DNA of 64,000 nt from Hyphomicrobium sp. 12-62-95 (lineage in GTDB: Bacteria; Pseudomonadota; Alphaproteobacteria; Rhizobiales; Hyphomicrobiaceae). The position numbers and the translations under genes are program-made. Shown in pieces: positions 1-64,000 of the stretch; positions within the stretch are counted from its first letter, which is position 1; the number at the start of each line of letters is the position of its first letter. The notes beneath the pieces were generated by a model. It was not told the DNA's origin and searched no databases. It was given only the letters and a program-made list of their open reading frames with translations. Where the stretch lies: contig NCCZ01000002.1 of NCBI GenBank assembly GCA_002279935.1, positions 186,001 through 250,000 of the forward strand, given 5' to 3'.

Positions 1-295
1 TGACCTTCGCCCAGTTGACGGGCTCAACCACGCCGGTGGCATAGACGACTTCGGCGGCGTCCCCCGTGGTGACGGCCACAACCTTGACCTCCGGCCCGCG
101 ATCCCACCACCACCAACCAACGATCAACGCCAAGCCCAGCGCGACGAGGGTCAGCAGGCGACGTTCGGCGTGGGGCAGACGGCCGTGCGGGTCGTCGCCG
201 TCCTCGTCGTCATCGGTGTGCGAGAACCAGCCGCGCAGTGCTTGGGGCCAGTCCGCCCACGTCTTCGCCATCGGATAGGCGATGGGGTCGGGCAT
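1..295 (-). CDS. RND efflux periplasmic adaptor (HlyD/AcrA-like), N-terminal part
   Basis: The window edge cuts this minus-strand gene, leaving about 98 N-terminal residues that start with MPDPIAYPMAK. The visible part has a cytoplasmic stretch of about 45 residues with an acidic patch (HTDDDEDGDD), one membrane segment ending in a tryptophan run near residues 48-65, and then a periplasmic start containing VYATGVVEPVNWAKV. The phrase 'A-x-G-x-V-E-P-V' is typical of the first beta strand of membrane fusion proteins. These adaptors link an inner-membrane pump to an outer-membrane channel. The gene is divergent from purD. The family call rests on the short N-terminus only, so substrate and partner pump cannot be told. 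Confidence 0.6.
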   Translation of the reverse strand, partial: MPDPIAYPMAKTWADWPQALRGWFSHTDDDEDGDDPHGRLPHAERRLLTLVALGLALIVGWWWWDRGPEVKVVAVTTGDAAEVVYATGVVEPVNWAKV

Positions 296-467
296 TGATG
301 GGGCTCCTCACTTGGCGATCTGTGCTGCCAATGTCACCCTGACAGTCCTAGGACCACGGACCATACTGGGCCGTGATCCTGGTCAACGTGCCTGAAAATG
401 GGCCAAAAGATCAACCTCTTGACCCGGCTCTTGACCCGGGCGGTTAACCGTAGCACTTCACGGGGCC

Positions 468-1733
468 ATGAACGTCCTTTTGATCGGTTCGGGCGGCCGC
501 GAACACGCATTGGCGTGGAAGCTGGCGAAAAGCCCCCTTCTCACATCGCTCTTTAGCGCGCCGGGAAATCCCGGGATCGCGGAGGTTGCAGCGTGCGTGC
601 CGCTCGACGCGTCGGATCACGCCGCAGTTATCGCCTTTTGCCGCGATCAAAATGTGTCGTTCGTCGTCGTCGGGCCGGAGGGGCCGCTCGTCGGTGGCCT
701 GACGGACGCGCTCGATACTGCGGGGATCAAGCACTTTGGACCGTCGAAGGCTGCCGCGCAGCTCGAAGGCTCGAAGGGTTACACCAAGGATCTGTGCCGG
801 GAGTTCGGCATCCCGACGGCGGCCTATGGCCGGTTCGCGGATGCAGTGTCAGCGAAGGCGTATCTAGCGGCGCAACGGTTTCCCATCGTCGTTAAGGCGG
901 ACGGATTGGCGTCCGGCAAGGGCGTGGTGATCGCGGGCAGCCGGACGGAAGCCGAAGATGCAATCGATGCGTGCTTTGCGGGTGCATTCGGTGCGGCTGG
1001 CGCGGAGGTCGTGGTCGAGGAGTTCCTCGAAGGGGAGGAGGCGAGCTTTTTTGCACTGTGCGATGGGACGCACGTGCTTGCGATGGCGTCGGCTCAGGAT
1101 CACAAGCGCGTCGGCGAAGGCGATACGGGACCGAACACGGGCGGCATGGGCGCTTATTCACCCGCACCGGTGATGACGGATGAGATGACCCGGCGGACGA
1201 TGGATGAGATCGTATGGCCGACGGTGAAGGCCATGGCCGCGCGGGGGACGCCATTCAAGGGCGTGCTGTTCGCGGGCTTGATGATCACGGCCGAGGGACC
1301 GAAGCTCATCGAATACAACGTGCGCTTCGGCGATCCGGAGACGCAGGTTTTGATGATGCGGCTAAAGTCCGATCTGTTGGCGGCGATGCTCGCCACGGCG
1401 GATGGCGTGCTGGATGCCTTCGATCTCAGGTGGTCGGACGAAGCCGCGCTCACTGTTGTTTACGCGGCGGACGGATATCCGGGCACGCCGTTGAAGGGTA
1501 CGGAAATCCGTGGGCTCGATGCGGCGCGCGCGGTGGACGGCGTGCAGGTGTTCCATGCCGGCACGAAGGCCGTGGATGGGCGGATCGTGGCCGATGGTGG
1601 GCGTGTGCTGGCCGTGACGGCCACGGGCCGCACGGTCGCGGACGCGCAGGCGCTCGCCTATCAGGCGCTCGACCTTATCGAATGGCCCGGCGGCTTCTGC
1701 CGCCGCGACATCGGCTGGCGCGCGCTTTGTTAG
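468..1733 (+). CDS. purD: Phosphoribosylamine--glycine ligase
   Basis: Second step of purine synthesis: it joins glycine to 5-phosphoribosylamine with ATP, giving GAR, in the cytoplasm. The 421 residues match the usual family length. The N-terminus has [13 protein letters not shown] (residues 7-19), the signature of the N domain. The ATP-grasp domain follows from about residue 100, with the lysine-glycine segment [11 protein letters not shown] near 143 and the metal-binding stretch [13 protein letters not shown] near 281, which is diagnostic for PurD. The start ATG follows a weak GGGG-type ribosome site. It is a single gene, convergent with the copper-protein gene, and the other two pur genes of the window (purE, purK) lie 8 kb away. 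Confidence 0.97.
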
Positions 1734-1735
1734 TT

Positions 1736-1776
1736 GCGCCTTCCGACTCCCCTGCGGGGAGCCGGCCGGAAGGCGC
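1736..1776. terminator. Cruciform-type inverted repeat between purD and the convergent gene
   Basis: A perfect 10-bp outer stem (GCGCCTTCCG at 1736-1745 pairing with 1767-1776) encloses a second stem, CTCCCC/GGGGAG around 1747-1760. It fills the 50-bp space between two convergent stop codons. It could end transcription from both sides, although no strong T-run follows, so intrinsic termination is inferred from its position. Confidence 0.5.
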
Positions 1777-1784
1777 GGGGTGCT

Positions 1785-2318
1785 TTACGCGTCCAGAAGC
1801 GCTTTGCATTCTTTGATGCAGGCGGTGCAGCTGTCCATGCAGGCTTTGCAGACAGCGTGTTTGTCTGCGTGTTTCTTGCACTCGGCTTCGCAGTCGGCAC
1901 AGACGTCCTTGCAGACGGCGGCGAGTTCCTTGAGGCGCTTGTAGTCGAGGGCGGCGAGGCGGACGAGGGCTGCACACATCGGCATCATCGCCGACACGGT
2001 CTTCATGCAATCGGCCATGGCGGTATCGCCGCCCTTCATGAGGTCGATGCAGTGGGCGATGCAGACCTCGCCTTTGGCGATGCAAGCGCTGGCGGTGTCG
2101 ATCACCGCCTTGTGCTTTGTGCCATGCATGGAGTGATCCATGGCCGAGTGGTCCATCTTGGAATGGTCCATCGTCGAGTGATCCATCTGGCTGTGGTCCA
2201 TGCCCTCGTGGCCGTCGGCGGCCAGCGCGCGGGTGGCCCCCATCGTCAGGGCGGCGGCGGCAAAGCCCAGGGCGGTGCGGCGGGAGAGCGGAGCGGAGAC
2301 GTCTTCATTGGTCTGCAT
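1785..2318 (-). CDS. Tat-exported Csp-like four-helix copper-binding protein with MDHS repeats
   Basis: The 177-residue product has a twin-arginine signal (SRRTALGF at residues 12-19, then a hydrophobic run to ALAADG). Next come five copies of a five-residue repeat, MDHSx (residues 40-64), and then about 105 residues carrying 14 cysteines in patterns such as CxxxC and CxxC. The cysteine-rich helical part resembles copper storage proteins (Csp1 type, DUF326), which hold many Cu(I) ions inside a four-helix bundle. The MDHS repeats resemble methionine/histidine copper-binding repeats of periplasmic copper-resistance proteins. It lies 31 bp behind thiE on the same strand and may be read through from it. 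A clear AGGAGA ribosome site precedes the ATG. Copper binding is inferred from the family. Confidence 0.8.
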   Translation of the reverse strand: MQTNEDVSAPLSRRTALGFAAAALTMGATRALAADGHEGMDHSQMDHSTMDHSKMDHSAMDHSMHGTKHKAVIDTASACIAKGEVCIAHCIDLMKGGDTAMADCMKTVSAMMPMCAALVRLAALDYKRLKELAAVCKDVCADCEAECKKHADKHAVCKACMDSCTACIKECKALLDA

Positions 2319-2349
2319 CGGTGTTCTCCTGTGTGCGGCGTGCTCGATC

Positions 2350-2967
2350 TTAAGGGATGACCTTACGCGCCCAATCGAGCCAAAGCGAGACGCGGGCTTC
2401 GGGGTGGGGCGAGGTGATGAAGTCCGTGATGACCACTACGCTGTCCGCGCCGGCTGCGATCACATCCGGGGCACGTTCCGGCGTGATGCCGCCGATCGCG
2501 ACCAGCGGGAGCGAGCCGATGCGGCGTTTCCAGGTGGCGATTTTGTCGAGACCCTGCGGGGCCCATTGCATGGCCTTCAACTTGGTTTCGTAGATGGGAC
2601 CCAACGCGACGTAGTACGGATCGGCGGCGAGCGCGGTTTCAAGTTCGTCTTCGCTGTGAGTCGAGATGCCGATGCTGATGCCGGCACGGCGGATGGCTGC
2701 GAGATCGGCTGTGGCCAGATCTTCTTGGCCCAGATGGACGAGGGCGGCGCGCGCGTCGATGGCGGCTTGCCAGTCGTCGTTGATGATGAGATCGCACCCG
2801 TGCGCGCGGCAGATGGCGACGGCTTCGTTGACTTGTGCGCGCACGCTCTCTTGCGGGGTGTCCTTGATGCGCAGTTGCACGGTTTTGATGCCGAGCGGCA
2901 CGAGCCGCTTCAGCCATGTGATATCGGGGACGATTGGATAGAACAGCGCGGGTGGCGGCGCGGTCAT
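2350..2967 (-). CDS. thiE: Thiamine-phosphate synthase
   Basis: Couples the HMP-pyrophosphate and thiazole-phosphate halves to make thiamine monophosphate. The 205-residue TIM-barrel protein shows VQLRIKD near residue 30, the pyrophosphate/Mg region DLIINDDW, VHLGQED, the ALGPIYETKLK segment and the C-terminal phosphate loop AIGGIT. I chose the ATG at 2967 (MTAPPPALFYP) because an upstream in-frame extension would overlap thiG, whose stop lies only 10 bp upstream. The thiG-thiE order matches other thiamine operons, and the copper-protein gene follows. thiO and thiS are not here; thiS is found near 50.3 kb. Confidence 0.93.
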   Translation of the reverse strand: MTAPPPALFYPIVPDITWLKRLVPLGIKTVQLRIKDTPQESVRAQVNEAVAICRAHGCDLIINDDWQAAIDARAALVHLGQEDLATADLAAIRRAGISIGISTHSEDELETALAADPYYVALGPIYETKLKAMQWAPQGLDKIATWKRRIGSLPLVAIGGITPERAPDVIAAGADSVVVITDFITSPHPEARVSLWLDWARKVIP

Positions 2968-2977
2968 GGCATTGACG

Positions 2978-3814
2978 TCATGATTTTGGGGCGAGGTCAA
3001 AAAAGGCGGTGCCGGCCACGGGAGTCGATGGGCTGGCCATGTCGCGCTGTTCCATGAGGCCGGACTCATAAGCGCTGCGGCCGGCGTCGATGGCGTTGGC
3101 GAAGGCTTCGGCCATGCGCACGGGATCGCCGGCCTTGGCGACGGCGGTGTTCAACAGGCAGGCATCGAAGCCCATTTCCATCGCCTGCGCGGCGTGGCTC
3201 GGCGCGCCGATGCCGGCGTCGATGACGAGCGGGATGCCGGGGAAGTAGGCGCGCATGGTTTTGAGCGCATAGGGGTTGGCGAGGCCGCGGCCGGTGCCAA
3301 TGGGCGCGCCCCAGGGCATCAGGACCTGACACCCGGCAGCAAGGAGGCGGTCGGCGGCGCCGAGATCCTCCGTCGTGTAGGGGAAAACGTCGAAGCCGTC
3401 CTTGGCGAGGACCTCGGCGGCTTCGACGAGGCCGAAGAGGTCGGGCTGGAGCGTGTCGTCGTTGGCGATGACTTCGAGTTTAATCCAGCGGGTGTCGAAC
3501 AACTCGCGGGCCATTTGGGCGGTGGTAATCGCTTCGCGCGCGGTGCGGCAGCCGGCGGTGTTGGGCAACACCTTCACATCGAGTGCGCGGATGAGATCGA
3601 GAAAACGCTCGCCCGTGCGGCCGCGTGCCTGCTCGCGGCGCAGCGATACGGTGACGATGCCAGCGCGGGAGGCTTTAACGGCGTCGGCCATGATCTGGGG
3701 CGAGGGGTAGAGCGCGGTGCCTAAGAGGAGGCGCGAGGTCAATTCCGCGCCATAGACCGTGAAGGGTCCGGTGCCGGGTTTCTGGCCGAGGAGGTGTGGT
3801 TCGCGTGGGTTCAT
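2978..3814 (-). CDS. thiG: Thiazole synthase
   Basis: Builds the thiazole phosphate ring from DXP, dehydroglycine and the sulfur carried by the ThiS thiocarboxylate. In the 278 residues the Schiff-base lysine is K112, inside the conserved WIKLEV. Other family blocks are TVSLRR near 55-60, LPNTAGC near 83-89, PIGTGRGL and the terminal phosphate loop [12 protein letters not shown]. The N-terminal extension of about 15 residues is common in proteobacteria. I found no TPP-riboswitch consensus on the minus strand in the ~150 bp upstream, unlike at thiC. It is first of the minus-strand thiG-thiE pair. The ThiS partner is encoded about 46 kb away. Confidence 0.95.
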
Positions 3815-3962
3815 GGCGGCTATTTAAGCGCTCTTTGCCGCAATAGAAACACGCCTTGGGGAGAAAGATCGTCTGACAGCGGCAGATCCCTTGACCGCCA
3901 CGCAGGCAGGGTGGTCTCGTCGGTTGTTTTTTAAGCATCTCGATGCTTTGAGGGGGCCGCCG

Positions 3963-4955
3963 ATGGCGCGCAAGATTGCCGTTTTATTCGTGCACGGGAT
4001 CTACAATAGCAGCGACACATTCCACGAGCCCATGCGGGAGCGGCTGGACAAGGCGCTGCCGAAGGCGCTGCGGCCCTTTGTGGACTACGAGGCGGCGAAC
4101 TGGGCGCCGATCGTCCGGCGGCACCAGTCGGCCTACATGGACAAGCTGATCGGCGAGCGTCTCGTCGACGACAATTCCTATCGCTGGATGGCACTGCAGG
4201 GGCTCGGCGACGCGGCGGCCTATCAGAAGACGCGCAACTGGCGCAACTCGGCCTACTACGAAATCCAGCACACCGTGCGCGCGGCGGTTGACCGGCTGGA
4301 TCAGCGGGGCGATCCCGACCGCCCGCTCGTGTTCATCGGGCATTCGCTGGGCTGCCACATCCTGTCGACGTTCGCGTGGGACACGTACACCATGCGGCGG
4401 ATCATGCAAAACCGCGAGCAGGACGGCGATACGAAGATGCAGGAATTCGCCGCCTACATGCGCGAAGGCTCGCCGTTCCGGCGGCTGGAGACGCTCGCCG
4501 GGTTCGTGACCATGGGCTGCAACATGCCGCTGTTCACCTTCACCTTCGGCCCGGACAAGATCGTGCCGATCACGCAGGGGCGCACGCCGAACGATCATCC
4601 GGCGTTTCCCGGCATGGGTCTTGGCGCAAATGTGAAAGTGAAGGCCCGGTGGCTCAACTTCTACAGCCGCAACGATCTGCTCGGATTTCCGCTGAAGCCT
4701 TTGAATGGTGCATACGCGGCTGAGCCGCGGATTTCCGACATTCCCGTCGTGTCGGAGGGGCGATTGAAGCGGATTTTGTGTTCGCCGTTTCCCGCGCTCG
4801 CCACATACGCCGCGCACACGGGCTACTGGACGCACGGGCGAGTCGTTCGCGACACGGCGGCGTTACTCACCGACATCATCACCGCGGATGATCCTGCGCC
4901 GCCTCCACGCCGCCTCTTCCGCCGCGGCGGCGCACGGGTGGCGGAGACGGTGTGA
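3963..4955 (+). CDS. Alpha/beta-hydrolase-like protein of unknown substrate
   Basis: The 330-residue protein begins MARKIAVLFVHGIYNSSDTF, where VLFVHGIYN is the first-strand and oxyanion-loop motif of alpha/beta hydrolases. The nucleophile elbow is GHSLGC near residue 138 (VFIGHSLGCHIL). A later FYSRNDLLGFPL stretch may supply the acid, and AHTGYW near the C-terminus a histidine. There is no signal peptide, so it is probably cytoplasmic. The ATG at 3963 is preferred to upstream starts because homology-like sequence begins there. It stands alone, divergent from thiG and convergent with the next membrane gene. Function beyond a serine-hydrolase fold is not visible. Confidence 0.7.
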   Translation: MARKIAVLFVHGIYNSSDTFHEPMRERLDKALPKALRPFVDYEAANWAPIVRRHQSAYMDKLIGERLVDDNSYRWMALQGLGDAAAYQKTRNWRNSAYYEIQHTVRAAVDRLDQRGDPDRPLVFIGHSLGCHILSTFAWDTYTMRRIMQNREQDGDTKMQEFAAYMREGSPFRRLETLAGFVTMGCNMPLFTFTFGPDKIVPITQGRTPNDHPAFPGMGLGANVKVKARWLNFYSRNDLLGFPLKPLNGAYAAEPRISDIPVVSEGRLKRILCSPFPALATYAAHTGYWTHGRVVRDTAALLTDIITADDPAPPPRRLFRRGGARVAETV

Positions 4956-4961
4956 TGGGGC

Positions 4962-5369
4962 TCAGTCCTCCGGCCAGCGGTAGAGGAAGGTGAGGAAGAA
5001 GAGCGCGATGTAGATGGCGAGGAACGCCAGTGCGCCGAGACAGGCGGCGGCTTCATATTGGGTGAGGCCGAGGGCTTCGATGGGGGCTGAGCCGAAGCCT
5101 GGAATTTCCGTCGCCGTCTTGCCGATTTTCGACCACGCGCGTTCGGTGCCGAGCATGAGTTCGTGGATGCCGATGGTCAAGGCGCCCATGAAGGCGAGGC
5201 CGAACGAGAAGACGATGAAGGACAGCGTGCGCAGGATGAGCGGGGCGCGCTTCAAAAACAGCCACAGACCGACGATGTAGGCGGAGACCATCCCGAACGA
5301 GACGGAGACGACCGACACGACGATGTCGGTCAGCTCGTTGCGGACGGAGAGGATGTCGGCTTCGGTCAT
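4962..5369 (-). CDS. Small membrane protein downstream of a cation exchanger
   Basis: This unrecognised 135-residue protein (from ATG 5369) has about three hydrophobic segments: near residues 15-37, 45-67 and 108-130. The last ends in FFLTFLYRWPED. A TTG at 5381 overlaps the exchanger's stop codon and could be an alternative start, which would couple the two translationally. The close packing on the same strand suggests co-transcription with the exchanger gene and perhaps an accessory role. I recognise no catalytic or ion-binding motif. Confidence 0.65.
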   Translation of the reverse strand: MTEADILSVRNELTDIVVSVVSVSFGMVSAYIVGLWLFLKRAPLILRTLSFIVFSFGLAFMGALTIGIHELMLGTERAWSKIGKTATEIPGFGSAPIEALGLTQYEAAACLGALAFLAIYIALFFLTFLYRWPED

Positions 5370-5377
5370 GTTTGCTC

Positions 5378-6475
5378 TCAAGGTACGGCGGACAGGAAGA
5401 GAAATACGCCGAGGATGACGAGATGGACGGTGCCTTGCAGGATCGTCGTGCGGCCGGTCGCGAGCGTCACTGTGCCGATGAACAGTGAGAGCACCAAGAG
5501 CGCCATTTCTTCGTGGTCGAGGCCCAATTGAAGCGTCTTGCCGGACATGAGCGCGAAGGCGCTGACGGCGGGGATCGTCAGGCCGATGGTGGCCATGGCG
5601 GAGCCGAGTGCGAGATTGAGGCTCGTCTGGAGGCGGTTGGCGGCAGCGGCGCGGACGGCGGCCATGCCTTCGGGCATTAGCACGAGGGACGCGATAACGA
5701 CGCCGAGGAAGGCTTTGGGTAAGCCGGCATCGGCGATGGCCGCTTCAAGTGCGGGCGACAAGGTCTTCGCCAGCAGGACGACGCCCACCAGCGATAGGAG
5801 AAGCAGAGCAACGCTCAATGCGGTGGTGCGCGCGCGTGGCGCATCGTGCAGGGGAAGCTCCTCACTCACATCGGCGAGGAAGTAATCACGGTGACGGATG
5901 GTTTGAACGAATAGGAACACCCCATAGAGAACAAGGCAGGAGAGGCTGACGAAGATGAGCTGGGCGGAGTTGTAGTTCGGCCCGGTTGTTGTCAGCGTGT
6001 AATTCGGCAGAACGAGCGTAATGGTCGCCAGCGTGCCGAGTACGCTCAGCGCGGAGCTGGCGGCCGTGGTCTGGAACGTCTGTTCGCGATGTTTGAGACC
6101 GCCGACGATGAGGCAGAGGCCGATGATGCCGTTCAGCACGATCATGACCGTGGCGAAAACGGTGTCGCGGGTGAGAAATTCGCTGCCGGCCTTGGCGCCC
6201 ATCAGGATCGAAATAATGAGGGCGACTTCAATGACGGTGATGGCGACGGCCAGCACGATGGAGCCGAAGGGTTCGCCGACTTTAAGGGCGATGATTTCTG
6301 CGTGATGGACGGCGGCGAAGACGGCGCCGGCGAGGAGCACGGCGGCCAGCGCGAGGACGAGACCGTTTTCAGCGGGAACAATGTGGGCGAATTTCAAAAC
6401 CAGCAGCACAGCCGCGGCGACGGGGGCGAGCCAGGCCCAATGCGGCAGCTCGTCAATGTTGTGGTTACCGGCCAT
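5378..6475 (-). CDS. chaA: Calcium:cation antiporter (CaCA family, ChaA-like)
   Basis: An inner-membrane exchanger of about 365 residues with roughly eleven hydrophobic segments. Two repeat regions carry the family's ion-binding motifs: VGEPFGSIVLAVAITVIEVALI in the first half (near residues 65-86) and LMPEGMAAVRAAAANRLQTSLN in the second, each with an acidic residue in a membrane helix. The layout and length fit ChaA, which expels Na+, Ca2+ or K+ in exchange for protons. A GTG at 6502 is also in frame; I prefer ATG 6475, which follows an AGGGAA-like ribosome site. A small membrane gene follows immediately. Ion preference cannot be read from sequence. Confidence 0.85.
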   Translation of the reverse strand: MAGNHNIDELPHWAWLAPVAAAVLLVLKFAHIVPAENGLVLALAAVLLAGAVFAAVHHAEIIALKVGEPFGSIVLAVAITVIEVALIISILMGAKAGSEFLTRDTVFATVMIVLNGIIGLCLIVGGLKHREQTFQTTAASSALSVLGTLATITLVLPNYTLTTTGPNYNSAQLIFVSLSCLVLYGVFLFVQTIRHRDYFLADVSEELPLHDAPRARTTALSVALLLLSLVGVVLLAKTLSPALEAAIADAGLPKAFLGVVIASLVLMPEGMAAVRAAAANRLQTSLNLALGSAMATIGLTIPAVSAFALMSGKTLQLGLDHEEMALLVLSLFIGTVTLATGRTTILQGTVHLVILGVFLFLSAVP

Positions 6476-6600
6476 ATTCGCTGCGTTCCCTGCCCTAGAC
6501 ACACTCTGGGCCGGATGCCCCCCCGCCCTGGTCTTATCCAGCGTTGGCCGAGCGAGCCGTCAAGCAAAAGCTTGTGATGTTGCGATTTTCAAACCAGCGC

Positions 6601-7242
6601 TCAGGCCGGCGGACACACAGCGCCCGTGGCGGCCCAGGCTTTCATGAGTTCGCCAAATGCGGCTTGCGTGCCCGGAACCGGTGTGCGGTTGCCGCCGGGG
6701 TTCCATCCCCAGCCGACGAGCGTATCTTCGGCCATGTGGGTGACGATCTGCTCGAGCGTTTTGCCGCCGTTGCGCTTGGGATCTTTGATCTGTTCACAGA
6801 TCTCTCCCAGCGACTTTCCTTCCCAGGCCATTTCGATCGGCGCCAGATGCCAGAGCGGGTGACCTGAAACGCCCGCTGGCTCGAAGTTCTTGTCACGATG
6901 GCAGGTCATGCAGCGCATGGCGGTGGAGCCAAGGTTGTCCTCGCCGCGCACGACGAGTTGCGCATGGGGATGCATGTCATTGCCCTGCAGCGGGCGATTG
7001 CCGGCCGGATGACAATTGATGCAGCGGGGATGCTGGATCACGGCGCCAGCTTCGCGAAAGAGCGCAACGGATTTTTCGGCCGGATCGGAAATGGAGTTAA
7101 ACGCGGCGGCCGGCTTCAGCGTTCGCGCCTCGATCGGTGCGCCCGCATGCGACGCTGAGACGATGAACAGTCCGACGAGAAGCGGGCACGCCAACGCCGA
7201 GATCATCGCTATCAAACCCATGCGCATGTGCGGATACCCCAT
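6601..7242 (-). CDS. Exported di-haem c-type cytochrome-like protein
   Basis: The product of about 213 residues has an N-terminal membrane/signal segment ([19 protein letters not shown], ending near SHAGA). It carries two haem c attachment motifs, CINCH near residue 76 and CMTCH near 113. Several methionine/histidine positions, such as DMHPHAQ and GHPLWHLAP, could be axial ligands. It should therefore be a periplasmic electron carrier or part of a periplasmic oxidoreductase. Several in-frame ATGs (7242, 7227, 7221) compete as starts. It is not obviously in an operon, lying between the exchanger and a palindrome-rich gap. The partner enzyme is unknown. Confidence 0.75.
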
Positions 7243-7336
7243 CAAACCAGTCCGGGCTCAACGCATCCGGAGGGCAATGGGTTCCCTTGGCTAAACGTGA
7301 CGGAGGTGAGCGCGGCATGCACGCATCCTCGCCGGT

Positions 7337-7460
7337 GTCATCCCGGGCTTTATGCCCGGGACCCATCGGGCCGCATATGGTGGCGCGCGTCGCAACAGAA
7401 CGTCGTGCCAACGCAAGTCCGCACCTGCTGAACAATGGGGGGGACAAGCCCCGGGATGAC
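7337..7460. repeat. Intergenic palindromic element (GTCATCCCGGGC type)
   Basis: The left arm GTCATCCCGGGCTT (7337-7350) is matched by an inverted right arm ending CCCGGGATGAC (7446-7460), with one bulged base. The left arm also forms its own local hairpin (CCCGGGC at 7342-7348 with GCCCGGG at 7354-7360). The arms and the 95-bp centre resemble non-coding repeats scattered through genomes of this order. It lies in the 354-bp gap between the cytochrome and the carboxynorspermidine synthase gene. ORFs drawn across it look spurious. Confidence 0.7.
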
Positions 7461-7534
7461 AGCGGAGTGGCGGGGATGAGCGGTGGGCATGGCGGCTCGA
7501 CCACGCGCGGAGTTGAGCGGGGTGCATGCATACT

Positions 7535-7574
7535 CTCTCCCCGTACGCCGCGCCATGCGCGTCTACGGGGAGAG
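7535..7574. repeat. Second inverted repeat, possible terminator of the following gene
   Basis: CTCTCCCCGTA (7535-7545) pairs with TACGGGGAGAG (7564-7574) around an 18-base GC-rich loop. It starts about 20 bp beyond the stop codon of the minus-strand gene at 7597. It may end that transcript, although no T-run follows, or it may be another genome-wide palindrome. Confidence 0.55.
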
Positions 7575-7596
7575 GGGACTCACAAGCGACCCGCGC

Positions 7597-8811
7597 TTAG
7601 GTCTTCACTTTGAACAGGTCTTCCTGGTCGGACTTTTTGAGGTCTTTGATGTGCCAGGGGAGGCCGTGGTCGCCGATGGCATCCATGAAGGGTTTGGAGG
7701 GGAGCTGCTCGACGTTGAAGACGCCTTTGCCCTTCCATTCGCCCTTGAACATCATCATGGCGCCGACGACCGGCGGAACGCCTGTCGTGTAGGAGACGGC
7801 TTGGGCGCCGGTTTCCTTGAACGCCTGCTCGTGGTGGCAGACGTTGTAGATCATGGTGATCTTCTTCTTGCCGTTCTTGGTGCCCCGGAAGATGCAGCCA
7901 ATCGACGTCTTGCCGGTGTAGCCTTTGCCCAGCGACGACGGAGGCGGGAGAAGCTCCTTCAGGAACTCCATCGGGATGACCGGATTGCCCTTGTACATGA
8001 CGGGATCGATGCGCGTCATGCCGACGGACTGCAGCACATCAAGGTGCTTGATGTAGTTGTCGGAGAACGTCATCCAGAAGCGGATCTGCTTCAGACCCTT
8101 GATGTTCTTCACAAGGCTTTCTTCTTCCTCGTGATAGATGAGGTAGGACTTGCGCGGGCCAACTTCCGGATAGTCGATCATCGCGGAAATCGTCAGCGGA
8201 TCGATCTCGATCCACTTGCCGTCTTTCCAATATTTGCCGCGCTGCGTGACTTCGCGCAGGTTGATCTCGGGATTGAAGTTGGTGGCGAACGACTTGCCGT
8301 GGCTGCCGTCGTTGCAGTCGATGATGTCGATGGTTTCGATTTCGTCGAACAGGAATTCCTGCGCGTAGGCGCAATAGATGTTCGACTGGCCGGGGTCGAA
8401 CCCGCAGCCCAGCACGGCCATGATGCCGGCGTCCTTGTACTTCTTGTGATACGGCCACTGCCACTTGTAGGTGAACTTCGCCTCATCGCGCGGTTCGTAG
8501 TTGGCGGTGTCCATGTAGTGCACGCCGGCTTCGAGGCAGGCGTCCATGATGGGCAGGTCTTGATACGGCAGCGCCATGTTGATGACGAGGTCGGGCTTGA
8601 CCTTCTTCAGGAGCTTCACGGTCTCCTTCACGTTGTCGGCGTCGACCTGCGAGATCTCGATCGGCGTCTTGCAGCGCTTGGCGACGGCTTCGCAGCTGGC
8701 GATCCGGCGCGAGGCCAGATGCACCTTCTTGAACACGTCGCGGTTCATCGCGCACTTCTGCGCCGTGACGGAGCCGGCGGCCCCGGCGCCAATGATGAGA
8801 ACGCTGTCCAA
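7597..8811 (-). CDS. Carboxynorspermidine synthase-like (saccharopine dehydrogenase family)
   Basis: The 404-residue protein has an N-terminal dinucleotide-binding loop, VLIIGAGAAGSVTAQKC (residues 4-20). A core typical of the saccharopine dehydrogenase family follows (DLVINMALPYQDL, MDTANYE, GCGFDPGQSN). The length and motifs fit carboxy(nor)spermidine dehydrogenase, which condenses aspartate semialdehyde with a diamine using NADPH to make polyamines. The start is TTG at 8811, supported by GGAGG about ten bases upstream and by the fact that the Rossmann strand begins right after it. The usual partner, carboxynorspermidine decarboxylase, is not in this window. A true lysine-pathway saccharopine enzyme is a less likely alternative. 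Confidence 0.85.
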   Translation of the reverse strand: MDSVLIIGAGAAGSVTAQKCAMNRDVFKKVHLASRRIASCEAVAKRCKTPIEISQVDADNVKETVKLLKKVKPDLVINMALPYQDLPIMDACLEAGVHYMDTANYEPRDEAKFTYKWQWPYHKKYKDAGIMAVLGCGFDPGQSNIYCAYAQEFLFDEIETIDIIDCNDGSHGKSFATNFNPEINLREVTQRGKYWKDGKWIEIDPLTISAMIDYPEVGPRKSYLIYHEEEESLVKNIKGLKQIRFWMTFSDNYIKHLDVLQSVGMTRIDPVMYKGNPVIPMEFLKELLPPPSSLGKGYTGKTSIGCIFRGTKNGKKKITMIYNVCHHEQAFKETGAQAVSYTTGVPPVVGAMMMFKGEWKGKGVFNVEQLPSKPFMDAIGDHGLPWHIKDLKKSDQEDLFKVKT

Positions 8812-8997
8812 GTTTCTAATCCTCCGAATGAAGAGACCGACGCATCACGTGCCAAGGCACGCGCCCTGGCGGTGTTGGTCGCCAGAGCGTGCGCACTTAG
8901 GGTACTTGAATGTCAAATACAATATGATTTGGCTGCGCATAGATCATGCGTCGATTGCAACGACGTTGCCATAGCCCAACGCAGCCGGGCGTCCCGG

Positions 8998-9342
8998 TCA
9001 GTCGCTGTCGGCGCCGCGGATACCGCGGGTGGTGTAGATGACCCAGGCGCCAGCGAGGGCGGCGCTGACCAGCGCCCAGCCGACCAGGCCCTGAATGCCC
9101 CAGGTCCAGACTGCGAAAACCAGGATCCCGATGTAGCTCAGCATGACGGCCAGCGCCTTGTCCTGCTCGCGGCGCTCCTGACGCTCGGCGGCGGATTGAG
9201 CGGGGGTCTTGATCTTGGCGACTGCGGCGGGGGCGGCGATGGCGGATTCAAAGGTTTTTGGATCGTGCAGCATCTGGCGACTTTTCCCAGTTGGACACGC
9301 CCTTCGATCCGGCCTGCCCTGTTCCTCAACGGGAGCCATCAC
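8998..9342 (-). CDS. Small membrane protein, unknown
   Basis: An unrecognised protein of up to 114 residues, or about 91 if the internal ATG at 9273 (MLHDPKTF) is used. It has an alanine-rich stretch, a charged segment (SAAERQERREQDKA) and two membrane segments near residues 67-83 and 86-103, and it ends TTRGIRGADSD. The N-terminal part before residue 24 looks unlike coding sequence, so the shorter form is plausible. It is divergent from purE. No function can be proposed. Confidence 0.5.
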   Translation of the reverse strand: MMAPVEEQGRPDRRACPTGKSRQMLHDPKTFESAIAAPAAVAKIKTPAQSAAERQERREQDKALAVMLSYIGILVFAVWTWGIQGLVGWALVSAALAGAWVIYTTRGIRGADSD

Positions 9343-9500
9343 GGTACCGCTCCCAGGCTTTTAACTGTGGGGAAGTCTGATCTAGCGCAACGTGCGACCT
9401 ATGCGACCTGTCGGCACGCCGGAACTCCCCGTAGCGCTTGTAAACCCGTAAAATATCCACTAGACCCGCCGCTTTCCTGCGGGAGCTGACCGAAAGAACA

Positions 9501-9995
9501 ATGGCTAAAACCTCCCCCCTCGTCGGCATTATCATGGGTAGCCAGTCCGACTGGCCGACCATGAAGGCGGCTGCCAACATGCTGGCCGACCTCGGCGTGC
9601 CCTATGAGGCCAAGATCGTTTCGGCCCACAGGACGCCAGACCGGCTCGCGGATTACGCCAAGTCGGCTAAGGACCGGGGCTTACAGGTCATCATCGCGGG
9701 GGCGGGCGGGGCGGCGCATCTGCCGGGCATGACGGCGTCCATGACCTCGCTGCCGGTGTTGGGCGTGCCGGTTCTGACCAAGACGCTGAACGGTGTCGAC
9801 AGCCTCTATTCCATCGTCCAGATGCCGGCCGGGATTCCGGTCGGGACTCTGGCCATCGGCGAGGCTGGGGCGACCAACGCCGGGTTGCTGGCGGCGCAGA
9901 TCCTGGCTCTCCATGATGAGGCCCTGGCGGCGCGCATCGAGGCGTTCCGGGCCAAGCAGACCGCGTCGGTTGCCGAGACGCCTAAGGATGCGTGA
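9501..9995 (+). CDS. purE: N5-carboxyaminoimidazole ribonucleotide mutase
   Basis: Converts N5-CAIR, made by PurK, to CAIR in purine synthesis. The 164-residue class I PurE shows the substrate loop [13 protein letters not shown] (residues 9-21, with the serine and aspartate that hold the phosphate and ribose), SAHRTPDRL with the catalytic histidine near residue 44, and [11 protein letters not shown] near 72. It starts nine bases before the end of a short A-rich leader (GAAAGAACA). purK begins nine bases after its stop, so the two are one operon. Confidence 0.97.
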
Positions 9996-10004
9996 GCGTT
10001 CGCC

Positions 10005-11090
10005 ATGACCGCGCTGCCGCCCGGCTCCACCATTGGTATTCTTGGTTCGGGCCAGCTCGGGCGCATGCTGGCGCTTGCCGCTGCACGGCTCGGGTTCAAG
10101 TGTCATATCTATTCCGACGTGGCGGGGCCGGCGTTCGATGTGTGCGACGCGCATACGGTGGCGCCGTATGATGATCAAGCGGCGTTGACGGCGTTCGCCA
10201 CGTCGATCTCGGTGGCGACCTACGAGTTCGAGAACATACCGGTCGCGACGGTGGAGTTTCTCAACGCAATCGTGCCCGTGCGTCCCGGCGCCAAGGCGCT
10301 GGCGTGCGCGCAGGATCGCATCAACGAGAAGACGCTGGCGCGCCAATTAGGGGCTGAAACAGCTCCTTTTGCGCAGGTCGATAGCCGCGCGGATCTCGAC
10401 CGGGCTCTCAAGGAGATCAGCGTTCCGGCGGTGTTGAAGACGCGCCGGTTCGGCTACGACGGCAAGGGGCAGGCGAAAATTCTTACGCTGAGCGATGCGG
10501 ACGCGGCGTGGGCGGCCATGCGCGATCAGCCATCGATCCTGGAAGGTTTCGTGACGTTCGATCGCGAAGTCTCGGTGGTGGCGGCGCGGTCTCTCGATGG
10601 CGCGTTCCGGGCGTTCGAGGTGACGGAGAACGAGCACCGCAACCACATTCTGCACCGGTCGGTTGCGCCGGCGGGCATGGAGGCGGAGGCGGCCACGGAG
10701 GCTCTGGAGACCGCACGGCGGATCGCTGCGGCGCTCGACTACGTCGGCGTGTTTGCGATTGAATACTTCGTGGTGACGGCGGGTGGGCGCGAGCACGTCT
10801 ATGTCAATGAGATGGCGCCGCGGGTGCACAACTCCGGACATTGGACGATGGATGGCGCTGAGACCTCGCAATTCGAGCAGCACATTCGCGCCATTGCCGG
10901 GTGGCCGCTGGGGTCGACGCGCCTCAAGGCGGCCGGGGCGGAGATGATCAACCTGATTGGGGACGATATCCTGGCCTGGGACCGGATCGCGGCGGAGCCG
11001 GGTGCGTTCCTGCACCATTACGGCAAGACCGACGTGCGTCCTGGGCGGAAGATGGGGCACGTCAACCGGCTCAGGGCGAAGGATGCGTGA
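10005..11090 (+). CDS. purK: 5-(carboxyamino)imidazole ribonucleotide synthase
   Basis: ATP-dependent carboxylation of AIR with bicarbonate to N5-CAIR, feeding PurE. The 361 residues are the usual size for this ATP-grasp enzyme. Visible blocks are IGILGSGQLGRMLALAA (residues 8-24), TYEFENIP near 74, the ATP-binding KTRRFGYDGKGQA near 146, and the metal-binding region VNEMAPRVHNSGHWT near 268, which is diagnostic for PurK. It follows purE closely. The 195-bp gap to rpsU after it holds no feature that I can name. Confidence 0.97.
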   Translation: MTALPPGSTIGILGSGQLGRMLALAAARLGFKCHIYSDVAGPAFDVCDAHTVAPYDDQAALTAFATSISVATYEFENIPVATVEFLNAIVPVRPGAKALACAQDRINEKTLARQLGAETAPFAQVDSRADLDRALKEISVPAVLKTRRFGYDGKGQAKILTLSDADAAWAAMRDQPSILEGFVTFDREVSVVAARSLDGAFRAFEVTENEHRNHILHRSVAPAGMEAEAATEALETARRIAAALDYVGVFAIEYFVVTAGGREHVYVNEMAPRVHNSGHWTMDGAETSQFEQHIRAIAGWPLGSTRLKAAGAEMINLIGDDILAWDRIAAEPGAFLHHYGKTDVRPGRKMGHVNRLRAKDA

Positions 11091-11285
11091 GGCTCTCAGT
11101 TGTATGAGCCCGACAGGTGGTCGCGCCGGTGTTTATCCCCGGTGGAGAGATGGACAACTCGGATTTCCTTTGTTAAAAGCCGCCTCACGAAACACACCCG
11201 GGGCTGCTGGGCGAACAATCGCTCGCGGCGTCGGTTCTCGTTTTTCTTAACCAGATCAACCTGATACCAGCAGAGGTTCAGTCTC

Positions 11286-11627
11286 TTGCAAGTTCTCGTT
11301 CGCGACAACAACGTCGACCAGGCCCTCAAGGCGCTCAAGAAAAAGATGCAGCGCGAGGGTATTTTCCGTGAGATGAAGCTGCGGAACTATTTCGAAAAGC
11401 CCTCCGAAAAGAAGGCGCGTGAGAAGGCGGAAGCCGTTCGCCGCGCCCGCAAGCTGGCTCGTAAGAAGCTGCAGCGCGAAGGCCTGCTGCCGTCCAAGCC
11501 CGTCGTTGCGCGCGGCGGTCCGGGCGCTAAGGGTCCGGGTGCCGGTGGCGGCCGTTCGTCGGGCGGCGGCTTCGGCGGCGGTGGTAGCGGCGGATTTGGT
11601 GGCGGTGGTTCGTCGTTCGGCGGCTAA
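11286..11627 (+). CDS. rpsU: 30S ribosomal protein S21 with glycine-rich C-terminal tail
   Basis: The first ~70 residues ([20 protein letters not shown] onwards) are a standard bS21, the small basic protein of the 30S platform near the anti-Shine-Dalgarno region of 16S rRNA. The start is a TTG at 11286, chosen because the conserved N-terminus begins exactly there and an AGAGG site lies just upstream. The protein is 113 residues against a usual 65-80. The extra 40 or so are almost only glycine, serine, phenylalanine and alanine in GGGF/GGGS repeats, like RNA-binding or disordered tails. It is a single gene followed by a clear terminator. Confidence 0.95.
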
Positions 11628-11653
11628 TCCAGCCTGACATCAAGTTTTCAGTT

Positions 11654-11685
11654 GGGCCGTGCGGGAAACTGCGCGGCCCTTTCTT
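11654..11685 (+). terminator. Rho-independent terminator of rpsU
   Basis: GGGCCG (11654-11659) pairs with CGGCCC (11674-11679), extended by GC pairs inside the loop and followed by TTTCTT. It lies 27 bases after the rpsU stop codon. Confidence 0.8.
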
Positions 11686-11697
11686 ATGCCCGCAGCT

Positions 11698-12537
11698 CTA
11701 GGGCGCGATAGCATTCGATCCGGCCGTTTTGGACGGGAATTGGGTGGCAAGCCAAGCGTAGATTTTATCGTAGGAGCCGAAGAGATAGTGGTCGGAATGG
11801 CCGGCGCCGGGGAACGTTGCGCGCTGGACAGGGCCTTTTAGGGCGGCGGCGACATCGGCGCTCATGGAAACGGGAATGATATCGTCGGCTTCGCCGTGGA
11901 CGATCAGCGTGGGTGCCGTGACCTTGCCGGCGAATTTGAGCGTTTCGTATCGGTCGGTCATGAGCCAACGGGCCGGCAAGTGGGGGTAGTGAAGGAAAGC
12001 AAGGTCAACGATGGAGGTGTAGGGGGCGTCGAGGATGAGGCCGGCCACGTCTTTTTCCGCTGCCACCTGAACCGCGATGCCGCTTCCGAGCGACTCGCCG
12101 TAGAGCACGATCCGGTTGGCCGAGATGCCGCTGGCGCGCACGGCTTCATAGACCTCTTTCGCATCGGCGACGTTGGCTTTTTCATTGGGCGACCCGGTGC
12201 TGCCGCCGAAGCCGCGATAGGTCATCATCACGACGCCGTAGCCATGAGTGATGTATTTGCGGATGCGCTCGGAGCGCGTGACGAACGAGCCGCCGTTGCC
12301 GTGGAAATAGAGCAATGTCGGGCGTCCCGGCTGGGCCGCACCCCACCACGTGAGTATGCGCGTGCCATCGCGCATGACCAGTTCGCGTTCGTCCACATTG
12401 GAGAGGCCGGCTTCAGCGGGCGATGTGCGGCGCGTGTCAGGCGCGTAGAGCAGGCGCTGCTGGATGGCTTGCGCGCCAAAGTGGACGAGCAGGGCGAGGG
12501 CAAGGAGGAGGCCCAGTCCTTTGAGTGCAATCATCAT
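11698..12537 (-). CDS. Membrane-anchored alpha/beta hydrolase (Bem46/ABHD13-like)
   Basis: A protein of about 279 residues with one N-terminal membrane anchor (GLGLLLALALLVHFGA), followed by a serine-hydrolase domain. The oxyanion region is LLYFHGNGGSF, then TYRGFGGSTGSP, the nucleophile elbow GESLGSG, the acid within HGEADDIIP and the histidine in GAGHSDHY. This order matches the Bem46/ABHD13 group, whose substrates are mostly unknown. A TTG at 12552 could add five residues. It is convergent with rpsU and not in an evident operon. Confidence 0.8.
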   Translation of the reverse strand: MMIALKGLGLLLALALLVHFGAQAIQQRLLYAPDTRRTSPAEAGLSNVDERELVMRDGTRILTWWGAAQPGRPTLLYFHGNGGSFVTRSERIRKYITHGYGVVMMTYRGFGGSTGSPNEKANVADAKEVYEAVRASGISANRIVLYGESLGSGIAVQVAAEKDVAGLILDAPYTSIVDLAFLHYPHLPARWLMTDRYETLKFAGKVTAPTLIVHGEADDIIPVSMSADVAAALKGPVQRATFPGAGHSDHYLFGSYDKIYAWLATQFPSKTAGSNAIAP

Positions 12538-12630
12538 CGGATGCTCGATCAATCCCGGAACTGTCGGGTTATCGCGACCTCAGACGGGCGTTGCAATCCG
12601 CAAAACCGCACGGGGACAGGAGCAGCTGTT

Positions 12631-13218
12631 TCAGCGCAGGCCTTCGGCCAGGACTGGGGGCGGAGGGGGTGTGAAGCCCGCAGGCTCGGCGATGTTTTCC
12701 TCGGAAGGATCATCGAAGCAGGCAAGCAGGCGCTGCGAGCGCAGTGGGCCCGGCAGGTGGCCAAACGCGGATCCGCGGCTCACCGCGATGTAGGGGGAAA
12801 ACGCTTCGACGTCGGCGCGCGTCAGAGAGCCGTCCTTGCGCCCGACCTTGATGGCGTAGCAGTCGGCTTCATTTTCGCTCGTCTGCGTCGGATAAAAGAC
12901 GTGGCCGAGGATGTGATGCGCGCATTCGTGGTTGAAGAAGAAGACCTGCAGTTTGTCTGGCAGCGTGTCGAGTCGACGCTTGTTCAAGGTGATGATCGGC
13001 ATGCGGTTGACGATGCGGGCATGGGCGACATCGCCCAGATCATCCATCTGGATGGAGCGAACCGTCTGGCCGCGAAAGTCGCGGCAGGTCAGTTCCTGGC
13101 CACCAAGATGGATGCGCGCTTGAAGACCGCCCGATGTATTGGCGCTGGCTGTCCCGAGGAATCCGAGACCGCATAGTGCCGCCAGAGACAACAGGACCCG
13201 CCGGGTGGCCCACTGCAT
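12631..13218 (-). CDS. Exported HExxH-type putative metallopeptidase
   Basis: A protein of about 195 residues with a signal peptide (RRVLLSLAALCGLGFLGTASA). Around the middle it has HECAHHILGH followed 16 residues later by SENEADCYAI. The first gives the zinc-binding HExxH; the second gives an ExxxD-type segment as in gluzincins such as M48, where the glutamate is the third ligand. The C-terminus is proline-rich (FTPPPPPVL). I place the start at ATG 13218, which has GGGAG at good spacing. It is shorter than known M48 enzymes, so it may be a minimal periplasmic peptidase or a degenerate relative. I do not recognise a named family. Confidence 0.6.
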   Translation of the reverse strand: MQWATRRVLLSLAALCGLGFLGTASANTSGGLQARIHLGGQELTCRDFRGQTVRSIQMDDLGDVAHARIVNRMPIITLNKRRLDTLPDKLQVFFFNHECAHHILGHVFYPTQTSENEADCYAIKVGRKDGSLTRADVEAFSPYIAVSRGSAFGHLPGPLRSQRLLACFDDPSEENIAEPAGFTPPPPPVLAEGLR

Positions 13219-13397
13219 GCACATCTCCCTCGCTGGAGGCCGCGCGGCGGCCATCTTCGCTCAGACGCTGACATGAGGCTAACGCGGATTCCCTCCGCCG
13301 TGGATCAAAAAATATGTCAGCCTTATTGCAGTGTGAAATTTGGCCGTGGATGTCGACCTAACAAAACAATTTACCGGGCTGCGAAAGGTTCCGACCC

Positions 13398-13426
13398 AAA
13401 AAAGGCCCCGCCGGTCGGGCGGGGCC
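13398..13426 (-). terminator. Rho-independent terminator of the pnt operon
   Basis: On the minus strand a nine-base stem (GGCCCCGCC, complement at 13404-13412 and 13418-13426) is followed by six T residues (complement of the A run at 13398-13403). It lies about 30 bases after the pntB stop. Confidence 0.88.
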
Positions 13427-13454
13427 TATCGTGTTCGTCAGGACCGCGAAAAGG

Positions 13455-14876
13455 TCAGCCGTGCGCCAGGGCTTTGGCGATTTCTTCGGTGACTTTCTTG
13501 GCGTCGCCGAGAACCATCACGGTGTTGTCGCGATAGAACACGGGATTGTCGATGCCGGCGTAACCCGAGGCGAGCGAGCGCTTGTTGAAGAAGACGGTAG
13601 AGGCCTTCCACACTTGCAGCACGGGCATGCCGTAGATGGGCGAGGTTTTGTCGTCTTCGGCGGCAGGGTTGACGACGTCGTTGGCGCCGATGACGTAGAC
13701 GGCGTCGGCCTGGGCGAATTCAGAGTTGATATCTTCCAGTTCGAAGACTTCGTCGTAGGGGACGTTAGCTTCGGCAAGCAGCACGTTCATGTGGCCGGGC
13801 ATACGGCCAGCGACCGGATGGATGGCGTACTTCACTTCGACGCCGGCCTTCTTCAGCTGATCGCCCATTTCGCGCAGCGCATGCTGAGCCTGGGCGACCG
13901 CCATGCCGTAGCCGGGGACGATGATAACCTTGGAGGCGTTCTTCAGGACGTAAGACGCGTCTTCGGCCGAGCCGAGCTTGACCGGCTTCTGTTCGCCGCC
14001 GCCGGCACCCGCTGCCGCCGTTTCGCCGCCGAAGCCGCCGGCGATGACGGAGAGGAACTGGCGGTTCATGCCCTTACACATGATGTAGGACAGGATGGCG
14101 CCCGAGGAGCCGACAAGCGCGCCGGTGATGATGAGTGCGATGTTGGAGAGCGTGAAGCCGATGCCTGCGGCCGCCCAGCCGGAGTAGGAGTTCAACATCG
14201 AGACGACGACGGGCATGTCGGCGCCGCCGATGGGGATGATGATGAGCACGCCGAACAGAAGGCTGGCGGCCACGATGAGCCAGAAGAGCCACGACGAGCC
14301 GCCCGACTCCATGAACCAGTAGATCAGCACGATGATGAAGATGCCGAGCGCGGCGTTGATGAGGTGGCGCAGCGGCAGGATGATGGGTTTGCCCGACATC
14401 TTGCCCGAAAGCTTGGCAAACGCGATCACAGAGCCGGTGAAAGTGATGGCACCGATGGCGACGCCGAGGGCCATTTCAAAGAGGCTGGCGGCCTTGATGC
14501 CCATCGCGGGATCAGCGGGATTTTCGAGAATGCCGAATGCTGCTGGGGCGTAGAGTGCGCCGGCGGCCACGAACACGGCCGCGAGACCCACGAGCGAGTG
14601 AAACGCCGCGACGAGTTCGGGCATCATGGTCATGGGGATTTCGCGCGCCGTCTTGGCGCCGATGAACCCGCCGATGCCGAGGCCCGCGAGGATCAGGATC
14701 CAGGAGATGAAGGAGGGCTGCGCCAGACCCAGCGTGGTCAACACAGCGATTGCCATACCGATCATGCCGAACAGGTTGCCCTGCCGCGACGTTGCCGGGC
14801 TCGAAAGACCGCGCAGGGCGAGGATGAAAAGGACACCTGCTGCGAGGTAGAGGAGGGCTGCTAAATTCGCGGACAT
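13455..14876 (-). CDS. pntB: NAD(P) transhydrogenase subunit beta
   Basis: Membrane and NADP(H)-binding subunit of the proton-driven transhydrogenase that makes NADPH from NADH. The 473 residues begin with about nine transmembrane segments carrying part of the proton channel. The soluble domain III lies near residues 290-473, with the NADP-binding fingerprint VPGYGMAVAQAQH and the family stretch YDEVFELEDIN near the end. It is last in pntAA-pntAB-pntB, all on the minus strand, and is followed by a strong terminator. Confidence 0.97.
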   Translation of the reverse strand: MSANLAALLYLAAGVLFILALRGLSSPATSRQGNLFGMIGMAIAVLTTLGLAQPSFISWILILAGLGIGGFIGAKTAREIPMTMMPELVAAFHSLVGLAAVFVAAGALYAPAAFGILENPADPAMGIKAASLFEMALGVAIGAITFTGSVIAFAKLSGKMSGKPIILPLRHLINAALGIFIIVLIYWFMESGGSSWLFWLIVAASLLFGVLIIIPIGGADMPVVVSMLNSYSGWAAAGIGFTLSNIALIITGALVGSSGAILSYIMCKGMNRQFLSVIAGGFGGETAAAGAGGGEQKPVKLGSAEDASYVLKNASKVIIVPGYGMAVAQAQHALREMGDQLKKAGVEVKYAIHPVAGRMPGHMNVLLAEANVPYDEVFELEDINSEFAQADAVYVIGANDVVNPAAEDDKTSPIYGMPVLQVWKASTVFFNKRSLASGYAGIDNPVFYRDNTVMVLGDAKKVTEEIAKALAHG

Positions 14877-14930
14877 CGGCTCACTTCCGGAACGGTATCG
14901 GGTTTATGTGGAGACAAGAACAGGCGGGGC

Positions 14931-15326
14931 TCACTTCTTGGGAGCCGGTTCCTTCTTCTTGTACATGGCAAGCATGCGGTTGGTGACGAGAAAGCCACCG
15001 AAGATGTTGATCGACGCCATCACGAGCGCGAGGAACCCGAACAGCTTGGCGAGGATGCTATCGGCTTCGGTCAGCGCCACGCCGACGGCGAGGAGTGCGC
15101 CGACCACGATCACCGAGGAGATCGCGTTGGTGACGCTCATCAGCGGCGTGTGGAGTGCTGGCGTGACCGACCAGACGACGTAGTAGCCGACGAAGACGGC
15201 AATCACGAACACCATCAGTTCGTAGACAACGGGGCTCACCGTGTCGGGGCCGCCGGCTGCAAAGGCCGCTGTGGGGGCTGCCGCAAAGAGGACGGCCAGG
15301 GCCACAAGGTTCAGAATGGAACGCAT
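14931..15326 (-). CDS. pntAB: NAD(P) transhydrogenase subunit alpha part 2
   Basis: A small membrane subunit of 131 residues, the middle piece of the split alpha chain found in alphaproteobacteria. After an N-terminal hydrophobic, signal-like segment come three membrane helices: [38 protein letters not shown] and a final one ending in [16 protein letters not shown]. The sequence [19 protein letters not shown] is strongly conserved in the family. It sits between pntAA and pntB with short gaps, as expected for one operon. Confidence 0.95.
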
Positions 15327-15368
15327 CGTTTCGTCTCCTGCCCGCGCGGGACGCGGGCGTTGATAGCG

Positions 15369-16502
15369 TCAGTTTCCGGTGAGGTTGGGATGGACGATCT
15401 TGCCGTCCTTGGCGACGAGCGTGCCTTTCACGATATCGTCGTCCCAATCGATCTTCAGCGCCTTTTCCTTCTTGTCGATGAGGACTTCGAGGAAGGCGAG
15501 GAGGTTCTTGGCGTAGAGGCTCGAGGCGTTGACCGCCACCGTGCCGGCCAGATTGATCGGGCCGGCGATGGTGACGCCGCCGACATCCACGGTCTGGCCG
15601 GGGACGGTCAGTTCGCAGTTGCCGCCGCGCTCAGCGGCGAGATCGACGATGACTGAGCCCGGCTTCATGCTCTCGACCATTGCCTTGGTGATGAGGCGCG
15701 GGGCGGGGCGGCCGGGGATCAACGCGGTGGTGACCACGATGTCTTGGATCTTAATGTGGTTGGCGACCAGTTCGGCCTGCTTGGCCTGATACTCAGGCGA
15801 CATGGGCTTGGCATAGCCGGCAGCCGTCTGAGCCTGCTTGAACTCATCATCCTCGACGGCGACGAACTTGGCACCGAGCGACTGCACCTGTTCCTTCGTG
15901 GCCGGGCGAACGTCGGTCGCCGAAACGATGGCACCCATGCGGCGCGCGGTGGCGATGGCCTGAAGGCCGGCAACGCCGACACCCATGATGAAGATTTTGG
16001 CTGCAGGCACGGTGCCGGCGGCCGTCATCATCATCGGCAGCGCCTGACCGAACATCGAGGCCCCATCGACGACGGCCTTGTAGCCGGCGAGGTTGGCCTG
16101 CGAGGACAGGACGTCCATCGACTGCGCGCGGGTGATGCGCGGCATGAATTCCATCGAAAAGAGCGTGGCGCCACGGCCAGCCGCCGATTCGAGGCCCGGG
16201 CGGTCGTTGAAGGGCTCGATCATGGCGGCCACGATCGCGCCGGGCTTCAGGGCTGCCAGTTCTTCCGGCGACGGGCGGCGGACCTTCAACAGAATGTCCG
16301 CGCCGTTGATCGCGGCGGCGGCGCCATCGACGATCTCGGCACCTTGCGCTTTCAGCAGCTCATCAGAGAACCGCGAGCGCAGGCCGGCTCCCGACTGAAC
16401 TTTCACCGCCGCGCCCAGCGCGACGAGCTTCTTGACCGTTTCCGGGGACACGGCGACGCGCGGTTCGTCCGGCCCCTCCGCAGTAACAGCAATCGTGATC
16501 AT
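15369..16502 (-). CDS. pntAA: NAD(P) transhydrogenase subunit alpha part 1
   Basis: The NAD(H)-binding soluble domain of the transhydrogenase, 377 residues. It resembles alanine dehydrogenase, with the Rossmann loop IFIMGVGVAGLQAIATARRMGA near residues 165-187 (written here in part) and ATDVRPATKEQV after it. The N-terminal KEGPDEPRVAVSPE-like start (here TAEGPDEPRVAVSPETVKKL) is typical. It heads the pnt operon. A tiny cytochrome oxidase subunit IV gene lies 155 bp upstream on the same strand. Confidence 0.96.
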   Translation of the reverse strand: MITIAVTAEGPDEPRVAVSPETVKKLVALGAAVKVQSGAGLRSRFSDELLKAQGAEIVDGAAAAINGADILLKVRRPSPEELAALKPGAIVAAMIEPFNDRPGLESAAGRGATLFSMEFMPRITRAQSMDVLSSQANLAGYKAVVDGASMFGQALPMMMTAAGTVPAAKIFIMGVGVAGLQAIATARRMGAIVSATDVRPATKEQVQSLGAKFVAVEDDEFKQAQTAAGYAKPMSPEYQAKQAELVANHIKIQDIVVTTALIPGRPAPRLITKAMVESMKPGSVIVDLAAERGGNCELTVPGQTVDVGGVTIAGPINLAGTVAVNASSLYAKNLLAFLEVLIDKKEKALKIDWDDDIVKGTLVAKDGKIVHPNLTGN

Positions 16503-16657
16503 GGAGATTCCCGAATGCGCAACGCGGCCGGAGCCGCGTCACCGATTTATAAGATGACGCAGGAGGTGATCGGCGATGCCGGTCCGGCACCGCCGCCGTC
16601 GTGGGACGTTCCGCTCCGTGGGGAGGGAACGCGGCCCTTTCGTGCAGGATCTGGCCG

Positions 16658-16801
16658 TTAGACCAGGAAGTAATACATGCCGCCGAGCAGCAGAACGAGA
16701 AGGACGATGCCGACCTTTGAATAGCGCAGGAAGGCGTTATAGGTGCCGTTGTGCTGGTTGTAGTCCATGGCCGGGTGGCCCTTTGACGTATCGACGCTCA
16801 T
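16658..16801 (-). CDS. aa3-type cytochrome c oxidase subunit IV
   Basis: A 47-codon gene found by direct reading. The protein starts MSVDTSKGHPAMDYNQHNGT, continues with a charged turn (FLRYSKVG) and ends in one membrane helix (IVLLVLLLGGMYYFLV). The MDYxxHNxTYxxFxR pattern followed by a single helix is that of the bacterial aa3-oxidase subunit IV family, a small accessory chain of the terminal oxidase. The main oxidase subunits are not in the window. Its place just upstream of pntAA recurs in related genomes as I recall. The minus strand upstream of the ATG has GGGGAAGACCTCA as a possible ribosome site. Confidence 0.85.
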   Translation of the reverse strand: MSVDTSKGHPAMDYNQHNGTYNAFLRYSKVGIVLLVLLLGGMYYFLV

Positions 16802-17151
16802 TGAGGTCTTCCCCTCCCTCGCATTATTTTGGGCGTTGCCGGGCCCGGAGACCCTGTGCGTTACCTAACCTAGCCCCCGAAGCGCCGCAAGCGTGCCGCA
16901 TTCGCCCATCGCTCGTCTTTTAGGCGACGGCAGGCGGACGCACCCGGCTTTGGGTCGATTGGGGATGTGTCTCACGGAATGCTTAACGGTGACGGGACGC
17001 ATGTTGGATGATGTGACAGATGACCCTCGGCTTTGGACCGGGGGGTGTTTGTTGCGGCGATCTTATCAAGCGGCAGCCTCATTGCTGGCTTATTGGGCTG
17101 GCAGGAGGCTCGGGTTCGTGCATCGCCTTCATTCGAAACGGGATTTTTGCA
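16802..17151. other. Gap of 350 bp between divergent genes, nothing identifiable
   Basis: This should hold the promoters of the oxidase subunit IV gene (minus) and the secreted-protein pair (plus). Apart from a GCCGGGCCCGG palindrome near 16840, I find no hairpin with a T-run, tRNA, riboswitch consensus or convincing ORF. Confidence 0.4.
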
Positions 17152-17943
17152 ATGCAGCAAACCAAATGGCGGACGCGCCATGCTCCCGCAATCGTCCTGC
17201 TGGCGCTTGCCGGGCTTCTCGTGCCCGCCGGTGAGGCGCTGGCGCTGGAGCCCGATCCCGGCGAGGAAAAAGCGATCAAAACCTGCGAGCGGCGGCTTTG
17301 CACCATGGTTCTCGGCCGCCAGCCGACCGGACCGGACTTGGCCTGCAATGTCGGCAAGACGTGGGACCGGGATACTTTGAAGAAGGGCGAAAGCTCATCG
17401 GTTTCCTGGGGATTCGGGGACGCGCGCTGTACGGTGGATTTGAAACTCAGCCGGTCTGATCTCGTTGGCGCGCTGACGGCGCCCAAGTACACCGTGGTAA
17501 TCCCGGAGCATGAAGTGCGCTGTATCGTCGAGCAGGACGGCAAGCCACGGCCCGTCGTTGCCAAGCTGGCGCCGAAGCTCAAGTTCAAGAACGGGAAGGC
17601 GGACAAGATCTGGCTCAATCTCGGCGACGTGTCGGGTCCGACGGCAGTGAAGGCGACGGTGAACATGGCCGCCAGCCTGGAAGACACGCTCGGCATCTTT
17701 CATCGCAGCATGCTGAAGTCGGTGAACAAGTTTCTGCATACCAAGTGCGGTGAGCGCTATCACGCCGATGGCCGGCCGAAGGATGACCCCGAAGCGGCGA
17801 CGAAGACCGCCGACAAGCCTGAGAAGCCGGCCAAGGCTCCCGTTGCCAAGGCGAGTGTCGTGAAGCCGGCGCCAGCGGAGACGGGTGCGACTGCGGCCAA
17901 AGGGAACGGCGGAGCAAACGCTGTGGCGGCCGACGCGAAATGA
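17152..17943 (+). CDS. Secreted protein of unknown function, first of a paralogous pair
   Basis: A 263-residue protein starting MQQTKWRTRHAPAIVLLALA, with a signal peptide cleaved near EALALEP. The body (residues 30-195) has six or so cysteines, for example CERRLC and later single cysteines, and the segment KLKFKNGKADK. The last 60 residues are a low-complexity alanine/lysine/proline tail (KTADKPEKPAKAPVAKA...), probably disordered. Its core aligns by eye with the next gene product: cysteine-led LSRSDLVGAL, a PE...VRCIVE segment, LAPKLKFKNG and LKSVNKFLHT. The stop overlaps the next start by four bases. I do not recognise the family. Confidence 0.8.
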   Translation: MQQTKWRTRHAPAIVLLALAGLLVPAGEALALEPDPGEEKAIKTCERRLCTMVLGRQPTGPDLACNVGKTWDRDTLKKGESSSVSWGFGDARCTVDLKLSRSDLVGALTAPKYTVVIPEHEVRCIVEQDGKPRPVVAKLAPKLKFKNGKADKIWLNLGDVSGPTAVKATVNMAASLEDTLGIFHRSMLKSVNKFLHTKCGERYHADGRPKDDPEAATKTADKPEKPAKAPVAKASVVKPAPAETGATAAKGNGGANAVAADAK

Positions 17944-18491
17944 TGCGTGGCGGGCTTGTGGCGCTGGCGTTGGCCTTAGCACCTCATCCTGCATTTGGGG
18001 GTGCGCCCACAGCGGCGCTTTCCGAGGATTGCTTTGCCGAGGTCGAGACTGGAACGGGGCCCGATATCGCATGTCTCTTCCGGTTGCAGCCAACGGCCGC
18101 CGAGCGAGCGGAGTTGGAGGCAGGGTCGCGGGGGTATGTGAAGGATTTCGCATGCCGGATGACGGTGCGGATCGCGCGTGCTGAGATCGACAAGGCGCTG
18201 GCGGCGGTGGACTATGCGTTTAAGAGTCCGGAGCAGCCGGTCGTGTGTACCATCACGACTTACAAGAGCACGTTCGACGTCACGGGGACGTTTGCGCCGG
18301 AGGTGGTTTTCAAGAACGGCGTGGCGGTGTCGGCGACGCCGGGGCTTGGCAAAATCAAGGGCATCACGCGCGTGATCTCGTGGCCCATCGTGCAATTCGT
18401 CAACCGCTGGCCTTCGGTGCGCGAGGGCATGCTGACCATCGTGAACGCCTACAAAACGCACAAGGCGAAGGGCGGGGCGAAGAAGATTTGA
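17940..18491 (+). CDS. Secreted protein of unknown function, second of a paralogous pair
   Basis: A 183-residue protein with a signal peptide (GGLVALALALAPHPAFGG). The core mirrors the preceding protein: CRMTVRIARAEIDKAL against CTVDLKLSRSDLVGAL, then PEQPVVCTITT, FAPEVVFKNGVAV, LGKIKGIT and MLTIVNAYKTH. It lacks the long alanine/lysine tail and ends in a short basic stretch (KAKGGAKKI). The ATGA overlap with the upstream gene means translational coupling. The pair looks like a local duplication with divergence, and the two products may act as a heterodimer in the periplasm. Function unknown. Confidence 0.8.
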   Translation: MMRGGLVALALALAPHPAFGGAPTAALSEDCFAEVETGTGPDIACLFRLQPTAAERAELEAGSRGYVKDFACRMTVRIARAEIDKALAAVDYAFKSPEQPVVCTITTYKSTFDVTGTFAPEVVFKNGVAVSATPGLGKIKGITRVISWPIVQFVNRWPSVREGMLTIVNAYKTHKAKGGAKKI

Positions 18492-18500
18492 TCGCCAGTC

Positions 18501-19859
18501 TTAGGTTGGCAATGGCACGCCGGCTTGGGTGAAGACTTGTTTTTGGCGGGCGCTGACGGCTTCGAGGTCAAAGTCCTGGATGGTTTCGTTGAAGAGGCGG
18601 TACCAGTTCTGCTTGGCGGCGAGGTGCAAGAAGACGCCGCCGAGGCCGATGGCGGCGCGGTCCATGAAGACGAATTCGCGCGGGACGGTGACGGGGCCCT
18701 TTTCCTTGAGAATCTTGTGCACGGCGAAGGCTTCGCGGCGGCCGTATTCGCCGGGCTTGGTGTCTTCGGCGATGGTGCGCTCACGGTCGTCGAGCAGCGG
18801 GCCGTAGATAAAGCGCGCCCACATGATCATGGCGTCGATCAGCTCATGGGTGAGGCCGCGGAAGCCCCAGCGTTCGAAGGCGGCCACGATGCGCGGGCGA
18901 TCGTCGGACAGCAGGCCCTTGTAGAGTTCGATGACGCCTTCGACGAAGGCGACGGGGAAGGTGCGGATGCAGCCGTAGTCGAGCAGGTTGAGGCCGGCGG
19001 GGCGGCCGTTCTCGCTAAAGACGGTGTAGTTGCCCAGATGCGGGTCGCCGTGAATGACGCCGTGGTGGGAGAAGGGATACCACCAGGCGCGGAACATGGC
19101 TTGCGCGATGCGGTTGCGGTCTTCGAGGCTATCGTCCTTGTGCGAGAGGAGCGGATGGCCGTCGAGCCAGGACATGGTGAGGAGGCGCCCGGTGGACAGA
19201 TCGGCATCGATTGCGGGGACGCGGATGATGGGGTCGTTTTCGAAGATGAGTCCGTAAAGCCGGGTGTGTTTGGCTTCCAGCGTGTAGTCGAGTTCTTCGC
19301 GCAGACGGGCGCCGATTTCTTTGAGGATTTCGGAGGTGTCGACCGCGCTGTCGAAGCGGGCGTGGACGGCGAAGACGACTTTCAATTGCGTGAGGTCGGC
19401 TTCGACGGCGGATTGCATGTCGGGGTACTGCAATTTGCAGGCGAGCGCGCGGCCGTCGAGGGATGTGGCGCGGTGGACTTGGCCCAGCGACGCGGAAGCG
19501 GTTGATTGATCTTCGAAGGTGGCGAAGCGGGTGCGCCAGTCGGGGCCGAGTTCGGCCTGCATGCGGCGGCGAACGAAGGCGGGGCCCATGGGCGGGGCCT
19601 GGGATTGGAGTTGGGAGAGTTCGCGGGCGTATTCGGGGGGCAGCGCTTCGGGGATGGTGGATAGAAGCTGCGCCACCTTCATGAGCGGGCCTTTAAGGCC
19701 GCCGAGTGCTGCGGCCAGTTCGGCGGCCTGGGCGCGGTCGTTGCCTTCCATGCCGAACAGGCGCTGGCCGGCGACCTTGGCGGCGACCGTGCCGACGTTG
19801 GTGCCAACTTTCATGTAGCGCGCGGCGCGGGCGGAGAAGCGGTTGTCTTCGTTGGACAT
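18501..19859 (-). CDS. ABC1/UbiB-family atypical kinase (AarF/ADCK)
   Basis: The 452-residue protein has the ABC1 family signature: the N-terminal KxxQ helix (LMKVAQLLSTIPEALP near residues 60-75), the A-rich nucleotide loop STASASLGQVHRA near 118-130, lysine in ACKLQYPD, and the catalytic stretch HHGVIHGDPHLGNY with NLLDYGCIRTF as the metal-binding DFG-like segment. Members support ubiquinone synthesis or lipid homeostasis and bind ATP. No C-terminal membrane helix pair is seen, unlike E. coli UbiB, so it is nearer the ADCK3-like group. It is a single gene, convergent with the secreted pair. Confidence 0.88.
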   Translation of the reverse strand: MSNEDNRFSARAARYMKVGTNVGTVAAKVAGQRLFGMEGNDRAQAAELAAALGGLKGPLMKVAQLLSTIPEALPPEYARELSQLQSQAPPMGPAFVRRRMQAELGPDWRTRFATFEDQSTASASLGQVHRATSLDGRALACKLQYPDMQSAVEADLTQLKVVFAVHARFDSAVDTSEILKEIGARLREELDYTLEAKHTRLYGLIFENDPIIRVPAIDADLSTGRLLTMSWLDGHPLLSHKDDSLEDRNRIAQAMFRAWWYPFSHHGVIHGDPHLGNYTVFSENGRPAGLNLLDYGCIRTFPVAFVEGVIELYKGLLSDDRPRIVAAFERWGFRGLTHELIDAMIMWARFIYGPLLDDRERTIAEDTKPGEYGRREAFAVHKILKEKGPVTVPREFVFMDRAAIGLGGVFLHLAAKQNWYRLFNETIQDFDLEAVSARQKQVFTQAGVPLPT

Positions 19860-19914
19860 GGACGTGGGTGTGCCTTCGGTGAACCTTCAGGCTGTTTACG
19901 TCGTCGGGCGTTGG

Positions 19915-21840
19915 CTAGACCGCAACCTGGGTGCCCACCTCCACTGCGCGATCCATTGGGATGCGGAAATAGACGGTGGCGTCCTCGGCGGAGCGGGCGA
20001 GTGCTAGAAAAAGGCGTTGCTGCCAGCGGGGCAAGCCTGACTCGTGGGCGAGGCGAAGGGATCGGCGGGAAAGGAAAAAGGACGTGTTTCCGACTTCCAG
20101 GTTGAGATCCTTGCGGCGGCAGGTCTCGAAGATCTTCGGGACGTTGGGCGTTTCCATGAAGCCGTAGTGGGCGATGACTTTCGTGAAAAGGGGATCGGTG
20201 CGGTCGATCTCGACACGCTCGTGGCGCTGAACGCGGGGGACCGCTTCGGTCTTGATGGTCAGGATGATGTTGCGCTCGTGGAGCACGCGGTTGTGTTTGA
20301 GGTTGTGCATGAGACAGGTGGGAGCGAGGTCGGTGTCAGCTGAGAGAAAGACCGCGGTGCCGGGAACGCGGACCGGGGGTTTGGCTGTGAGCTTACGCGT
20401 GAGCCACGCTAGGTCTGTGTCTTCGCGGCGGATTTTCTTGGAGAGCAGGTCGTAGCCGCGCACCCAGGTCCACATGACGATGAACAGAACCGCGGCCATG
20501 AGGAGCGGCAGCCAACCACCTTCCAGTACCTTCAGAATGTTGGCCGTGAAGAAGGCCTGCTCGATCAGCAGTAGAGGGACCACGACGCCGGCTGCGGCCC
20601 AGAGCGGCCATTTCCAGACGCGCCAGAAGACGAAGAAGCCCATGATGGATGTGATGATCATGGTGGCGGTGACGGCGACGCCGTAAGCGGCTGCCAGATT
20701 GCTCGACGTCTTGAACAGCGCGACCACAAATACGACGCCGACGAACAACAGCCAGTTTACTTGTGGCAGATAGATCTGCCCCGCCATTTCTTCGGACGTG
20801 TGGCGAATGGTGAGACGGGGGAGCAATCCGAGCTGCACGGCCTGCTGGGTGAGCGAGAAGGCGCCGGTGATCACGGCCTGGCTCGCGATGACGGTGGCAG
20901 CGGTTGCGAGGAGAACCACCGGCAATAGCGCCCACTCGGGATACAATCGGAAAAAGGGGCTTTCCATGGTTTCGGGATGGGCGAGGACGAGGGCGCCTTG
21001 GCCGAAGTAGTTGAGCAGCAGCGCGGGGAAAACAAAGAAGAGCCATGCATATTGGATCGGCCGGCGGCCAAAGTGGCCAAGATCGGCGTAGAGCGCTTCA
21101 GCGCCGGTGACCGCTAGGAACACGAGGCCGAGGATCGTTAAGCCGAGAATGCCATTCGAGGCGACGAGCACGACGCCGTGGTGGGGGCTTAGAGCATTCA
21201 CGATGGCCCAGTCGTCGGCGATGTGGATCAGGCCGCCGGCGGCCATGGCGAGGAACCAGACGGCGGTGATGGGTCCAAAGAATTTGGCGACGCGCGCGGT
21301 GCCGTGCGACTGGACGGCGAACAGACCAACGATGATCACGAGAGAGAGTGGGATAATCCAGTCGTCGAAGACGGGCGAGACCAGTTTCAACCCTTCGACG
21401 GCAGAGAGCACTGAGATGGCCGGTGTAATCACCGCATCACCGTAAAAGAATGACGCGCCGGCCAAGCCCAGCACAAACAGGAGGGGCGCGCTGCGTTTGG
21501 CGGCTTTCTGGCCGAGCGCCATGAGCGCAAACGTGCCGCCTTCGCCGTTGTTATCGGCACGTAGGATGAGGAGCACGTATTTGAGAGTAACGATAAGGAT
21601 CAGAGCCCAGGTGATGAGGGACAGCACGCCCAGGACGGCGGCGCGGCCTTCAAGCCCGCCGGATTTCGCGGCGACGACGGCTTCACGGAAGGCATAGAGA
21701 GGAGAGGTGCCGATATCTCCGTACACCACTCCGATGGAGCCGATGAGGAGGGCGGCGAATTTGGCGTTGGGTGCGTGGTTGGGGGTCGAACCGGGGGCTG
21801 TTGAGCCTGCGATGTCGGCCGAAGCGTCGATCTTGGCCAT
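19915..21840 (-). CDS. kup: Kup-type potassium uptake protein
   Basis: A 641-residue K+/H+ symporter of the KUP/HAK/KT family. About twelve membrane segments fill residues 30-460, and a cytoplasmic C-terminal domain of about 180 residues follows. The family start SIGVVYGDIGTSPLYAFREA (residues 34-53) and the stretch LRADNNGEGGTFALMAL near 93 are diagnostic. Many Hyphomicrobiales carry several kup copies; only this one is in the window. The short gap to the ABC1 kinase gene downstream contains no hairpin that I can see. Confidence 0.95.
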   Translation of the reverse strand: MAKIDASADIAGSTAPGSTPNHAPNAKFAALLIGSIGVVYGDIGTSPLYAFREAVVAAKSGGLEGRAAVLGVLSLITWALILIVTLKYVLLILRADNNGEGGTFALMALGQKAAKRSAPLLFVLGLAGASFFYGDAVITPAISVLSAVEGLKLVSPVFDDWIIPLSLVIIVGLFAVQSHGTARVAKFFGPITAVWFLAMAAGGLIHIADDWAIVNALSPHHGVVLVASNGILGLTILGLVFLAVTGAEALYADLGHFGRRPIQYAWLFFVFPALLLNYFGQGALVLAHPETMESPFFRLYPEWALLPVVLLATAATVIASQAVITGAFSLTQQAVQLGLLPRLTIRHTSEEMAGQIYLPQVNWLLFVGVVFVVALFKTSSNLAAAYGVAVTATMIITSIMGFFVFWRVWKWPLWAAAGVVVPLLLIEQAFFTANILKVLEGGWLPLLMAAVLFIVMWTWVRGYDLLSKKIRREDTDLAWLTRKLTAKPPVRVPGTAVFLSADTDLAPTCLMHNLKHNRVLHERNIILTIKTEAVPRVQRHERVEIDRTDPLFTKVIAHYGFMETPNVPKIFETCRRKDLNLEVGNTSFFLSRRSLRLAHESGLPRWQQRLFLALARSAEDATVYFRIPMDRAVEVGTQVAV

Positions 21841-22017
21841 GACGTATCCTGATGCTTACCTGCTGCGGTGCAGCATTGGAGCGGCGGCGTACGCCTGCGA
21901 CCAGCCGCACGGAAGGTGTCAATTCATGTTACAGCGCAAATAAACAGGATTGACTTAGCCAGGACCGTTGCCGACCCGCCGCGTCATTAACGCTATGATT
22001 TGCTAAACGATCCGCGC

Positions 22018-22608
22018 TTAGTTCTCACCGAAAACAGGGGCGTCGGGGATCAGGAAGAGAATCCCGCCGCTGCGGATGCCGACGGGTTCGGTATCGACGG
22101 CGAGGTTGAGGAGTTCGTGGGTTACGGCGCGCGTGACGAGGGCTTCCAGGCGGCCGCGAACGCGCAAATAGGGTTTTATCGCGCCGGTTTTTTCATCCAC
22201 GGCAAAGCGCAGCGGATGGGCGGGGCCGCATGGCACCACGTCATCGACATTGGTGCGGAAGACCAACTCCTGATGGGGGGGATGGCCGGTGAGTTCCATT
22301 TCGACTGCCAGGAAGGGCGCATCGGCGACCGCGACGTCAACGCGTTCGTCGGGCGTGACGAGGTATGTCTTCCCGTCCACGTCTTTGCGGAGCACGCTGG
22401 CGAAGAGCCGGACGAGGGCCGGGCGGTTGATGGGCGAACCTCGGTAGCACCATGTCCCATCGGCTTTGATTTCGAGGCCGATATCGCCGCAATAGGGCGG
22501 GTTCCATGTTTCGACGGGCGGATGCCCCTTTCCGCTGCCTTGCTGAAGCATTGCGGCGAGGTTGCCCAACCGGTTTCCAGCGTCATTTCCGTGATTGTTT
22601 TCAGACAT
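22018..22608 (-). CDS. DUF1285 family protein
   Basis: The 196-residue cytoplasmic protein contains PPYCGDIGLEIKADGTWCYRGSPI (spread over residues 37-60), an RPALVRLFASVLRKD segment and the later YLVTPDERVDV and LRFAVDEKTGA motifs. This order is that of DUF1285, a family with two small beta-sandwich modules and no assigned function. It lies divergent from the moxR operon, separated by 231 bp. A link to that operon is possible but there is no evidence for it beyond position. Confidence 0.8.
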   Translation of the reverse strand: MSENNHGNDAGNRLGNLAAMLQQGSGKGHPPVETWNPPYCGDIGLEIKADGTWCYRGSPINRPALVRLFASVLRKDVDGKTYLVTPDERVDVAVADAPFLAVEMELTGHPPHQELVFRTNVDDVVPCGPAHPLRFAVDEKTGAIKPYLRVRGRLEALVTRAVTHELLNLAVDTEPVGIRSGGILFLIPDAPVFGEN

Positions 22609-22839
22609 TCGGCGGTGCGTCCTCGCGCGCTCATCTTCAGCTAAAATGACAACCGGTTACACAGGTTTAACTTGACCGGAACGGGTCCCGGACAGCCACT
22701 ATCCGCAGGCCTTAAGGGGCCCAGCTGGCATCGCTGTACGGCGGCCCCCGCGTATGTAACGGTATGACAGCCGCGAGGCTTGCGACAGGTCAATTGCCCG
22801 TTCGGGCCATATGAGTGCCCCACGGGCTATGGAGCTTCA

Positions 22840-23838
22840 ATGACAGTTCTGACTTCGACGGATGAGAGCATCGTACCGCGCCTTGAGGCTGCCGCGCATC
22901 AGGTCCAGCGCGCCCATAAGGCTGCCGCCGGGGTGATCTACGGCCAGGACGTAGTTATTGAACGCACTCTTATCACGCTCTTGTCGGGTGGACATGCGCT
23001 GCTGATCGGCGTCCCCGGGCTCGCCAAGACGCTGCTCGTCGATACGCTCGGCAAAGTGCTGGGGCTTGACGCCAAGCGCATCCAGTTCACGCCCGACTTG
23101 ATGCCGTCGGACATCATCGGCGCGGAAGTTCTTGAAGAAAGCGCCACCAAGTCGCGTTCGTTCCGGTTCATCAAAGGTCCGATCTTCACTCAGCTTCTCA
23201 TGGCGGACGAAATCAACCGCGCCTCGCCCAAGACGCAGTCGGCGCTGTTGCAGGCGATGCAGGAGCACCATGTGACAGTGGCCGGGCAGCGGCACGACAT
23301 CCCGACGCCGTTCCATGTGCTCGCCACGCAGAACCCGTTGGAGCAGGAAGGCACCTATCCGCTCCCCGAGGCTCAGCTCGACCGGTTCCTCTTGCAGATC
23401 GACGTGACCTATCCGGATCTCGCAGCCGAACGGCGGATGCTCTACTCGACGACCGGCACGGAAGAGCGCCGTCTCGAAACGGTGCTAACGGGTCCGGAAC
23501 TGATGTCGATCCAGCGGCTCGTGCGCCAGATCCCGGTGCCGGACAAAGTCGTGGAGGCGATCCTCACGCTCGTGCGCTCGGCGCGGCCGGGCACAGGCGC
23601 AGACACAGAAGTCGACCGGTATGTCGCTTGGGGTCCGGGGCCGCGCGCGAGCCAGTCGTTGATGCTGGCCGTGCGCGCCAAGGCGCTGATCGACGGGCGG
23701 CTTGCGCCTTCAATCGACGACGTGGTGGCGCTGGCGGAACCGATCTTGAAGCACCGCATGGCGCTGAAGTTTGCCGCGCGCGCCGACAACCAAGACCTTT
23801 CCGGCATCATCGCGCGGCTGGCCGCGAAGGCCGGATAA
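22840..23838 (+). CDS. MoxR-family AAA+ ATPase
   Basis: A 332-residue AAA+ chaperone-like ATPase. The Walker A loop is GVPGLAKT, Walker B is LLMADEINRA, and the MoxR-specific stretch ATQNPLEQEGTYPLPEAQLD follows, then the lid domain. I start at ATG 22840 (MTVLTSTDESI) because the upstream in-frame sequence looks non-coding. It is the first gene of a four-gene plus-strand operon (MoxR, DUF58, DUF4159 protein, large membrane protein). In such operons MoxR is thought to help assemble or activate membrane or periplasmic complexes. The substrate here is not known. Confidence 0.93.
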   Translation: MTVLTSTDESIVPRLEAAAHQVQRAHKAAAGVIYGQDVVIERTLITLLSGGHALLIGVPGLAKTLLVDTLGKVLGLDAKRIQFTPDLMPSDIIGAEVLEESATKSRSFRFIKGPIFTQLLMADEINRASPKTQSALLQAMQEHHVTVAGQRHDIPTPFHVLATQNPLEQEGTYPLPEAQLDRFLLQIDVTYPDLAAERRMLYSTTGTEERRLETVLTGPELMSIQRLVRQIPVPDKVVEAILTLVRSARPGTGADTEVDRYVAWGPGPRASQSLMLAVRAKALIDGRLAPSIDDVVALAEPILKHRMALKFAARADNQDLSGIIARLAAKAG

Positions 23839-23846
23839 CGGAACCA

Positions 23847-24815
23847 ATGGCCACAGGCGCTGAAAATTGGTCTGCAGCGGACGCCTCGGACGGGAACGCG
23901 CATTCGCTGGACCGGCTGCAGGAGAGTGCGCATGCGCTCGCCGAGCGGCTGCCGGACCTGTTGATCGATGCGAAGCGTATTTCGCAAACGGTGGCGCACG
24001 GCATCCACGGGCGGCGGCGTTCGGGACCCGGCGAGACGTTTTGGCAATTCCGAAACTATGAAGGGACCGATAGCGCGCAGTTGATCGACTGGCGGCGTTC
24101 GGCATCGTCGGATCATGTCTATGTGCGCGAGCGCGAATGGGAAGCCGCGCACACCGTGTGGATGTGGTCGGACTTATCGGCGTCGATGGATTTCAAGAGC
24201 CATCTTTCGAGCGTGACGAAGCGTGACCGGGCTGTTGTTCTCATGCTGGCGGCGGCGGAATTGCTGGTGCGGGGCGGCGAACGTATTGGTCTCATGGCGA
24301 TGTCGCAGCCTTCGGGGAGCCGCAAAATCGCGAACGTGTTGGCCGAGGCGATCATCACCAATATCTCGTCGCCGTTGATCGCGAAGAGCAGGCCGCCTCA
24401 ACAGCAGATCCCGCGGCATGCGGAAGTGCTGCTGTTCGGCGATTTCCTGGCACCGGTTCCAGCGATCCGGGAGCGCATTGAGGAACTGGCCGCGCTCGGC
24501 GCGCGCGGACATTTGGTGCAGGTGTTCGACCCAGCGGAAGAAACGTTGCCCTACGATGGGCGGGCGGAATTTTCCAACGCGTCCGGGCGCGAGCGCTATT
24601 TGGCCGACCGCGTGGAGACGCTGCGCGTTGAATATCAAAAGCGCCTGGCCGATCACCGGGCGCAGATCGAGGATTTCACACACCGGCTCGGCTGGTCATT
24701 CATGGTGCATCATACGGACCGGCCGGCGACGGAGCCGCTGCTCACGCTTGTGATGCGGCTCGCCGGTGAGATGGGCGCGGTCTATCGCGCCGAAACGCCT
24801 GCGGAGGCCGTGTGA
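23847..24815 (+). CDS. DUF58 domain protein
   Basis: A 322-residue cytoplasmic protein. The DUF58 motif is RRSGPGETFWQFRNYEGTD followed by DWRRSASSDHVYVRERE near residues 53-90, and the rest has a von Willebrand A-like fold (VWMWSDLSASMDF resembles a metal-site DxSxS, here SDLSASMD). It starts eight bases after moxR. Its stop codon shares one base with the next ATG (TGATG). DUF58 and MoxR proteins occur together in most bacteria and are probably partners. No transmembrane segment is seen. Confidence 0.9.
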   Translation: MATGAENWSAADASDGNAHSLDRLQESAHALAERLPDLLIDAKRISQTVAHGIHGRRRSGPGETFWQFRNYEGTDSAQLIDWRRSASSDHVYVREREWEAAHTVWMWSDLSASMDFKSHLSSVTKRDRAVVLMLAAAELLVRGGERIGLMAMSQPSGSRKIANVLAEAIITNISSPLIAKSRPPQQQIPRHAEVLLFGDFLAPVPAIRERIEELAALGARGHLVQVFDPAEETLPYDGRAEFSNASGRERYLADRVETLRVEYQKRLADHRAQIEDFTHRLGWSFMVHHTDRPATEPLLTLVMRLAGEMGAVYRAETPAEAV

Positions 24816-27676
24816 TGGGCCTTGGCGCACTGGCGTTTCTAAATCCTTGGCTGCTGTCGGCGCTGCTCACGTTGCCGCTGATCTACTGGCTGTTGCGCAC
24901 GGTGCCGCCGCGTCCGCGCCAGATCGAGTTTCCGCCGACGCGTATTCTCGTTGGCATCGAAAACAAAGAGAAGACGCCGGCGAAAACACCGTGGTGGCTG
25001 CTGCTGGTCCGGTTGCTGGCGGCGGCCTTTGTGATTTTTGCCTTGGCCGAGCCGGTGCTGAACCCGCAGGCGCAATCGCCTGTCAAAGGGACAGGGCCGG
25101 TCGTAATCGCCGTCGACAACGGTTGGGCGTCGGCTGGCGCATGGGATCAACGACTGGCGATGGTGGAACGGCTGATCGACGAGGCCGAAAGCGAAAGCCG
25201 GCCGACCGCAGCGGCTCTGCAGCCGCAGCCGTTCGCGCCTGACCGGACGGGACTGGTGGCCGCGCTGGAGACGGCGCTGACAACCGCGAATGCAACGGCG
25301 GCGAGCGTCGTTTGGCTGGCGGATGGCATCGATCACGACGGCAAAGGTGGCGCGTTTGCCGAGGCGCTGTCAAAAGCAAAGGGCGATGGCCGGTTCTCGG
25401 TGGTCGATGTGTCGGCCGGCGGGGAACCGCTGGGTCTTTCGGCGTCCGTTGGTGCGGACGGCAAACTGACGGCGCGGATTGTTCGCGCGACGGGTGGTCT
25501 GCGCGAGGCCACGGTCTATGCCTACTCGGCGCGGGGGCAACGGTTGGGCGAAGCCGTATTCAAGCTCGGCGTGGGTGAGACCGCGACGACGGCTGCGATC
25601 GAGATGCCGCTGGAATTGCGCAATCAGGTGACGCGACTGGAGATTGCCGGTTCGCGGTCGGCGGGGAGCGTCAGCCTGCTCGATCAGCGGTCGCAGTGGC
25701 AGCGCGTGGGGCTGATCAGCGGCGAGGCGCAGGAAAAGGCTCAGCCGTTGCTGGCGCCGCTTTATTACATCCAGCGCGCCGTGCAGCCGTTCTCGGAGTT
25801 GATCCTGCCGAAGGAGAAGAACCTCGCTTCGGGCATCAAGACGATCATTGATGACCGGGCGAGCCTGATGATGCTGGCCGACATCGGAACCGTCTCGGGC
25901 GAGGCCGCGGAACAGGTGGCCAACTGGGTCGAGAAGGGCGGGGTGCTGGTGCGCTTTGCCGGACCACGTCTGGAGAAGGGTGGCGACGATCTTTTGCCGG
26001 TGGGCTTGCGGGCCGGCGGGCGGTCGCTGGGCGGCGCGCTGTCGTGGTCGACGCCCCAGCCGCTGGCGGCCTTCGATGAAGAGAGCATCTTTGCAGGGCT
26101 GACAATCCCGGCCGACGTGTCGATCAAGCGGCAGGTGCTGGCCGATCCGGCACTGTTGACGCCGGAGGTGAAGGTTTGGGCGCGGTTGAACGATGGGACG
26201 CCGCTGGTGACCGCGACGCGCAAGGGCGACGGCTATCTCGTGCTGTTCCATGTGACGGCGAACTCGGATTGGTCGAACCTGCCAATCTCTGGATTGTTCG
26301 TTGAAATGCTGCGGCGGATTACGGAACTCGGCACGATGACGGCTGCGCCGCGTGCGGGCGAAGAGGGCAGCACGGTCGCCGACACGGGGGCTGGGGCTGC
26401 CGTTCCGGAGACGTTGGCTCCGACGCAGACGCTCGATGGGTTTGGTGTGCTCAAGCCGCCGCCGCCGACCGCGCAGCCGCTGAAGCGGGCAACGGCCGAC
26501 AAAACAAAAGCGAGCCTCGATCATCCGCCGGGGTACTATGGCGCCGGTGCAGCGCCACGCGCGATCAACGCGGTGACGGCGCAGACGGTTCTAGCGCCGC
26601 TACCCACCCCGCCGGCTGGGACCGAACGCATGGGCTATGACCAGGAAGGCACGACGAATTTGAAACCGGCGCTACTGACGGCAGCCTTGGCGCTGCTCTT
26701 TGCCGACGTGATGGCCGTGCTCTTGCTGATGGGTGGCCTCAGGGCGCTGATGCGTCCTGCGGCGCAGACCGCCGCCGTTGTTCTGGCGGTGATGGCGTTT
26801 GCGCCCGCGCCCGCCGATGCGCAGGATTTCGATTTGCCGAGCCGGTTCAATTTCCCCGGGCGGGCTCAGCCGACGGCGCCGACCATGACGGTGCCGGCAG
26901 AGGTCGCGCCGGCGGACAAGCCGTCGGTTGAGGCGACGTCGAATGTGACGTTCGGCTATGTGCTGACGGGCGACCCGAGCGTCGATCAGGTGAGCAAGCA
27001 GGGTTTGTCGGGTCTGATGAAGGTATTACGTGCGCGCACGGCGGTGGAGCCCGGCGAGCCGCGCGGCGTCGACATCGTGGCCGACGAAATCGCGTTCTAT
27101 CCGGTGCTCTATTGGCCGGTGCTGGACAGTGCGGAAGAGTTGCCGGAGGCAGCACTCGCCAAGATCGACGCGTTCATGAAGCAGGGCGGGCTAATCATTT
27201 TCGATACGCGCGACTATGGCAGCGGACTTCCGACGGGCATGGCGATGGCGGGCGAGCGGGGGCCCGCGTTGCAGCGGCTTATCGGCAAGCTCGATATTCC
27301 ACGTCTCGAACCTGTTCCTGACGATCATGTGCTGACGAAGTCGTTCTATCTCCTGCAGTCGTTTCCGGGACGGTGGGACGGCGGTCAACTGTGGGTCGAA
27401 GCGCAGGAGCGCAGCGAGGACGGCGCGGAGGGTGAAACCAATCGCGCACGGCAGGCGGACGGCGTGTCGTCGATCATGATCACGCCGAACGATTTCGCCT
27501 CAGCCTGGGCGCTGGATGAGAGTGGCACTCCGATTTATCCGGTCGTTCCTGGCGGCGAACGCCAGCGTGAAATGGCGCTCAGAACGGGCGTCAACATTGT
27601 GATGCATGCGCTGACCGGCAACTACAAAGCCGATCAGGTGCACGTGCCGGCGCTTCTTGAGCGGCTGGGGCAGTAA
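24815..27676 (+). CDS. Membrane protein with BatA-like N-terminus and DUF4159 C-terminus
   Basis: A long protein of about 953 residues. The first 85 residues hold two membrane helices in the BatA/DUF4381-like arrangement (FLNPWLLSALLTLPLIYWLL; LLLVRLLAAAFVIFALAEPVL). A VWA-like and glutamine-amidotransferase-like middle follows. Another membrane pair lies near residues 610-660 (ALLTAALALLFADVMAVLLL and the next). The C-terminal DUF4159 domain starts near NVTFGYVLTGDPSVDQ and contains FYPVLYWPV and GGLIIFDTRD. A GTG at 24812 is also possible; ATG 24815 overlaps the upstream stop. It is probably part of an inner-membrane complex with the neighbouring MoxR and DUF58 proteins. Confidence 0.88.
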   Translation: MGLGALAFLNPWLLSALLTLPLIYWLLRTVPPRPRQIEFPPTRILVGIENKEKTPAKTPWWLLLVRLLAAAFVIFALAEPVLNPQAQSPVKGTGPVVIAVDNGWASAGAWDQRLAMVERLIDEAESESRPTAAALQPQPFAPDRTGLVAALETALTTANATAASVVWLADGIDHDGKGGAFAEALSKAKGDGRFSVVDVSAGGEPLGLSASVGADGKLTARIVRATGGLREATVYAYSARGQRLGEAVFKLGVGETATTAAIEMPLELRNQVTRLEIAGSRSAGSVSLLDQRSQWQRVGLISGEAQEKAQPLLAPLYYIQRAVQPFSELILPKEKNLASGIKTIIDDRASLMMLADIGTVSGEAAEQVANWVEKGGVLVRFAGPRLEKGGDDLLPVGLRAGGRSLGGALSWSTPQPLAAFDEESIFAGLTIPADVSIKRQVLADPALLTPEVKVWARLNDGTPLVTATRKGDGYLVLFHVTANSDWSNLPISGLFVEMLRRITELGTMTAAPRAGEEGSTVADTGAGAAVPETLAPTQTLDGFGVLKPPPPTAQPLKRATADKTKASLDHPPGYYGAGAAPRAINAVTAQTVLAPLPTPPAGTERMGYDQEGTTNLKPALLTAALALLFADVMAVLLLMGGLRALMRPAAQTAAVVLAVMAFAPAPADAQDFDLPSRFNFPGRAQPTAPTMTVPAEVAPADKPSVEATSNVTFGYVLTGDPSVDQVSKQGLSGLMKVLRARTAVEPGEPRGVDIVADEIAFYPVLYWPVLDSAEELPEAALAKIDAFMKQGGLIIFDTRDYGSGLPTGMAMAGERGPALQRLIGKLDIPRLEPVPDDHVLTKSFYLLQSFPGRWDGGQLWVEAQERSEDGAEGETNRARQADGVSSIMITPNDFASAWALDESGTPIYPVVPGGERQREMALRTGVNIVMHALTGNYKADQVHVPALLERLGQ

Positions 27677-27686
27677 GGGCAGACCC

Positions 27687-29792
27687 ATGAATTGGTCGAT
27701 CGATTTCGCACCGCTGATCCCCGAACCCTGGCTGTGGGTTGCGGCGGCGATCGCGGCTGTGCTGTGCGTTCTTCTCTTGCTGCGGCGCAGCCGCGGCGCG
27801 GCGCTGCGGGCGATTGCGCTGGCAGCCGTGATCGCGGCGCTCGCCAATCCGACACTCAGGCAAGAGGACCGCGAACGGCTCGCCAACATCGCGCTCGTCG
27901 TCATCGACGAAAGCACCAGCCAAGCGATCGACAAGCGGCCGGAGCAGGCGGCGGCGATCCGCGCGGAGGTGGAGAAAAAGCTCGGCGCCATTCCCGATCT
28001 CGATGTGAAGTATGTGACGGCGGCGCGGCCGAGCGAGACGGCGACGCGGGGCACGAACCTCTTTGCCGATCTCAATGTGGCGCTTGGCGATATTCCGCCG
28101 GACCGGATCGCGGGCGTGATCATGGTGACGGACGGGCAGGTTCACGACGTGCCGCAGAAAGCCGCCGCGCTCGGGTTTGATGCGCCGGTGCACACGCTGC
28201 TGACCGGGCGCCCGAATGAATTCGACCGGCGCATCGAAGTGGTGAAGGCGCCGAAGTACGGGCTCGTTGGACAGTCGCGCGATGTGGAATTGCGGGCGAT
28301 CGAGACCGGGCGGGCGGGCAAGCCCGGCGATCTGGTCTCGCTGAAGATCCGCCGCGACGGGCAGCCGGACGAATTGCGCAGTGTCGAGGTCGGGCAAATC
28401 GTGCGCATCCCGATGGAGTTTCCGCATGCGGGGGCGAACATCCTGGAAGCGGAACTCGAGACGGCGCCGGGTGAACTGACGCCGGTCAACAACAAGGCGG
28501 TGATTGCGGCGGAAGGCGTGCGCGAGAATTTGCGCGTGCTCTTGGTGTCGGGCGAACCGCACGCGGGCGAGCGGACGTGGCGTAACCTTTTGAAGTCGGA
28601 TGCGTCGGTCGATCTGGTCCACTTTACTATCTTGCGGCCGCCGGAAAAGCAGGATGGGACGCCGATCAATCAGTTGTCGCTGATCGCGTTTCCGACGCGC
28701 GAGTTGTTCCTGGAAAAGATCCGCGATTTTGATCTGATCATTTTCGACCGGTACGAGCATCGCGGCATTTTGCAGCTCAGCTACTACGACAACATAGCGC
28801 GTTACGTGGAGGGCCATGGCGGCGCTTTGCTGATTGCGGCCGGGGATGATTTTGCCGGTGCGACGTCGCTCTACCGGACGCCGCTGGCGCCGGTGCTGCC
28901 GGCACAGCCGACGGGGCGGGTGTTCGAGGAACCGTTCAAGGCGTCGATCACGGAAGACGGCGCGAAGCATCCCGTGACGCGCGGATTGCCGGGCGCGGGC
29001 GTCGACGGAAAACCGCCGACATGGGGCCGCTGGTTCCGGCAGGCGGAGGTGAAAGCCGCACGTGGCACGTCAGTGATGGCGGGCGCACAGGACAGTCCAT
29101 TGCTGCTGTTGGAAAAGCGCGGCAAGGGGCGCGTGGCGCTGCTGACGTCCGATCATGCGTGGCTGTGGGCGCGCGGTTTTGAGGGCGGCGGGCCGCATTC
29201 GGATCTGCTGCGGCGGCTGTCGCACTGGCTGATGAAAGAGCCGGAGCTTGAAGAAGAGCGGCTGATCGCATCCGCCAAGGGGCTCAAGGTCACACTGGAA
29301 CGGCGCTCCATGGGATCAACGGTGGCTCCTGCGCAGCTCACCGCTGCCGATGGTACGGTGACCGAGGTCAAGCTGGAGCCGGCGGGGCCCGGCATCTGGC
29401 GTGGGACGGCGGACGTTAAGCTGCCCGGTCTTTACAAGGCGTCCAACGAGGGTACTGAGGGTCCACTAACGGCCGTGGTACATGCGGGAACGGAAGACCC
29501 TCGTGAAATGAGCGATGTGACGGCGACCGATAAGATCATGCAAACGCTGGCCTCTCAGACCGGCGGCGGCGTGTTCTGGACCGGCTCGGGCGCGTCGGCG
29601 GACGTGGATGTGCCGCGCATCAGCATGCTCGCTACTGCGAAAGTGTTTTCCGGATCCGGATGGATGGCGCTCCGGGACCGCGAGGCGTACGTGACCCGGG
29701 GGGTTAAGATTTTTCCCTTGTTTACCGGGATCTTGGCGCTGGCCGCCTTGCTTGCCTTGCTGTCGCTGGCCTGGTGGCGTGAGGGCCGATAG
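27687..29792 (+). CDS. Large membrane protein of the MoxR operon, VWA/amidotransferase-like
   Basis: A 701-residue protein starting MNWSIDFAPLIPEPWLW. Two membrane helices lie in the first 55 residues and one at the C-terminus (LFTGILALAALLALLSLAWW). The periplasmic part begins with a VWA-like segment (IALVVIDESTSQ ... GVIMVTDGQVHD). Later there is a class I glutamine-amidotransferase-like fold (DFDLIIFDRYEH, GGALLIAAGDDFAG) without an evident catalytic cysteine. It follows the DUF4159 gene by ten bases and ends the operon. The domain plan mirrors its neighbour, so the two may pair in the membrane. Function is unknown. Confidence 0.85.
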   Translation: MNWSIDFAPLIPEPWLWVAAAIAAVLCVLLLLRRSRGAALRAIALAAVIAALANPTLRQEDRERLANIALVVIDESTSQAIDKRPEQAAAIRAEVEKKLGAIPDLDVKYVTAARPSETATRGTNLFADLNVALGDIPPDRIAGVIMVTDGQVHDVPQKAAALGFDAPVHTLLTGRPNEFDRRIEVVKAPKYGLVGQSRDVELRAIETGRAGKPGDLVSLKIRRDGQPDELRSVEVGQIVRIPMEFPHAGANILEAELETAPGELTPVNNKAVIAAEGVRENLRVLLVSGEPHAGERTWRNLLKSDASVDLVHFTILRPPEKQDGTPINQLSLIAFPTRELFLEKIRDFDLIIFDRYEHRGILQLSYYDNIARYVEGHGGALLIAAGDDFAGATSLYRTPLAPVLPAQPTGRVFEEPFKASITEDGAKHPVTRGLPGAGVDGKPPTWGRWFRQAEVKAARGTSVMAGAQDSPLLLLEKRGKGRVALLTSDHAWLWARGFEGGGPHSDLLRRLSHWLMKEPELEEERLIASAKGLKVTLERRSMGSTVAPAQLTAADGTVTEVKLEPAGPGIWRGTADVKLPGLYKASNEGTEGPLTAVVHAGTEDPREMSDVTATDKIMQTLASQTGGGVFWTGSGASADVDVPRISMLATAKVFSGSGWMALRDREAYVTRGVKIFPLFTGILALAALLALLSLAWWREGR

Positions 29793-29988
29793 CCACAATT
29801 GGAACGAAAATTAAGCAACAGCGTTCGCCTATAAGTAGGATGGCGCGCCGCCCACGGCTGTTATTCACTAGCGATCACAAGCTTTTTACGATTACACTTG
29901 CAGAATCTTCTGCGCTGCAAAAAATGGCAGCAATGTGCGACGCGACATCGCAGCGCACAAAAATAGCAGAGAAGCTGGGGGCCTACAC

Positions 29989-31329
29989 ATGCACTACTAC
30001 GCATACGAGCTCGCGCACGCCATCGCCCGCCCACTGCGGTTCGGGGCGGAGGCGCTCAAGTACAGCGTAGACAACCCCTTCAATCCGTTCTCGGCAACGC
30101 CCTTCAACCGCTCCATAGCGGCGGCGTGTGAAGTTTTTGAGAATGTCACGCGGCGCTACGGCAAGCCTCACTTCGGTTTGAAGGAAACGAAGATCAACGG
30201 CATTTCCGTGCCGGTCAGCGAAGAGATCGTCAGCGTCAAGCCGTTCTGCAATTTGATTCACTTCAAGCGCCAGTTCGGCGACGGCGTGCCGGCACCGGCG
30301 AACGATCCCAAGGTTCTGATCGTTGCGCCCATGTCGGGCCATTACGCAACGCTCCTGCGCGGCACGGTTGCCGCCATGCTGCCGGAGCATGAAGTTTACA
30401 TTACCGATTGGGCCGACGCGCGCGAAGTGCCGCTGTTCGAAGGCCGGTTCGATCTCGACAGCTTCATCGATTATCTGATCGAGTTCGTGCACACGCTCGG
30501 ACACAACACGCACATGATCGCAGTCTGCCAGCCGGCCGTGCCGGCGCTGGCGGCAACGGCGATCATGGCGGCAAACGACGATCCGGTGCAACTCTCGTCG
30601 CTGACGCTGATGGGTGGGCCGATCGACACGCGCCGCAATCCAACGGCCGTCAACGAATTGGCCGGGAAAAAATCCATTACGTGGTTTGAAAATAACGTCA
30701 CGTCTTTCGTGCCGCCGCCGCACGCGGGCGCCATGCGCCGCGTCTATCCCGGCTTCATGCAGCTGACCGGGTTCATGACCATGAACCTCGAACGGCACAT
30801 GAATGCGCATGTCGACCTGTTCAACAATCTCGTTCAGGGCGACTGCGACAGCGTCAAGGGACACCAGGACTTCTACGAAGAATATCTGGCAGTCATGGAC
30901 CTGACGGCCGAATTCTATCTGCAGACCGTTGAGACGGTCTTCCAGGAGCATTCGCTGCCCGACGGGCGGATGATGCATCGCAATCAACTTGTCGATTGCT
31001 CGAAGATCCGGAAGACGGCGATTATCACCATCGAAGGCGAACGCGACGACATCTGCGGTTTAGGTCAAACCGAAGCCGCCCAGCTTCTGTGCACGAACGT
31101 GCCGGATGACGAGCGTTTCCACTACGTGCAGCCGGGCGTCGGACACTACGGCGTTTTCAACGGTACGCGGTGGCGCACGGAAATTCAGCCGCGGCTGCGC
31201 CAGATGATCCGCTCCGTCGAACGCAAGCGCAAAGTGGGCACCGCCGTCGAGGTGAAGCCATACATCGGTGGCTGGCCGCTGACGCCGGACCGGCCGGCTA
31301 ACGTGCTGTTGAACGGCGCGGCCGAATAA
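29989..31329 (+). CDS. phaZ: Intracellular polyhydroxyalkanoate depolymerase
   Basis: A 446-residue enzyme that mobilises stored PHB granules. The nucleophile is a cysteine, C180, in AVCQP, as in intracellular PhaZ1-type depolymerases, which replace the usual lipase serine. Aspartate in GERDDICG and histidine in GVGHYGVF complete the triad. There is no signal peptide, consistent with a granule-associated cytoplasmic enzyme. The ATG at 29989 (MHYYAYELAHAI) is chosen since family similarity begins there. About 70 bases upstream is an A-rich, TGC/GCA-containing imperfect palindrome that may be regulatory. Confidence 0.93.
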   Translation: MHYYAYELAHAIARPLRFGAEALKYSVDNPFNPFSATPFNRSIAAACEVFENVTRRYGKPHFGLKETKINGISVPVSEEIVSVKPFCNLIHFKRQFGDGVPAPANDPKVLIVAPMSGHYATLLRGTVAAMLPEHEVYITDWADAREVPLFEGRFDLDSFIDYLIEFVHTLGHNTHMIAVCQPAVPALAATAIMAANDDPVQLSSLTLMGGPIDTRRNPTAVNELAGKKSITWFENNVTSFVPPPHAGAMRRVYPGFMQLTGFMTMNLERHMNAHVDLFNNLVQGDCDSVKGHQDFYEEYLAVMDLTAEFYLQTVETVFQEHSLPDGRMMHRNQLVDCSKIRKTAIITIEGERDDICGLGQTEAAQLLCTNVPDDERFHYVQPGVGHYGVFNGTRWRTEIQPRLRQMIRSVERKRKVGTAVEVKPYIGGWPLTPDRPANVLLNGAAE

Positions 31330-31472
31330 GGTCGCGCCGGCCTTCATAAATTCCCTGAGGACATATCCCCGGCCGCGTTGCGGTCCGGTCTGCGATCCGT
31401 CATGCGACTCGCGCTATCCCATTCAGCTGGATGGCCGTTTTCGGCGGCGGCTGACACTCAAGGGACGGCGCG

Positions 31473-33050
31473 ATGTCATTGCTTTTCTCCATCGTTTATG
31501 CGGCGCACGCGAATGGGACGCACCACAAGCTGGCGCTTGATGCGCTTCGCTATCTGGCGCGTGCGGATGCGGAGCCCTGGCGGCGCGTTTTCCTGAAGTA
31601 TGCCGAGATCTATATGACCGGCTCGAAGGCGCCCGACACCGAATTCAAAGACTTCAAGAACCACGTTCTGCATGTGCGCGACAACTACTGGGGTGGTGCG
31701 CCGGAGAAGGTCGCCAGCTGGTATGGTCACGTCGTCGAGGCGCTGCGGGAGAAAGATTTCGAGCGTGCGGTTTATGCCGCCGGCGTGCTCAGCCACTACT
31801 ACACTGACCCTATTCACCCCTTTCACACAGGACAATCCGATGCCGAGTCCAGCGTGCATCGGGCGGTCGAGTGGAGCATCAATCGCTCGTACGACAGCTT
31901 GCGCGCCGAGGGCGAAGCGAAACATCAGAACGAGTTGCCGACGCTTCCATCTGGAGGCGATTGGCTGCGGTCGATGGTCATTGCCGGTGCAGATCGCGCC
32001 AACCCGCACTACGAGACGCTCATCACGCACTACGATTTCGCCCGGGGCGTGCGCGAGCCGACCGAGGGATTGAATTCGATTTCGCGGGATGCCGTGGCGG
32101 GACTTTTGATTTATGCCGCGCACGGCTTCGCGTTGATCCTCGATCGCGCCATCACGGAGGCGGCTGTCGAACCGCCGGAAGTATCGCTGACGGCGGAGAC
32201 GCTGCTGGCGACGCTCAAAGTGCCGGCAAAGTGGATCACGAAGAAGATCACCGATGCGGACACGCGGCGTCAGGTGCAGGCGATGTACGATGAGTTGATG
32301 GCGACCGGCCGGGTCGAGGCGACACTGCCCGAAGACGACCGGGTGGTGCGCGATCTGCATGCCAAGGGGGTGCTGGCGCCGCGCGCCGCGGCGATGGCGG
32401 CGGAGCGTGCAAGGCGGCTTGCACCTGCGGTGGCGTCAAAGGCAGCCAAGCATTCAGCCATTGCGATGCCGGCTGCGGTGGCGGGTCGGCGTCCGCTGGA
32501 TACAGTTGCCTCGGAGCCGGCGGGCGGTCAACCGGCTCTCATGTCCGCTGCCGTGCGTTCGCATGTCGTGGTGTTGGCGCCGCCGCATCGGCAGCAGGGG
32601 CTTTCGAGCCTGGACGCGGCGCCGCGCTGTTATCTCCTGGAGAACGACGATCTGGAGCGTGCGCCGTCGATCGGTCCGAAGCTGGCGGAGCGTCTGGCGC
32701 TCGGCGGCATTGTGAGCGTGAAGAACTTCCTCGATGCGGACCCCAACGCGGTCGTGTCGCTGCTCGGCGGCGGGCGGTTTGATGCGGCGATGGTGGAGCG
32801 TTGGAAGGCGGAAGCGCGGTTGGTTCTTCGTGTGCCCGGGTTGCGCGGCACGCATGCGCAATTGCTCGCGGGGGCAGGTTACGACACGGCGGAGAAGCTG
32901 GCGGAAGCCGAGCCGGTGGCGTTGTCTGCCGCTGTCTTGTCGTTTGCGACGACGCCGGCAGGGGTGCGTATATTGCGCAATGGGGATACGCCCGACATCG
33001 AAGCCATTACACGGTGGGTCCAGAGCGCGCAGCAGGCGCTGGCCGCTTAG
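31473..33050 (+). CDS. Zinc-dependent phospholipase C-like domain fused to DUF4332
   Basis: The 525-residue protein has two parts. Residues 1-230 resemble the all-helical zinc phospholipase C/S1-P1 nuclease fold, with candidate ligands in HANGTHHKLALDAL, AAGVLSHYYTDPIHPFHTG and SVHRAVEW. Residues 395-510 are DUF4332, a helix-hairpin-helix region with two repeats (YLLENDDLERAPSIGPKLAERL and LRVPGLRGTHAQLLAGAGY, quoted in part) that usually binds nucleic acid or proteins. An alanine-rich linker separates them. There is no clear signal peptide, which is odd for a phospholipase. It is a single gene ahead of the TetR regulator. Catalytic activity is inferred only. Confidence 0.72.
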   Translation: MSLLFSIVYAAHANGTHHKLALDALRYLARADAEPWRRVFLKYAEIYMTGSKAPDTEFKDFKNHVLHVRDNYWGGAPEKVASWYGHVVEALREKDFERAVYAAGVLSHYYTDPIHPFHTGQSDAESSVHRAVEWSINRSYDSLRAEGEAKHQNELPTLPSGGDWLRSMVIAGADRANPHYETLITHYDFARGVREPTEGLNSISRDAVAGLLIYAAHGFALILDRAITEAAVEPPEVSLTAETLLATLKVPAKWITKKITDADTRRQVQAMYDELMATGRVEATLPEDDRVVRDLHAKGVLAPRAAAMAAERARRLAPAVASKAAKHSAIAMPAAVAGRRPLDTVASEPAGGQPALMSAAVRSHVVVLAPPHRQQGLSSLDAAPRCYLLENDDLERAPSIGPKLAERLALGGIVSVKNFLDADPNAVVSLLGGGRFDAAMVERWKAEARLVLRVPGLRGTHAQLLAGAGYDTAEKLAEAEPVALSAAVLSFATTPAGVRILRNGDTPDIEAITRWVQSAQQALAA

Positions 33051-33148
33051 ACGCCAGTGTCATGCGGACGCTGTGATTAACGGCGCGGCACTTGCGCAAC
33101 ACATCGTGCGTCTTCACGACGTCATCTCGATTTTGCCCCACTCTCTCC

Positions 33149-33167
33149 CCAGTCGACTGGTTAGTCG
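33149..33167. promoter_or_regulatory. Candidate TetR operator (overlapping palindromes)
   Basis: CCAGTCGACTGG (33149-33160) is a perfect 12-bp palindrome. It overlaps CGACT-GGTT-AGTCG (33154-33167), a second inverted repeat. The pair lies about 90 bp before the start of the TetR gene in an otherwise plain gap. TetR regulators commonly bind such sites to control their own genes; binding here is inferred from position. Confidence 0.4.
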
Positions 33168-33258
33168 GCGGCAACGGAGGATGCTTTGCGTCCGGCCGCT
33201 CGGCAGCGGGGGCTCCGATGATTTTTTTCGTGATGGTTGTGATTGCGAGGGTTCAACA

Positions 33259-35989
<2,731 letters not shown>

Positions 35990-36165
35990 GGCTCCCCCGC
36001 GGGCCCGGGGGGCGGCGAGCGTGGCGCTAGAAAGGCACAGTTGGAAACAATCCTGTGGCTGTCGTTTCCGCCATATTGGCGCCGCCGATGCAGACGCATA
36101 ACACTGACGAATAGACTAGGGTTCGGCCCTAGGTTCATCGTCTGATGCTAAGCTGAAGCGCACCC

Positions 36166-37299
36166 ATGCTCGAACCGCCCGCGCTCCGTGCGCGCCCACG
36201 TGACCCTCGTGTCGACTTCTTCCGCGGTTTGGCGCTCATCTTTATTTTTATCGACCATATCCCTGATAATACATGGGCTTATGGGACACTGAAGAACTTC
36301 GGATTCGCGGATGCGAGCGAGGTTTTCGTGCTTCTGTCGGGGTATTCGGCGGCGCTTGCCTATGGCTTGGGCAGCGATCGCGGGCCATTGAAACCGTCGT
36401 TCTACCGGGCCTTCAAGCGCGCGGGGCGGATCTATTTCTGGCACATCGCGATTCTCATTGCGTCGGCCATCATTCTCTATGCCGCTGCCCACGCGTTCCG
36501 CGACCCGGCTTACGTGCACAATATGTTTTTGCAGCGTCTGGGCGATGATCCAGCTGGGGCGGCTTTTGGGGTGCTGTCGCTGACCTACCAACCCAACCAG
36601 ATGAACATCCTGCCACTTTACGTGGTGCTGATGCTCTGGTTTCCGGTCATGCTGACGCTGTTCCGTCGGGGCGTGGCGCTGACGCTGGCGGTCTCGGCCG
36701 GCATTTGGGCGGTGGCCAATTTCTTCAAGATCAACCTGCCGATGAACACGCCGGGCGAGGGCTGGTTTTTCAATCCGTTTGCGTGGCAGCTGTTGTTCAC
36801 GACCGGGGCTGCGGCAGCGATGCTGGGGCGCAGTCACGAGTTGACCAAGCGGTCGGCTTTGCTGGCGATGGCCATTTTGTATGTCTCGTTTTCGTTTCTC
36901 TATGTGGCGCCGTGGGTGCCGATCGGCTGGCTGCCGGACCGTCCGCTGCTGCCGCCCGATCTGATCGGCACGGTGAGCAAGCCGGATCTTTCGGCTTGGC
37001 GATTCCTGCACGTGCTGGCGCTGGCCTATATGGCGGGTTCTTTGATCCCGGTTTCCGCTGGCTGGCTGGACCGGCCGGTGGCGCGGGCCATTTCCCTTTG
37101 CGGGCGGCATGCGTTGGAGATTTTCGCGCTTGGCACCATTCTGTCGTTTGCCGCGTGGATCGTGTTGCGCCAGATGGGAACGTCGATGGCGCTGGAGTTT
37201 GCCGTATCAGCCCTCGGCGTGGTGGCGATGGCCTATGCAGCCCGTTTGCTCACTGTTCGCAAGGCCAGCCAAGCCGTGCCCACAACGGTGCCCGGATAA
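36166..37299 (+). CDS. OpgC-type membrane acyltransferase-like protein
   Basis: A 377-residue inner-membrane protein with about ten helices. The N-terminus DPRVDFFRGLALIFIFIDHIP, GFADASEVFVLLSGYSAAL and the following LKPSFYRAFKRAGRIYFWH are the OpgC family blocks. OpgC proteins add succinyl groups to periplasmic glucans, so this protein may modify osmoregulated glucans or another envelope sugar. No opgG or opgH gene is in the window. It is a single plus-strand gene that ends next to the stop of a convergent hydrolase gene. Confidence 0.85.
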   Translation: MLEPPALRARPRDPRVDFFRGLALIFIFIDHIPDNTWAYGTLKNFGFADASEVFVLLSGYSAALAYGLGSDRGPLKPSFYRAFKRAGRIYFWHIAILIASAIILYAAAHAFRDPAYVHNMFLQRLGDDPAGAAFGVLSLTYQPNQMNILPLYVVLMLWFPVMLTLFRRGVALTLAVSAGIWAVANFFKINLPMNTPGEGWFFNPFAWQLLFTTGAAAAMLGRSHELTKRSALLAMAILYVSFSFLYVAPWVPIGWLPDRPLLPPDLIGTVSKPDLSAWRFLHVLALAYMAGSLIPVSAGWLDRPVARAISLCGRHALEIFALGTILSFAAWIVLRQMGTSMALEFAVSALGVVAMAYAARLLTVRKASQAVPTTVPG

Positions 37300-38178
37300 T
37301 CAAAGACCGGTGACGCTCGCAACGTTGCGGGCGTGGACGGCTTCATAGTCCGGATAATAAATCAACGTTCCATCCTTGAGATCGGCGGCGATGAGGCCGC
37401 GCAAGGGCGTGGCGGGGCTTTGGGTGCCGGATGCCATGCCGATCAAGGCGCGGACATAGCGCGCAGTGGCGGGGATCAGGCCCGGCCCGTAGCCACCCGA
37501 TGCAATGCGCTCGGGGCAACCGTGATTGGGCAAGATGCGCTGTGGGTTTAGTGCCGCGAGGCGCTCCAGTTCGGGAACGTGACGGGTGAGGTTTGCGGGT
37601 TCGGCCACGTATGTGACGGTATCTTCCAGTGTATCGCCCGCAAGGAGTAGCCGGCTGGCGGGGAGCCAGAGTACGACACCGTCGTCGCTGTGAATGTCGT
37701 AGTGGCGGAGTTCGACCGCGATGGTGCCGATTTTCAGCGTGAGGTGATCCTCGAACGTTCGCGTCGGCAGCACGAGCGGCGCGATGGCGGGCGGGCCATC
37801 GTAGGTTCCCGCTTCGATGGCCGCCCGGTTGTCTCTCATGTGGACGGCTGTGCGGGCGCAGGACACAATTTCGCAATCGGCGAACACGGCGTTGCCGGCG
37901 ATGTGATCGAGATGCCAGTGGCTGAGGACGACCGTGATGCGGCGGACACCGCGGGCCTCGAGTGCCGCGCGGATGGCTTGAGCGTGGGCAACGGATACGT
38001 GGGTGTCGTATACGAGAGCGTCCTCTCCATCGACAATTGCGTAGCTGGCGATGCCGAGGGACAGGGCGCCATCATCGACCCAGTTGTCGCCCGCCGCGAA
38101 ACGGTAGCCGGGGACGCGGCCATCGTAGAACGCCAGCACGTTGGGATGGGGCTGAAAGATGCGCAGATGGGGGAGCAT
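37300..38178 (-). CDS. Metallo-beta-lactamase-fold hydrolase
   Basis: The 292-residue protein has the metal motif HWHLDH (residues 87-92), a downstream LAGDTLED aspartate and LPNHGCPER histidine, as in the metallo-beta-lactamase superfamily. VYDTHVS earlier matches the strand that usually carries an aspartate. There is no signal peptide. The family covers thioesterases, lactonases, ribonucleases and glyoxalase II, and the sequence does not point to one of these. It is convergent with the OpgC-like gene, with no spacing between the stop codons. Confidence 0.82.
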   Translation of the reverse strand: MLPHLRIFQPHPNVLAFYDGRVPGYRFAAGDNWVDDGALSLGIASYAIVDGEDALVYDTHVSVAHAQAIRAALEARGVRRITVVLSHWHLDHIAGNAVFADCEIVSCARTAVHMRDNRAAIEAGTYDGPPAIAPLVLPTRTFEDHLTLKIGTIAVELRHYDIHSDDGVVLWLPASRLLLAGDTLEDTVTYVAEPANLTRHVPELERLAALNPQRILPNHGCPERIASGGYGPGLIPATARYVRALIGMASGTQSPATPLRGLIAADLKDGTLIYYPDYEAVHARNVASVTGL

Positions 38179-38343
38179 ATTTTATCTATCCGCGCGGACC
38201 GCGATGCGGACAGGGTAGAGAACAGCCGCACGGCGTCAACCATTCTGGATGGTGGGCTGCGTGACTTTGCGGGGCCCCTTTTCAAGCCCGAGCGAATGTG
38301 CGAGTCTTCTTTTATCGTTCAACAACTGGAAGGAGGTGATCCG

Positions 38344-38421
38344 ATGTCGAGTGGGATCTTGAAGGCTGCGATGTTGGGGTCGCATGGGCTTTCTTCGGAA
38401 CACCTTCCGCTGATGGCTTGA
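38344..38421 (+). CDS. 25-residue small protein with near-perfect Shine-Dalgarno
   Basis: A 26-codon ORF, MSSGILKAAMLGSHGLSSEH ending in LPLMA. It is preceded by AAGGAGGTGATCC (38330-38342), which is complementary to 13 bases of the 16S rRNA 3' end, with proper spacing to the ATG. A strong terminator begins 53 bases after its stop. The unit therefore looks like an independent, highly translated mini-gene. I do not recognise the peptide. It might be a small protein, a leader peptide, or part of a small RNA that titrates ribosomes. Coding confidence is moderate because of its size. Confidence 0.55.
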   Translation: MSSGILKAAMLGSHGLSSEHLPLMA

Positions 38422-38474
38422 TGGTCCGCGACGCCGGCGGGCCGATGCCCCCGGATATTCGCGCCGGTCTCACG

Positions 38475-38509
38475 GGGCCGCTCGGAAACGAGCGGCCCTT
38501 TGTGTTTTT
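38475..38509 (+). terminator. Strong Rho-independent terminator after the small ORF
   Basis: A perfect ten-base stem, GGGCCGCTCG (38475-38484) with CGAGCGGCCC (38489-38498), has a GAAA tetraloop and is followed by TTTGTGTTTTT. No longer plus-strand gene ends near here, so it most likely closes the small-ORF transcript. Confidence 0.88.
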
Positions 38510-38593
38510 GGCTGAACTCACCAAAGCGCAAATGCACTCTGCCGTGTAACGGGCGGCATAGGCTGCGGGCGGCAAACGCGCTAGAACGCGAGC

Positions 38594-39010
38594 ATGACGC
38601 ATCGCGATTTTCTCTATCGGCTGGCCATAACCTTGGCCGCGGGACTTCTTGTGGCAGGCGCCATGCGGCTCGGTCTCGGGGCGCGGTGGTTTGATTTCTA
38701 TGGCTGGGCTACGGTTCTGTTGGCGACGGCTGTGGCGGTGACGGTTCTGCTCTGGCGGAGACTTCCGCTGGCGGGAGCGAGCCGCTGGTGGAGCCTCTTG
38801 GCTGGTGTGCCGGCCATCGCTGGCGCCGCAATCCAAATTGGATTTTGGGTGATGTTTTTCCGCACCGGTGGGAGCAATCCCACGCTCGGGGTGGCGCGGG
38901 AGATGGTGCTGCCCGCGCTGGATGCGGCCTTGCCGTTCATGTTCGCGATCTGGCTGGCCATTTCAATCGGGCTGATAACCAAGGCAGGACGGCCCGGAGC
39001 CGGGGCATAG
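38594..39010 (+). CDS. Four-helix membrane protein, unknown
   Basis: The 138-residue product begins MTHRDFLYRLAITLAAGLLV. It has hydrophobic segments near residues 9-27, 35-54, 66-90 and 107-128, so it is an integral membrane protein with short loops. No conserved motif is recognised. It lies between the small-ORF terminator and the bactofilin gene. Its G+C and codon use look like those of its neighbours. Confidence 0.65.
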   Translation: MTHRDFLYRLAITLAAGLLVAGAMRLGLGARWFDFYGWATVLLATAVAVTVLLWRRLPLAGASRWWSLLAGVPAIAGAAIQIGFWVMFFRTGGSNPTLGVAREMVLPALDAALPFMFAIWLAISIGLITKAGRPGAGA

Positions 39011-39144
39011 GATAATGTTTGGCGTCCTTAACGACACAGGCAGGGAGCCATGATGTTCACGCTCCTCGACATATTTTCAACAACGCCTCATGATGCTGGT
39101 CTAGGAGAGGGCGTTATCCTACCAATTTGAGGGAGTGTATATCC

Positions 39145-39672
39145 GTGTTCAGTCGTGGTCCCGGTTCCGACGGTACTCAGCCCAAACCTCCCTCCATGCC
39201 AGCTATGAGCCCCGCTCCCGCAGCGGCTCCAGCGGCGCGCCCGGCCGGGTCGCCGTTCGACCGAGCGGCCGGTGGAAACGGAACCTCCGTGATCGGCACC
39301 GATCTCACGATTATGGGTGAGAAGATCACGATCATTTCGCAGAACAAGCTGACCATCGACGGGGATGTCCATGGCGACATTCATGGCCGTCAGGTCGTGA
39401 TCGGCGAAGAAGGCTCGGTGATCGGCACCGTGAACGCGGAAGCCATCGAAGTGCGCGGCGGCGTCAAGGGCGCGATCAGGGCCGCAACGGTCACGCTGCA
39501 TCCGACCGCGCAAGTGGAAGGCGATATCACGCATCAGACGCTGGCCATATCCGAAGGCGCGCAATTCGACGGGCGCGTGCGGCGGGCTAAGGATGCAGCC
39601 GACTTGAAACCCAATCTCGACGTCTCCGGTTTCGAGACGATCCGGATGCAGGCGCTGACCAACGGAAGCTAA
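39145..39672 (+). CDS. Bactofilin
   Basis: A polymer-forming cytoskeletal protein, 175 residues. The N-terminal 45 residues are proline/alanine-rich (PKPPSMPAMSPAPAAAPAA), and then a beta-helix domain of about 100 residues runs from SVIGTDLTIMGEK through IDGDVHGDIHG and EGSVIGTVNA to VEGDITHQTL. These repeated glycine-turn coils are the bactofilin domain, which assembles into filaments that guide envelope or stalk growth. The start is taken as GTG 39145, with GAGGGAG upstream, rather than the TTG at 39127. A clear terminator follows. Confidence 0.92.
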   Translation: MFSRGPGSDGTQPKPPSMPAMSPAPAAAPAARPAGSPFDRAAGGNGTSVIGTDLTIMGEKITIISQNKLTIDGDVHGDIHGRQVVIGEEGSVIGTVNAEAIEVRGGVKGAIRAATVTLHPTAQVEGDITHQTLAISEGAQFDGRVRRAKDAADLKPNLDVSGFETIRMQALTNGS

Positions 39673-39699
39673 GGCCCCATGGCTTTGACGACCAGATCA

Positions 39700-39736
39700 G
39701 GCTCCGGGACCTTGCGGTCCCGGAGCCTTGTTCTTT
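39700..39736 (+). terminator. Rho-independent terminator of the bactofilin gene
   Basis: A perfect 12-base stem, GGCTCCGGGACC (39700-39711) with its complement at 39716-39727, has a TTGC loop and a T-rich tail (TTGTTCTTT). It lies 28 bases after the bactofilin stop. It also shows that the next gene starts downstream of 39737. Confidence 0.92.
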
Positions 39737-39750
39737 GCAAGACGGCGCAC

Positions 39751-40398
39751 GTGGTCAAACCAGTCGTTCTGCTGACGGGTTTCGGGCCGTTTCCCGGTGT
39801 GGAGCGCAACGCGTCGGCGGATCTGGTGCAGACGCTGGCGCGGATGGGGGCGGGGCGGTACGACGACGTGCGCTTTGTCGCCGAAGTGCTACCCGTCGAC
39901 TGGCAGAATGCGCCGCTACGGATCGGCGCGTTGATCGGCCAATATCGCCCGGCATTATCCCTGCACTTCGGCGTCTCGGCGCGGGCTACCGGCTTCGTCA
40001 TCGAGGCCCATGCCTATAACGCGGCGATTAAAATGCCGGACGAGGGCGGGCACACCGCGGAAACGTCTTATCTCATCTCTGGCGACCGGCCGCGGCGTTC
40101 AGCGACCCTTCCCGTGCGGCGCATCGTTCGGGATTTGCGTGACGCCGGATTTCCAGCGGATCTGTCGTCCGATCCGGGCCGATATCTCTGCAACGCCGTG
40201 CTCTATCATTCACTCCGGCACGCAACTCTGACAACGCCGCGCTTGCGGTCAGGATTCATCCACATTCCTGCCACACTTGAAATCGGCGTCGGTGGTGAAA
40301 CGTCGTTGATCAGCTGGCCCGACGCAATCGCAGGCGGACTGCGGTTGATCGAGTCGTGCCTCATCCCATTGCGCCGCAGGCAAAGCGTCTTATCTTAA
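39751..40398 (+). CDS. pcp: Pyroglutamyl-peptidase I (C15 family)
   Basis: A 215-residue cysteine peptidase that removes N-terminal pyroglutamate from peptides in the cytoplasm. The N-terminal block is VVLLTGFGPFPGVERNAS. The glutamate sits in GFVIEAHAYN, the catalytic cysteine in GRYLCNAVLY and the histidine in FIHIP, giving the Glu/Cys/His arrangement of the family. A longer frame starts at 39679, but it crosses the strong terminator of the bactofilin gene. The GTG at 39751 fits the family length of about 215 and is preferred. Confidence 0.88.
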   Translation: MVKPVVLLTGFGPFPGVERNASADLVQTLARMGAGRYDDVRFVAEVLPVDWQNAPLRIGALIGQYRPALSLHFGVSARATGFVIEAHAYNAAIKMPDEGGHTAETSYLISGDRPRRSATLPVRRIVRDLRDAGFPADLSSDPGRYLCNAVLYHSLRHATLTTPRLRSGFIHIPATLEIGVGGETSLISWPDAIAGGLRLIESCLIPLRRRQSVLS

Positions 40399-40466
40399 GT
40401 CTCATTCGGCTGGGCCCTTCGGTTTGCGCGTCCCCGGTTGCAGTCTTTGCAGGAGTTTTGCGCACC

Positions 40467-41000
40467 ATGTCGCCCGCTCAGCGCCGCCGCGCGGCCCATC
40501 AATACCGCCGGAGCACGTCCATGTTCGCGACCACCGTCATGTCGGCCGGGATCATCATCGCATTGACGGGAGCGTTGGGAGCGTGGCGGGGCATCCTCAC
40601 GCAGTCGTGGCCGACGGTGGAGGGGACGCTCATTACCAACGTGCTTGAGACGGCGACGGATACGCGCGCGATCCCCATGACCGACCGGCTGCGCGGCGGG
40701 ATCAAGGAAACGGCGGAGAGCGAGCAACTGGCCCTGGCGTATCGCTATACGGTGGATGGCGTGCCGTTCGAAGGGCACAAGCTGGAGCCGTGGGATTTCG
40801 GGTTGCCGGGGCAGGCCAAGATGAAGGCGGTGGCGGCGCTTGGCGCGGGGGCCAAGCATCCGGTTTCGTATGATCCTCAAGACCCCAGGCGCGCCTACCT
40901 CAAGGCCGGGCCAAGCACCACGTCTCTGTCGTTGCTGACGATCGGCGGGGTATTGATGGCGGTGGGATTTTTCATCGGACGGATGCAGCGCCGCGCGTAA
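40467..41000 (+). CDS. DUF3592-type membrane protein
   Basis: A 177-residue protein with two membrane helices, one near residues 20-42 (ATTVMSAGIIIALTGALGAW) and one near the end (LSLLTIGGVLMAVGFFIG). The part between them is a beta-rich domain (WPTVEGTLITNVLE, LALAYRYTVDGVPFEGHKLE, HPVSYDPQDPRRAYL) of the DUF3592 type. The arrangement places the domain in the periplasm or the cytoplasm; I cannot tell which. Function is unknown. It follows pcp by 68 bases on the same strand and could share its transcript. Confidence 0.8.
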   Translation: MSPAQRRRAAHQYRRSTSMFATTVMSAGIIIALTGALGAWRGILTQSWPTVEGTLITNVLETATDTRAIPMTDRLRGGIKETAESEQLALAYRYTVDGVPFEGHKLEPWDFGLPGQAKMKAVAALGAGAKHPVSYDPQDPRRAYLKAGPSTTSLSLLTIGGVLMAVGFFIGRMQRRA

Positions 41001-41045
41001 CGTCACGCGGCGCTGCAATCCGGCGATTTACTCGGCTGCCTTTAT

Positions 41046-42998
41046 TTACTCTGCAGCTTGGCCTTCGAGGAAGGCGTGGGCATCTTCCTGACGCTCGAAG
41101 ATGTGGGGCGCCAGACCGCGCTTGGACAGTGCTTCCTGCATCTTCAGACGCATGAAGGCGGATGTCGTGTAGCGCGTGGTTGTCAGGTAGTGATCGTCCA
41201 TCATGTATTGGATCATCTCGGCGTAGTCGTCGTAGAGATCCTCGGCGATGCGGCAACCGTCGTGGTTGACCACTGAGTTAACACGGCGGCCGGCGGCGAC
41301 GCATGCGGCCACCAGCGTTTTGCGCAGATCGTCGATGTCGGACTTCTTGCGGACGCTCCAGCCCTCGAGGTTGACGAAGAGGATGTTGCGGTCGCTGTCG
41401 TAGCTGACGCGTTCCGAGAGCTTGAGGTTCAAGAGTTCGGAGAGCAGTTCCATCGGCTCGTCGACGAAGATGCGGCGATCCATCGGCATCGGCTTGTTGA
41501 TGATGGGCTTGAAGTCCATGTGCGCGAGAATGTGCTTCTCGATGTCGATGCCGGGGGCCACTTCGATGAGTTCCAGACCGCCAGGCGTGAGCTGAAACAC
41601 GCAGCGTTCCGTGACGTAGATGACGGGCTGCGACTTGCGGCTGGCGTAGGGGCCGGAGAAGGTGATCTGCTCGACGTTATTGACGAACTTGCGGGCGCGG
41701 CCTTCCTTGACGATCTTGAGCTTGCCGTAGTGAAGTTCGACTTCCAGGCCGCCGGCGGTGAAGGTGCCGGCGAAGACGACGGCGCGGGCATTTTGCGAGA
41801 TGTCGATGAAGCCGCCGCAACCGTTCAGGCGGCCGCCGAACTTCGATGTGTTGACGTTGCCGAATTGGTCGCATTCGGCCATGCCGAGGCAGGTCAGGTC
41901 GAGACCGCGGCCGTGGTAGAAGTCGAACATCTGGTTTTGGTCGATGATCGCGTGGGCATTCGCCGAGGCGCCGAAGCTCGATCCGCCGGCCAGAACGCCG
42001 CCGATGGCGCCGGCTTCGGTCGTCATGACGATGTAGGGCGTGACGCGCTCTTCTGCGGCCACGGCTGCAACGCCGTCGGGCGCACCGACACCGAGATTGA
42101 TGACGCCGTTGGGTGGGAGTTCGAAGGCGGCGCGGCGGGCGATGATCTTGCGCTCGTCGAGGTCCATCTTGGGCATCGCATCAACGGGGATGCGAATTTC
42201 GCCGGAGAGCGCCGGATTATACATGACGCCGTAGTTCATGCGGTGCATCTCAGGCTCGGTGGCGACGACAACGCAATCGACGAGAATGCCGGGAACGCGG
42301 ACGTCCTTGGGCTTGATGGAGCCTTGCTCAACAATGCGTTCGACCTGCGCGATGACGACGCCGCCGTTGTTGTGGGCGGCCATCGCCTGTGCGAGCACGT
42401 CGAGGGTGAGGCACTCTTTTTCCATCGAGAGGTTACCGGACGGATCGGCGCTGGTGGCGCGGATGAGCGCGACGTCGATGGGCGTCGCCTTATAGAACAG
42501 CCACTCTTCGCCTTCGACTTCGACATGTTTGACGATGTCTTCGGTCGTCACCTCGTTCACCTTGCCGCCGCCGAGGCGGGGATCGACGTAGGTGTGGAGG
42601 CCGACTTTGGTGAAGAGACCGGGCGAGCCGGCCGCGCACGAGCGGTAGAGTTTGGAGATGACGCCCTGGGGAAGATTGTAACCGGTGATTTTGTTTTCTT
42701 GGGCGGCCTGCGCGACTTTCGGCATGCGGCCGAAGTTGGCGGCAATGACGCGCGTGAGCAGACCTTCATGATGGAGGCGGCCGGTGCCGAGGCCCTTCGA
42801 GTCGCCAGCGCCGGCGCACATGATGAGCGTGCAGGCCTTGGGCGCTTTCGTTTCGACGTAGCGCTTTTCGAGCGCAGCATGGAGGGCTTCGGGAATACAG
42901 CTTTGCACGAAGCCGGTGGTGCAGATGACATCGCCGTCCTTGATCAGGGCGATAGCCTGTTCGGCGGAAATGACTTTATTCTTCGCTCTGGCTTCCAT
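41046..42998 (-). CDS. Acetate/3-ketoacid-type CoA-transferase, alpha-beta fusion with long C-terminus
   Basis: A family I CoA-transferase of 650 residues. The alpha half starts KVISAEQAIALIKDGDVI with GFVQSCIPEAL. The beta half has INLGVGAPDG and TEAGAIGGVLAGGSSFGAS, where the glutamate forms the CoA thioester, and GCGGFIDISQNAR follows. Fused propionate/acetate CoA-transferases are about 520 residues. Here a further ~120 residues (from about IVNKPMPMDRRIFVDEP onward) form an extra C-terminal domain without a motif I can name. The enzyme moves CoA between acyl groups, perhaps in acetate or ketone-body use. The gene is alone on the minus strand. Confidence 0.88.
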   Translation of the reverse strand: MEARAKNKVISAEQAIALIKDGDVICTTGFVQSCIPEALHAALEKRYVETKAPKACTLIMCAGAGDSKGLGTGRLHHEGLLTRVIAANFGRMPKVAQAAQENKITGYNLPQGVISKLYRSCAAGSPGLFTKVGLHTYVDPRLGGGKVNEVTTEDIVKHVEVEGEEWLFYKATPIDVALIRATSADPSGNLSMEKECLTLDVLAQAMAAHNNGGVVIAQVERIVEQGSIKPKDVRVPGILVDCVVVATEPEMHRMNYGVMYNPALSGEIRIPVDAMPKMDLDERKIIARRAAFELPPNGVINLGVGAPDGVAAVAAEERVTPYIVMTTEAGAIGGVLAGGSSFGASANAHAIIDQNQMFDFYHGRGLDLTCLGMAECDQFGNVNTSKFGGRLNGCGGFIDISQNARAVVFAGTFTAGGLEVELHYGKLKIVKEGRARKFVNNVEQITFSGPYASRKSQPVIYVTERCVFQLTPGGLELIEVAPGIDIEKHILAHMDFKPIINKPMPMDRRIFVDEPMELLSELLNLKLSERVSYDSDRNILFVNLEGWSVRKKSDIDDLRKTLVAACVAAGRRVNSVVNHDGCRIAEDLYDDYAEMIQYMMDDHYLTTTRYTTSAFMRLKMQEALSKRGLAPHIFERQEDAHAFLEGQAAE

Positions 42999-43327
42999 GG
43001 ATAAGGCGTCTCCCCGAGGTCATTATCCGGTCCGGGTCTTGATGCCCGGCCGCTGCCGTCTTGATCAATGAATGGATCATACTTTCGGCGAAGATACATA
43101 GCGGGAAGTCCCGGGATGGTGTCCTACTCCCCTGGGTAGAACCTGCCTATCCGAAGGGCGCGGCGGTCGCGCGCAGCTCCGATTATGTGCGGTGCAGCAT
43201 GGACCTTGGAGACTCAGGGATTGGGGGACTTTGGCCTTAACCCAAAGATTGGCCGCATTCGCGCTCGATGTTGGGCTCTCTTTGATGTGCCGATGTTGGC
43301 TCGAACCTTGAGGAGGCGGCCGCAGCC
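42999..43327. other. Divergent gap of 329 bp, nothing identifiable
   Basis: It lies between the CoA-transferase (minus) and a secreted-protein gene (plus), so it should carry both promoters. The ORFs in it are short and lack ribosome sites. An ACCTTGGAGACTCAGGGATTGG-like stretch has no recognisable structure, and no tRNA or riboswitch consensus was found. Confidence 0.4.
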
Positions 43328-43804
43328 ATGCATGCCCGTTTTGCAAAATCCCTGCTGTGCGCCGGTTTGGCCCTGCTCGTTCAGGCTCCTGCCACGTTTG
43401 CGACCTCGTTTCAGGATCTGGCCGGGACGTGGCGCGGCGTTGGACGGGTGCAGCTGCTGTCCGGACAGTCGGAGGCCTTGAGTTGCAAAGCCTACTTTAC
43501 CGCCAAGGAAGCCGGGAATGGTTTGGGCATCGCGCTTGCCTGCGCCAGTGCGTCGAACAAGATCGACCTCAGGGCAGCCTTAGCCCAGACGGGTGAGGCC
43601 ATTTCGGGCTCTTGGGAGGAGCGGTCGTTCAATTCGACGGGTTCGGTGGCCGGGACGTTTACGAACGATCGCATCGATCTCACGATCGACGGGACGATCA
43701 AGGCGACCATGTCGATCACACTGGAGGGTAAGAGCCAGTTGATCTCGATTGCCACCGAGGGCCAGGGCTTCCGCTCGGTGGACCTGGAACTCGAGCGCAG
43801 CTAG
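43328..43804 (+). CDS. Exported protein, unknown
   Basis: A 158-residue protein with a signal peptide (SLLCAGLALLVQAPATFATS). The mature part begins FQDLAGTWRGVGRVQLLSGQ and has two cysteines (LSCKAYF, LACASAS) that could form a disulfide. Repeated beta-type segments (GEAISGSWEERSF, VAGTFTNDRIDLTIDG, KATMSITLEGKSQL) suggest a small lipocalin-like beta barrel in the periplasm. No family name is assigned by me. A GAGGAGG site precedes the start. Confidence 0.75.
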   Translation: MHARFAKSLLCAGLALLVQAPATFATSFQDLAGTWRGVGRVQLLSGQSEALSCKAYFTAKEAGNGLGIALACASASNKIDLRAALAQTGEAISGSWEERSFNSTGSVAGTFTNDRIDLTIDGTIKATMSITLEGKSQLISIATEGQGFRSVDLELERS

Positions 43805-43938
43805 GCGCGTCGGCGCGGCGTGAAAGCACTTGAGCGCGACTGGGAGGCCACGCTTTTCCCCGCGGAGTCATGGTATTGATTTGTCATGCTTCGCTGGACC
43901 AACGCGTCCGGCCCCATGACCGATCCAGGAGATTCGTT

Positions 43939-44307
43939 ATGCTCATGCGCCGCCCTCATGCCCTGATCCTCGCACTCGCCACGGGCCTTACCCTCGCCAG
44001 CCTCGCGCCGGCCGAGGCGGGCTTCAAGCGGGGCCGGGGATACAACGGCGTCGAGGAGGGTGGGGTTGTCGCCCAAAGCCGCTATGGCAACGGCAGCGCG
44101 ACGGGGCGGGTGCGCGAAGCACGCAACGGGTTGCAGGTCCAGTTGCCCGGCGGAACGTGGGAATACTGCCGCGCCAGCTGCTCGGAAACATTGCGCGTGG
44201 AGACCGTCGATAAATTCGAGAATGCCGACCTCAAGGGGTATGGCACGGCCGCGCAGGAATGCGGGATCTTTGGCTGCCTCGATGTTGGTATCGGCTGGCG
44301 CGACTAA
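43939..44307 (+). CDS. Small exported protein, unknown
   Basis: A 122-residue protein starting MLMRRPHALILALATGLTLA, with a signal peptide cleaved near PAEAGF. The mature part has YNGVEEGGVVAQSRYG, GGTWEYCRASCSETLRVE and CGIFGCLDVGIGWRD, giving four cysteines that probably form two disulfides. The ATG at 43939 is chosen for its CCAGGAG site and its signal peptide. Its stop is five bases from the stop of the convergent hydrolase gene. Function is unknown. Confidence 0.72.
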   Translation: MLMRRPHALILALATGLTLASLAPAEAGFKRGRGYNGVEEGGVVAQSRYGNGSATGRVREARNGLQVQLPGGTWEYCRASCSETLRVETVDKFENADLKGYGTAAQECGIFGCLDVGIGWRD

Positions 44308-44311
44308 TACC

Positions 44312-44968
44312 TTACGTGAGAAACGGATTGGAGCGGCGTTCGGCACCGATGGTGCTCGTGGGGCCGTGGCCGCAGATGAAGGCGAACTCGTCTCCGAGGG
44401 GGAAGAGCTTCGTCTTGATAGCGTTGATGAGCGCATCGTGATCGCCGTAGGGGAAGTCGGTGCGGCCGATGGAGCCGCGGAAGATGACGTCGCCGGCCAG
44501 CATGAATTTCTGTCGCTTGTTGACGAACACGACAGAGCCCGGTGAGTGGCCGGGGCAATGCAAAATCTCGAACGTATGGCCGGCGACCGTAACGGTGTCG
44601 CCCTCGTTTAGCCAGAGATCGGGCGTGACGTTATTGGCCGGGATGCCGTAGGCGGCTCCTTGTGTTTCCAGATTGTCGAGCAGGATCTTGTCGGCCTTGT
44701 GTGGGCCTTCGATTTTGACGCCGAGGCTTTTGCGCAGTTCATCCGCGCCGCCGGCGTGGTCGATGTGGCCATGGGTGAGGAGGATCTTCTCGATCTTCAG
44801 CCCCAGTTCGGCAATCGCCGCCTGGATCTGCCCCAGATCGCCGCCGGGATCGACGACGGCGCCCACCTTGGTGGCCTCGTCCCAGATCAGCGAGCAATTC
44901 TGCTGGAAGGGCGTCACCGGAATGATTGCCGCCTTCAGCCCCACAGTCGCTTCAGCCCGTTCGTTCAT
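44312..44968 (-). CDS. YcbL/glyoxalase II-like metallo-beta-lactamase hydrolase
   Basis: A 218-residue protein with the motif THGHIDHAGG (HxHxDH at residues 66-71), a downstream HCPGHSPGSVVF histidine, LAGDVIFRGSIGRTDFP with the bridging aspartate, and ICGHGPTSTIGAERRSNPF at the end. This set matches the short glyoxalase II-like (YcbL, Gre) group, which lacks the C-terminal substrate domain. It starts at ATG 44968; an upstream in-frame start (44989) would only add seven residues. The substrate is unknown. Its own upstream gap before the nikR-like gene is 93 bp. Confidence 0.88.
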   Translation of the reverse strand: MNERAEATVGLKAAIIPVTPFQQNCSLIWDEATKVGAVVDPGGDLGQIQAAIAELGLKIEKILLTHGHIDHAGGADELRKSLGVKIEGPHKADKILLDNLETQGAAYGIPANNVTPDLWLNEGDTVTVAGHTFEILHCPGHSPGSVVFVNKRQKFMLAGDVIFRGSIGRTDFPYGDHDALINAIKTKLFPLGDEFAFICGHGPTSTIGAERRSNPFLT

Positions 44969-45061
44969 TTCGCCTCCGGTCGGGCGCACTGCGCCGCTCG
45001 TTTTTCCGTTAGGTAATGCGAACCGTGCTCCGGCGCGACAACTTTTGCTGCGAAGCGTGTT

Positions 45062-45583
45062 TTACCGCCGCTTGGCCGGGAGAGGATGGAGCTGCGGAAT
45101 GATGGCGGCGGCCAATTGGAGGTGTTCGGAAATGACGCCGCGCAGTTTGCCTATCTCCCCGGCAACTGCCCGCAACTTGGGCGCGGGCCCCTGTACGAGG
45201 ATCACTTCGAGGGTCTTTTCGCCCGTCAGGTGAACGTGCAGGGAGGAGATGACTTCATCGATGTAGCGGCGTTGGAGATCGGCTAGCCGTTGCTGCAAAC
45301 CGCCGACCGTGTGGTCGTAAAACAGGGTGATGGTGCCGACCATAACATCCTCGCCCTTGTCGCTCTTCGTTTCGACGAGCGCGCGGTGGACGAAGTCGGC
45401 AACTGCTTGAGATCGGCTCTGGAATCCGCGCTCTGTCACGACATGGTCGAGGTCGGTGAGCAGGTCTTCCGAGAGTGAGATGGTGACGCGGCTGACGGGG
45501 CCGCGCTTGACGGGATCGGTGGCCGGCGCAGACTGGCGGACTTTCGCGGATGAGCGCTTCGACCGCGGGGTTTTCGCCACCAT
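45062..45583 (-). CDS. nikR: NikR-like ribbon-helix-helix regulator with altered metal site
   Basis: The 173-residue product has the NikR plan: a ribbon-helix-helix DNA-binding domain (SRVTISLSEDLLTDLDHVV, residues 31-49, with the DNA-contact positions R32, T34 and S36) and a C-terminal ACT-like ligand domain (TITLFYDHTVGGL ... SSLHVHLTGEKTLEVI). NikR binds nickel through H76, H87, H89 and C95 (E. coli numbering). Here H116 and H118 match H87 and H89, but R105 replaces H76 and T124 replaces C95. A 30-residue basic extension precedes the first domain. ATG 45583 follows an AGGAAG site. It is divergent from the amidohydrolase operon and 46 bases from its operator. Nickel sensing is therefore doubtful. 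Confidence 0.85.
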   Translation of the reverse strand: MVAKTPRSKRSSAKVRQSAPATDPVKRGPVSRVTISLSEDLLTDLDHVVTERGFQSRSQAVADFVHRALVETKSDKGEDVMVGTITLFYDHTVGGLQQRLADLQRRYIDEVISSLHVHLTGEKTLEVILVQGPAPKLRAVAGEIGKLRGVISEHLQLAAAIIPQLHPLPAKRR

Positions 45584-45601
45584 GAGCATTCTTCCTTCAT
45601 C

Positions 45602-45616
45602 TGGCACGGTCCGTGC
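45602..45616 (+). promoter_or_regulatory. Sigma-54-like promoter for the amidohydrolase-glnT operon
   Basis: TGGCACGGTCCGTGC has the -24 GG and -12 GC elements ten bases apart, and TGGCAC is an exact consensus match; the -12 half is GTGC rather than TTGC. It points towards the amidohydrolase gene. The expected start point, about 12 bases on, is near 45628-45629. Sigma-54 use would fit nitrogen control of a glutamine synthetase. Confidence 0.5.
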
Positions 45617-45628
45617 GATGCCTCGACA

Positions 45629-45656
45629 GTATGACGATTTCCTGCAATCGTCATAC
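45629..45656. promoter_or_regulatory. NikR-type operator
   Basis: GTATGA (45629-45634) and TCATAC (45651-45656) are separated by exactly 16 bases, the spacing and sequence of the classical NikR site. The match extends further: GTATGACGATT and AATCGTCATAC form a perfect 11-bp inverted repeat around TCCTGC. It lies between the divergent nikR-like gene (46 bases away) and the amidohydrolase start (25 bases away). Confidence 0.88.
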
Positions 45657-45680
45657 CGGGTTCGATGGAGGGAGGTGCTC

Positions 45681-46448
45681 ATGCTTTGGGCTGACAAGGC
45701 CTGGCCTGAAATTCCAGGCGTTCTGCGGGCCGTCAACGGCGCCGCCATTCTGCCGGTGGGGGCAACCGAACAGCACGGGCCGCAACTGGGCTGCGGGATG
45801 GATTTCTTGCTTGCGGACAAGCTGTGCCGCAAGGTCTCGGAGGAGACCGGCGTGCCGATGATGCCGACGATGCCGTATGGCTGCTCGATCGGACATAGCA
45901 AGCGCTGGCCGGGGACGATCGCGCTCGAACCGGCTGTGATGACAGCGCTAGTCACGCAGATCGGGACTTGGGCTTATCATTCCGGCGTGCGGCGGCTGTT
46001 CATCGTCAACACGCATGTGACGAACTTCGCCCCGCTTCGGTGCGCGCTGGAAAATCTGCGCGCGACCTTCGACGATCTGATGGTGTGCGTGATCAATACC
46101 GGGCAGATGACGCCGCGGGTGAAGGCCGTCCATTTTGCCGATGGCGACGACTGGCATGCGAACGATGCTGAGACTTCACTCATGCTTGCGGTCGCGCCGG
46201 AGATCGTGCGCGAAGCGGAGATCGCTGGCGCGGACGATCCGGACCGGACGGAGGGGCTGGTATTTTCGCATCCTGTGAACCGGACGAGCAAGAATGGCGT
46301 CACGGGGTATCCGAGCCGCGCCACGAAGACAAAAGGCGAAGACCTGTTCGCGATGATGGTGGAGGACCTGTCGAACATGGTCCGGCGCGGCATGATTGAG
46401 ACGCCGCCGCTCGACGCCTCTTATCACACGCCGTTTTCCAGCACCTGA
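45681..46448 (+). CDS. Creatininase-family amidohydrolase
   Basis: A 255-residue protein of the creatininase/formamidase fold. Candidate metal ligands are the glutamate and histidine in [12 protein letters not shown], the aspartate in CGMDFLLAD, a histidine in VNTHVTN and the glutamate in WHANDAETS. The family usually has NGHGGN where this has NTHVTN, so its active site is slightly altered. The start is ATG 45681, with the strong site GGAGGGAGG just upstream; longer in-frame starts lie over the operator. It is the first gene of an operon with glutamine synthetase III, 26 bases away. The substrate, possibly an amide or cyclic amide, is unknown. Confidence 0.87.
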
Positions 46449-46474
46449 TCACACGTCCAAAACCGGGGGACACG

Positions 46475-47836
46475 ATGGCTCACGATCCCAAACTCGATGC
46501 GCTCATGACGGATTTGAAGGCGCGCGGCGTCAAATATTGCATGGGTGCTTACGTGGATATTCACGGCTGCCAGAAGGGCAAAGTGGTGCCGATCGATCAC
46601 CTGCATCACATGGCGGCGGGGTCGGAGCTTTATACTGGCTATGCCGTCGACGGCATGGGGCAAGCGCCCAACGACGACGAGTTCGCGTCGATCCCGGATT
46701 TCGACGCGCTCGTGCAGTTGCCGTGGGAGCCGAAGGTCGCGTGGATGCCGGCGGACATTCATTTCAAGGGGCAGCCCTATCCGCTGTCGACGCGTGTGGC
46801 TTTGAAAAATGTTCAGGCGGAGGCAGCGAAGCTGGGGCTTGGTTTCAATCTCGGGATTGAGTGCGAGATCTTCGTGTTGAAAAAGATGCCGGATGGGTCG
46901 CTGGCGATCCCGAACCCGGACGATAAGCTGATCAAGCCTTGCTACGATATTCGCGGCTTCATGGGGAACTTCACCTGGCTCGACCGGATGGCGACGACGA
47001 TCAACGATCTGGGGTGGGATCTCTATTCCTTCGATCACGAGGATGCGAACGGGCAGTATGAATTTGATTTCAACTATGCCGACGCGCTGACGACGTGCGA
47101 CCGGTTCACGTTTTTCCGCATGATGGCGAAGCAATATGCCGAGGACCTGGGACTGCTCGCGACGCTGATGCCGAAGCCGTACGCCAACCGGACGGGGAAC
47201 GGGGCGCATTTCAATATGTCGCTGTACGACCTGGAGACCAAAGCGAACCTCTTCAAGTGCAAGCCGGAGGATGATCCGCGTGGGCTTGGTCTGACGCCGA
47301 TGGGGTATCATTTCATTGGCGGCGTTCTACGGCATGGGCGGGCGCTGTGCGCGACCTTTGCGCCGACGGTCAATAGCTACAAGCGTCTGGTTCGGCGTGG
47401 TTCGATGGCGACGTTCTCATGGGCGCCGGTATTCAACTCGTACGGCTCGAACAACCGCACGAACTCGATCCGCGTGCCGATGGGCGGCGGACGTTGCGAG
47501 AGCCGCAACGCGGATGGCGCGGTCAATCCGTATCTGGCGGCGACGCTGGCGCTAGCTGCCGGACTAGAAGGCGTGCGCGAGAAGATCGATCCGGGGATGC
47601 CCAACGACGACAATCTGTATGAGATCAGCGAAGAGGCGCGGCGCGCGCGGGGCATCGATTTCCTGCCGCAGAATTTAGACGAAGCTGTTGATGCGTTCGA
47701 AGCCGATCCGCTGGTCGAGAAGACTCTCGGGACAGCGTTGCGGGACGAGTTCGTGCGCTACAAGCGCGAAGAGTGGCGCGAGTATCACCTCTCGATCTCA
47801 CCCTGGGAGATCGAGAGGTACAGTCACCTGTTCTAA
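46475..47836 (+). CDS. glnT: Glutamine synthetase type III
   Basis: A 453-residue ligase of the type III group known from rhizobia (GlnT). It joins ammonia, or possibly an amine, to glutamate using ATP. Blocks visible are [19 protein letters not shown] near 18-36, the glutamate metal site IECEIFVL near 128, [20 protein letters not shown] near 187-206, [12 protein letters not shown] near 245 and [15 protein letters not shown] near 321. It lacks the adenylylation-type NLYDLP loop of type I enzymes. Translation likely couples with the amidohydrolase gene. Because type III enzymes overlap with gamma-glutamylmethylamide synthetases in sequence, the amine acceptor is uncertain. Confidence 0.9.
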
Positions 47837-47848
47837 GTTGCGTTCGTT

Positions 47849-49612
47849 CTACTCGCTGCCGGCGGCGGCAACGGAGACGAAGCTGTCGCGGGCGTGCTTG
47901 ACGGCGGCCGGGTTGCGGTCGGTCGTGTAGTAGTCGCCCATCACTAGAATATCCATGTCGGTGCGGTGGAAGCAGGAGATGGCCTGCTCGGGCGAGTTTA
48001 CGACCGGTTCTTGCCGGTTGAAGCTCGTGTTCAGGATCACGGGGATGCCGGTGATCTTGGCGTATTCCTCGATGACGCCGTAGTAGCGCGGGTTGGCCGA
48101 ACGCTCGATGGTCTGGATGCGGCCGGTGCCGTCGACGTGGGCTGCAGCGGGGATCAGCGCGAGCTTATCGGGGTGGATGCGCGGGGCCAGCGTCATGAAG
48201 GGGTCGGGCTGCGTTACCTCGAAGAATTCTTTCGACCGCTCCAAGAGCACGACGGGGGCGAAGGGACGGAACGCCTCGCGGTGCTTGATCTTGGCGTTAA
48301 TGAGATCCTTGATCTTGTTGTCGCGGGCGTCGGAGAGAATCGAGCGATTGCCCAGCGCGCGCGGGCCCATCTCGGCGCGTCCCTGGAACCAGCCGACGAT
48401 CTTTTGTTCGCTCAGGTCTTTGGCAACCTTCTTCAAGAGGTCGGCTTCCTCGAACTTCTGATAGGTGAGGCCGGCCTTATCGAGCGCGGCCTTGATCTCC
48501 GCGTCGGTGAAGCCCTTGCCGTAATAGGCGTGCGTCATCTCGAAGGTGCGCGGGTTGCCGAGCGTCTGGTGCCAGTGCCAGAGCGCGGAGCCGAGCGGTG
48601 CGCCGGTGTCGGAGGCGCAGGGGGGTACCCAGACGCGTTCGAACTTGGTGTCGCGCAGGATGCGGGCGTTGGCGACACAATTGAGGCCGACGCCGCCGGA
48701 GATGACGAGATTGCGCGAGGACTGGCGCTTTTCCATATCGCGGACGATGTGGAGGATGGTCTCCTCGATCACCGTTTGCAGGGCGTGGGCCATATCGCGG
48801 TGGTGATCGGTCAACGGGTCCTTGCGCGAACGCGGGGGCCCAAAGGTTTCGTAGAACTTCCACTTGAAGGGGCGGACGAGGCCATGCGTGTCGAAGGAAA
48901 TGTAATCGCGGTTGATACGGAACTGACCGTCGGGGCGCAATTCGATGAGGTCGCGCATTTTGTCGACGTAGGTCGGCCCACCGCAGGCGGCGAGCGCCAT
49001 GACGGTGCCTTCCTCGAAGACCTTGAAGCCGAGGTACTCGGTCACGCAGGTGTAGAGCATGCCGAGGCTGTCGAAGAATTGGCTGTGCCAGACGCGTTCG
49101 AGCTTGGTGCCCTGGCCGATGTAGCCGGACGTGGACGTGTCATCGCCGTAGCCGTCCATGACGAGGACGGCGGCTTCTTCGAAGGGCGAGACGTTGAAGA
49201 CGGCGGCATGCGCATTGTGATGCGAGACCTGCACGATCTTGGGTACCTTGCGGTAGCCGTAGCGCTTGCCGAGACCGAGCCAGAGGCGGAGCGGCAGGTT
49301 GACGATGGCGGAGGCCTGGACGCGGTGGGCGCCGGGGCGGAGGAGGTTGAGGCTTCCGGGGAGCTTGCCCGTGACGTTGTTGTAGAAGGTGGGGCGGAGA
49401 CGGTCCATTTCCCACGGTGTGGTCAGGACGTCGATGTCCTCGAAGTTCAAACCGCTGTCGGCGAACAGGGCGTCGAGGCATTGGATGGGGAATTCGAGGG
49501 TATGCTTCTGGCGGTTGAAGCGCTCTTCTTCCAGGATGTAGGCGGGCGCGCCCTCCTGGAGCAGCGCGAGGCCGGTGTCATGCGACTTGGTAACGATGCC
49601 TAGAATGTTCAC
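47849..49612 (-). CDS. NodU/CmcH-type carbamoyltransferase
   Basis: A 587-residue enzyme that transfers a carbamoyl group from carbamoyl phosphate through carbamoyl-adenylate. The N-terminal half has the ASKHA-fold start NILGIVTKSHDTGLALLQEG and HHNAHAA, with the metal histidines. Later come DGYGDD and SGGVGLNCVANARI; then the C-terminal half has QGRAEMGPRALGNRSIL and NTSFNRQEPVV. I start at GTG 49612, since family proteins begin with MNILGI; ATG 49648 is possible. The gene is convergent with glnT, 12 bases apart. In this family the acceptor is usually a sugar or antibiotic hydroxyl and here is unknown. Confidence 0.92.
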   Translation of the reverse strand: MNILGIVTKSHDTGLALLQEGAPAYILEEERFNRQKHTLEFPIQCLDALFADSGLNFEDIDVLTTPWEMDRLRPTFYNNVTGKLPGSLNLLRPGAHRVQASAIVNLPLRLWLGLGKRYGYRKVPKIVQVSHHNAHAAVFNVSPFEEAAVLVMDGYGDDTSTSGYIGQGTKLERVWHSQFFDSLGMLYTCVTEYLGFKVFEEGTVMALAACGGPTYVDKMRDLIELRPDGQFRINRDYISFDTHGLVRPFKWKFYETFGPPRSRKDPLTDHHRDMAHALQTVIEETILHIVRDMEKRQSSRNLVISGGVGLNCVANARILRDTKFERVWVPPCASDTGAPLGSALWHWHQTLGNPRTFEMTHAYYGKGFTDAEIKAALDKAGLTYQKFEEADLLKKVAKDLSEQKIVGWFQGRAEMGPRALGNRSILSDARDNKIKDLINAKIKHREAFRPFAPVVLLERSKEFFEVTQPDPFMTLAPRIHPDKLALIPAAAHVDGTGRIQTIERSANPRYYGVIEEYAKITGIPVILNTSFNRQEPVVNSPEQAISCFHRTDMDILVMGDYYTTDRNPAAVKHARDSFVSVAAAGSE

Positions 49613-49896
49613 GGCGATCCCGTCCGTTGCCCGTTTGATAATCGACATGCGATACCGGGTTGCCGGCCTTTGAACCAGACCGGACGCGCGGATGTCGCAG
49701 TGTGACGGTTGGGGAGACGTCACAGTCCATTGTTGAATTCCAGCCCGGGGCGTATCTGTCCACCCGAGAGCGGCGATCACGTTAATTGCGTTCGAGTTGC
49801 AGGTGGCAATGAAGCTCGGTGTCGCGGCTGACGCGAACTGGGCGAACGTGTAGCGTTGCGACTATTCGTTAAGATGTCCGGCGGGGACCATCCGGC

Positions 49897-50271
49897 ATGG
49901 AATTGAGGGAAATGCGGTTCGCGACGATTGTCGGAACCGAGGTGAAGGTGAAGGTCAATTCGGCCGCCGAGGCGAAGGCGGCGATCAAGGAATTGCGCCA
50001 TAAGAAGAAAGAGGTTGGGCTGTTGAAGCGGCGGGTAGCGGCGGAGTTGAAGCGGGCCCGGTCGCTGGAGGCCAAAGCGGAGAAGGCGGCGGCGCGCAGC
50101 CGGCGGCAGAAGGGATTTTTTGCCGCGCTCGGGCGGTTGTCGTCGGCGTTTTCGGACGACGATCATTCCGAGGACGTGCAGCGGCTGGAAAAGGATCTCG
50201 GCCATACGGAGGAGATCCTGCATAATATCGACAGCTGCATCATTCAGCTGGAAGGCAAGCTTCTGACGTGA
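49897..50271 (+). CDS. Coiled-coil protein, unknown
   Basis: A 124-residue soluble protein starting MELREMRFATIVGTEVKVK. Residues 25-70 form a long heptad-like, lysine- and arginine-rich helix (AAIKELRHKKKEVGLLKRRV then AAELKRARSLEAKAEKAAAR). A second helix lies at 90-120 (RLEKDLGHTEEILHNIDSCI). It is probably an alpha-helical hairpin or coiled coil. The stop is 35 bases before the thiS start on the same strand, so co-transcription is likely, but nothing suggests a thiamine role. Confidence 0.7.
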   Translation: MELREMRFATIVGTEVKVKVNSAAEAKAAIKELRHKKKEVGLLKRRVAAELKRARSLEAKAEKAAARSRRQKGFFAALGRLSSAFSDDDHSEDVQRLEKDLGHTEEILHNIDSCIIQLEGKLLT

Positions 50272-50306
50272 AGCGGTCCTCAGCTGAGGATTGGCAGGCG
50301 GACCCC

Positions 50307-50519
50307 ATGCGAGCCGACCCCATCTCCCTGACCGTCAACGGCGCGCCGCGCGAAACGCGCGCGGAGACGCTTGCGGAGTTTATTGCGGGGGAAGATTTCG
50401 GCGAGACGCGGGTGGCCACCGCCGTCAACGGTGCGTTCGTACCGGCACGCGCGCGGGCCGAAAGGCTGCTCGCAGCGGGCGACCGCGTCGAGATCCTGTC
50501 GGCACGGCAGGGCGGGTAA
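50307..50519 (+). CDS. thiS: Sulfur carrier protein ThiS
   Basis: A 70-residue ubiquitin-like protein that carries sulfur as a C-terminal thiocarboxylate to ThiG. It starts MRADPISLTVNGAPRETRAE. The conserved middle is TAVNGAFVPARARAERLLAA, and it ends in EILSARQGG with the required diglycine. The ATG at 50307 gives the normal size; a longer frame reaching 50268 is less likely. In most thiamine operons thiS lies beside thiG or thiO, but here it is alone, opposite prfB, and about 46 kb from thiG. Confidence 0.95.
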   Translation: MRADPISLTVNGAPRETRAETLAEFIAGEDFGETRVATAVNGAFVPARARAERLLAAGDRVEILSARQGG

Positions 50520-50522
50520 GAC

Positions 50523-51654
50523 TTACTCGATATCCTCGACAACGGCGCCGGTGCCGCCCTTGATGCGGGCCGACAGCGTGGCTTGGATGAAGGGATCGAT
50601 ATCGCCGTCGAGCACGTCGTCGGGTGCGGTGGACTGTTCGCCGGTGCGCAGGTCTTTCACGAGCTGATAGGGCTGCAAGACATATGAGCGGATCTGGTGG
50701 CCCCATCCGATGTCGGTTTTGGCGGCCTGATCCGCAGATGCCTTCTCTTCGCGGCGCTTCAACTCCCGCTCGTAAAGTTTGGCTTTCAAGCGTTTGAAGG
50801 CGACGTCTCTATTCTGATGCTGGGACCGGTGCTCCTGGGCGAAAATCACGATACCCGACGGTTTGTGGACGAGACGGACGGCCGATTCGGTGCGGTTGAC
50901 GTGCTGGCCGCCGGCACCGGAGGAGCGGGCGAACGAGATATCGACGTCGGATGGATTGATATCGACGTCGATCGTATCATCGATGACGGGGAAGACCTGC
51001 ACGGAGGCGAAACTTGTGTGCCGGCGCGCGTTGGAGTCGTAGGGCGAGATGCGCACCAGACGATGCACGCCGCCTTCGGTCTTGAGGAGACCGAAGGCAT
51101 TCTCCCCTTCGATTTCCAGCGTCGCGGACTTGATGCCCGCTTCTTCGCCGGGGCTTTCGTCGATGAGCTTCACCTTGAAGCCACGGCGTTCAGCCCAGCG
51201 CATGTACATGCGCAAGAGCATGGACGCCCAATCCTGACTTTCGGTGCCGCCGGCACCAGCATGGACTTCGAGGTAGGTGTTCATGCCGTCGGCTTCGCCG
51301 GACAGCAAGGCTTCGACGCTGCGCTGCCGAACCTCGTGATCGAGCTTGGCCAAGAGAGACTCGGCCTCGGCGACGGTTGCGTTGTCGCCTTCCGCCTCGC
51401 CCATCTCAATGAGCGTGACGTTGTCGTCGAGTTCCTGCTGCATGCGCTTGAAGTTCGACAGCGATTTTTCCAGCGATTGGCGCTGGCGCATAATCTTTTG
51501 TGCTTCGGCAGGCTTCGACCAGATGGCCGGATCCTCAGCGCGGCGATTGAGTTCGCCTAGGCGTTCTTCCGCTTGGTCCGGGTCAAAGATACCTCCTCAG
51601 AAGCGCGAGCGCTTCTTGGATGCTATCGACGAGTTTTTGCGCTTCAGCGCGCAT
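50523..51654 (-). CDS. prfB: Peptide chain release factor 2 with programmed +1 frameshift
   Basis: Release factor for UAA and UGA stops. The main frame (353 residues, from codon GAC at 51584) contains the GGQ motif SGAGGQHVNRTESAVRL and the stop-recognition region. A 23-codon upstream frame starts at ATG 51654 (MRAEAQKLVDSIQEALALL) and ends at TGA (51585-51583). The junction reads AGGAGGTATCTTTGAC: CTT-TGA-C is the known slippery site, with an AGGAGG internal Shine-Dalgarno just before it. A +1 shift joins both frames to a 376-residue protein, which is the normal RF2 length. The feature covers both frames. Confidence 0.95.
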
Positions 51655-51797
51655 GGGGCATGCCTTTCGAAAGACCTTCGGTTGGGAAGGGAGAACGGGG
51701 AGTTGCCTCGCATATAGAGGCGCGTTCCACTCATGTAAACGCCGGGCGGGCGCGGCAGTCCGTTACGCCGCGGGATAAAGTGCGGGGGTGCTCAGCG

Positions 51798-54395
51798 TTA
51801 CCAACCGGGAGGACGCGGTGGCGGGGGCGAGGGCGCATTTCCCGGGGGCGCGGATGTGGGCGCCCAGGCATCCGTCGTCGAGGAATAGCCACCGGCTCCT
51901 GCCGATCCGCCTGGGGGCGTGGCGCTAGAGGGCGCGGCCGTGTCGCTCACCTGGTAGCCGATGATCGAATAGGCGTCATCGGGTTCTTCGGTCGGCTTGA
52001 AGGCTTCCATGATCGCCTGTGTGTCGCCGGGTGCAGCCCGCAGACCTGTTTTCAGGTTGATGCGGACGAGTTTCAGCCCCGGCGGAACGCGGAAGGGGGC
52101 AGCCGGCTCTTCAGCCATGGCCCGCTTCATGAAGTCACCAAAGATGGGAGCCGCGACGCCGCCGCCAGTGCGGCCCTTGCCCATCGGCCGGGGCGTGTCG
52201 AAGCCGATGAAGACGCCGACGACCATGTCGGGCGTGTAGCCGACGAACCAGGCATCTCGCTCTTCGTTGGTGGTGCCCGTCTTGCCGGCGATGGGCCGGT
52301 TCAACGACTTCAGAGATGTGGCGGTACCGCGCTGGACGACGCCCTCCAAGATCGACGTCATCTGGTAGGCGCTGTGGGGATCGATGATCTGTTTGCGATC
52401 GTCGGGAATCTCCGGCTCGGGCTGATCGCCCCACGCCTCGGCGGCGCAGCCGGTGCATTCACGCGCATCGTGCTTCCAGACCGAGCGGCCCCAGCGATCC
52501 TGTATCCGGTCGATCAGCGTGGCGCGGACCTGCTTGCCGCCGTTGGCGAGCATTGAGTAGGCGGTCGCCATGCGCAGAAGCGTTGTTTCTCCGGCGCCCA
52601 GCGACATAGACAGCACGGGCAAGAGATCATCATAGATGCCGAAGCGCTTGGCGTATTCGGTGATGATCGGCATACCGACATCTTGTGCGAGGCGTACGGT
52701 CATCTGGTTGCGCGATTTCTCGATCCCGACGCGCAGTGTCGTGGGGCCGAACGATTTTTCCTTATCGTAGTTCTCCGGCTTCCAGATGTCCTGGCCGGGG
52801 CCCTGCTCGATTTCGATGGGGGCGTCGAGGATGATCGAGGTGGGCTTGTAGCCGTTGTCGAGGGCGGCGGCGTACACGAAGGGTTTGAAGGACGAGCCCG
52901 GCTGGCGCTTGGCCTGAATGACGCGATCGAATTGGCTCATGGCGAAGGAGAAGCCGCCAGCCACGGCGAGGACGCGCCCGGTATGGGGGTCCATTGCGAC
53001 GAGGCCGCCGGCTACTTCCGGGATCTGCATCAACGACCAGACGCCGTCCAGTTTGCGCGGGTCCTTCGGCGCGATGTAGATCACGTCGCCAGCAGTGAGA
53101 ATGTCCGTAATCGCCTTCGGCGTCGTCTTGGTGGCGGGGACTTTTGCCCACTTCACTTCGGCCAGCGTAATTTCAACGGCTTCGCGATCTTTCGTCAGCG
53201 TGCCGTCCTGCTGGCGGGAGGGGCGCAGGCCGACAACGGCTTTGTCCTTGCCGGCATCGAGCACGACGCCGAGACGCCAGGGCAAGATATCGGAGGGGAT
53301 GTCGATGGCGCCCAGCGGTACACCCCAATCGCCGGAGATGTCGATTTTGGATACGGGGCCGCGCCAGCCTTGATCGCGGTCGTAATTCACGAGGCCGTCG
53401 ATGAGCGCGAGGCGCGCCATTTCCTGCAGTCGCGGATCGAGCGTGGTGCGGACCGATAGGCCGCCAGCATAAAGCTTTTCTTCGCCATACTGGGCATGCA
53501 GCGAGCGGCGAACTTCTTCGGCGAAGTACTCGGCGGCGAAGATATGAGCTCCGGACTGGCGGAACTTTACTTCCAGCGGTTTGGCCTTGGCGGTGCCGGC
53601 CTCGTCGGACTTGATGAAGCCGTTGTCGGCCATCTGGTCGAGAATCCAGTTGCGGCGCTCGACGGCCTTCTGCCGGTTGCGGAAAGGATGATAGTTGTTG
53701 GGCGCTTTCGGAAGAGCGGCGAGATAGGCCGCCTCTTCGAGCGTGAGGTCCTTCAGTTCCTTGTTGAAGTAGTTGAGCGAGGCGGCGGCGACGCCATAGG
53801 CGCCGATGCCGAGGTAGATCTCGTTCAGGTAGAGTTCGAGGATCTTGTCCTTGGAGTACGCGCGCTCGATGCGGATAGCGAGGATGGCTTCCTTGATCTT
53901 GCGATCGAAGGTGCGGTCGCTCGTCAGCAGGAAGTTCTTGGCGACCTGCTGCGTGATTGTGGACGCACCCTGAATGCCGCCGCGGCCTGTGGCTTTGGTT
54001 TCGATGTACTTGATGGCGGCGCGGGCGACGCCCTGCAAGTCGATGCCGCCGTGCTCGTAGAACCGGGCGTCTTCAGCCGAGAGGAAGGCGGCGATGACGC
54101 GCTTGGGGATCGTATTGATGGGGACGAAGATGCGGCGCTCGCGGGCGTACTCGGCGATGAGCGATCCGTCGTGCGCGTGGATGCGCGTCATGACGGGCGG
54201 CTCGTAGCGCGCGAGGCTTTCGTAGTCCGGCAGATCCTTCGACGCTTCAAACAAAAGCCAGCCGACGGCGGCGGAGCCGGCCACGAATGCCACCACGAAC
54301 AACCCGAAGCTCCAGCCAAGGAACGTCAGCAGCAGGCTCTTGCGGCGCCGCTTTTTCTTGGGTGCGGCCGGGGGCGGATAAACGGGAGGTCGCAT
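51798..54395 (-). CDS. mrcA: Penicillin-binding protein 1A
   Basis: A bifunctional peptidoglycan synthase of 865 residues. One membrane anchor lies near 22-48 after a basic PKKKRRRKS stretch. The glycosyltransferase domain has EDARFYEHGGID, GASTITQQVAKN and KEAILAIRIERAYSKDKILE (first 20 residues of that block). The transpeptidase domain has the nucleophile block RQPGSSFKPFVYAAALDNG, the SRN motif in SRNQMTVRLA and KTGTT near the C-terminus. The final 60 residues are proline/glycine-rich. It is flanked by amiC upstream and prfB downstream on the same strand, as in related genomes. Confidence 0.95.
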   Translation of the reverse strand: MRPPVYPPPAAPKKKRRRKSLLLTFLGWSFGLFVVAFVAGSAAVGWLLFEASKDLPDYESLARYEPPVMTRIHAHDGSLIAEYARERRIFVPINTIPKRVIAAFLSAEDARFYEHGGIDLQGVARAAIKYIETKATGRGGIQGASTITQQVAKNFLLTSDRTFDRKIKEAILAIRIERAYSKDKILELYLNEIYLGIGAYGVAAASLNYFNKELKDLTLEEAAYLAALPKAPNNYHPFRNRQKAVERRNWILDQMADNGFIKSDEAGTAKAKPLEVKFRQSGAHIFAAEYFAEEVRRSLHAQYGEEKLYAGGLSVRTTLDPRLQEMARLALIDGLVNYDRDQGWRGPVSKIDISGDWGVPLGAIDIPSDILPWRLGVVLDAGKDKAVVGLRPSRQQDGTLTKDREAVEITLAEVKWAKVPATKTTPKAITDILTAGDVIYIAPKDPRKLDGVWSLMQIPEVAGGLVAMDPHTGRVLAVAGGFSFAMSQFDRVIQAKRQPGSSFKPFVYAAALDNGYKPTSIILDAPIEIEQGPGQDIWKPENYDKEKSFGPTTLRVGIEKSRNQMTVRLAQDVGMPIITEYAKRFGIYDDLLPVLSMSLGAGETTLLRMATAYSMLANGGKQVRATLIDRIQDRWGRSVWKHDARECTGCAAEAWGDQPEPEIPDDRKQIIDPHSAYQMTSILEGVVQRGTATSLKSLNRPIAGKTGTTNEERDAWFVGYTPDMVVGVFIGFDTPRPMGKGRTGGGVAAPIFGDFMKRAMAEEPAAPFRVPPGLKLVRINLKTGLRAAPGDTQAIMEAFKPTEEPDDAYSIIGYQVSDTAAPSSATPPGGSAGAGGYSSTTDAWAPTSAPPGNAPSPPPPRPPGW

Positions 54396-54621
54396 GCGTT
54401 CCGAGATTGGCCGTTTGCGTCACTCAAGGCTGACGCGCGGGCGAGGGGGCCTAAGTCGTTCCGGCACTCAATTGTTTGGCTTGAATAGACGACTTGCCGC
54501 AACGCAGCAATGCCGATGGGCCGGGTTGTCACCATAGCATGAATTGTGGCGTCACGTCGTCGGGGCCTTCGCGCGCGCGGCACAGGATATGCGTTCGTCC
54601 CCTGGATAGTCCGTTTCCCAG

Positions 54622-55929
54622 TCACCGGGGCGCCGGGGTGCGCTTGGAGAAATAGGCATTGATGGCGTTAGCAATCGATTTTGCGACCTTATCCTGCCAG
54701 TCCGCCGACTGCATTTGGCGCGATTCTTCAGGATTGCTCACATAGCCCAATTCGACCAGGACGGAGGGCGCGTGGGTCTGCCGCAGCACCTTGAAGGCGG
54801 CGGCCCGTTCGGGATCGCGGGACAGGGAGATCTTGGACTTCAGGGAGCGAACGAGTGTGCGGGAGAATTCGGCGGAGAAATTGGCGGTTTCGCGCTTCAT
54901 GAGGTCGATGAGGATATTCTTCACGTCGTCATTCTCTTCGCCCTTGGCCACATCAAGGCCGGCGATCAGATCGGATGCGTTTTCCTTCTCCGCGATGGCG
55001 CGGGCTTCGGCATCGGAGGCGCGTTCTGACAAGGTATAGACGGTGGCCCCCTTAATGGACTGGGCATAGGTCTGCTCGATGCTGTCGGCATGGATCGAGA
55101 TGAACAGGTCGGCGCCGGCTTTACGCGAGATTTTGAGCCGGTCATTGAGCGAAATGAAGACGTCGCGGGCGCGGGTCATGACGATCTCATAGTTGCCGGT
55201 CTCGGATAGTTGCGCCTCAACACGCTTGGCCACGGCCAGCACAAGGTTTTTCTCCAGCATGTTATTTGCTCCCACGGCGCCGGGATCGATGCCGCCGTGG
55301 CCGGGATCGATGACGATCACCGGCTTGGACTGCGGGGTTTTGGGCCCGGCGGCGGCGCGCGGTTCGCTGGCGGTCTCAACCGGAGCGGGCGGGGTGCGGC
55401 CGCTGCCCGTGCCCTCGCCAAAAGCTGCGGTGTTGGTTGGATTTAATTCTATCGTCAACACCACGCCCGGACCGGAGCGGGCCTTGGTCATGGCGGCTTT
55501 GGCGATGGCCACCGGGCCCGCCGTGTCGAGCACCATGCGGGCTTTGCCCTCGTCGAACTGGCCGTAGCGGAATGCTGAGACGAGGCCGCGGGGGTCGCGG
55601 CCGGCATCGGAGGGGAGTTTGAAGACGACGCCCGGAAGATCGACGATGACGCGATAGGGATTGGCAAGGGTGTAGATTTCGGTGGTGACACCCTTCGACA
55701 GGGTGAGTTGAATGAGCGTGCTTTGGCGATCGCCTAGAACGTCGACGGCGGTCGCCTGCGAAAGTAATGGGCTCGGGGGGGCTTGTACGGCAGCGGGATT
55801 GCTTTTTTCGACAACGGTTTGGGCGAGTTGTAGAGGTGGGTTCGGATCGATCGCAGTTGCCTGGGCTATGTGGGTCAGTGCGAGCGCGAGCGGCCACAGG
55901 AGGGCTAGCGCCAACAGAGTCGCGCGCAT
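54622..55929 (-). CDS. amiC: N-acetylmuramoyl-L-alanine amidase (AmiC type)
   Basis: A cell-wall hydrolase that cuts the bond between muramic acid and the peptide. The protein of about 435 residues has a signal peptide, an AMIN-type domain near residues 60-140 (TEIYTLANPYRVIVDLPGV) and an amidase_3 domain. Zinc ligands are in VIVIDPGHGGIDPGAVG, the glutamate in NMLEKNLVLAVA, and the histidine in LFISIHADS. The catalytic glutamate is in VLVELGYVSNPEE near the end. The start is taken as ATG 55929; an upstream TTG/ATG frame adds an unlikely stretch. It is divergent from rne. Confidence 0.92.
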   Translation of the reverse strand: MRATLLALALLWPLALALTHIAQATAIDPNPPLQLAQTVVEKSNPAAVQAPPSPLLSQATAVDVLGDRQSTLIQLTLSKGVTTEIYTLANPYRVIVDLPGVVFKLPSDAGRDPRGLVSAFRYGQFDEGKARMVLDTAGPVAIAKAAMTKARSGPGVVLTIELNPTNTAAFGEGTGSGRTPPAPVETASEPRAAAGPKTPQSKPVIVIDPGHGGIDPGAVGANNMLEKNLVLAVAKRVEAQLSETGNYEIVMTRARDVFISLNDRLKISRKAGADLFISIHADSIEQTYAQSIKGATVYTLSERASDAEARAIAEKENASDLIAGLDVAKGEENDDVKNILIDLMKRETANFSAEFSRTLVRSLKSKISLSRDPERAAAFKVLRQTHAPSVLVELGYVSNPEESRQMQSADWQDKVAKSIANAINAYFSKRTPAPR

Positions 55930-56800
55930 CGTGAGCGATTGAATTCCCCCCCTCCCCTGCATCCTTGGCGCGATGTCCCTACGTAAAATTCCAGAAAAAT
56001 GTCAGAATCTGCCGCAGCTTAACAAATAATTTGCCGTTGCGCTCCAGGCTGGTGCGTGGATTGGTGGGCAACTGGCGGCCTGTGGTGCGCTGAACACTCT
56101 TGTCACAGGGACCGCGAACCCGTTACACTTCCTATGCGTTCTGTTTCTCCGCGCCTCGTCGGCGCCGATGGGTAACGCGCGCCAAGCCTTAAGCCGTTGA
56201 CCGGACTGTCTTTTCCGGTGGCCAGGATTGGGCGGCGGCGTTTCCCGGACGGCGATACGATCAGACGGGTGTTCGCGCGGATCGGCGAAGAACTGGAAGA
56301 GTTCTCGAGCGGCGGCCCCCTCCGACTTCGGCTGGAGCGGTGCCGGACCCACGGACCTCCAAAGTTTCTTGAACCGAAACGGCCGCGCCGCAACGGAACG
56401 GACGCGCTTGTCCATCGCCTGCGGCTCGCTCGGGGTCCGATGAAAGGGGGCCCCAGAGCCGCGCCCATCGAAGGTGCCTGTCGCCAAAAGTGACGCGTGG
56501 CGCCTAACCCTTTGAACCGCCAACTGGTTTGCGCCTGCGCGCCAGCCGTGGCCAACTTGAAATTGAGAGAATGCGACTTTCGCGTGCAGTCAACCCGAAC
56601 GCCACGACGCTCTTGAGAGCCGATGGCGAGCGCCGCCCGGCTGGCCCAGCCGGAGAGCGCCTGCGCGCTGCCATGCCCCATCACCCGCTTTATCCATCAA
56701 CCCCACCCAAATCGCGCGCCCTTGGCATCCCGATGGCCGAACGAGGCTCAGAGCCTTCGACCGGCCCCATGCCCAGCCGGCGCGCGCAGGAACTTGCACC
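55930..56800. other. Gap of 871 bp, likely including a long rne leader
   Basis: The gap lies between amiC (minus) and rne (plus). The A/T-richer stretch at 55980-56040 is the best candidate promoter zone for one or both genes. The rest, 56050-56800, has ORFs on both strands with poor codon structure and no family motifs. RNase E mRNAs often carry a long structured 5' leader used for autoregulation, and this one may exceed 700 bases. I cannot identify a specific hairpin or family here. Confidence 0.45.
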
Positions 56801-59800
56801 ATGTCCAACAACAAGATGCTCATCGACGCGACGCATCCGGAGGAGACCCGGGTCGTCGTTCTGCGTGACGGCCGCGTAGAGGAATTCGATTACGAAAGTG
56901 CCGCCCGCAAACTGCTGCGCGGCAACATCTATCTCGCCAAGGTGACGCGCGTGGAGCCGTCGCTGCAGGCGGCTTTCGTCGACTACGGCGGGAACCGGCA
57001 CGGCTTCCTCGCCTTCAACGAAATTCATCCCGACTACTACCAGATCCCGATGGCCGACCGGCAGGCGCTTCTCGACGAAGAAGCGGCAGCGGAAGCCGCC
57101 GAAGAAGCGGCAGCCGACGCCCACGCCGAGCGGATGGCCCGGCGGCGGCAGAGGGGCGGTCAGGGCGGTGGACGCCGCGGGGGGCCAGTGCCCGGCGCGG
57201 GCGATCAGCCTTCTCTGGGCGGCGATCATGATGACGGGCACGAGCACGAGGCTCATGACCACGAGCATGATCATCACGAACACGATCATCACGACGACGG
57301 GCATCATGACGACGCGCGGGGCGAGCTTTCGCATCACGACGATCATGATGATGGTCACGATGATGAAGGTGGGCACGAGGACGATGGCCGCCGTACGGTG
57401 CGTGCACACGACGTGCACGGCGCCGAGGATGTGATGTCGGAAGACCTGCCGGAGCCGGAAGTGGTCGGCGGGTTCGATCCCGCGCACGATCGGGACATGT
57501 CGGATGCCGGCGATCTGGAAGGCGACGATCTGGACGACGAGGGGGCCGACGAAGATGGCTCTTCGGACGCACCCGCGCCGATCGGTCTGGTCGAGAACGA
57601 AACGGTCGAAGTTGTCGCCGCGCCGCCTGCAGAACCGGAAACGGTTGAGACCGGATCGGAAGACGCGCTGGAAGAATTGCCGTCGCGGCCGCGTCGCCGG
57701 CCCCGGTCGTACAAGATCCAGGAAGTGATCAAGAGGCGCCAGGTGATCCTGGTGCAGGTCGTCAAGGAAGAGCGCGGCAACAAGGGCGCGGCGCTTACCA
57801 CCTATCTGTCGCTGGCCGGCCGCTACACCGTTCTGATGCCGAATACGGCACGCGGCGGCGGGATCAGCCGTAAGATCACCAATCCGCAGGACCGCAAGCG
57901 CCTGAAGGCGATCGCGTCCGAACTCGACGTGCCGGAAGGCATGGGGCTGATCATCCGCACGGCGGGCGCGGCCCGTACGCAGCAGGAGATCAAGCGCGAC
58001 TACGAATATCTGCTGCGGCTGTGGGAGAGCGTGCGCGATCTCACGTTGCAGTCGACGGCGCCTAGCCTCGTTTACGAGGAAGGCAACCTGATCAAGCGCT
58101 CGATCCGCGACCTCTACAATAAGGACGTGGAAGAGGTGATTGTGGCCGGCGATGTGGCGCACGGCGAAGCGCGCGACTTCATGCGCATGCTGATGCCGAG
58201 CCACGCCAAGAACGTGCTGCTGCATTCCTCGCCCGAACCGCTGTTCAACAAGTACGGCATCGAGCGGCAGCTAAATGCGATGTTCAGCCCGTTCGTGACC
58301 CTGAAGTCGGGCGGCTACCTTGTCATCAACCAGACCGAAGCGCTGGTTGCCGTCGACGTGAACTCGGGCAAGTCGACGCGCGAGTTCTCGATCGAGGAGA
58401 CGGCGTACAACACCAACCTTGAAGCGGCCGACGAGATTGCGCGCCAGTTGAAGTTGCGCGATTTGGCCGGCCTCATCGTCATCGACTTCATCGACATGGA
58501 GGAGAAGCGCAACAACCGCTCCGTGGAGCGGCGTCTCAAGGACGCGCTGCGCTTCGACCGGGCCCGGATCCAGCTGGGGCGGATTTCGCATTTCGGCCTC
58601 ATGGAGATGTCGCGGCAGCGGTTGCGCACGGGCGTGCTCGAAGGTTCGACGTCGCAGTGCCCGCACTGCCAGGGCACCGGCATCATCCGGTCGACCGAGA
58701 GCGTGGCGCTGGCCGTGTTGCGCGGCATCGAAGATGGGCTGATGGGTGGCATTCCCTCGTCGCTCATCGCCACCACGACAGCGCAGGTTGCGCTCTATAT
58801 TCTCAACAACAAGCGCAAGTTCATCACCGAGCTTGAAGCGCACCACGGGATCTCGATCACGGTCCAAGCCAGCGACAAGCTGCAAGGGGCGAACTTCACG
58901 ATTGAAAAGACCCAGGCGCGGACCGATGTGGCGCCGCGCCGAGCCGAGCGGACCGCCGTCAACATGGACTGGGGTTTCGACGGCGAAGACGATGCTGGGC
59001 ATCCGGATGGGGAGGATGAGCGTCCGGCGGCGTCGGATGGCGTCCGGTTCATCGGCGAGAGCGAGGATGACGAGGCCGAGGCCGATCGCCCACGGGCCCG
59101 CGAGGGACGCGGTGGACGTGAGGGTCGCGGTGAAGGACGTGAAGGCCGTAGCGAGGGCCGGGGTGAAAGCCGTGGCGAGGGCCGGGGTGAAGGCCGGGAG
59201 GCTCGGGACGGTGAAGATGGCAACCGTGGCCGCCGCCGCCGTCGGCGCCGTGGCCGCCGTGGTGGCGATCGCAATGAGCGTGGCGAAGGGCGCGGGAGTG
59301 ATCGTCCCGAAATCCGTACAGCGGTGAACGGGTCCGAATTCAGCGGACCGGAGCGCGACGACGCCGAGGATGGCGAGGACTTCGGTCCGGAGGTCATCGG
59401 CGGTGACGCGGACCTCATCGAAACGGTTGGCGACGAAGGGATCGACAACGGCCGTGGTCCATCGCAAGCAGGCGAGGGTGGACGCGATGGCGACCGGGGC
59501 GGACGCCGCCGGCGCCGGGGGCGTCGTGGCGGCCGGCGTGGACGTGGCCGCGAGCGGGATCAGGCTGGTGGCGGACAGGCTGGCAGCGAACTTGGTGGGT
59601 CCGACGAGGCCACGGGCTATGCGGCGCGCCCGCACGTGACGGAAGACTTTGTCGACGATTTCGCGGGACCGGCCGGTGTGGATACCGATCCGGAACCGCA
59701 AGCGGCCGAACCGGCCAGCGCGCGGCTCCCCGTGTTTGAGGAACCGCGCCGTCCTGAGCGGGAGCGAGCAGTTGCCGCAGAACGGCGTGAGCCCGTTGAG

Positions 59801-59983
59801 CGTCAGGCCGAACCCGCTGCCGAAGCCGAACCGGCGCCGCGCCGGCGCGTGTCGGAACCGGTGGCGAGCGAACCCAAACTCGAACGCGTGGTGGTGTCCC
59901 CCGATCAGGTGGAAGCGGCCGCTGACACGGCAGCCGAACAGCCCGCGCGCAAGGGATGGTGGCAGCGCCGTTTGGGCGGCTAG
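56801..59983 (+). CDS. rne: Ribonuclease E with His/Asp-rich S1 insertion
   Basis: The endonuclease of the RNA degradosome, 1060 residues. The S1 domain (LLRGNIYLAKVTRVEPSLQA from about residue 38) is split by an insertion of about 210 residues (near 85-300). It begins acidic and includes a His/Asp/Glu-rich run near 141-200 (HEHDHHEHDHHDDGHHDD). Catalytic aspartates lie in LVAVDVNSGKS (about 516) and LIVIDFIDME (about 563), and the zinc link CPHC is near 620. The C-terminal third is disordered: an RG-rich stretch (about 766-823), a basic RRRRRR cluster and acidic segments, which bind RNA and partners. The end is WWQRRLGG. A terminator follows. Confidence 0.96.
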   Translation: MSNNKMLIDATHPEETRVVVLRDGRVEEFDYESAARKLLRGNIYLAKVTRVEPSLQAAFVDYGGNRHGFLAFNEIHPDYYQIPMADRQALLDEEAAAEAAEEAAADAHAERMARRRQRGGQGGGRRGGPVPGAGDQPSLGGDHDDGHEHEAHDHEHDHHEHDHHDDGHHDDARGELSHHDDHDDGHDDEGGHEDDGRRTVRAHDVHGAEDVMSEDLPEPEVVGGFDPAHDRDMSDAGDLEGDDLDDEGADEDGSSDAPAPIGLVENETVEVVAAPPAEPETVETGSEDALEELPSRPRRRPRSYKIQEVIKRRQVILVQVVKEERGNKGAALTTYLSLAGRYTVLMPNTARGGGISRKITNPQDRKRLKAIASELDVPEGMGLIIRTAGAARTQQEIKRDYEYLLRLWESVRDLTLQSTAPSLVYEEGNLIKRSIRDLYNKDVEEVIVAGDVAHGEARDFMRMLMPSHAKNVLLHSSPEPLFNKYGIERQLNAMFSPFVTLKSGGYLVINQTEALVAVDVNSGKSTREFSIEETAYNTNLEAADEIARQLKLRDLAGLIVIDFIDMEEKRNNRSVERRLKDALRFDRARIQLGRISHFGLMEMSRQRLRTGVLEGSTSQCPHCQGTGIIRSTESVALAVLRGIEDGLMGGIPSSLIATTTAQVALYILNNKRKFITELEAHHGISITVQASDKLQGANFTIEKTQARTDVAPRRAERTAVNMDWGFDGEDDAGHPDGEDERPAASDGVRFIGESEDDEAEADRPRAREGRGGREGRGEGREGRSEGRGESRGEGRGEGREARDGEDGNRGRRRRRRRGRRGGDRNERGEGRGSDRPEIRTAVNGSEFSGPERDDAEDGEDFGPEVIGGDADLIETVGDEGIDNGRGPSQAGEGGRDGDRGGRRRRRGRRGGRRGRGRERDQAGGGQAGSELGGSDEATGYAARPHVTEDFVDDFAGPAGVDTDPEPQAAEPASARLPVFEEPRRPERERAVAAERREPVERQAEPAAEAEPAPRRRVSEPVASEPKLERVVVSPDQVEAAADTAAEQPARKGWWQRRLGG

Positions 59984-60022
59984 GTTAACCTGTCACACCC
60001 GCCAAGATTGAATTTTGCGAGA

Positions 60023-60049
60023 AAGCCGGGCCTTCAGCCCGGCTTTTTT
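60023..60049 (+). terminator. Rho-independent terminator of rne
   Basis: AAGCCGGGC (60023-60031) pairs with GCCCGGCTT (60037-60045) and is followed by a run of T residues to 60049. It lies 40 bases after the rne stop. Confidence 0.88.
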
Positions 60050-60399
60050 CGTTGCGAATCAACGTGCCTCAACGCTCCGCGCCGTAATTTTTGGCAGTCG
60101 GCGCACGTGGTCGCACCACGGTCCCTGCGGGTTCTAGCCGTCAAATTTTCACCATAAGGTCCCGGCTGTTGGAGCGTGCCTGACAGTGTTCGCACTCGGT
60201 GTGCAGCGCAACAGGCCAATGCCACACGAGGGAGAGCACAGTCGAGCTTGAGATGAATGACAGGTCAGGCGGTTCATCTTGGCCGCTGGATACTGGAACT
60301 TCTCAGACTCAACTTCACAGAACAGCAAAAGCTGACAGCGTGATCTCTCGAATGCCGGAGGACCGGCGCTAGTCTGACGATAAAAAAATTGGAGTACAC
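60050..60399. other. Gap of 350 bp before the M15-like peptidase gene
   Basis: This probably holds the promoter of the next gene. There are several short inverted repeats (CCGGAGGACCGG near 60355) but no T-run terminator, tRNA or riboswitch consensus. The last 40 bases are A-rich (CGATAAAAAAATTGGAGTACAC) and contain the GGAG ribosome site. Confidence 0.4.
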
Positions 60400-60978
60400 A
60401 TGAGCACTCGTTTTCTTTCGATTGTCGCCGCGCTTGGAAGCCTCGTCGCTTTGTCGGCGACATCCGCAGTCGCAGCACCCCATCCGGACAACAACTCGGC
60501 CTCGGCCAGCCGGCCGTCGGTTGCCAAGAACTACACGGTGAAGTCGAACAAGCGCTATGCGTACAAAGCCAAGCGCACGCGTTCGGCGAAGTACGGCAAG
60601 TCGCGCCGCTATGCCGGCAAGAAGGGCCTCAAGTCGCGCTCCTTCACCAACTACGCTTCAGGCGGCACGTCGCGCTCGTGCTTGCAGCCGCAGGCCCGCG
60701 CCCTGCTCAACCGAATCGAAAGCCAGTTCGGCGCCGTGTCGATCGTCTCGACCTGCCGTCCGGGCGCGGTCATTGCGACCAGCGGCAAGCCGTCGAAGCA
60801 CCGCTATGGTCTGGCCATCGACTTTGACGCAGGTGGCCGCAAGGGTGCCATCGTCAACTGGCTGATCAAGAACCACCACTCGGGTGGCACCATGACCTAT
60901 CGCGGCATGGGCCACATCCATGTCGACATCGGACACCGCTTCGTCTCGCTCGGCGCGAACAGCGGTCGCCGCGGTTAA
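60400..60978 (+). CDS. Exported M15A/DUF882-type peptidase-like protein
   Basis: A 192-residue protein with a signal peptide (LSIVAALGSLVALSATSAVA, cleaved near APHP) and a very basic linker (NKRYAYKAKRTRSAKYGKSR, residues 50-69). The C-terminal domain contains the zinc-peptidase motif SKHRYGLAIDFDAG (HxxxxxxD) and GHIHVDIG (second histidine), as in D-Ala-D-Ala carboxypeptidase-like M15A proteins. It may trim peptidoglycan peptides in the periplasm, and the basic linker could bind the wall. The domain is smaller than classical M15 enzymes, so it could be a variant with altered activity. Confidence 0.82.
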   Translation: MSTRFLSIVAALGSLVALSATSAVAAPHPDNNSASASRPSVAKNYTVKSNKRYAYKAKRTRSAKYGKSRRYAGKKGLKSRSFTNYASGGTSRSCLQPQARALLNRIESQFGAVSIVSTCRPGAVIATSGKPSKHRYGLAIDFDAGGRKGAIVNWLIKNHHSGGTMTYRGMGHIHVDIGHRFVSLGANSGRRG

Positions 60979-61090
60979 GGACTGGACCAACTGGGTCCAC
61001 AAACGGGGGAGATGGCACACAGCCATCTCCCCCTTTCTCTTTTGCAGGCCGCCGATCGCCCCTCGCGCTCGGGCCAGCGCTTGACTATCT

Positions 61091-62608
61091 ATGAGCGACG
61101 GCGCCGAAATGGCGACCGTTCGGCTGGTGGGTTGGGCCTGCCGACATTTGGGCTCATTTGTGGGCGATCGGTTGGGCATGAGCGAAGGATTTCCGACACT
61201 TGACCGTGTGCTGAGGGGCTTTGGCGTCCGGGCGCGGCCGGCCAGGATATGGCGGGCGATTGCGGTTGCGGCGATTGCCGGGCTGACGCCGGTTGCGGCG
61301 GCGGCGCAAGGACTTCCGCTTATTCGCGATACGGAAATCGAGAACCTTCTCAACGATTATGCGCGGCCGATTTTCAAGGCCGCGAACCTGGGCAGTGGCC
61401 GGGTGGCCGTCCGCATCGTCAATAACGAGAACTTCAACGCCTTCGTCGTGGATGGGCGCAACGTGTTCATCCACACCGGCGCGCTGATGCAGGCGCAGAC
61501 GCCCAACGAGGTGATTGGCGTGCTGGCGCATGAGGCCGGGCACATCGCCGGCGGTCATATGGCGGCACTGCGGGCTCGGATCGCAAAAGACCAGACGCGG
61601 GCGCTCATCGCGCAAATTCTTGGTATTGGCCTGATGGTGGCCGGCGGCGTCTCGGGCGGCGACAGCGGCCGGGATCTCGGCGGGGCAGGCCAGAGCGTTC
61701 TTTACGGCGGCAACGAACTCATCATGCGCGGGCTGACGGCGGAGCGGCGCTCGCAGGAGTCGGCGGCGGATCAGGCCGGGCTCAGCTATTTGAACTCGAC
61801 CGGACAGTCTGGCCGGGGCATGCTGGCCACCTTCGAGCGGTTCGCGGGCCAGGAACTGTTCTCCGATCAGAACCGCGATCCGTTCGCCCGAACCCACCCC
61901 GTCGCCACCGACCGTCTGGCCCGCTTGCGACAGCTGGTCGAAAGCAGCCCTTACTTCGGGACGGCCGATACGGCGGAATTGCAATTCCGGCACGACATGA
62001 TGCGGGCCAAGCTGTCGGGCTATATCGAGAACCCGCAGACCGTGTTCAATCGGTACTCGGCGGCCGATCAGAGCCTGCCCGCGCGGTATGCACGCACTGT
62101 GGCGCGGTTCCGGATGGGCGGCGGCGGTGGACTGGAATCAGCGCTCGCGGAGGCGGACCAGCTGATCACGTCCGAACCGCAGAACCCGTACTTCTATGAA
62201 CTCAAGGCCGATTTCCTACAAAAGAGCGGGCGGTTTTCCGAATCCATTCCGCCGCTGCGCAAAGCTTTGCAGCTGGCCGGGGGCGAAGCGCCCCTGATCG
62301 CGGTCCAGTTGGCGCAAAGCATGGTGCAGTCCAAGCAGCCGAAATTGCTTGATGAGGCGATCACTCTGCTGCGCAAGGCGATTACGCGGGAAGGCGAAAA
62401 CGCCATGGCGTTCAACATGCTGGGGCAGGCCTATTATGATAAAGGCCTGATCCCGCAAGCGGAGTTGGCACGCGCCCAGGGGCTCTTCTACTTCGGGGCG
62501 ATCAAGCAGGCACAGGAATTCGCCAAGCGCGCGCAGAGCGCCCTCAAGCCCGGCAGTCCGGAATGGGTGAAGGCGGACGATATCCTCAACTACAAGCCGC
62601 AGACCTGA
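61091..62608 (+). CDS. M48-family metalloprotease with TPR repeats (BepA-like)
   Basis: A protein of up to 505 residues. After a signal-like segment (IWRAIAVAAIAGLTPVAAAA) comes an M48 domain with HEAGHIAGGH and ESAADQAGLSYL as zinc ligands. About 200 residues of helical repeats follow (PYFYELKADFLQKSGRFSES, ENAMAFNMLGQAYYDKGL) that look like TPRs. This plan matches BepA/YfgC, a periplasmic protease-chaperone for outer-membrane proteins. The start is uncertain: an internal ATG at 61178 (MSEGFPTL) lies closer to the signal segment. The DsbA-like gene follows 72 bases later. Confidence 0.9.
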   Translation: MSDGAEMATVRLVGWACRHLGSFVGDRLGMSEGFPTLDRVLRGFGVRARPARIWRAIAVAAIAGLTPVAAAAQGLPLIRDTEIENLLNDYARPIFKAANLGSGRVAVRIVNNENFNAFVVDGRNVFIHTGALMQAQTPNEVIGVLAHEAGHIAGGHMAALRARIAKDQTRALIAQILGIGLMVAGGVSGGDSGRDLGGAGQSVLYGGNELIMRGLTAERRSQESAADQAGLSYLNSTGQSGRGMLATFERFAGQELFSDQNRDPFARTHPVATDRLARLRQLVESSPYFGTADTAELQFRHDMMRAKLSGYIENPQTVFNRYSAADQSLPARYARTVARFRMGGGGGLESALAEADQLITSEPQNPYFYELKADFLQKSGRFSESIPPLRKALQLAGGEAPLIAVQLAQSMVQSKQPKLLDEAITLLRKAITREGENAMAFNMLGQAYYDKGLIPQAELARAQGLFYFGAIKQAQEFAKRAQSALKPGSPEWVKADDILNYKPQT

Positions 62609-62680
62609 TATGAGGCTGCCGCCCCGTCACGTCGCCGCGGCCTTGGCCAAACTTCAATCTTCAACCATGAGTCCACCTCA

Positions 62681-63508
62681 ATGACCGAACCGACCTCCGA
62701 TACGACCAAGACACGTCCGTCGCGATGGACGATCGCCGCGCTTATCGGGGCCTTGGCGCTGTCCGGCGCGTTTCTCCTCACGGGCCCGTTCCGGACGCAC
62801 AGCATCGCGGCTGATACGTCGATGTTCAACGACGCGCAGAAACGCGGCATCGAGCAGATCATGAAGGATTATCTTCTGCAGAACCCGCAGGTTCTCGTCG
62901 AAGTGCAGACCGCGCTCGAGCAGAAGATAGCCAAGGAAGAGGCCGAGCGGACGAAGACGCTTGTCGCAGATAATGCCAAGGAGATTTACCGGCATCCGGA
63001 TGCGCCGGTGGCGGGCAATCCGAACGGTGACATCACCGTCGTCGAATTCTTCGATTACAACTGTGGTTACTGCAAACGCGGCTTTCACAACATTCGCGAA
63101 CTCATCGAGAAGGACAAGAACGTCCGGGTGGTGTTCAAGGAACTGCCGATCCTGAGCAAGGATTCCGAAGACGCGGCGAAGATCGCTTTGGCGGCGCGGG
63201 CTCAGGGCAAGTACTGGGAACTCCATCAGGCGATGATCGAGAGCAAAGGCCGCGTGACGGAGGCAGCCGCGCTGGAAATGGCGGGCAAGCTCGGTCTCGA
63301 TGTTGAGAAGCTCAAAGCCGACAAAGACGGCGAAGCGGTGAAGGGCGAGTTGGCGCGGGTTGAAGCGCTGGCGCGGAAGATGGGCATTTCGGGTACGCCG
63401 CATTTTTTGGTCGGCAGCGATGCCATCGGCGGGGCGCCGGAGGACCTTCTCGATCAGCTGACCCAGAAAATTGCGACGCTGCGGCAGACGGGTTGCGCCT
63501 ACTGCTAA
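62681..63508 (+). CDS. DsbA-family thiol:disulfide oxidoreductase (Com1/ScsC-like)
   Basis: A 275-residue protein with an N-terminal signal anchor (SRWTIAALIGALALSGAFLL). A helical region (residues 50-100, QKRGIEQIMKDYLLQNPQVL) resembles the oligomerising N-terminus of ScsC or Com1. The thioredoxin-like domain has the active site FFDYNCGYCKRGF (CGYC), and the cis-proline loop is GISGTPHFLVG. It should act in the periplasm on disulfide bonds. A C-terminal CAYC is also present (TGCAYC), which is unusual. It may share its operon with the M48 gene. Confidence 0.9.
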   Translation: MTEPTSDTTKTRPSRWTIAALIGALALSGAFLLTGPFRTHSIAADTSMFNDAQKRGIEQIMKDYLLQNPQVLVEVQTALEQKIAKEEAERTKTLVADNAKEIYRHPDAPVAGNPNGDITVVEFFDYNCGYCKRGFHNIRELIEKDKNVRVVFKELPILSKDSEDAAKIALAARAQGKYWELHQAMIESKGRVTEAAALEMAGKLGLDVEKLKADKDGEAVKGELARVEALARKMGISGTPHFLVGSDAIGGAPEDLLDQLTQKIATLRQTGCAYC

Positions 63509-63571
63509 GCGGGCCCGGAATGCGGTGATTTTGCCTATTGGCGCAAAGTTCTGGCGGATCAGACTATTTTC

Positions 63572-63601
63572 CCACCGCTGCGTTGGCGAACGCGGCGGTG
63601 G
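63572..63601. terminator. Hairpin after the DsbA-like gene
   Basis: A 13-base stem (CCACCGCTGCGTT at 63572-63584 with its complement at 63589-63601, one G-U pair) has a GGCG loop. Only a weak T content follows (AACTCTTTCGTCT), so it may stop transcription poorly or only mark the 3' end of the DsbA-like mRNA. Confidence 0.5.
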
Positions 63602-63732
63602 AACTCTTTCGTCTCCTTGGGAAAGCTGCTAGACCCCCGGGTTGTACGGGAGAGGCGTGCGGAGCTACGGCAGTCGGCCGGGGTTCGCGGTATGACTGGT
63701 CCCGTGCCCCCGCCAGCCGCTTATCCGGTCCC

Positions 63733-64000
63733 ATGACAAAGCCCGTCTACATCCTCAACGGCCCGAACCTGAACCTCCTGGGTACGCGAGAACCGGCCAT
63801 CTACGGCCGCGACACGCTCGCGGACATCGAGGCTTTGGCGAAGGCGCGGGCAAAGTCGCTCGGTCTAGCCGTCGAGTTCCGGCAGACGAATGTCGAGGGC
63901 GAATTGATCGGCTGGGTGCAGGAGGCGCGGACGGCGTCTTCGGCGATCATCATCAATGCCGCTGGGCTGACGCATACATCAGTGGCACTGCTCGATGCGC
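63733..64000 (+). CDS. aroQ: 3-dehydroquinate dehydratase type II, N-terminal part
   Basis: The right edge cuts this gene after about 89 residues. The visible part, [20 protein letters not shown] with [26 protein letters not shown] and [14 protein letters not shown], is the type II (dodecameric) dehydroquinase of the shikimate pathway. NGPNLNLLG near residues 9-17 and NAAGLTHTS are active-site stretches. The catalytic tyrosine is probably the one in AIYG. Related genomes often follow aroQ with accB and accC, but this cannot be seen here. Confidence 0.95.

Follow-up and report, generated by a model that had tools for sequence, protein, structure and literature searches.

The described proteins closest to the one reported here are the nickel regulators NikR of E. 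coli, H. pylori and P. horikoshii, in which a ribbon-helix-helix (RHH) N-terminus is joined to a NikR_C domain with a four-ligand nickel site (His76, His87, His89 and Cys95 in E. coli numbering). Glu30 of E. coli NikR additionally binds potassium (PMC7055735). The genes that accompany our regulator and its relatives recall a second system, of RNA and not of protein, namely the Guanidine-I and Guanidine-II riboswitches (ykkC and mini-ykkC), which likewise control a urea-carboxylase-type importer, UAAP1 and UAAP2, a carboxylase and an allophanate hydrolase. A 2025 review names riboswitches as the only known guanidine receptors besides transporters and enzymes, and allows that transcription factors binding guanidine could still be discovered (PMC12186494).

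The window, 64,000 nucleotides of a contig of Hyphomicrobium sp. 12-62-95 (NCCZ01000002.1, positions 186,001 to 250,000), encodes a NikR homologue divergent from genes for a creatininase-family amidohydrolase (CREAT) and a type III glutamine synthetase-like enzyme (GS3) (Table 1). The regulator shares with the NikRs the RHH and NikR_C architecture and ribbon residues resembling R3 and T5. It differs from them in the loss of ligands 76 and 95, in a Gln for Glu30, in an extra C-terminal A..P tail and in its surroundings, which hold no nickel genes, the neighbours throughout its clade being importers and hydrolases of nitrogen compounds. The protein is probably a local, operon-specific repressor of the NikR family that serves the scavenging of guanidino-type nitrogen and not nickel control. 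At the level of sequence the loss of the nickel and potassium site residues, the operator with its conservation, and the linkage of the genes are established; as to the ligand, the neighbourhoods point tentatively to guanidine or a substituted guanidine.

Table 1. Features of the divergent locus, in window coordinates
Feature	Position	Strand	Remarks
NikR-family ribbon-helix-helix/ACT-like regulator	45062..45583	-	Nickel ligands H76 and C95 and potassium ligand Glu30 absent; A160 and P163 in a C-terminal extension
Candidate operator, perfect inverted repeat GTATGACGATT-N6-AATCGTCATAC (GTATGA-N16-TCATAC)	45629..45656	.	Half-sites as in E. coli nik; conserved at orthologous loci
Creatininase-family metal-dependent amidohydrolase (CREAT)	45681..46448	+	Transcribed away from the regulator; ATG 45681 preceded by GGAGG
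Type III glutamine synthetase-like enzyme (GS3)	46475..47836	+	Follows CREAT after 26 bases in the putative operon, as its second gene

The regulator and its clade

The initial annotation had given the protein a NikR architecture with two of the four nickel ligands, and both statements hold. Its 173 residues comprise an RHH N-terminus and a Pfam NikR_C domain (E=1e-23), and the solved NikRs of P. horikoshii, H. pylori and E. coli match it (best E=4e-25, phmmer) ungapped across the metal-site region. In the alignment the E. coli ligand columns 76, 87, 89 and 95 fall on R105, H116, H118 and T124, as the earlier hand count had placed them together with the ribbon residues R32, T34 and S36, giving R-H-H-T where a nickel site has H-H-H-C. 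At both substituted positions the alignments were searched for a conserved His and Cys, and neither was found; the Glu30 position of the potassium site is occupied by Gln59. An alignment artefact was ruled out by the lack of gaps at these columns in several alignments. The R-H-H-T columns, with both substitutions, are kept in Hyphomicrobium orthologues beside the same operon (81-94% identity), which makes a sequencing slip an unlikely source; they also occur in relatives about 52-65% identical from two other families of the order, while another genus of Hyphomicrobium's family has A-H-H-T. A genome-wide search found no other NikR_C protein in the 4.39-Mb genome. The score against NCBIfam PRK04460 is above the cut-off, so that automatic labelling would make the protein a nickel regulator, likely an annotation error. 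A structure prediction built from four close sequences was poor (pLDDT 46.5).

Homologue searches covering relatives, the order, the class, the phylum and plasmids gave a clade of 33 proteins, the canonical four-ligand site being absent throughout. Scores against the clade profile are two-peaked, with members at 185-240 bits and canonical NikRs at no more than 106 bits. A tree of 130 sequences, 21 of them clade members, supports the clade at 99/99 and joins it to P. horikoshii NikR instead of to the alphaproteobacterial NikRs. This suggests that the subfamily is old and allied to archaeal NikR, although we are less sure of the deeper placement, which rests on few columns and includes some long branches. 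Recent decay of a local NikR is ruled out by the tree and by the lack of a second NikR_C protein in the genome. Comparison with 71 canonical NikRs reveals Gln at the Glu30 position in 31 of the 33 clade proteins (94%), against Glu in all 71. The only ligand invariant across the clade is H116 (E. coli His87). Position 89 is H, F, V or Q, the second histidine (H118) being retained in the CREAT/GS3 branch and gone in the branches that adjoin guanidine carboxylase operons; position 95 is T, S, I or V; and position 76 is so variable (R, A, S, V, Y, Q, L or G) that it provides no clear pocket residue. Residues that mark the clade are E110, Q131, A160 and P163.

Loss of ligands proves little by itself. 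Other NikR clades of the order are also without the canonical set (L/H/Q-S-P-S/A, R-Q-P-V and H-Q-H-C), and those with S-P-S/S-P-A and R-Q-P-V nevertheless adjoin nickel/cobalt ECF-transporter-like genes (NikK/CbiM/CbiO-like, judged by eye and not by profile). The deduction that a protein without the ligands cannot serve nickel was therefore rejected as sufficient, and the argument for a non-nickel role rests on the neighbourhood. The earlier proposal of a repurposed regulator stands in so far as it describes a NikR-family protein with a different job, the NikR operator being kept among neighbours that concern nitrogen compounds, not nickel, across families and classes. It falls where it implies a recent change of a NikR, the subfamily being old, or draws on ligand loss alone.

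The S-P-S/A or Q-P-V NikRs found beside NikK/CbiM/CbiO-like genes come from L082, L083, L091, L098 and the related loci L073-L098; in some of them the C-terminal tail is rich in His, a hint that the metal site has moved. In NikR homologues of a further family (f33, L067-L070) His87 is replaced by Gln (H-Q-H-C, H-Q-Y-C), an independent ligand change.

The candidate operator

The 97-base gap between the start of the regulator (45583) and the divergent start of CREAT (45681) contains the 28-base repeat GTATGACGATTTCCTGCAATCGTCATAC. Judged by its sequence this is an operator of the E. coli type, as both 9-base half-sites (18 bases) and their spacing are identical to those of the nik operator of E. 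coli MG1655, GTATGACGAATACTTAAAATCGTCATAC. The genome holds one exact match to GTATGA-N16-TCATAC, the site in the window, and none with one mismatch, while matches with two mismatches are near background (32 places in the whole genome versus 20 for a control). Orthologous loci have the half-sites GTATGACG or GTATTACG at unchanged spacing. In the first 20 clade loci 29 operator-like sites were found, at least one in each, where Markov-resampled sequence gives 1.35 on average; a site was present in 11 of a further 12 loci, hence in 31/32 overall. Several of the sphingomonad sites are weak (13/16 matches), and single sites there are less certain than the overall pattern. Three sphingomonad operons with the same gene order but no regulator have neither an operator (0/3) nor a known riboswitch. 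A LysR-type gene takes the place of the regulator upstream of the importer in two of these three (L204, L205). A promoter scan of the regulator-CREAT gap found no sigma-70-type promoter.

Gene neighbourhoods and guanidine riboswitches

CREAT is assigned by its Pfam Creatininase domain and its similarity to solved creatininases. The predicted GS3 is over the cut-off of TIGR03105 (gamma-glutamylmethylamide synthetase) and has glutamate-methylamine ligases as its nearest solved relatives, a likeness by which its substrate may be an N-methyl compound or an amine. A NodU-type carbamoyltransferase gene (47849-49642, minus strand) is convergent with GS3 and is conserved next to it in Hyphomicrobium relatives.

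Linkage of CREAT and GS3 to the regulator is seen in Hyphomicrobium, in a second genus of the family, in genomes from two further families of the order and in gammaproteobacteria. Among 397 genomes sampled from the order, close CREAT orthologues occur in 7, an RHHT/AHHT regulator in 7 and both in 6 (hypergeometric P ~1e-11, phylogeny not corrected for). The pair occurs without the regulator in one genome (G358), and one locus (L071) has the regulator and an importer without the pair within the stretch read. Most orthologous operons outside Hyphomicrobium also carry a urea-carboxylase-type ABC importer, which is absent beside the regulator in Hyphomicrobium, the window included, and in L061. 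The sphingomonad, Asticcacaulis and Acinetobacter branches have this type of importer beside the regulator, together with UAAP1, UAAP2, a 'urea' carboxylase and an allophanate hydrolase. UAAP1/2 and the 'urea' carboxylase we take to be carboxyguanidine deiminase and guanidine carboxylase, whose operons would thus adjoin the regulator in these branches. PMC12508155 mentions the guanidine carboxylase pathway by name. In a sample of the sphingomonad family the regulator is present in 13/99 genomes and UAAP1 in 16/99, all 13 lying within the 16 and the genes being adjacent (hypergeometric P=9e-14, again with no correction for phylogeny). Clade members therefore neighbour CREAT and GS3, or UAAP1/2 with carboxylase and allophanate hydrolase, or both, with the importer alone in L071. 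No nickel gene, for a transporter or an enzyme, was found near any clade member examined.

The gene set in common with guanidine riboswitches is a property of the clade as a whole. Unlike the carboxyguanidine deiminase/guanidine carboxylase operons, the window operon has CREAT and GS3 only, and the genome's carboxylase operon is a separate one on contig C45 (L168:7116-19036), under Guanidine-I and Guanidine-II riboswitches and without a NikR-type operator. With that operon under riboswitches, guanidine itself is not necessarily what the regulator of the window senses. Elsewhere the two arrangements are joined. A gammaproteobacterium (L208) has, behind a single operator and in one direction, importer, CREAT, GS3, the NikR-like regulator, UAAP1, UAAP2, a Guanidine-II riboswitch, carboxylase and allophanate hydrolase, and at L114 regulator, importer, CREAT and GS3 are followed by a Guanidine-II riboswitch with UAAP1/2. 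In A. baumannii (L128) an operator lies 34 bases ahead of a Guanidine-I riboswitch, so that here, as in L208, RNA and protein are both present. At L200:6873-11859 a Guanidine-I riboswitch is directly upstream of importer-CREAT-GS3-importer, bringing this pair too under riboswitch control, the CREAT and GS3 there being more distant (44% and 50%). Because of these arrangements CREAT-GS3 appears to belong with guanidine-linked metabolism. The importer differs in more distant CREAT/GS3 operons, and the pair may for this reason not be guanidine-specific.

Proposed mechanism and the nature of the ligand

We envisage that a NikR-like tetramer would bind the operator via R32, T34 and S36 of the ribbon; as the 28 bases lie inside the divergent gap, binding should silence both the regulator gene and the CREAT-GS3 operon. 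The ACT-like C-terminal domain would respond to a small nitrogen compound of the controlled pathway instead of Ni(II), the likeliest compound being guanidine or a substituted guanidine, which the ABC importer of most orthologous operons outside Hyphomicrobium would bring in. Ligand binding would then free the operator and switch on uptake and breakdown. Taken over all its members, the clade might supply the protein sensor that is still missing for guanidine or substituted guanidines, a possibility we put forward with reserve, in which the NikR fold and operator would be re-used to detect guanidinium instead of a metal cation, beside or instead of riboswitches, in alpha- and gammaproteobacteria. 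If this is true, the allosteric domain of a metal sensor has been switched to an organic compound with its DNA address nearly unchanged. The clade offers a concrete candidate for a guanidine-sensing transcription factor, with predicted operator and target genes. In the open-access literature, to which the search was confined, we found no description of a NikR-like regulator of guanidine or urea-carboxylase genes, or of this clade.

Hyphomicrobium is a methylotrophic genus and amino acids are common ligands of ACT domains; these points, together with the relation of GS3 to glutamate-methylamine ligases, would suit a domain that detects not a guanidino compound but something from the amine, amide or amino-acid side of the pathway (methylamine, a gamma-glutamylamide, glutamine or glutamate). 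Such a ligand seems unlikely, however, given that in the guanidine-carboxylase branches, where GS3 is missing, the fold of the regulator persists and its operator is related. Another possibility is that H116 and H118, with other residues, form an altered site for nickel, cobalt or zinc that governs the metal-dependent amidohydrolase. Sister branches whose operons are related have lost H118 and the ligands at 76 and 95, Glu30 of the potassium site is replaced by Gln, and nickel genes are absent near the clade members examined, which together make a metal sensor improbable in spite of the invariance of H116, the retention of H118 in the CREAT/GS3 branch, the metal dependence of the CREAT family and the name NikR that automatic rules assign through PRK04460. 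The two ligand-poor NikR clades beside nickel/cobalt-transporter-like genes also speak for an altered site, as they suggest that the canonical ligands may be dispensable for nickel work.

Many RHH proteins work without a ligand, and the operator is placed as autoregulation would have it, so the regulator could be a constant repressor that senses nothing, its own abundance or a partner protein determining how strongly it acts. We consider this very doubtful, since the C-terminal domain is strongly conserved and E110, Q131, A160 and P163 would be needless for ligand-free autoregulation. A guanidino ligand is the reading we prefer. The locus also draws attention to an uncharacterised pathway of creatininase-like hydrolase and glutamylamide synthetase that is linked to guanidine genes.

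Plasmids carry further arrangements of these genes. On pSA1 of Novosphingobium resinovorum (L132:8899-13019) one guanidine operon has its importer genes between two copies of the NikR-like regulator. On a plasmid of Acinetobacter sp. NCu2D-2 (L131:12667-14555) genes for a 2OG-Fe(II) oxygenase and a hypothetical protein adjoin the NikR-like and guanidine genes, a pair that by annotation only resembles the methylguanidine demethylation pair of PMC12508155.

Follow-up and report, generated by a model that had tools for sequence, protein, structure and literature searches.

NikR is the textbook nickel sensor, and the locus considered here, in which a gene for a NikR-family protein diverges from a nitrogen-metabolism operon across a gap that carries an E. 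coli-type nik operator, raises the question of what such a protein could be doing there and whether nickel would be its signal. The window is the whole 64,000-nucleotide stretch of Hyphomicrobium DNA that was analyzed; the features on which our argument depends are collected in Table 1.

Table 1. Regulator gene, intergenic elements, and facing operon, with positions in the window
Feature	Position	Strand	Basis
NikR-family regulator, 173 aa, His76 to Arg and Cys95 to Thr (E. coli numbering)	45062..45583	-	Pfam NikR_C, predicted fold, ligand table, tree
Sigma-54 (-24/-12) promoter motif TGGCACG-GTCC-GTGCG, facing the creatininase gene	45602..45617	+	10/12 consensus positions
Predicted 28-bp palindromic operator GTATGACGATT-N6-AATCGTCATAC	45629..45656	.	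exact, unique in genome, conserved in 3 congeners
Ribosome-binding site GGAGGGAGG of the creatininase gene	45667..45675	+	direct read
Creatininase-family amidohydrolase, 255 aa	45681..46448	+	PF02633, E 1.6e-64
glnT, type III glutamine synthetase/glutamate-methylamine ligase type, 453 aa	46475..47836	+	TIGR03105

The palindrome, which reads GTATGACGATTTCCTGCAATCGTCATAC in the window, is the single exact copy of GTATGA-N16-TCATAC there, as the original prediction stated, and the 11-bp perfect inverted repeat described with it is real: all 11 outer pairs match, which is the case for just 2 of the approximately 64,000 28-mers of the window. When up to two mismatches are allowed, the window contains two matches to GTATGA-N16-TCATAC compared with 0.48 expected by chance. 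Across the 4.39-Mb genome this is the sole copy with fewer than two mismatches, and the two-mismatch matches (33 in all vs. 20 for the reversed control) resemble background noise. As had been noted, 97 bp separate the divergent genes; the gap extends from 45584 to 45680 between the ATG of the nikR-like gene at 45583 and that of the creatininase gene at 45681. The proposed identity with the half sites and spacing of the E. coli nik operator agrees with the K-12 sequence in front of nikA (GTATGACGAATACTTAAAATCGTCATAC), and the agreement with this nikABCDE operator reaches GTATGACG on each side. A single-protein search of genome contigs returned three congeners, metagenome-assembled genomes that are the nearest relatives, and the search for the site upstream of orthologous operons that had been proposed as a check located it in all three, with gene order unchanged and the site again in the gap. 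An alignment of the four Hyphomicrobium gaps reveals three conserved blocks, namely TGGCAC..TCCGTGC, the operator, and the purine-rich ribosome-binding site, and the register of the operator is kept although its flanks diverge. The predicted site adjoining the regulator gene thus has the GTATGA-N16-TCATAC form of a NikR operator, and we consider that it very probably serves the neighboring NikR-family protein as its operator.

Upstream of the palindrome, the sigma-54 motif TGGCACGGTCCGTGCG retains the invariant GG and GC of the consensus TGGCACG-N4-TTGCW and is conserved in the congeners. The operator starts 13 bases past the -12 element, so the predicted transcription start coincides approximately with the first operator base. 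The genome encodes rpoN, and a sigma-70 scan of the gap found no promoter. A motif matching 10 or 11 of the 12 consensus positions faces the operon at ten of ten operators from Hyphomicrobium, Acinetobacter, two genomes of the same order as the window (G149 and G298), and one from another part of the phylum (G1088), against a background of 0.058 motifs per kb; this count is post hoc, the motif having been noticed after looking. The motif is absent at canonical NikR operators and at the operators of sphingomonads, and a lack of rpoN as the explanation for the latter was rejected, all of these sphingomonads having the gene. A scan of the upstream region with one simple consensus identified no NtrC enhancer above background.

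The gene originally called an amidohydrolase is present and more precisely encodes a creatininase-family (PF02633) protein. The glnT product scores 644 bits against TIGR03105 (cut-off 470); among solved structures, its best relatives are a type III enzyme and, closest of all, a glutamate--methylamine ligase. Creatininase relatives encoded on plasmids all share less than 60% identity and are uninformative. Consistent with the earlier statement that nickel transporter and hydrogenase genes are missing from the vicinity, there is no nickel gene near the regulator, and in place of the nickel transport or nickel enzyme target of a NikR, the only site in the genome faces creatininase-glnT. A full-length urease was not found in the Hyphomicrobium genomes, which yield only partial, weak matches of up to approximately 48 residues. 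Immediately downstream of glnT and convergent with it lies a gene for a NodU-like carbamoyltransferase (47849-49645, minus strand) that is 89-98% identical in three of three congeners.

The regulator is the one NikR-family protein found in its genome. It matches Pfam NikR_C at 83.7 bits and passes two NCBIfam NikR cut-offs, one of them narrowly (113.4 vs. 105 bits; 88.4 vs. 83 for the other) and one of them of equivalog level, while failing the others. Its structure is predicted with modest confidence (pLDDT 72), the best PDB matches are all NikR, and the model supports a NikR fold composed of a ribbon-helix-helix and an ACT-like NikR_C domain. To this fold are added a conserved basic N-terminal extension and a clade-specific C-terminal tail. 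In NikR, one subunit contributes His87, His89, and Cys95 as nickel ligands, and the next contributes His76 (PMC7055735). At positions 76/87/89/95, the Hyphomicrobium proteins read R-H-H-T, and H-H-H-C is the reading in the canonical NikRs that these searches recovered, with the exception of two canonical sequences (L019 and L045) that read otherwise in the alignment and were excluded from the tree. Two of the four ligands are therefore gone, and with them the square-planar Ni(II) site formed by His87, His89, Cys95, and His76'. The loss of His76 and Cys95 extends to all Hyphomicrobium species and to G149 and G298. A conserved YDH histidine in the Hyphomicrobium proteins corresponds to E. coli position 62, position 76 being Arg; since this nearby histidine is retained together with His87 and His89, some metal binding would be possible. 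The designation of the locus as a classical NikR system finds no support in this comparison, given the two missing Ni(II) ligands and the placement of the protein in a different clade, and even its classical half site is an exception within that clade, the members of which outside Hyphomicrobium use TATTAC half sites. Nickel control of the window operon is unlikely, a judgment that we draw from the lost ligands and that is strongest for the relatives.

A phylum-wide search with an alignment profile separates this clade from other NikRs: nine genomes score 198-246 bits, and other NikRs score at most 101 bits. In an unrooted maximum-likelihood tree, for which a long-branch warning applies to two Acinetobacter rows, a branch with support 100/98 separates the 16 clade members from all other sequences. 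Their ligand positions read Y-H-H-T in G1088, x-H-F-S in sphingomonads, G1049, and Asticcacaulis, and Q-H-Q-[IV] in Acinetobacter. Throughout the clade, the protein has a C-terminal tail bearing a Pro-[Pro/Gln]-[Ile/Leu] motif that the canonical NikRs do not show. The best reading of these sequences is that the clade kept the NikR fold and operator geometry and dismantled the square-planar nickel site. Residue 5 of the DNA-contacting strand (E. coli numbering; residue 34 of the window protein) is Thr in Hyphomicrobium, as it is in those canonical NikRs that were found together with GTATGA sites, and is Ser in all remaining clade members, each of which has TATTAC-type sites; we regard this apparent covariation of Thr/Ser with a TGAC/TTAC half site as suggestive only because it involves few independent changes.

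Outside Hyphomicrobium, clade members have 28-bp sites of the form nTATTAC-N14-GTAATAn, with the span and register of the window site, before the transcription units of their clusters. With at most one mismatch, this pattern occurs at 25 sites in 13 loci and is absent from 30 Markov-simulated sets, as is its reversed version from the loci. Genome-wide, the exact TATTAC-N14-GTAATA pattern has eight copies in six genomes, all eight within the clusters, compared with two for the reversed control. A second site in G1049 lies upstream of its transporter genes. In sphingomonads, extra clade-type operators are located near TonB-dependent receptor genes that adjoin the guanidine clusters (L048:14431, L090:14489, L091:1918, and L092:11837), which suggests that the same regulator also governs a route of uptake through the outer membrane. 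Acinetobacter loci (L026:10249 and L027:4839) encode a NikR-like protein with almost no nickel ligands (Q-H-Q-I/V) together with allophanate hydrolase and transporter genes, and every unit there has its own operator and sigma-54 motif.

The gene neighborhoods of the clade are of two types. In the first, found in plasmid relatives and also in four sphingomonads and G1049, the regulator accompanies a putative urea ABC transporter, UAAP1, UAAP2, and urea carboxylase and/or allophanate hydrolase; according to the title of Schneider et al. (2020), as listed in PMC12186494, such "urea metabolism" proteins act in guanidine assimilation as carboxyguanidine deiminases. The second type (G149, G298, and G1088) comprises the regulator, an ABC transporter, a creatininase 65-68% identical to that of the window, and a glnT 72-79% identical. 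The window operon corresponds to the second type minus the transporter. Downstream of its second-type operon, G149 carries a Guanidine-II riboswitch along with UAAP1/2, the carboxylase, and allophanate hydrolase, and linkage to guanidine genes is seen as well in the clade members of sphingomonads, Asticcacaulis, Acinetobacter, and G1049; the window operon is without such genes. That it might itself be a guanidine degradation operon was considered and rejected, since a different contig of this genome carries the guanidine cluster, together with Guanidine-I and Guanidine-II riboswitches. This complete guanidine assimilation cluster (C45:167501-187400, 4590-16547 of that piece, L059) is composed of a sigma-54 motif immediately before the Guanidine-I riboswitch, an ABC transporter, the Guanidine-II riboswitch, UAAP1/2, carboxylase, and allophanate hydrolase, and the Guanidine-II riboswitch is also present in the congeners. 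A riboswitch search of the first-type clusters of sphingomonads, Asticcacaulis, and Acinetobacter gave no match, so riboswitches are absent where the NikR-like gene belongs to the guanidine cluster itself. A distant pair of creatininase (43%) and glnT (53%) genes lies beside an ABC transporter gene in G079 (L106, 5105-7269); no NikR-like gene was detected in this 13-kb stretch, and the enzyme pair therefore exists also without such a regulator. The recurrence of the arrangement elsewhere and the presence of relatives in guanidine/urea clusters favor the proposal that the regulator governs a nitrogen operon, as do the shared 28-bp site layout and the sigma-54 motif abutting the site, and we regard a nitrogen-metabolism operon as the well-supported predicted target.

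The site, its conservation, the clade, the ligand loss, the link to nitrogen clusters, and the promoter motif are read from sequence; from them we infer binding, repression, and an effector. We posit, with reasonable though not full confidence, that the protein is a nickel-independent repressor acting at a nitrogen-limitation promoter of creatininase-glnT, with a nitrogenous metabolite as the signal for its release. The sigma-54 promoter indicated by the motif would become active under nitrogen limitation, and, given a motif of this kind before the operon, an NtrC-type nitrogen-limitation activator is probably needed. The regulator, whose DNA binding is predicted from homology and co-conservation, would bind the 28-bp palindrome over the predicted transcription start and block initiation, repressing creatininase-glnT and possibly also its own divergent gene. 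Its ACT-like domain may bind a nitrogenous metabolite of the pathway (a guanidino, amide, or amine compound, although the effector is a guess) and then release the DNA. We count in favor of this explanation that the sole NikR-family gene adjoins the sole exact site and that both are kept in three congeners.

The palindrome could instead have arisen as a repeat by chance, form a hairpin in the mRNA, or serve some unrelated regulator. It does lie within the predicted 5' leader of the mRNA, where a hairpin could act; however, its half sites are identical at every base to those of a known operator, the genome contains no second copy, the register is kept while the flanks diverge, and equivalent sites accompany the regulator clade in different families of the phylum, such that we give this explanation very little credence. 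A more serious alternative is a working nickel sensor, in which the residual histidines bind Ni(II) and tie creatininase-glnT expression to the nickel supply. The identity of the half sites with those of the nik operator of E. coli, the NikR_C domain with the passing of NikR cut-offs, and the retention of His87 and His89 would all fit such a sensor, yet His76 and Cys95 are lost in Hyphomicrobium, G149, and G298, and more ligands are lost in the rest of the clade, while operator layout and nitrogen context persist. With the square-planar site dismantled, nickel is unlikely as the signal, and neither a full-length urease in the Hyphomicrobium genomes nor a nickel gene nearby was found; we therefore think this reading improbable. 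Slightly less probable still is a sensor of another metal (Zn, Co, or Cu), for example that of the creatininase, acting through His62, His87, and His89. Creatininases are metalloenzymes, and the three histidines near the old site are retained in the Hyphomicrobium proteins, but relatives with the same operator layout keep just His87 of the four NikR ligands and regulate a cluster with a biotin-dependent carboxylase, so these proteins do not have a metal signal in common.

The reading of the window protein as a nickel-independent repressor can be extended to the whole clade, although we do so only tentatively and would not be surprised if it failed. Its members may be NikR paralogues that work without a metal and use the ACT-like domain to bind guanidine or some related compound of the guanidino or amide kind. 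Were this so, guanidine-type nitrogen would have in them its first protein transcription factors, which would replace riboswitches in sphingomonads, Asticcacaulis, and Acinetobacter and control creatininase-glnT in Hyphomicrobium. A 2025 review states that guanidine-binding transcription factors remain to be found, and the clade offers a testable candidate with predicted operators. The papers that we found on guanidine metabolism do not mention a NikR-like regulator, and our literature search returned none linking NikR with the regulation of urea/guanidine carboxylase genes, which is weak evidence given that most subscription papers lay outside the search; nothing was found on an operon of the window type joining creatininase with glnT. 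The transporter-creatininase-glnT pathway, uncharacterized and presumably serving some nitrogen compound, deserves attention. Automatic annotation labels the clade proteins NikR or "CopG family" and would mislead users toward nickel control. Instead, the evidence points to an entire clade in which a metal sensor appears to have been turned into something else, with the operator geometry of NikR retained, the nickel site given up, and nitrogen scavenging as the new role.

Set against known systems, the window protein shares with E. coli NikR and its nikABCDE operator the predicted fold, the 28-bp palindrome with GTATGACG half sites, and the ribbon-helix-helix contact strand with Arg3 and Thr5 kept (RVTIS vs. 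RVTIT). Unlike E. coli NikR, it has lost two of four nickel ligands and has a basic N-terminal extension and an extra C-terminal tail, and instead of a nickel importer its predicted target is creatininase-glnT, which has a sigma-54 motif. NikRs of the same order (L022 and L023) share the half sites in their site GTATGACGAAAATACAAAATCGTCATAC; in contrast to the window protein, they keep His-His-His-Cys and adjoin CbiM/NikM-type transporter genes. The NikR-like regulators annotated as "CopG family" in the urea/guanidine carboxylase clusters of Novosphingobium, Asticcacaulis, and Acinetobacter resemble it in clade, in the span and register of the operator, and in their association with nitrogen clusters, but differ in having TATTAC rather than TATGAC half sites, Ser rather than Thr at position 5, and further loss of nickel ligands. 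Guanidine assimilation operons controlled by Guanidine-I/II riboswitches contain genes of similar kinds, and control there is by RNA.
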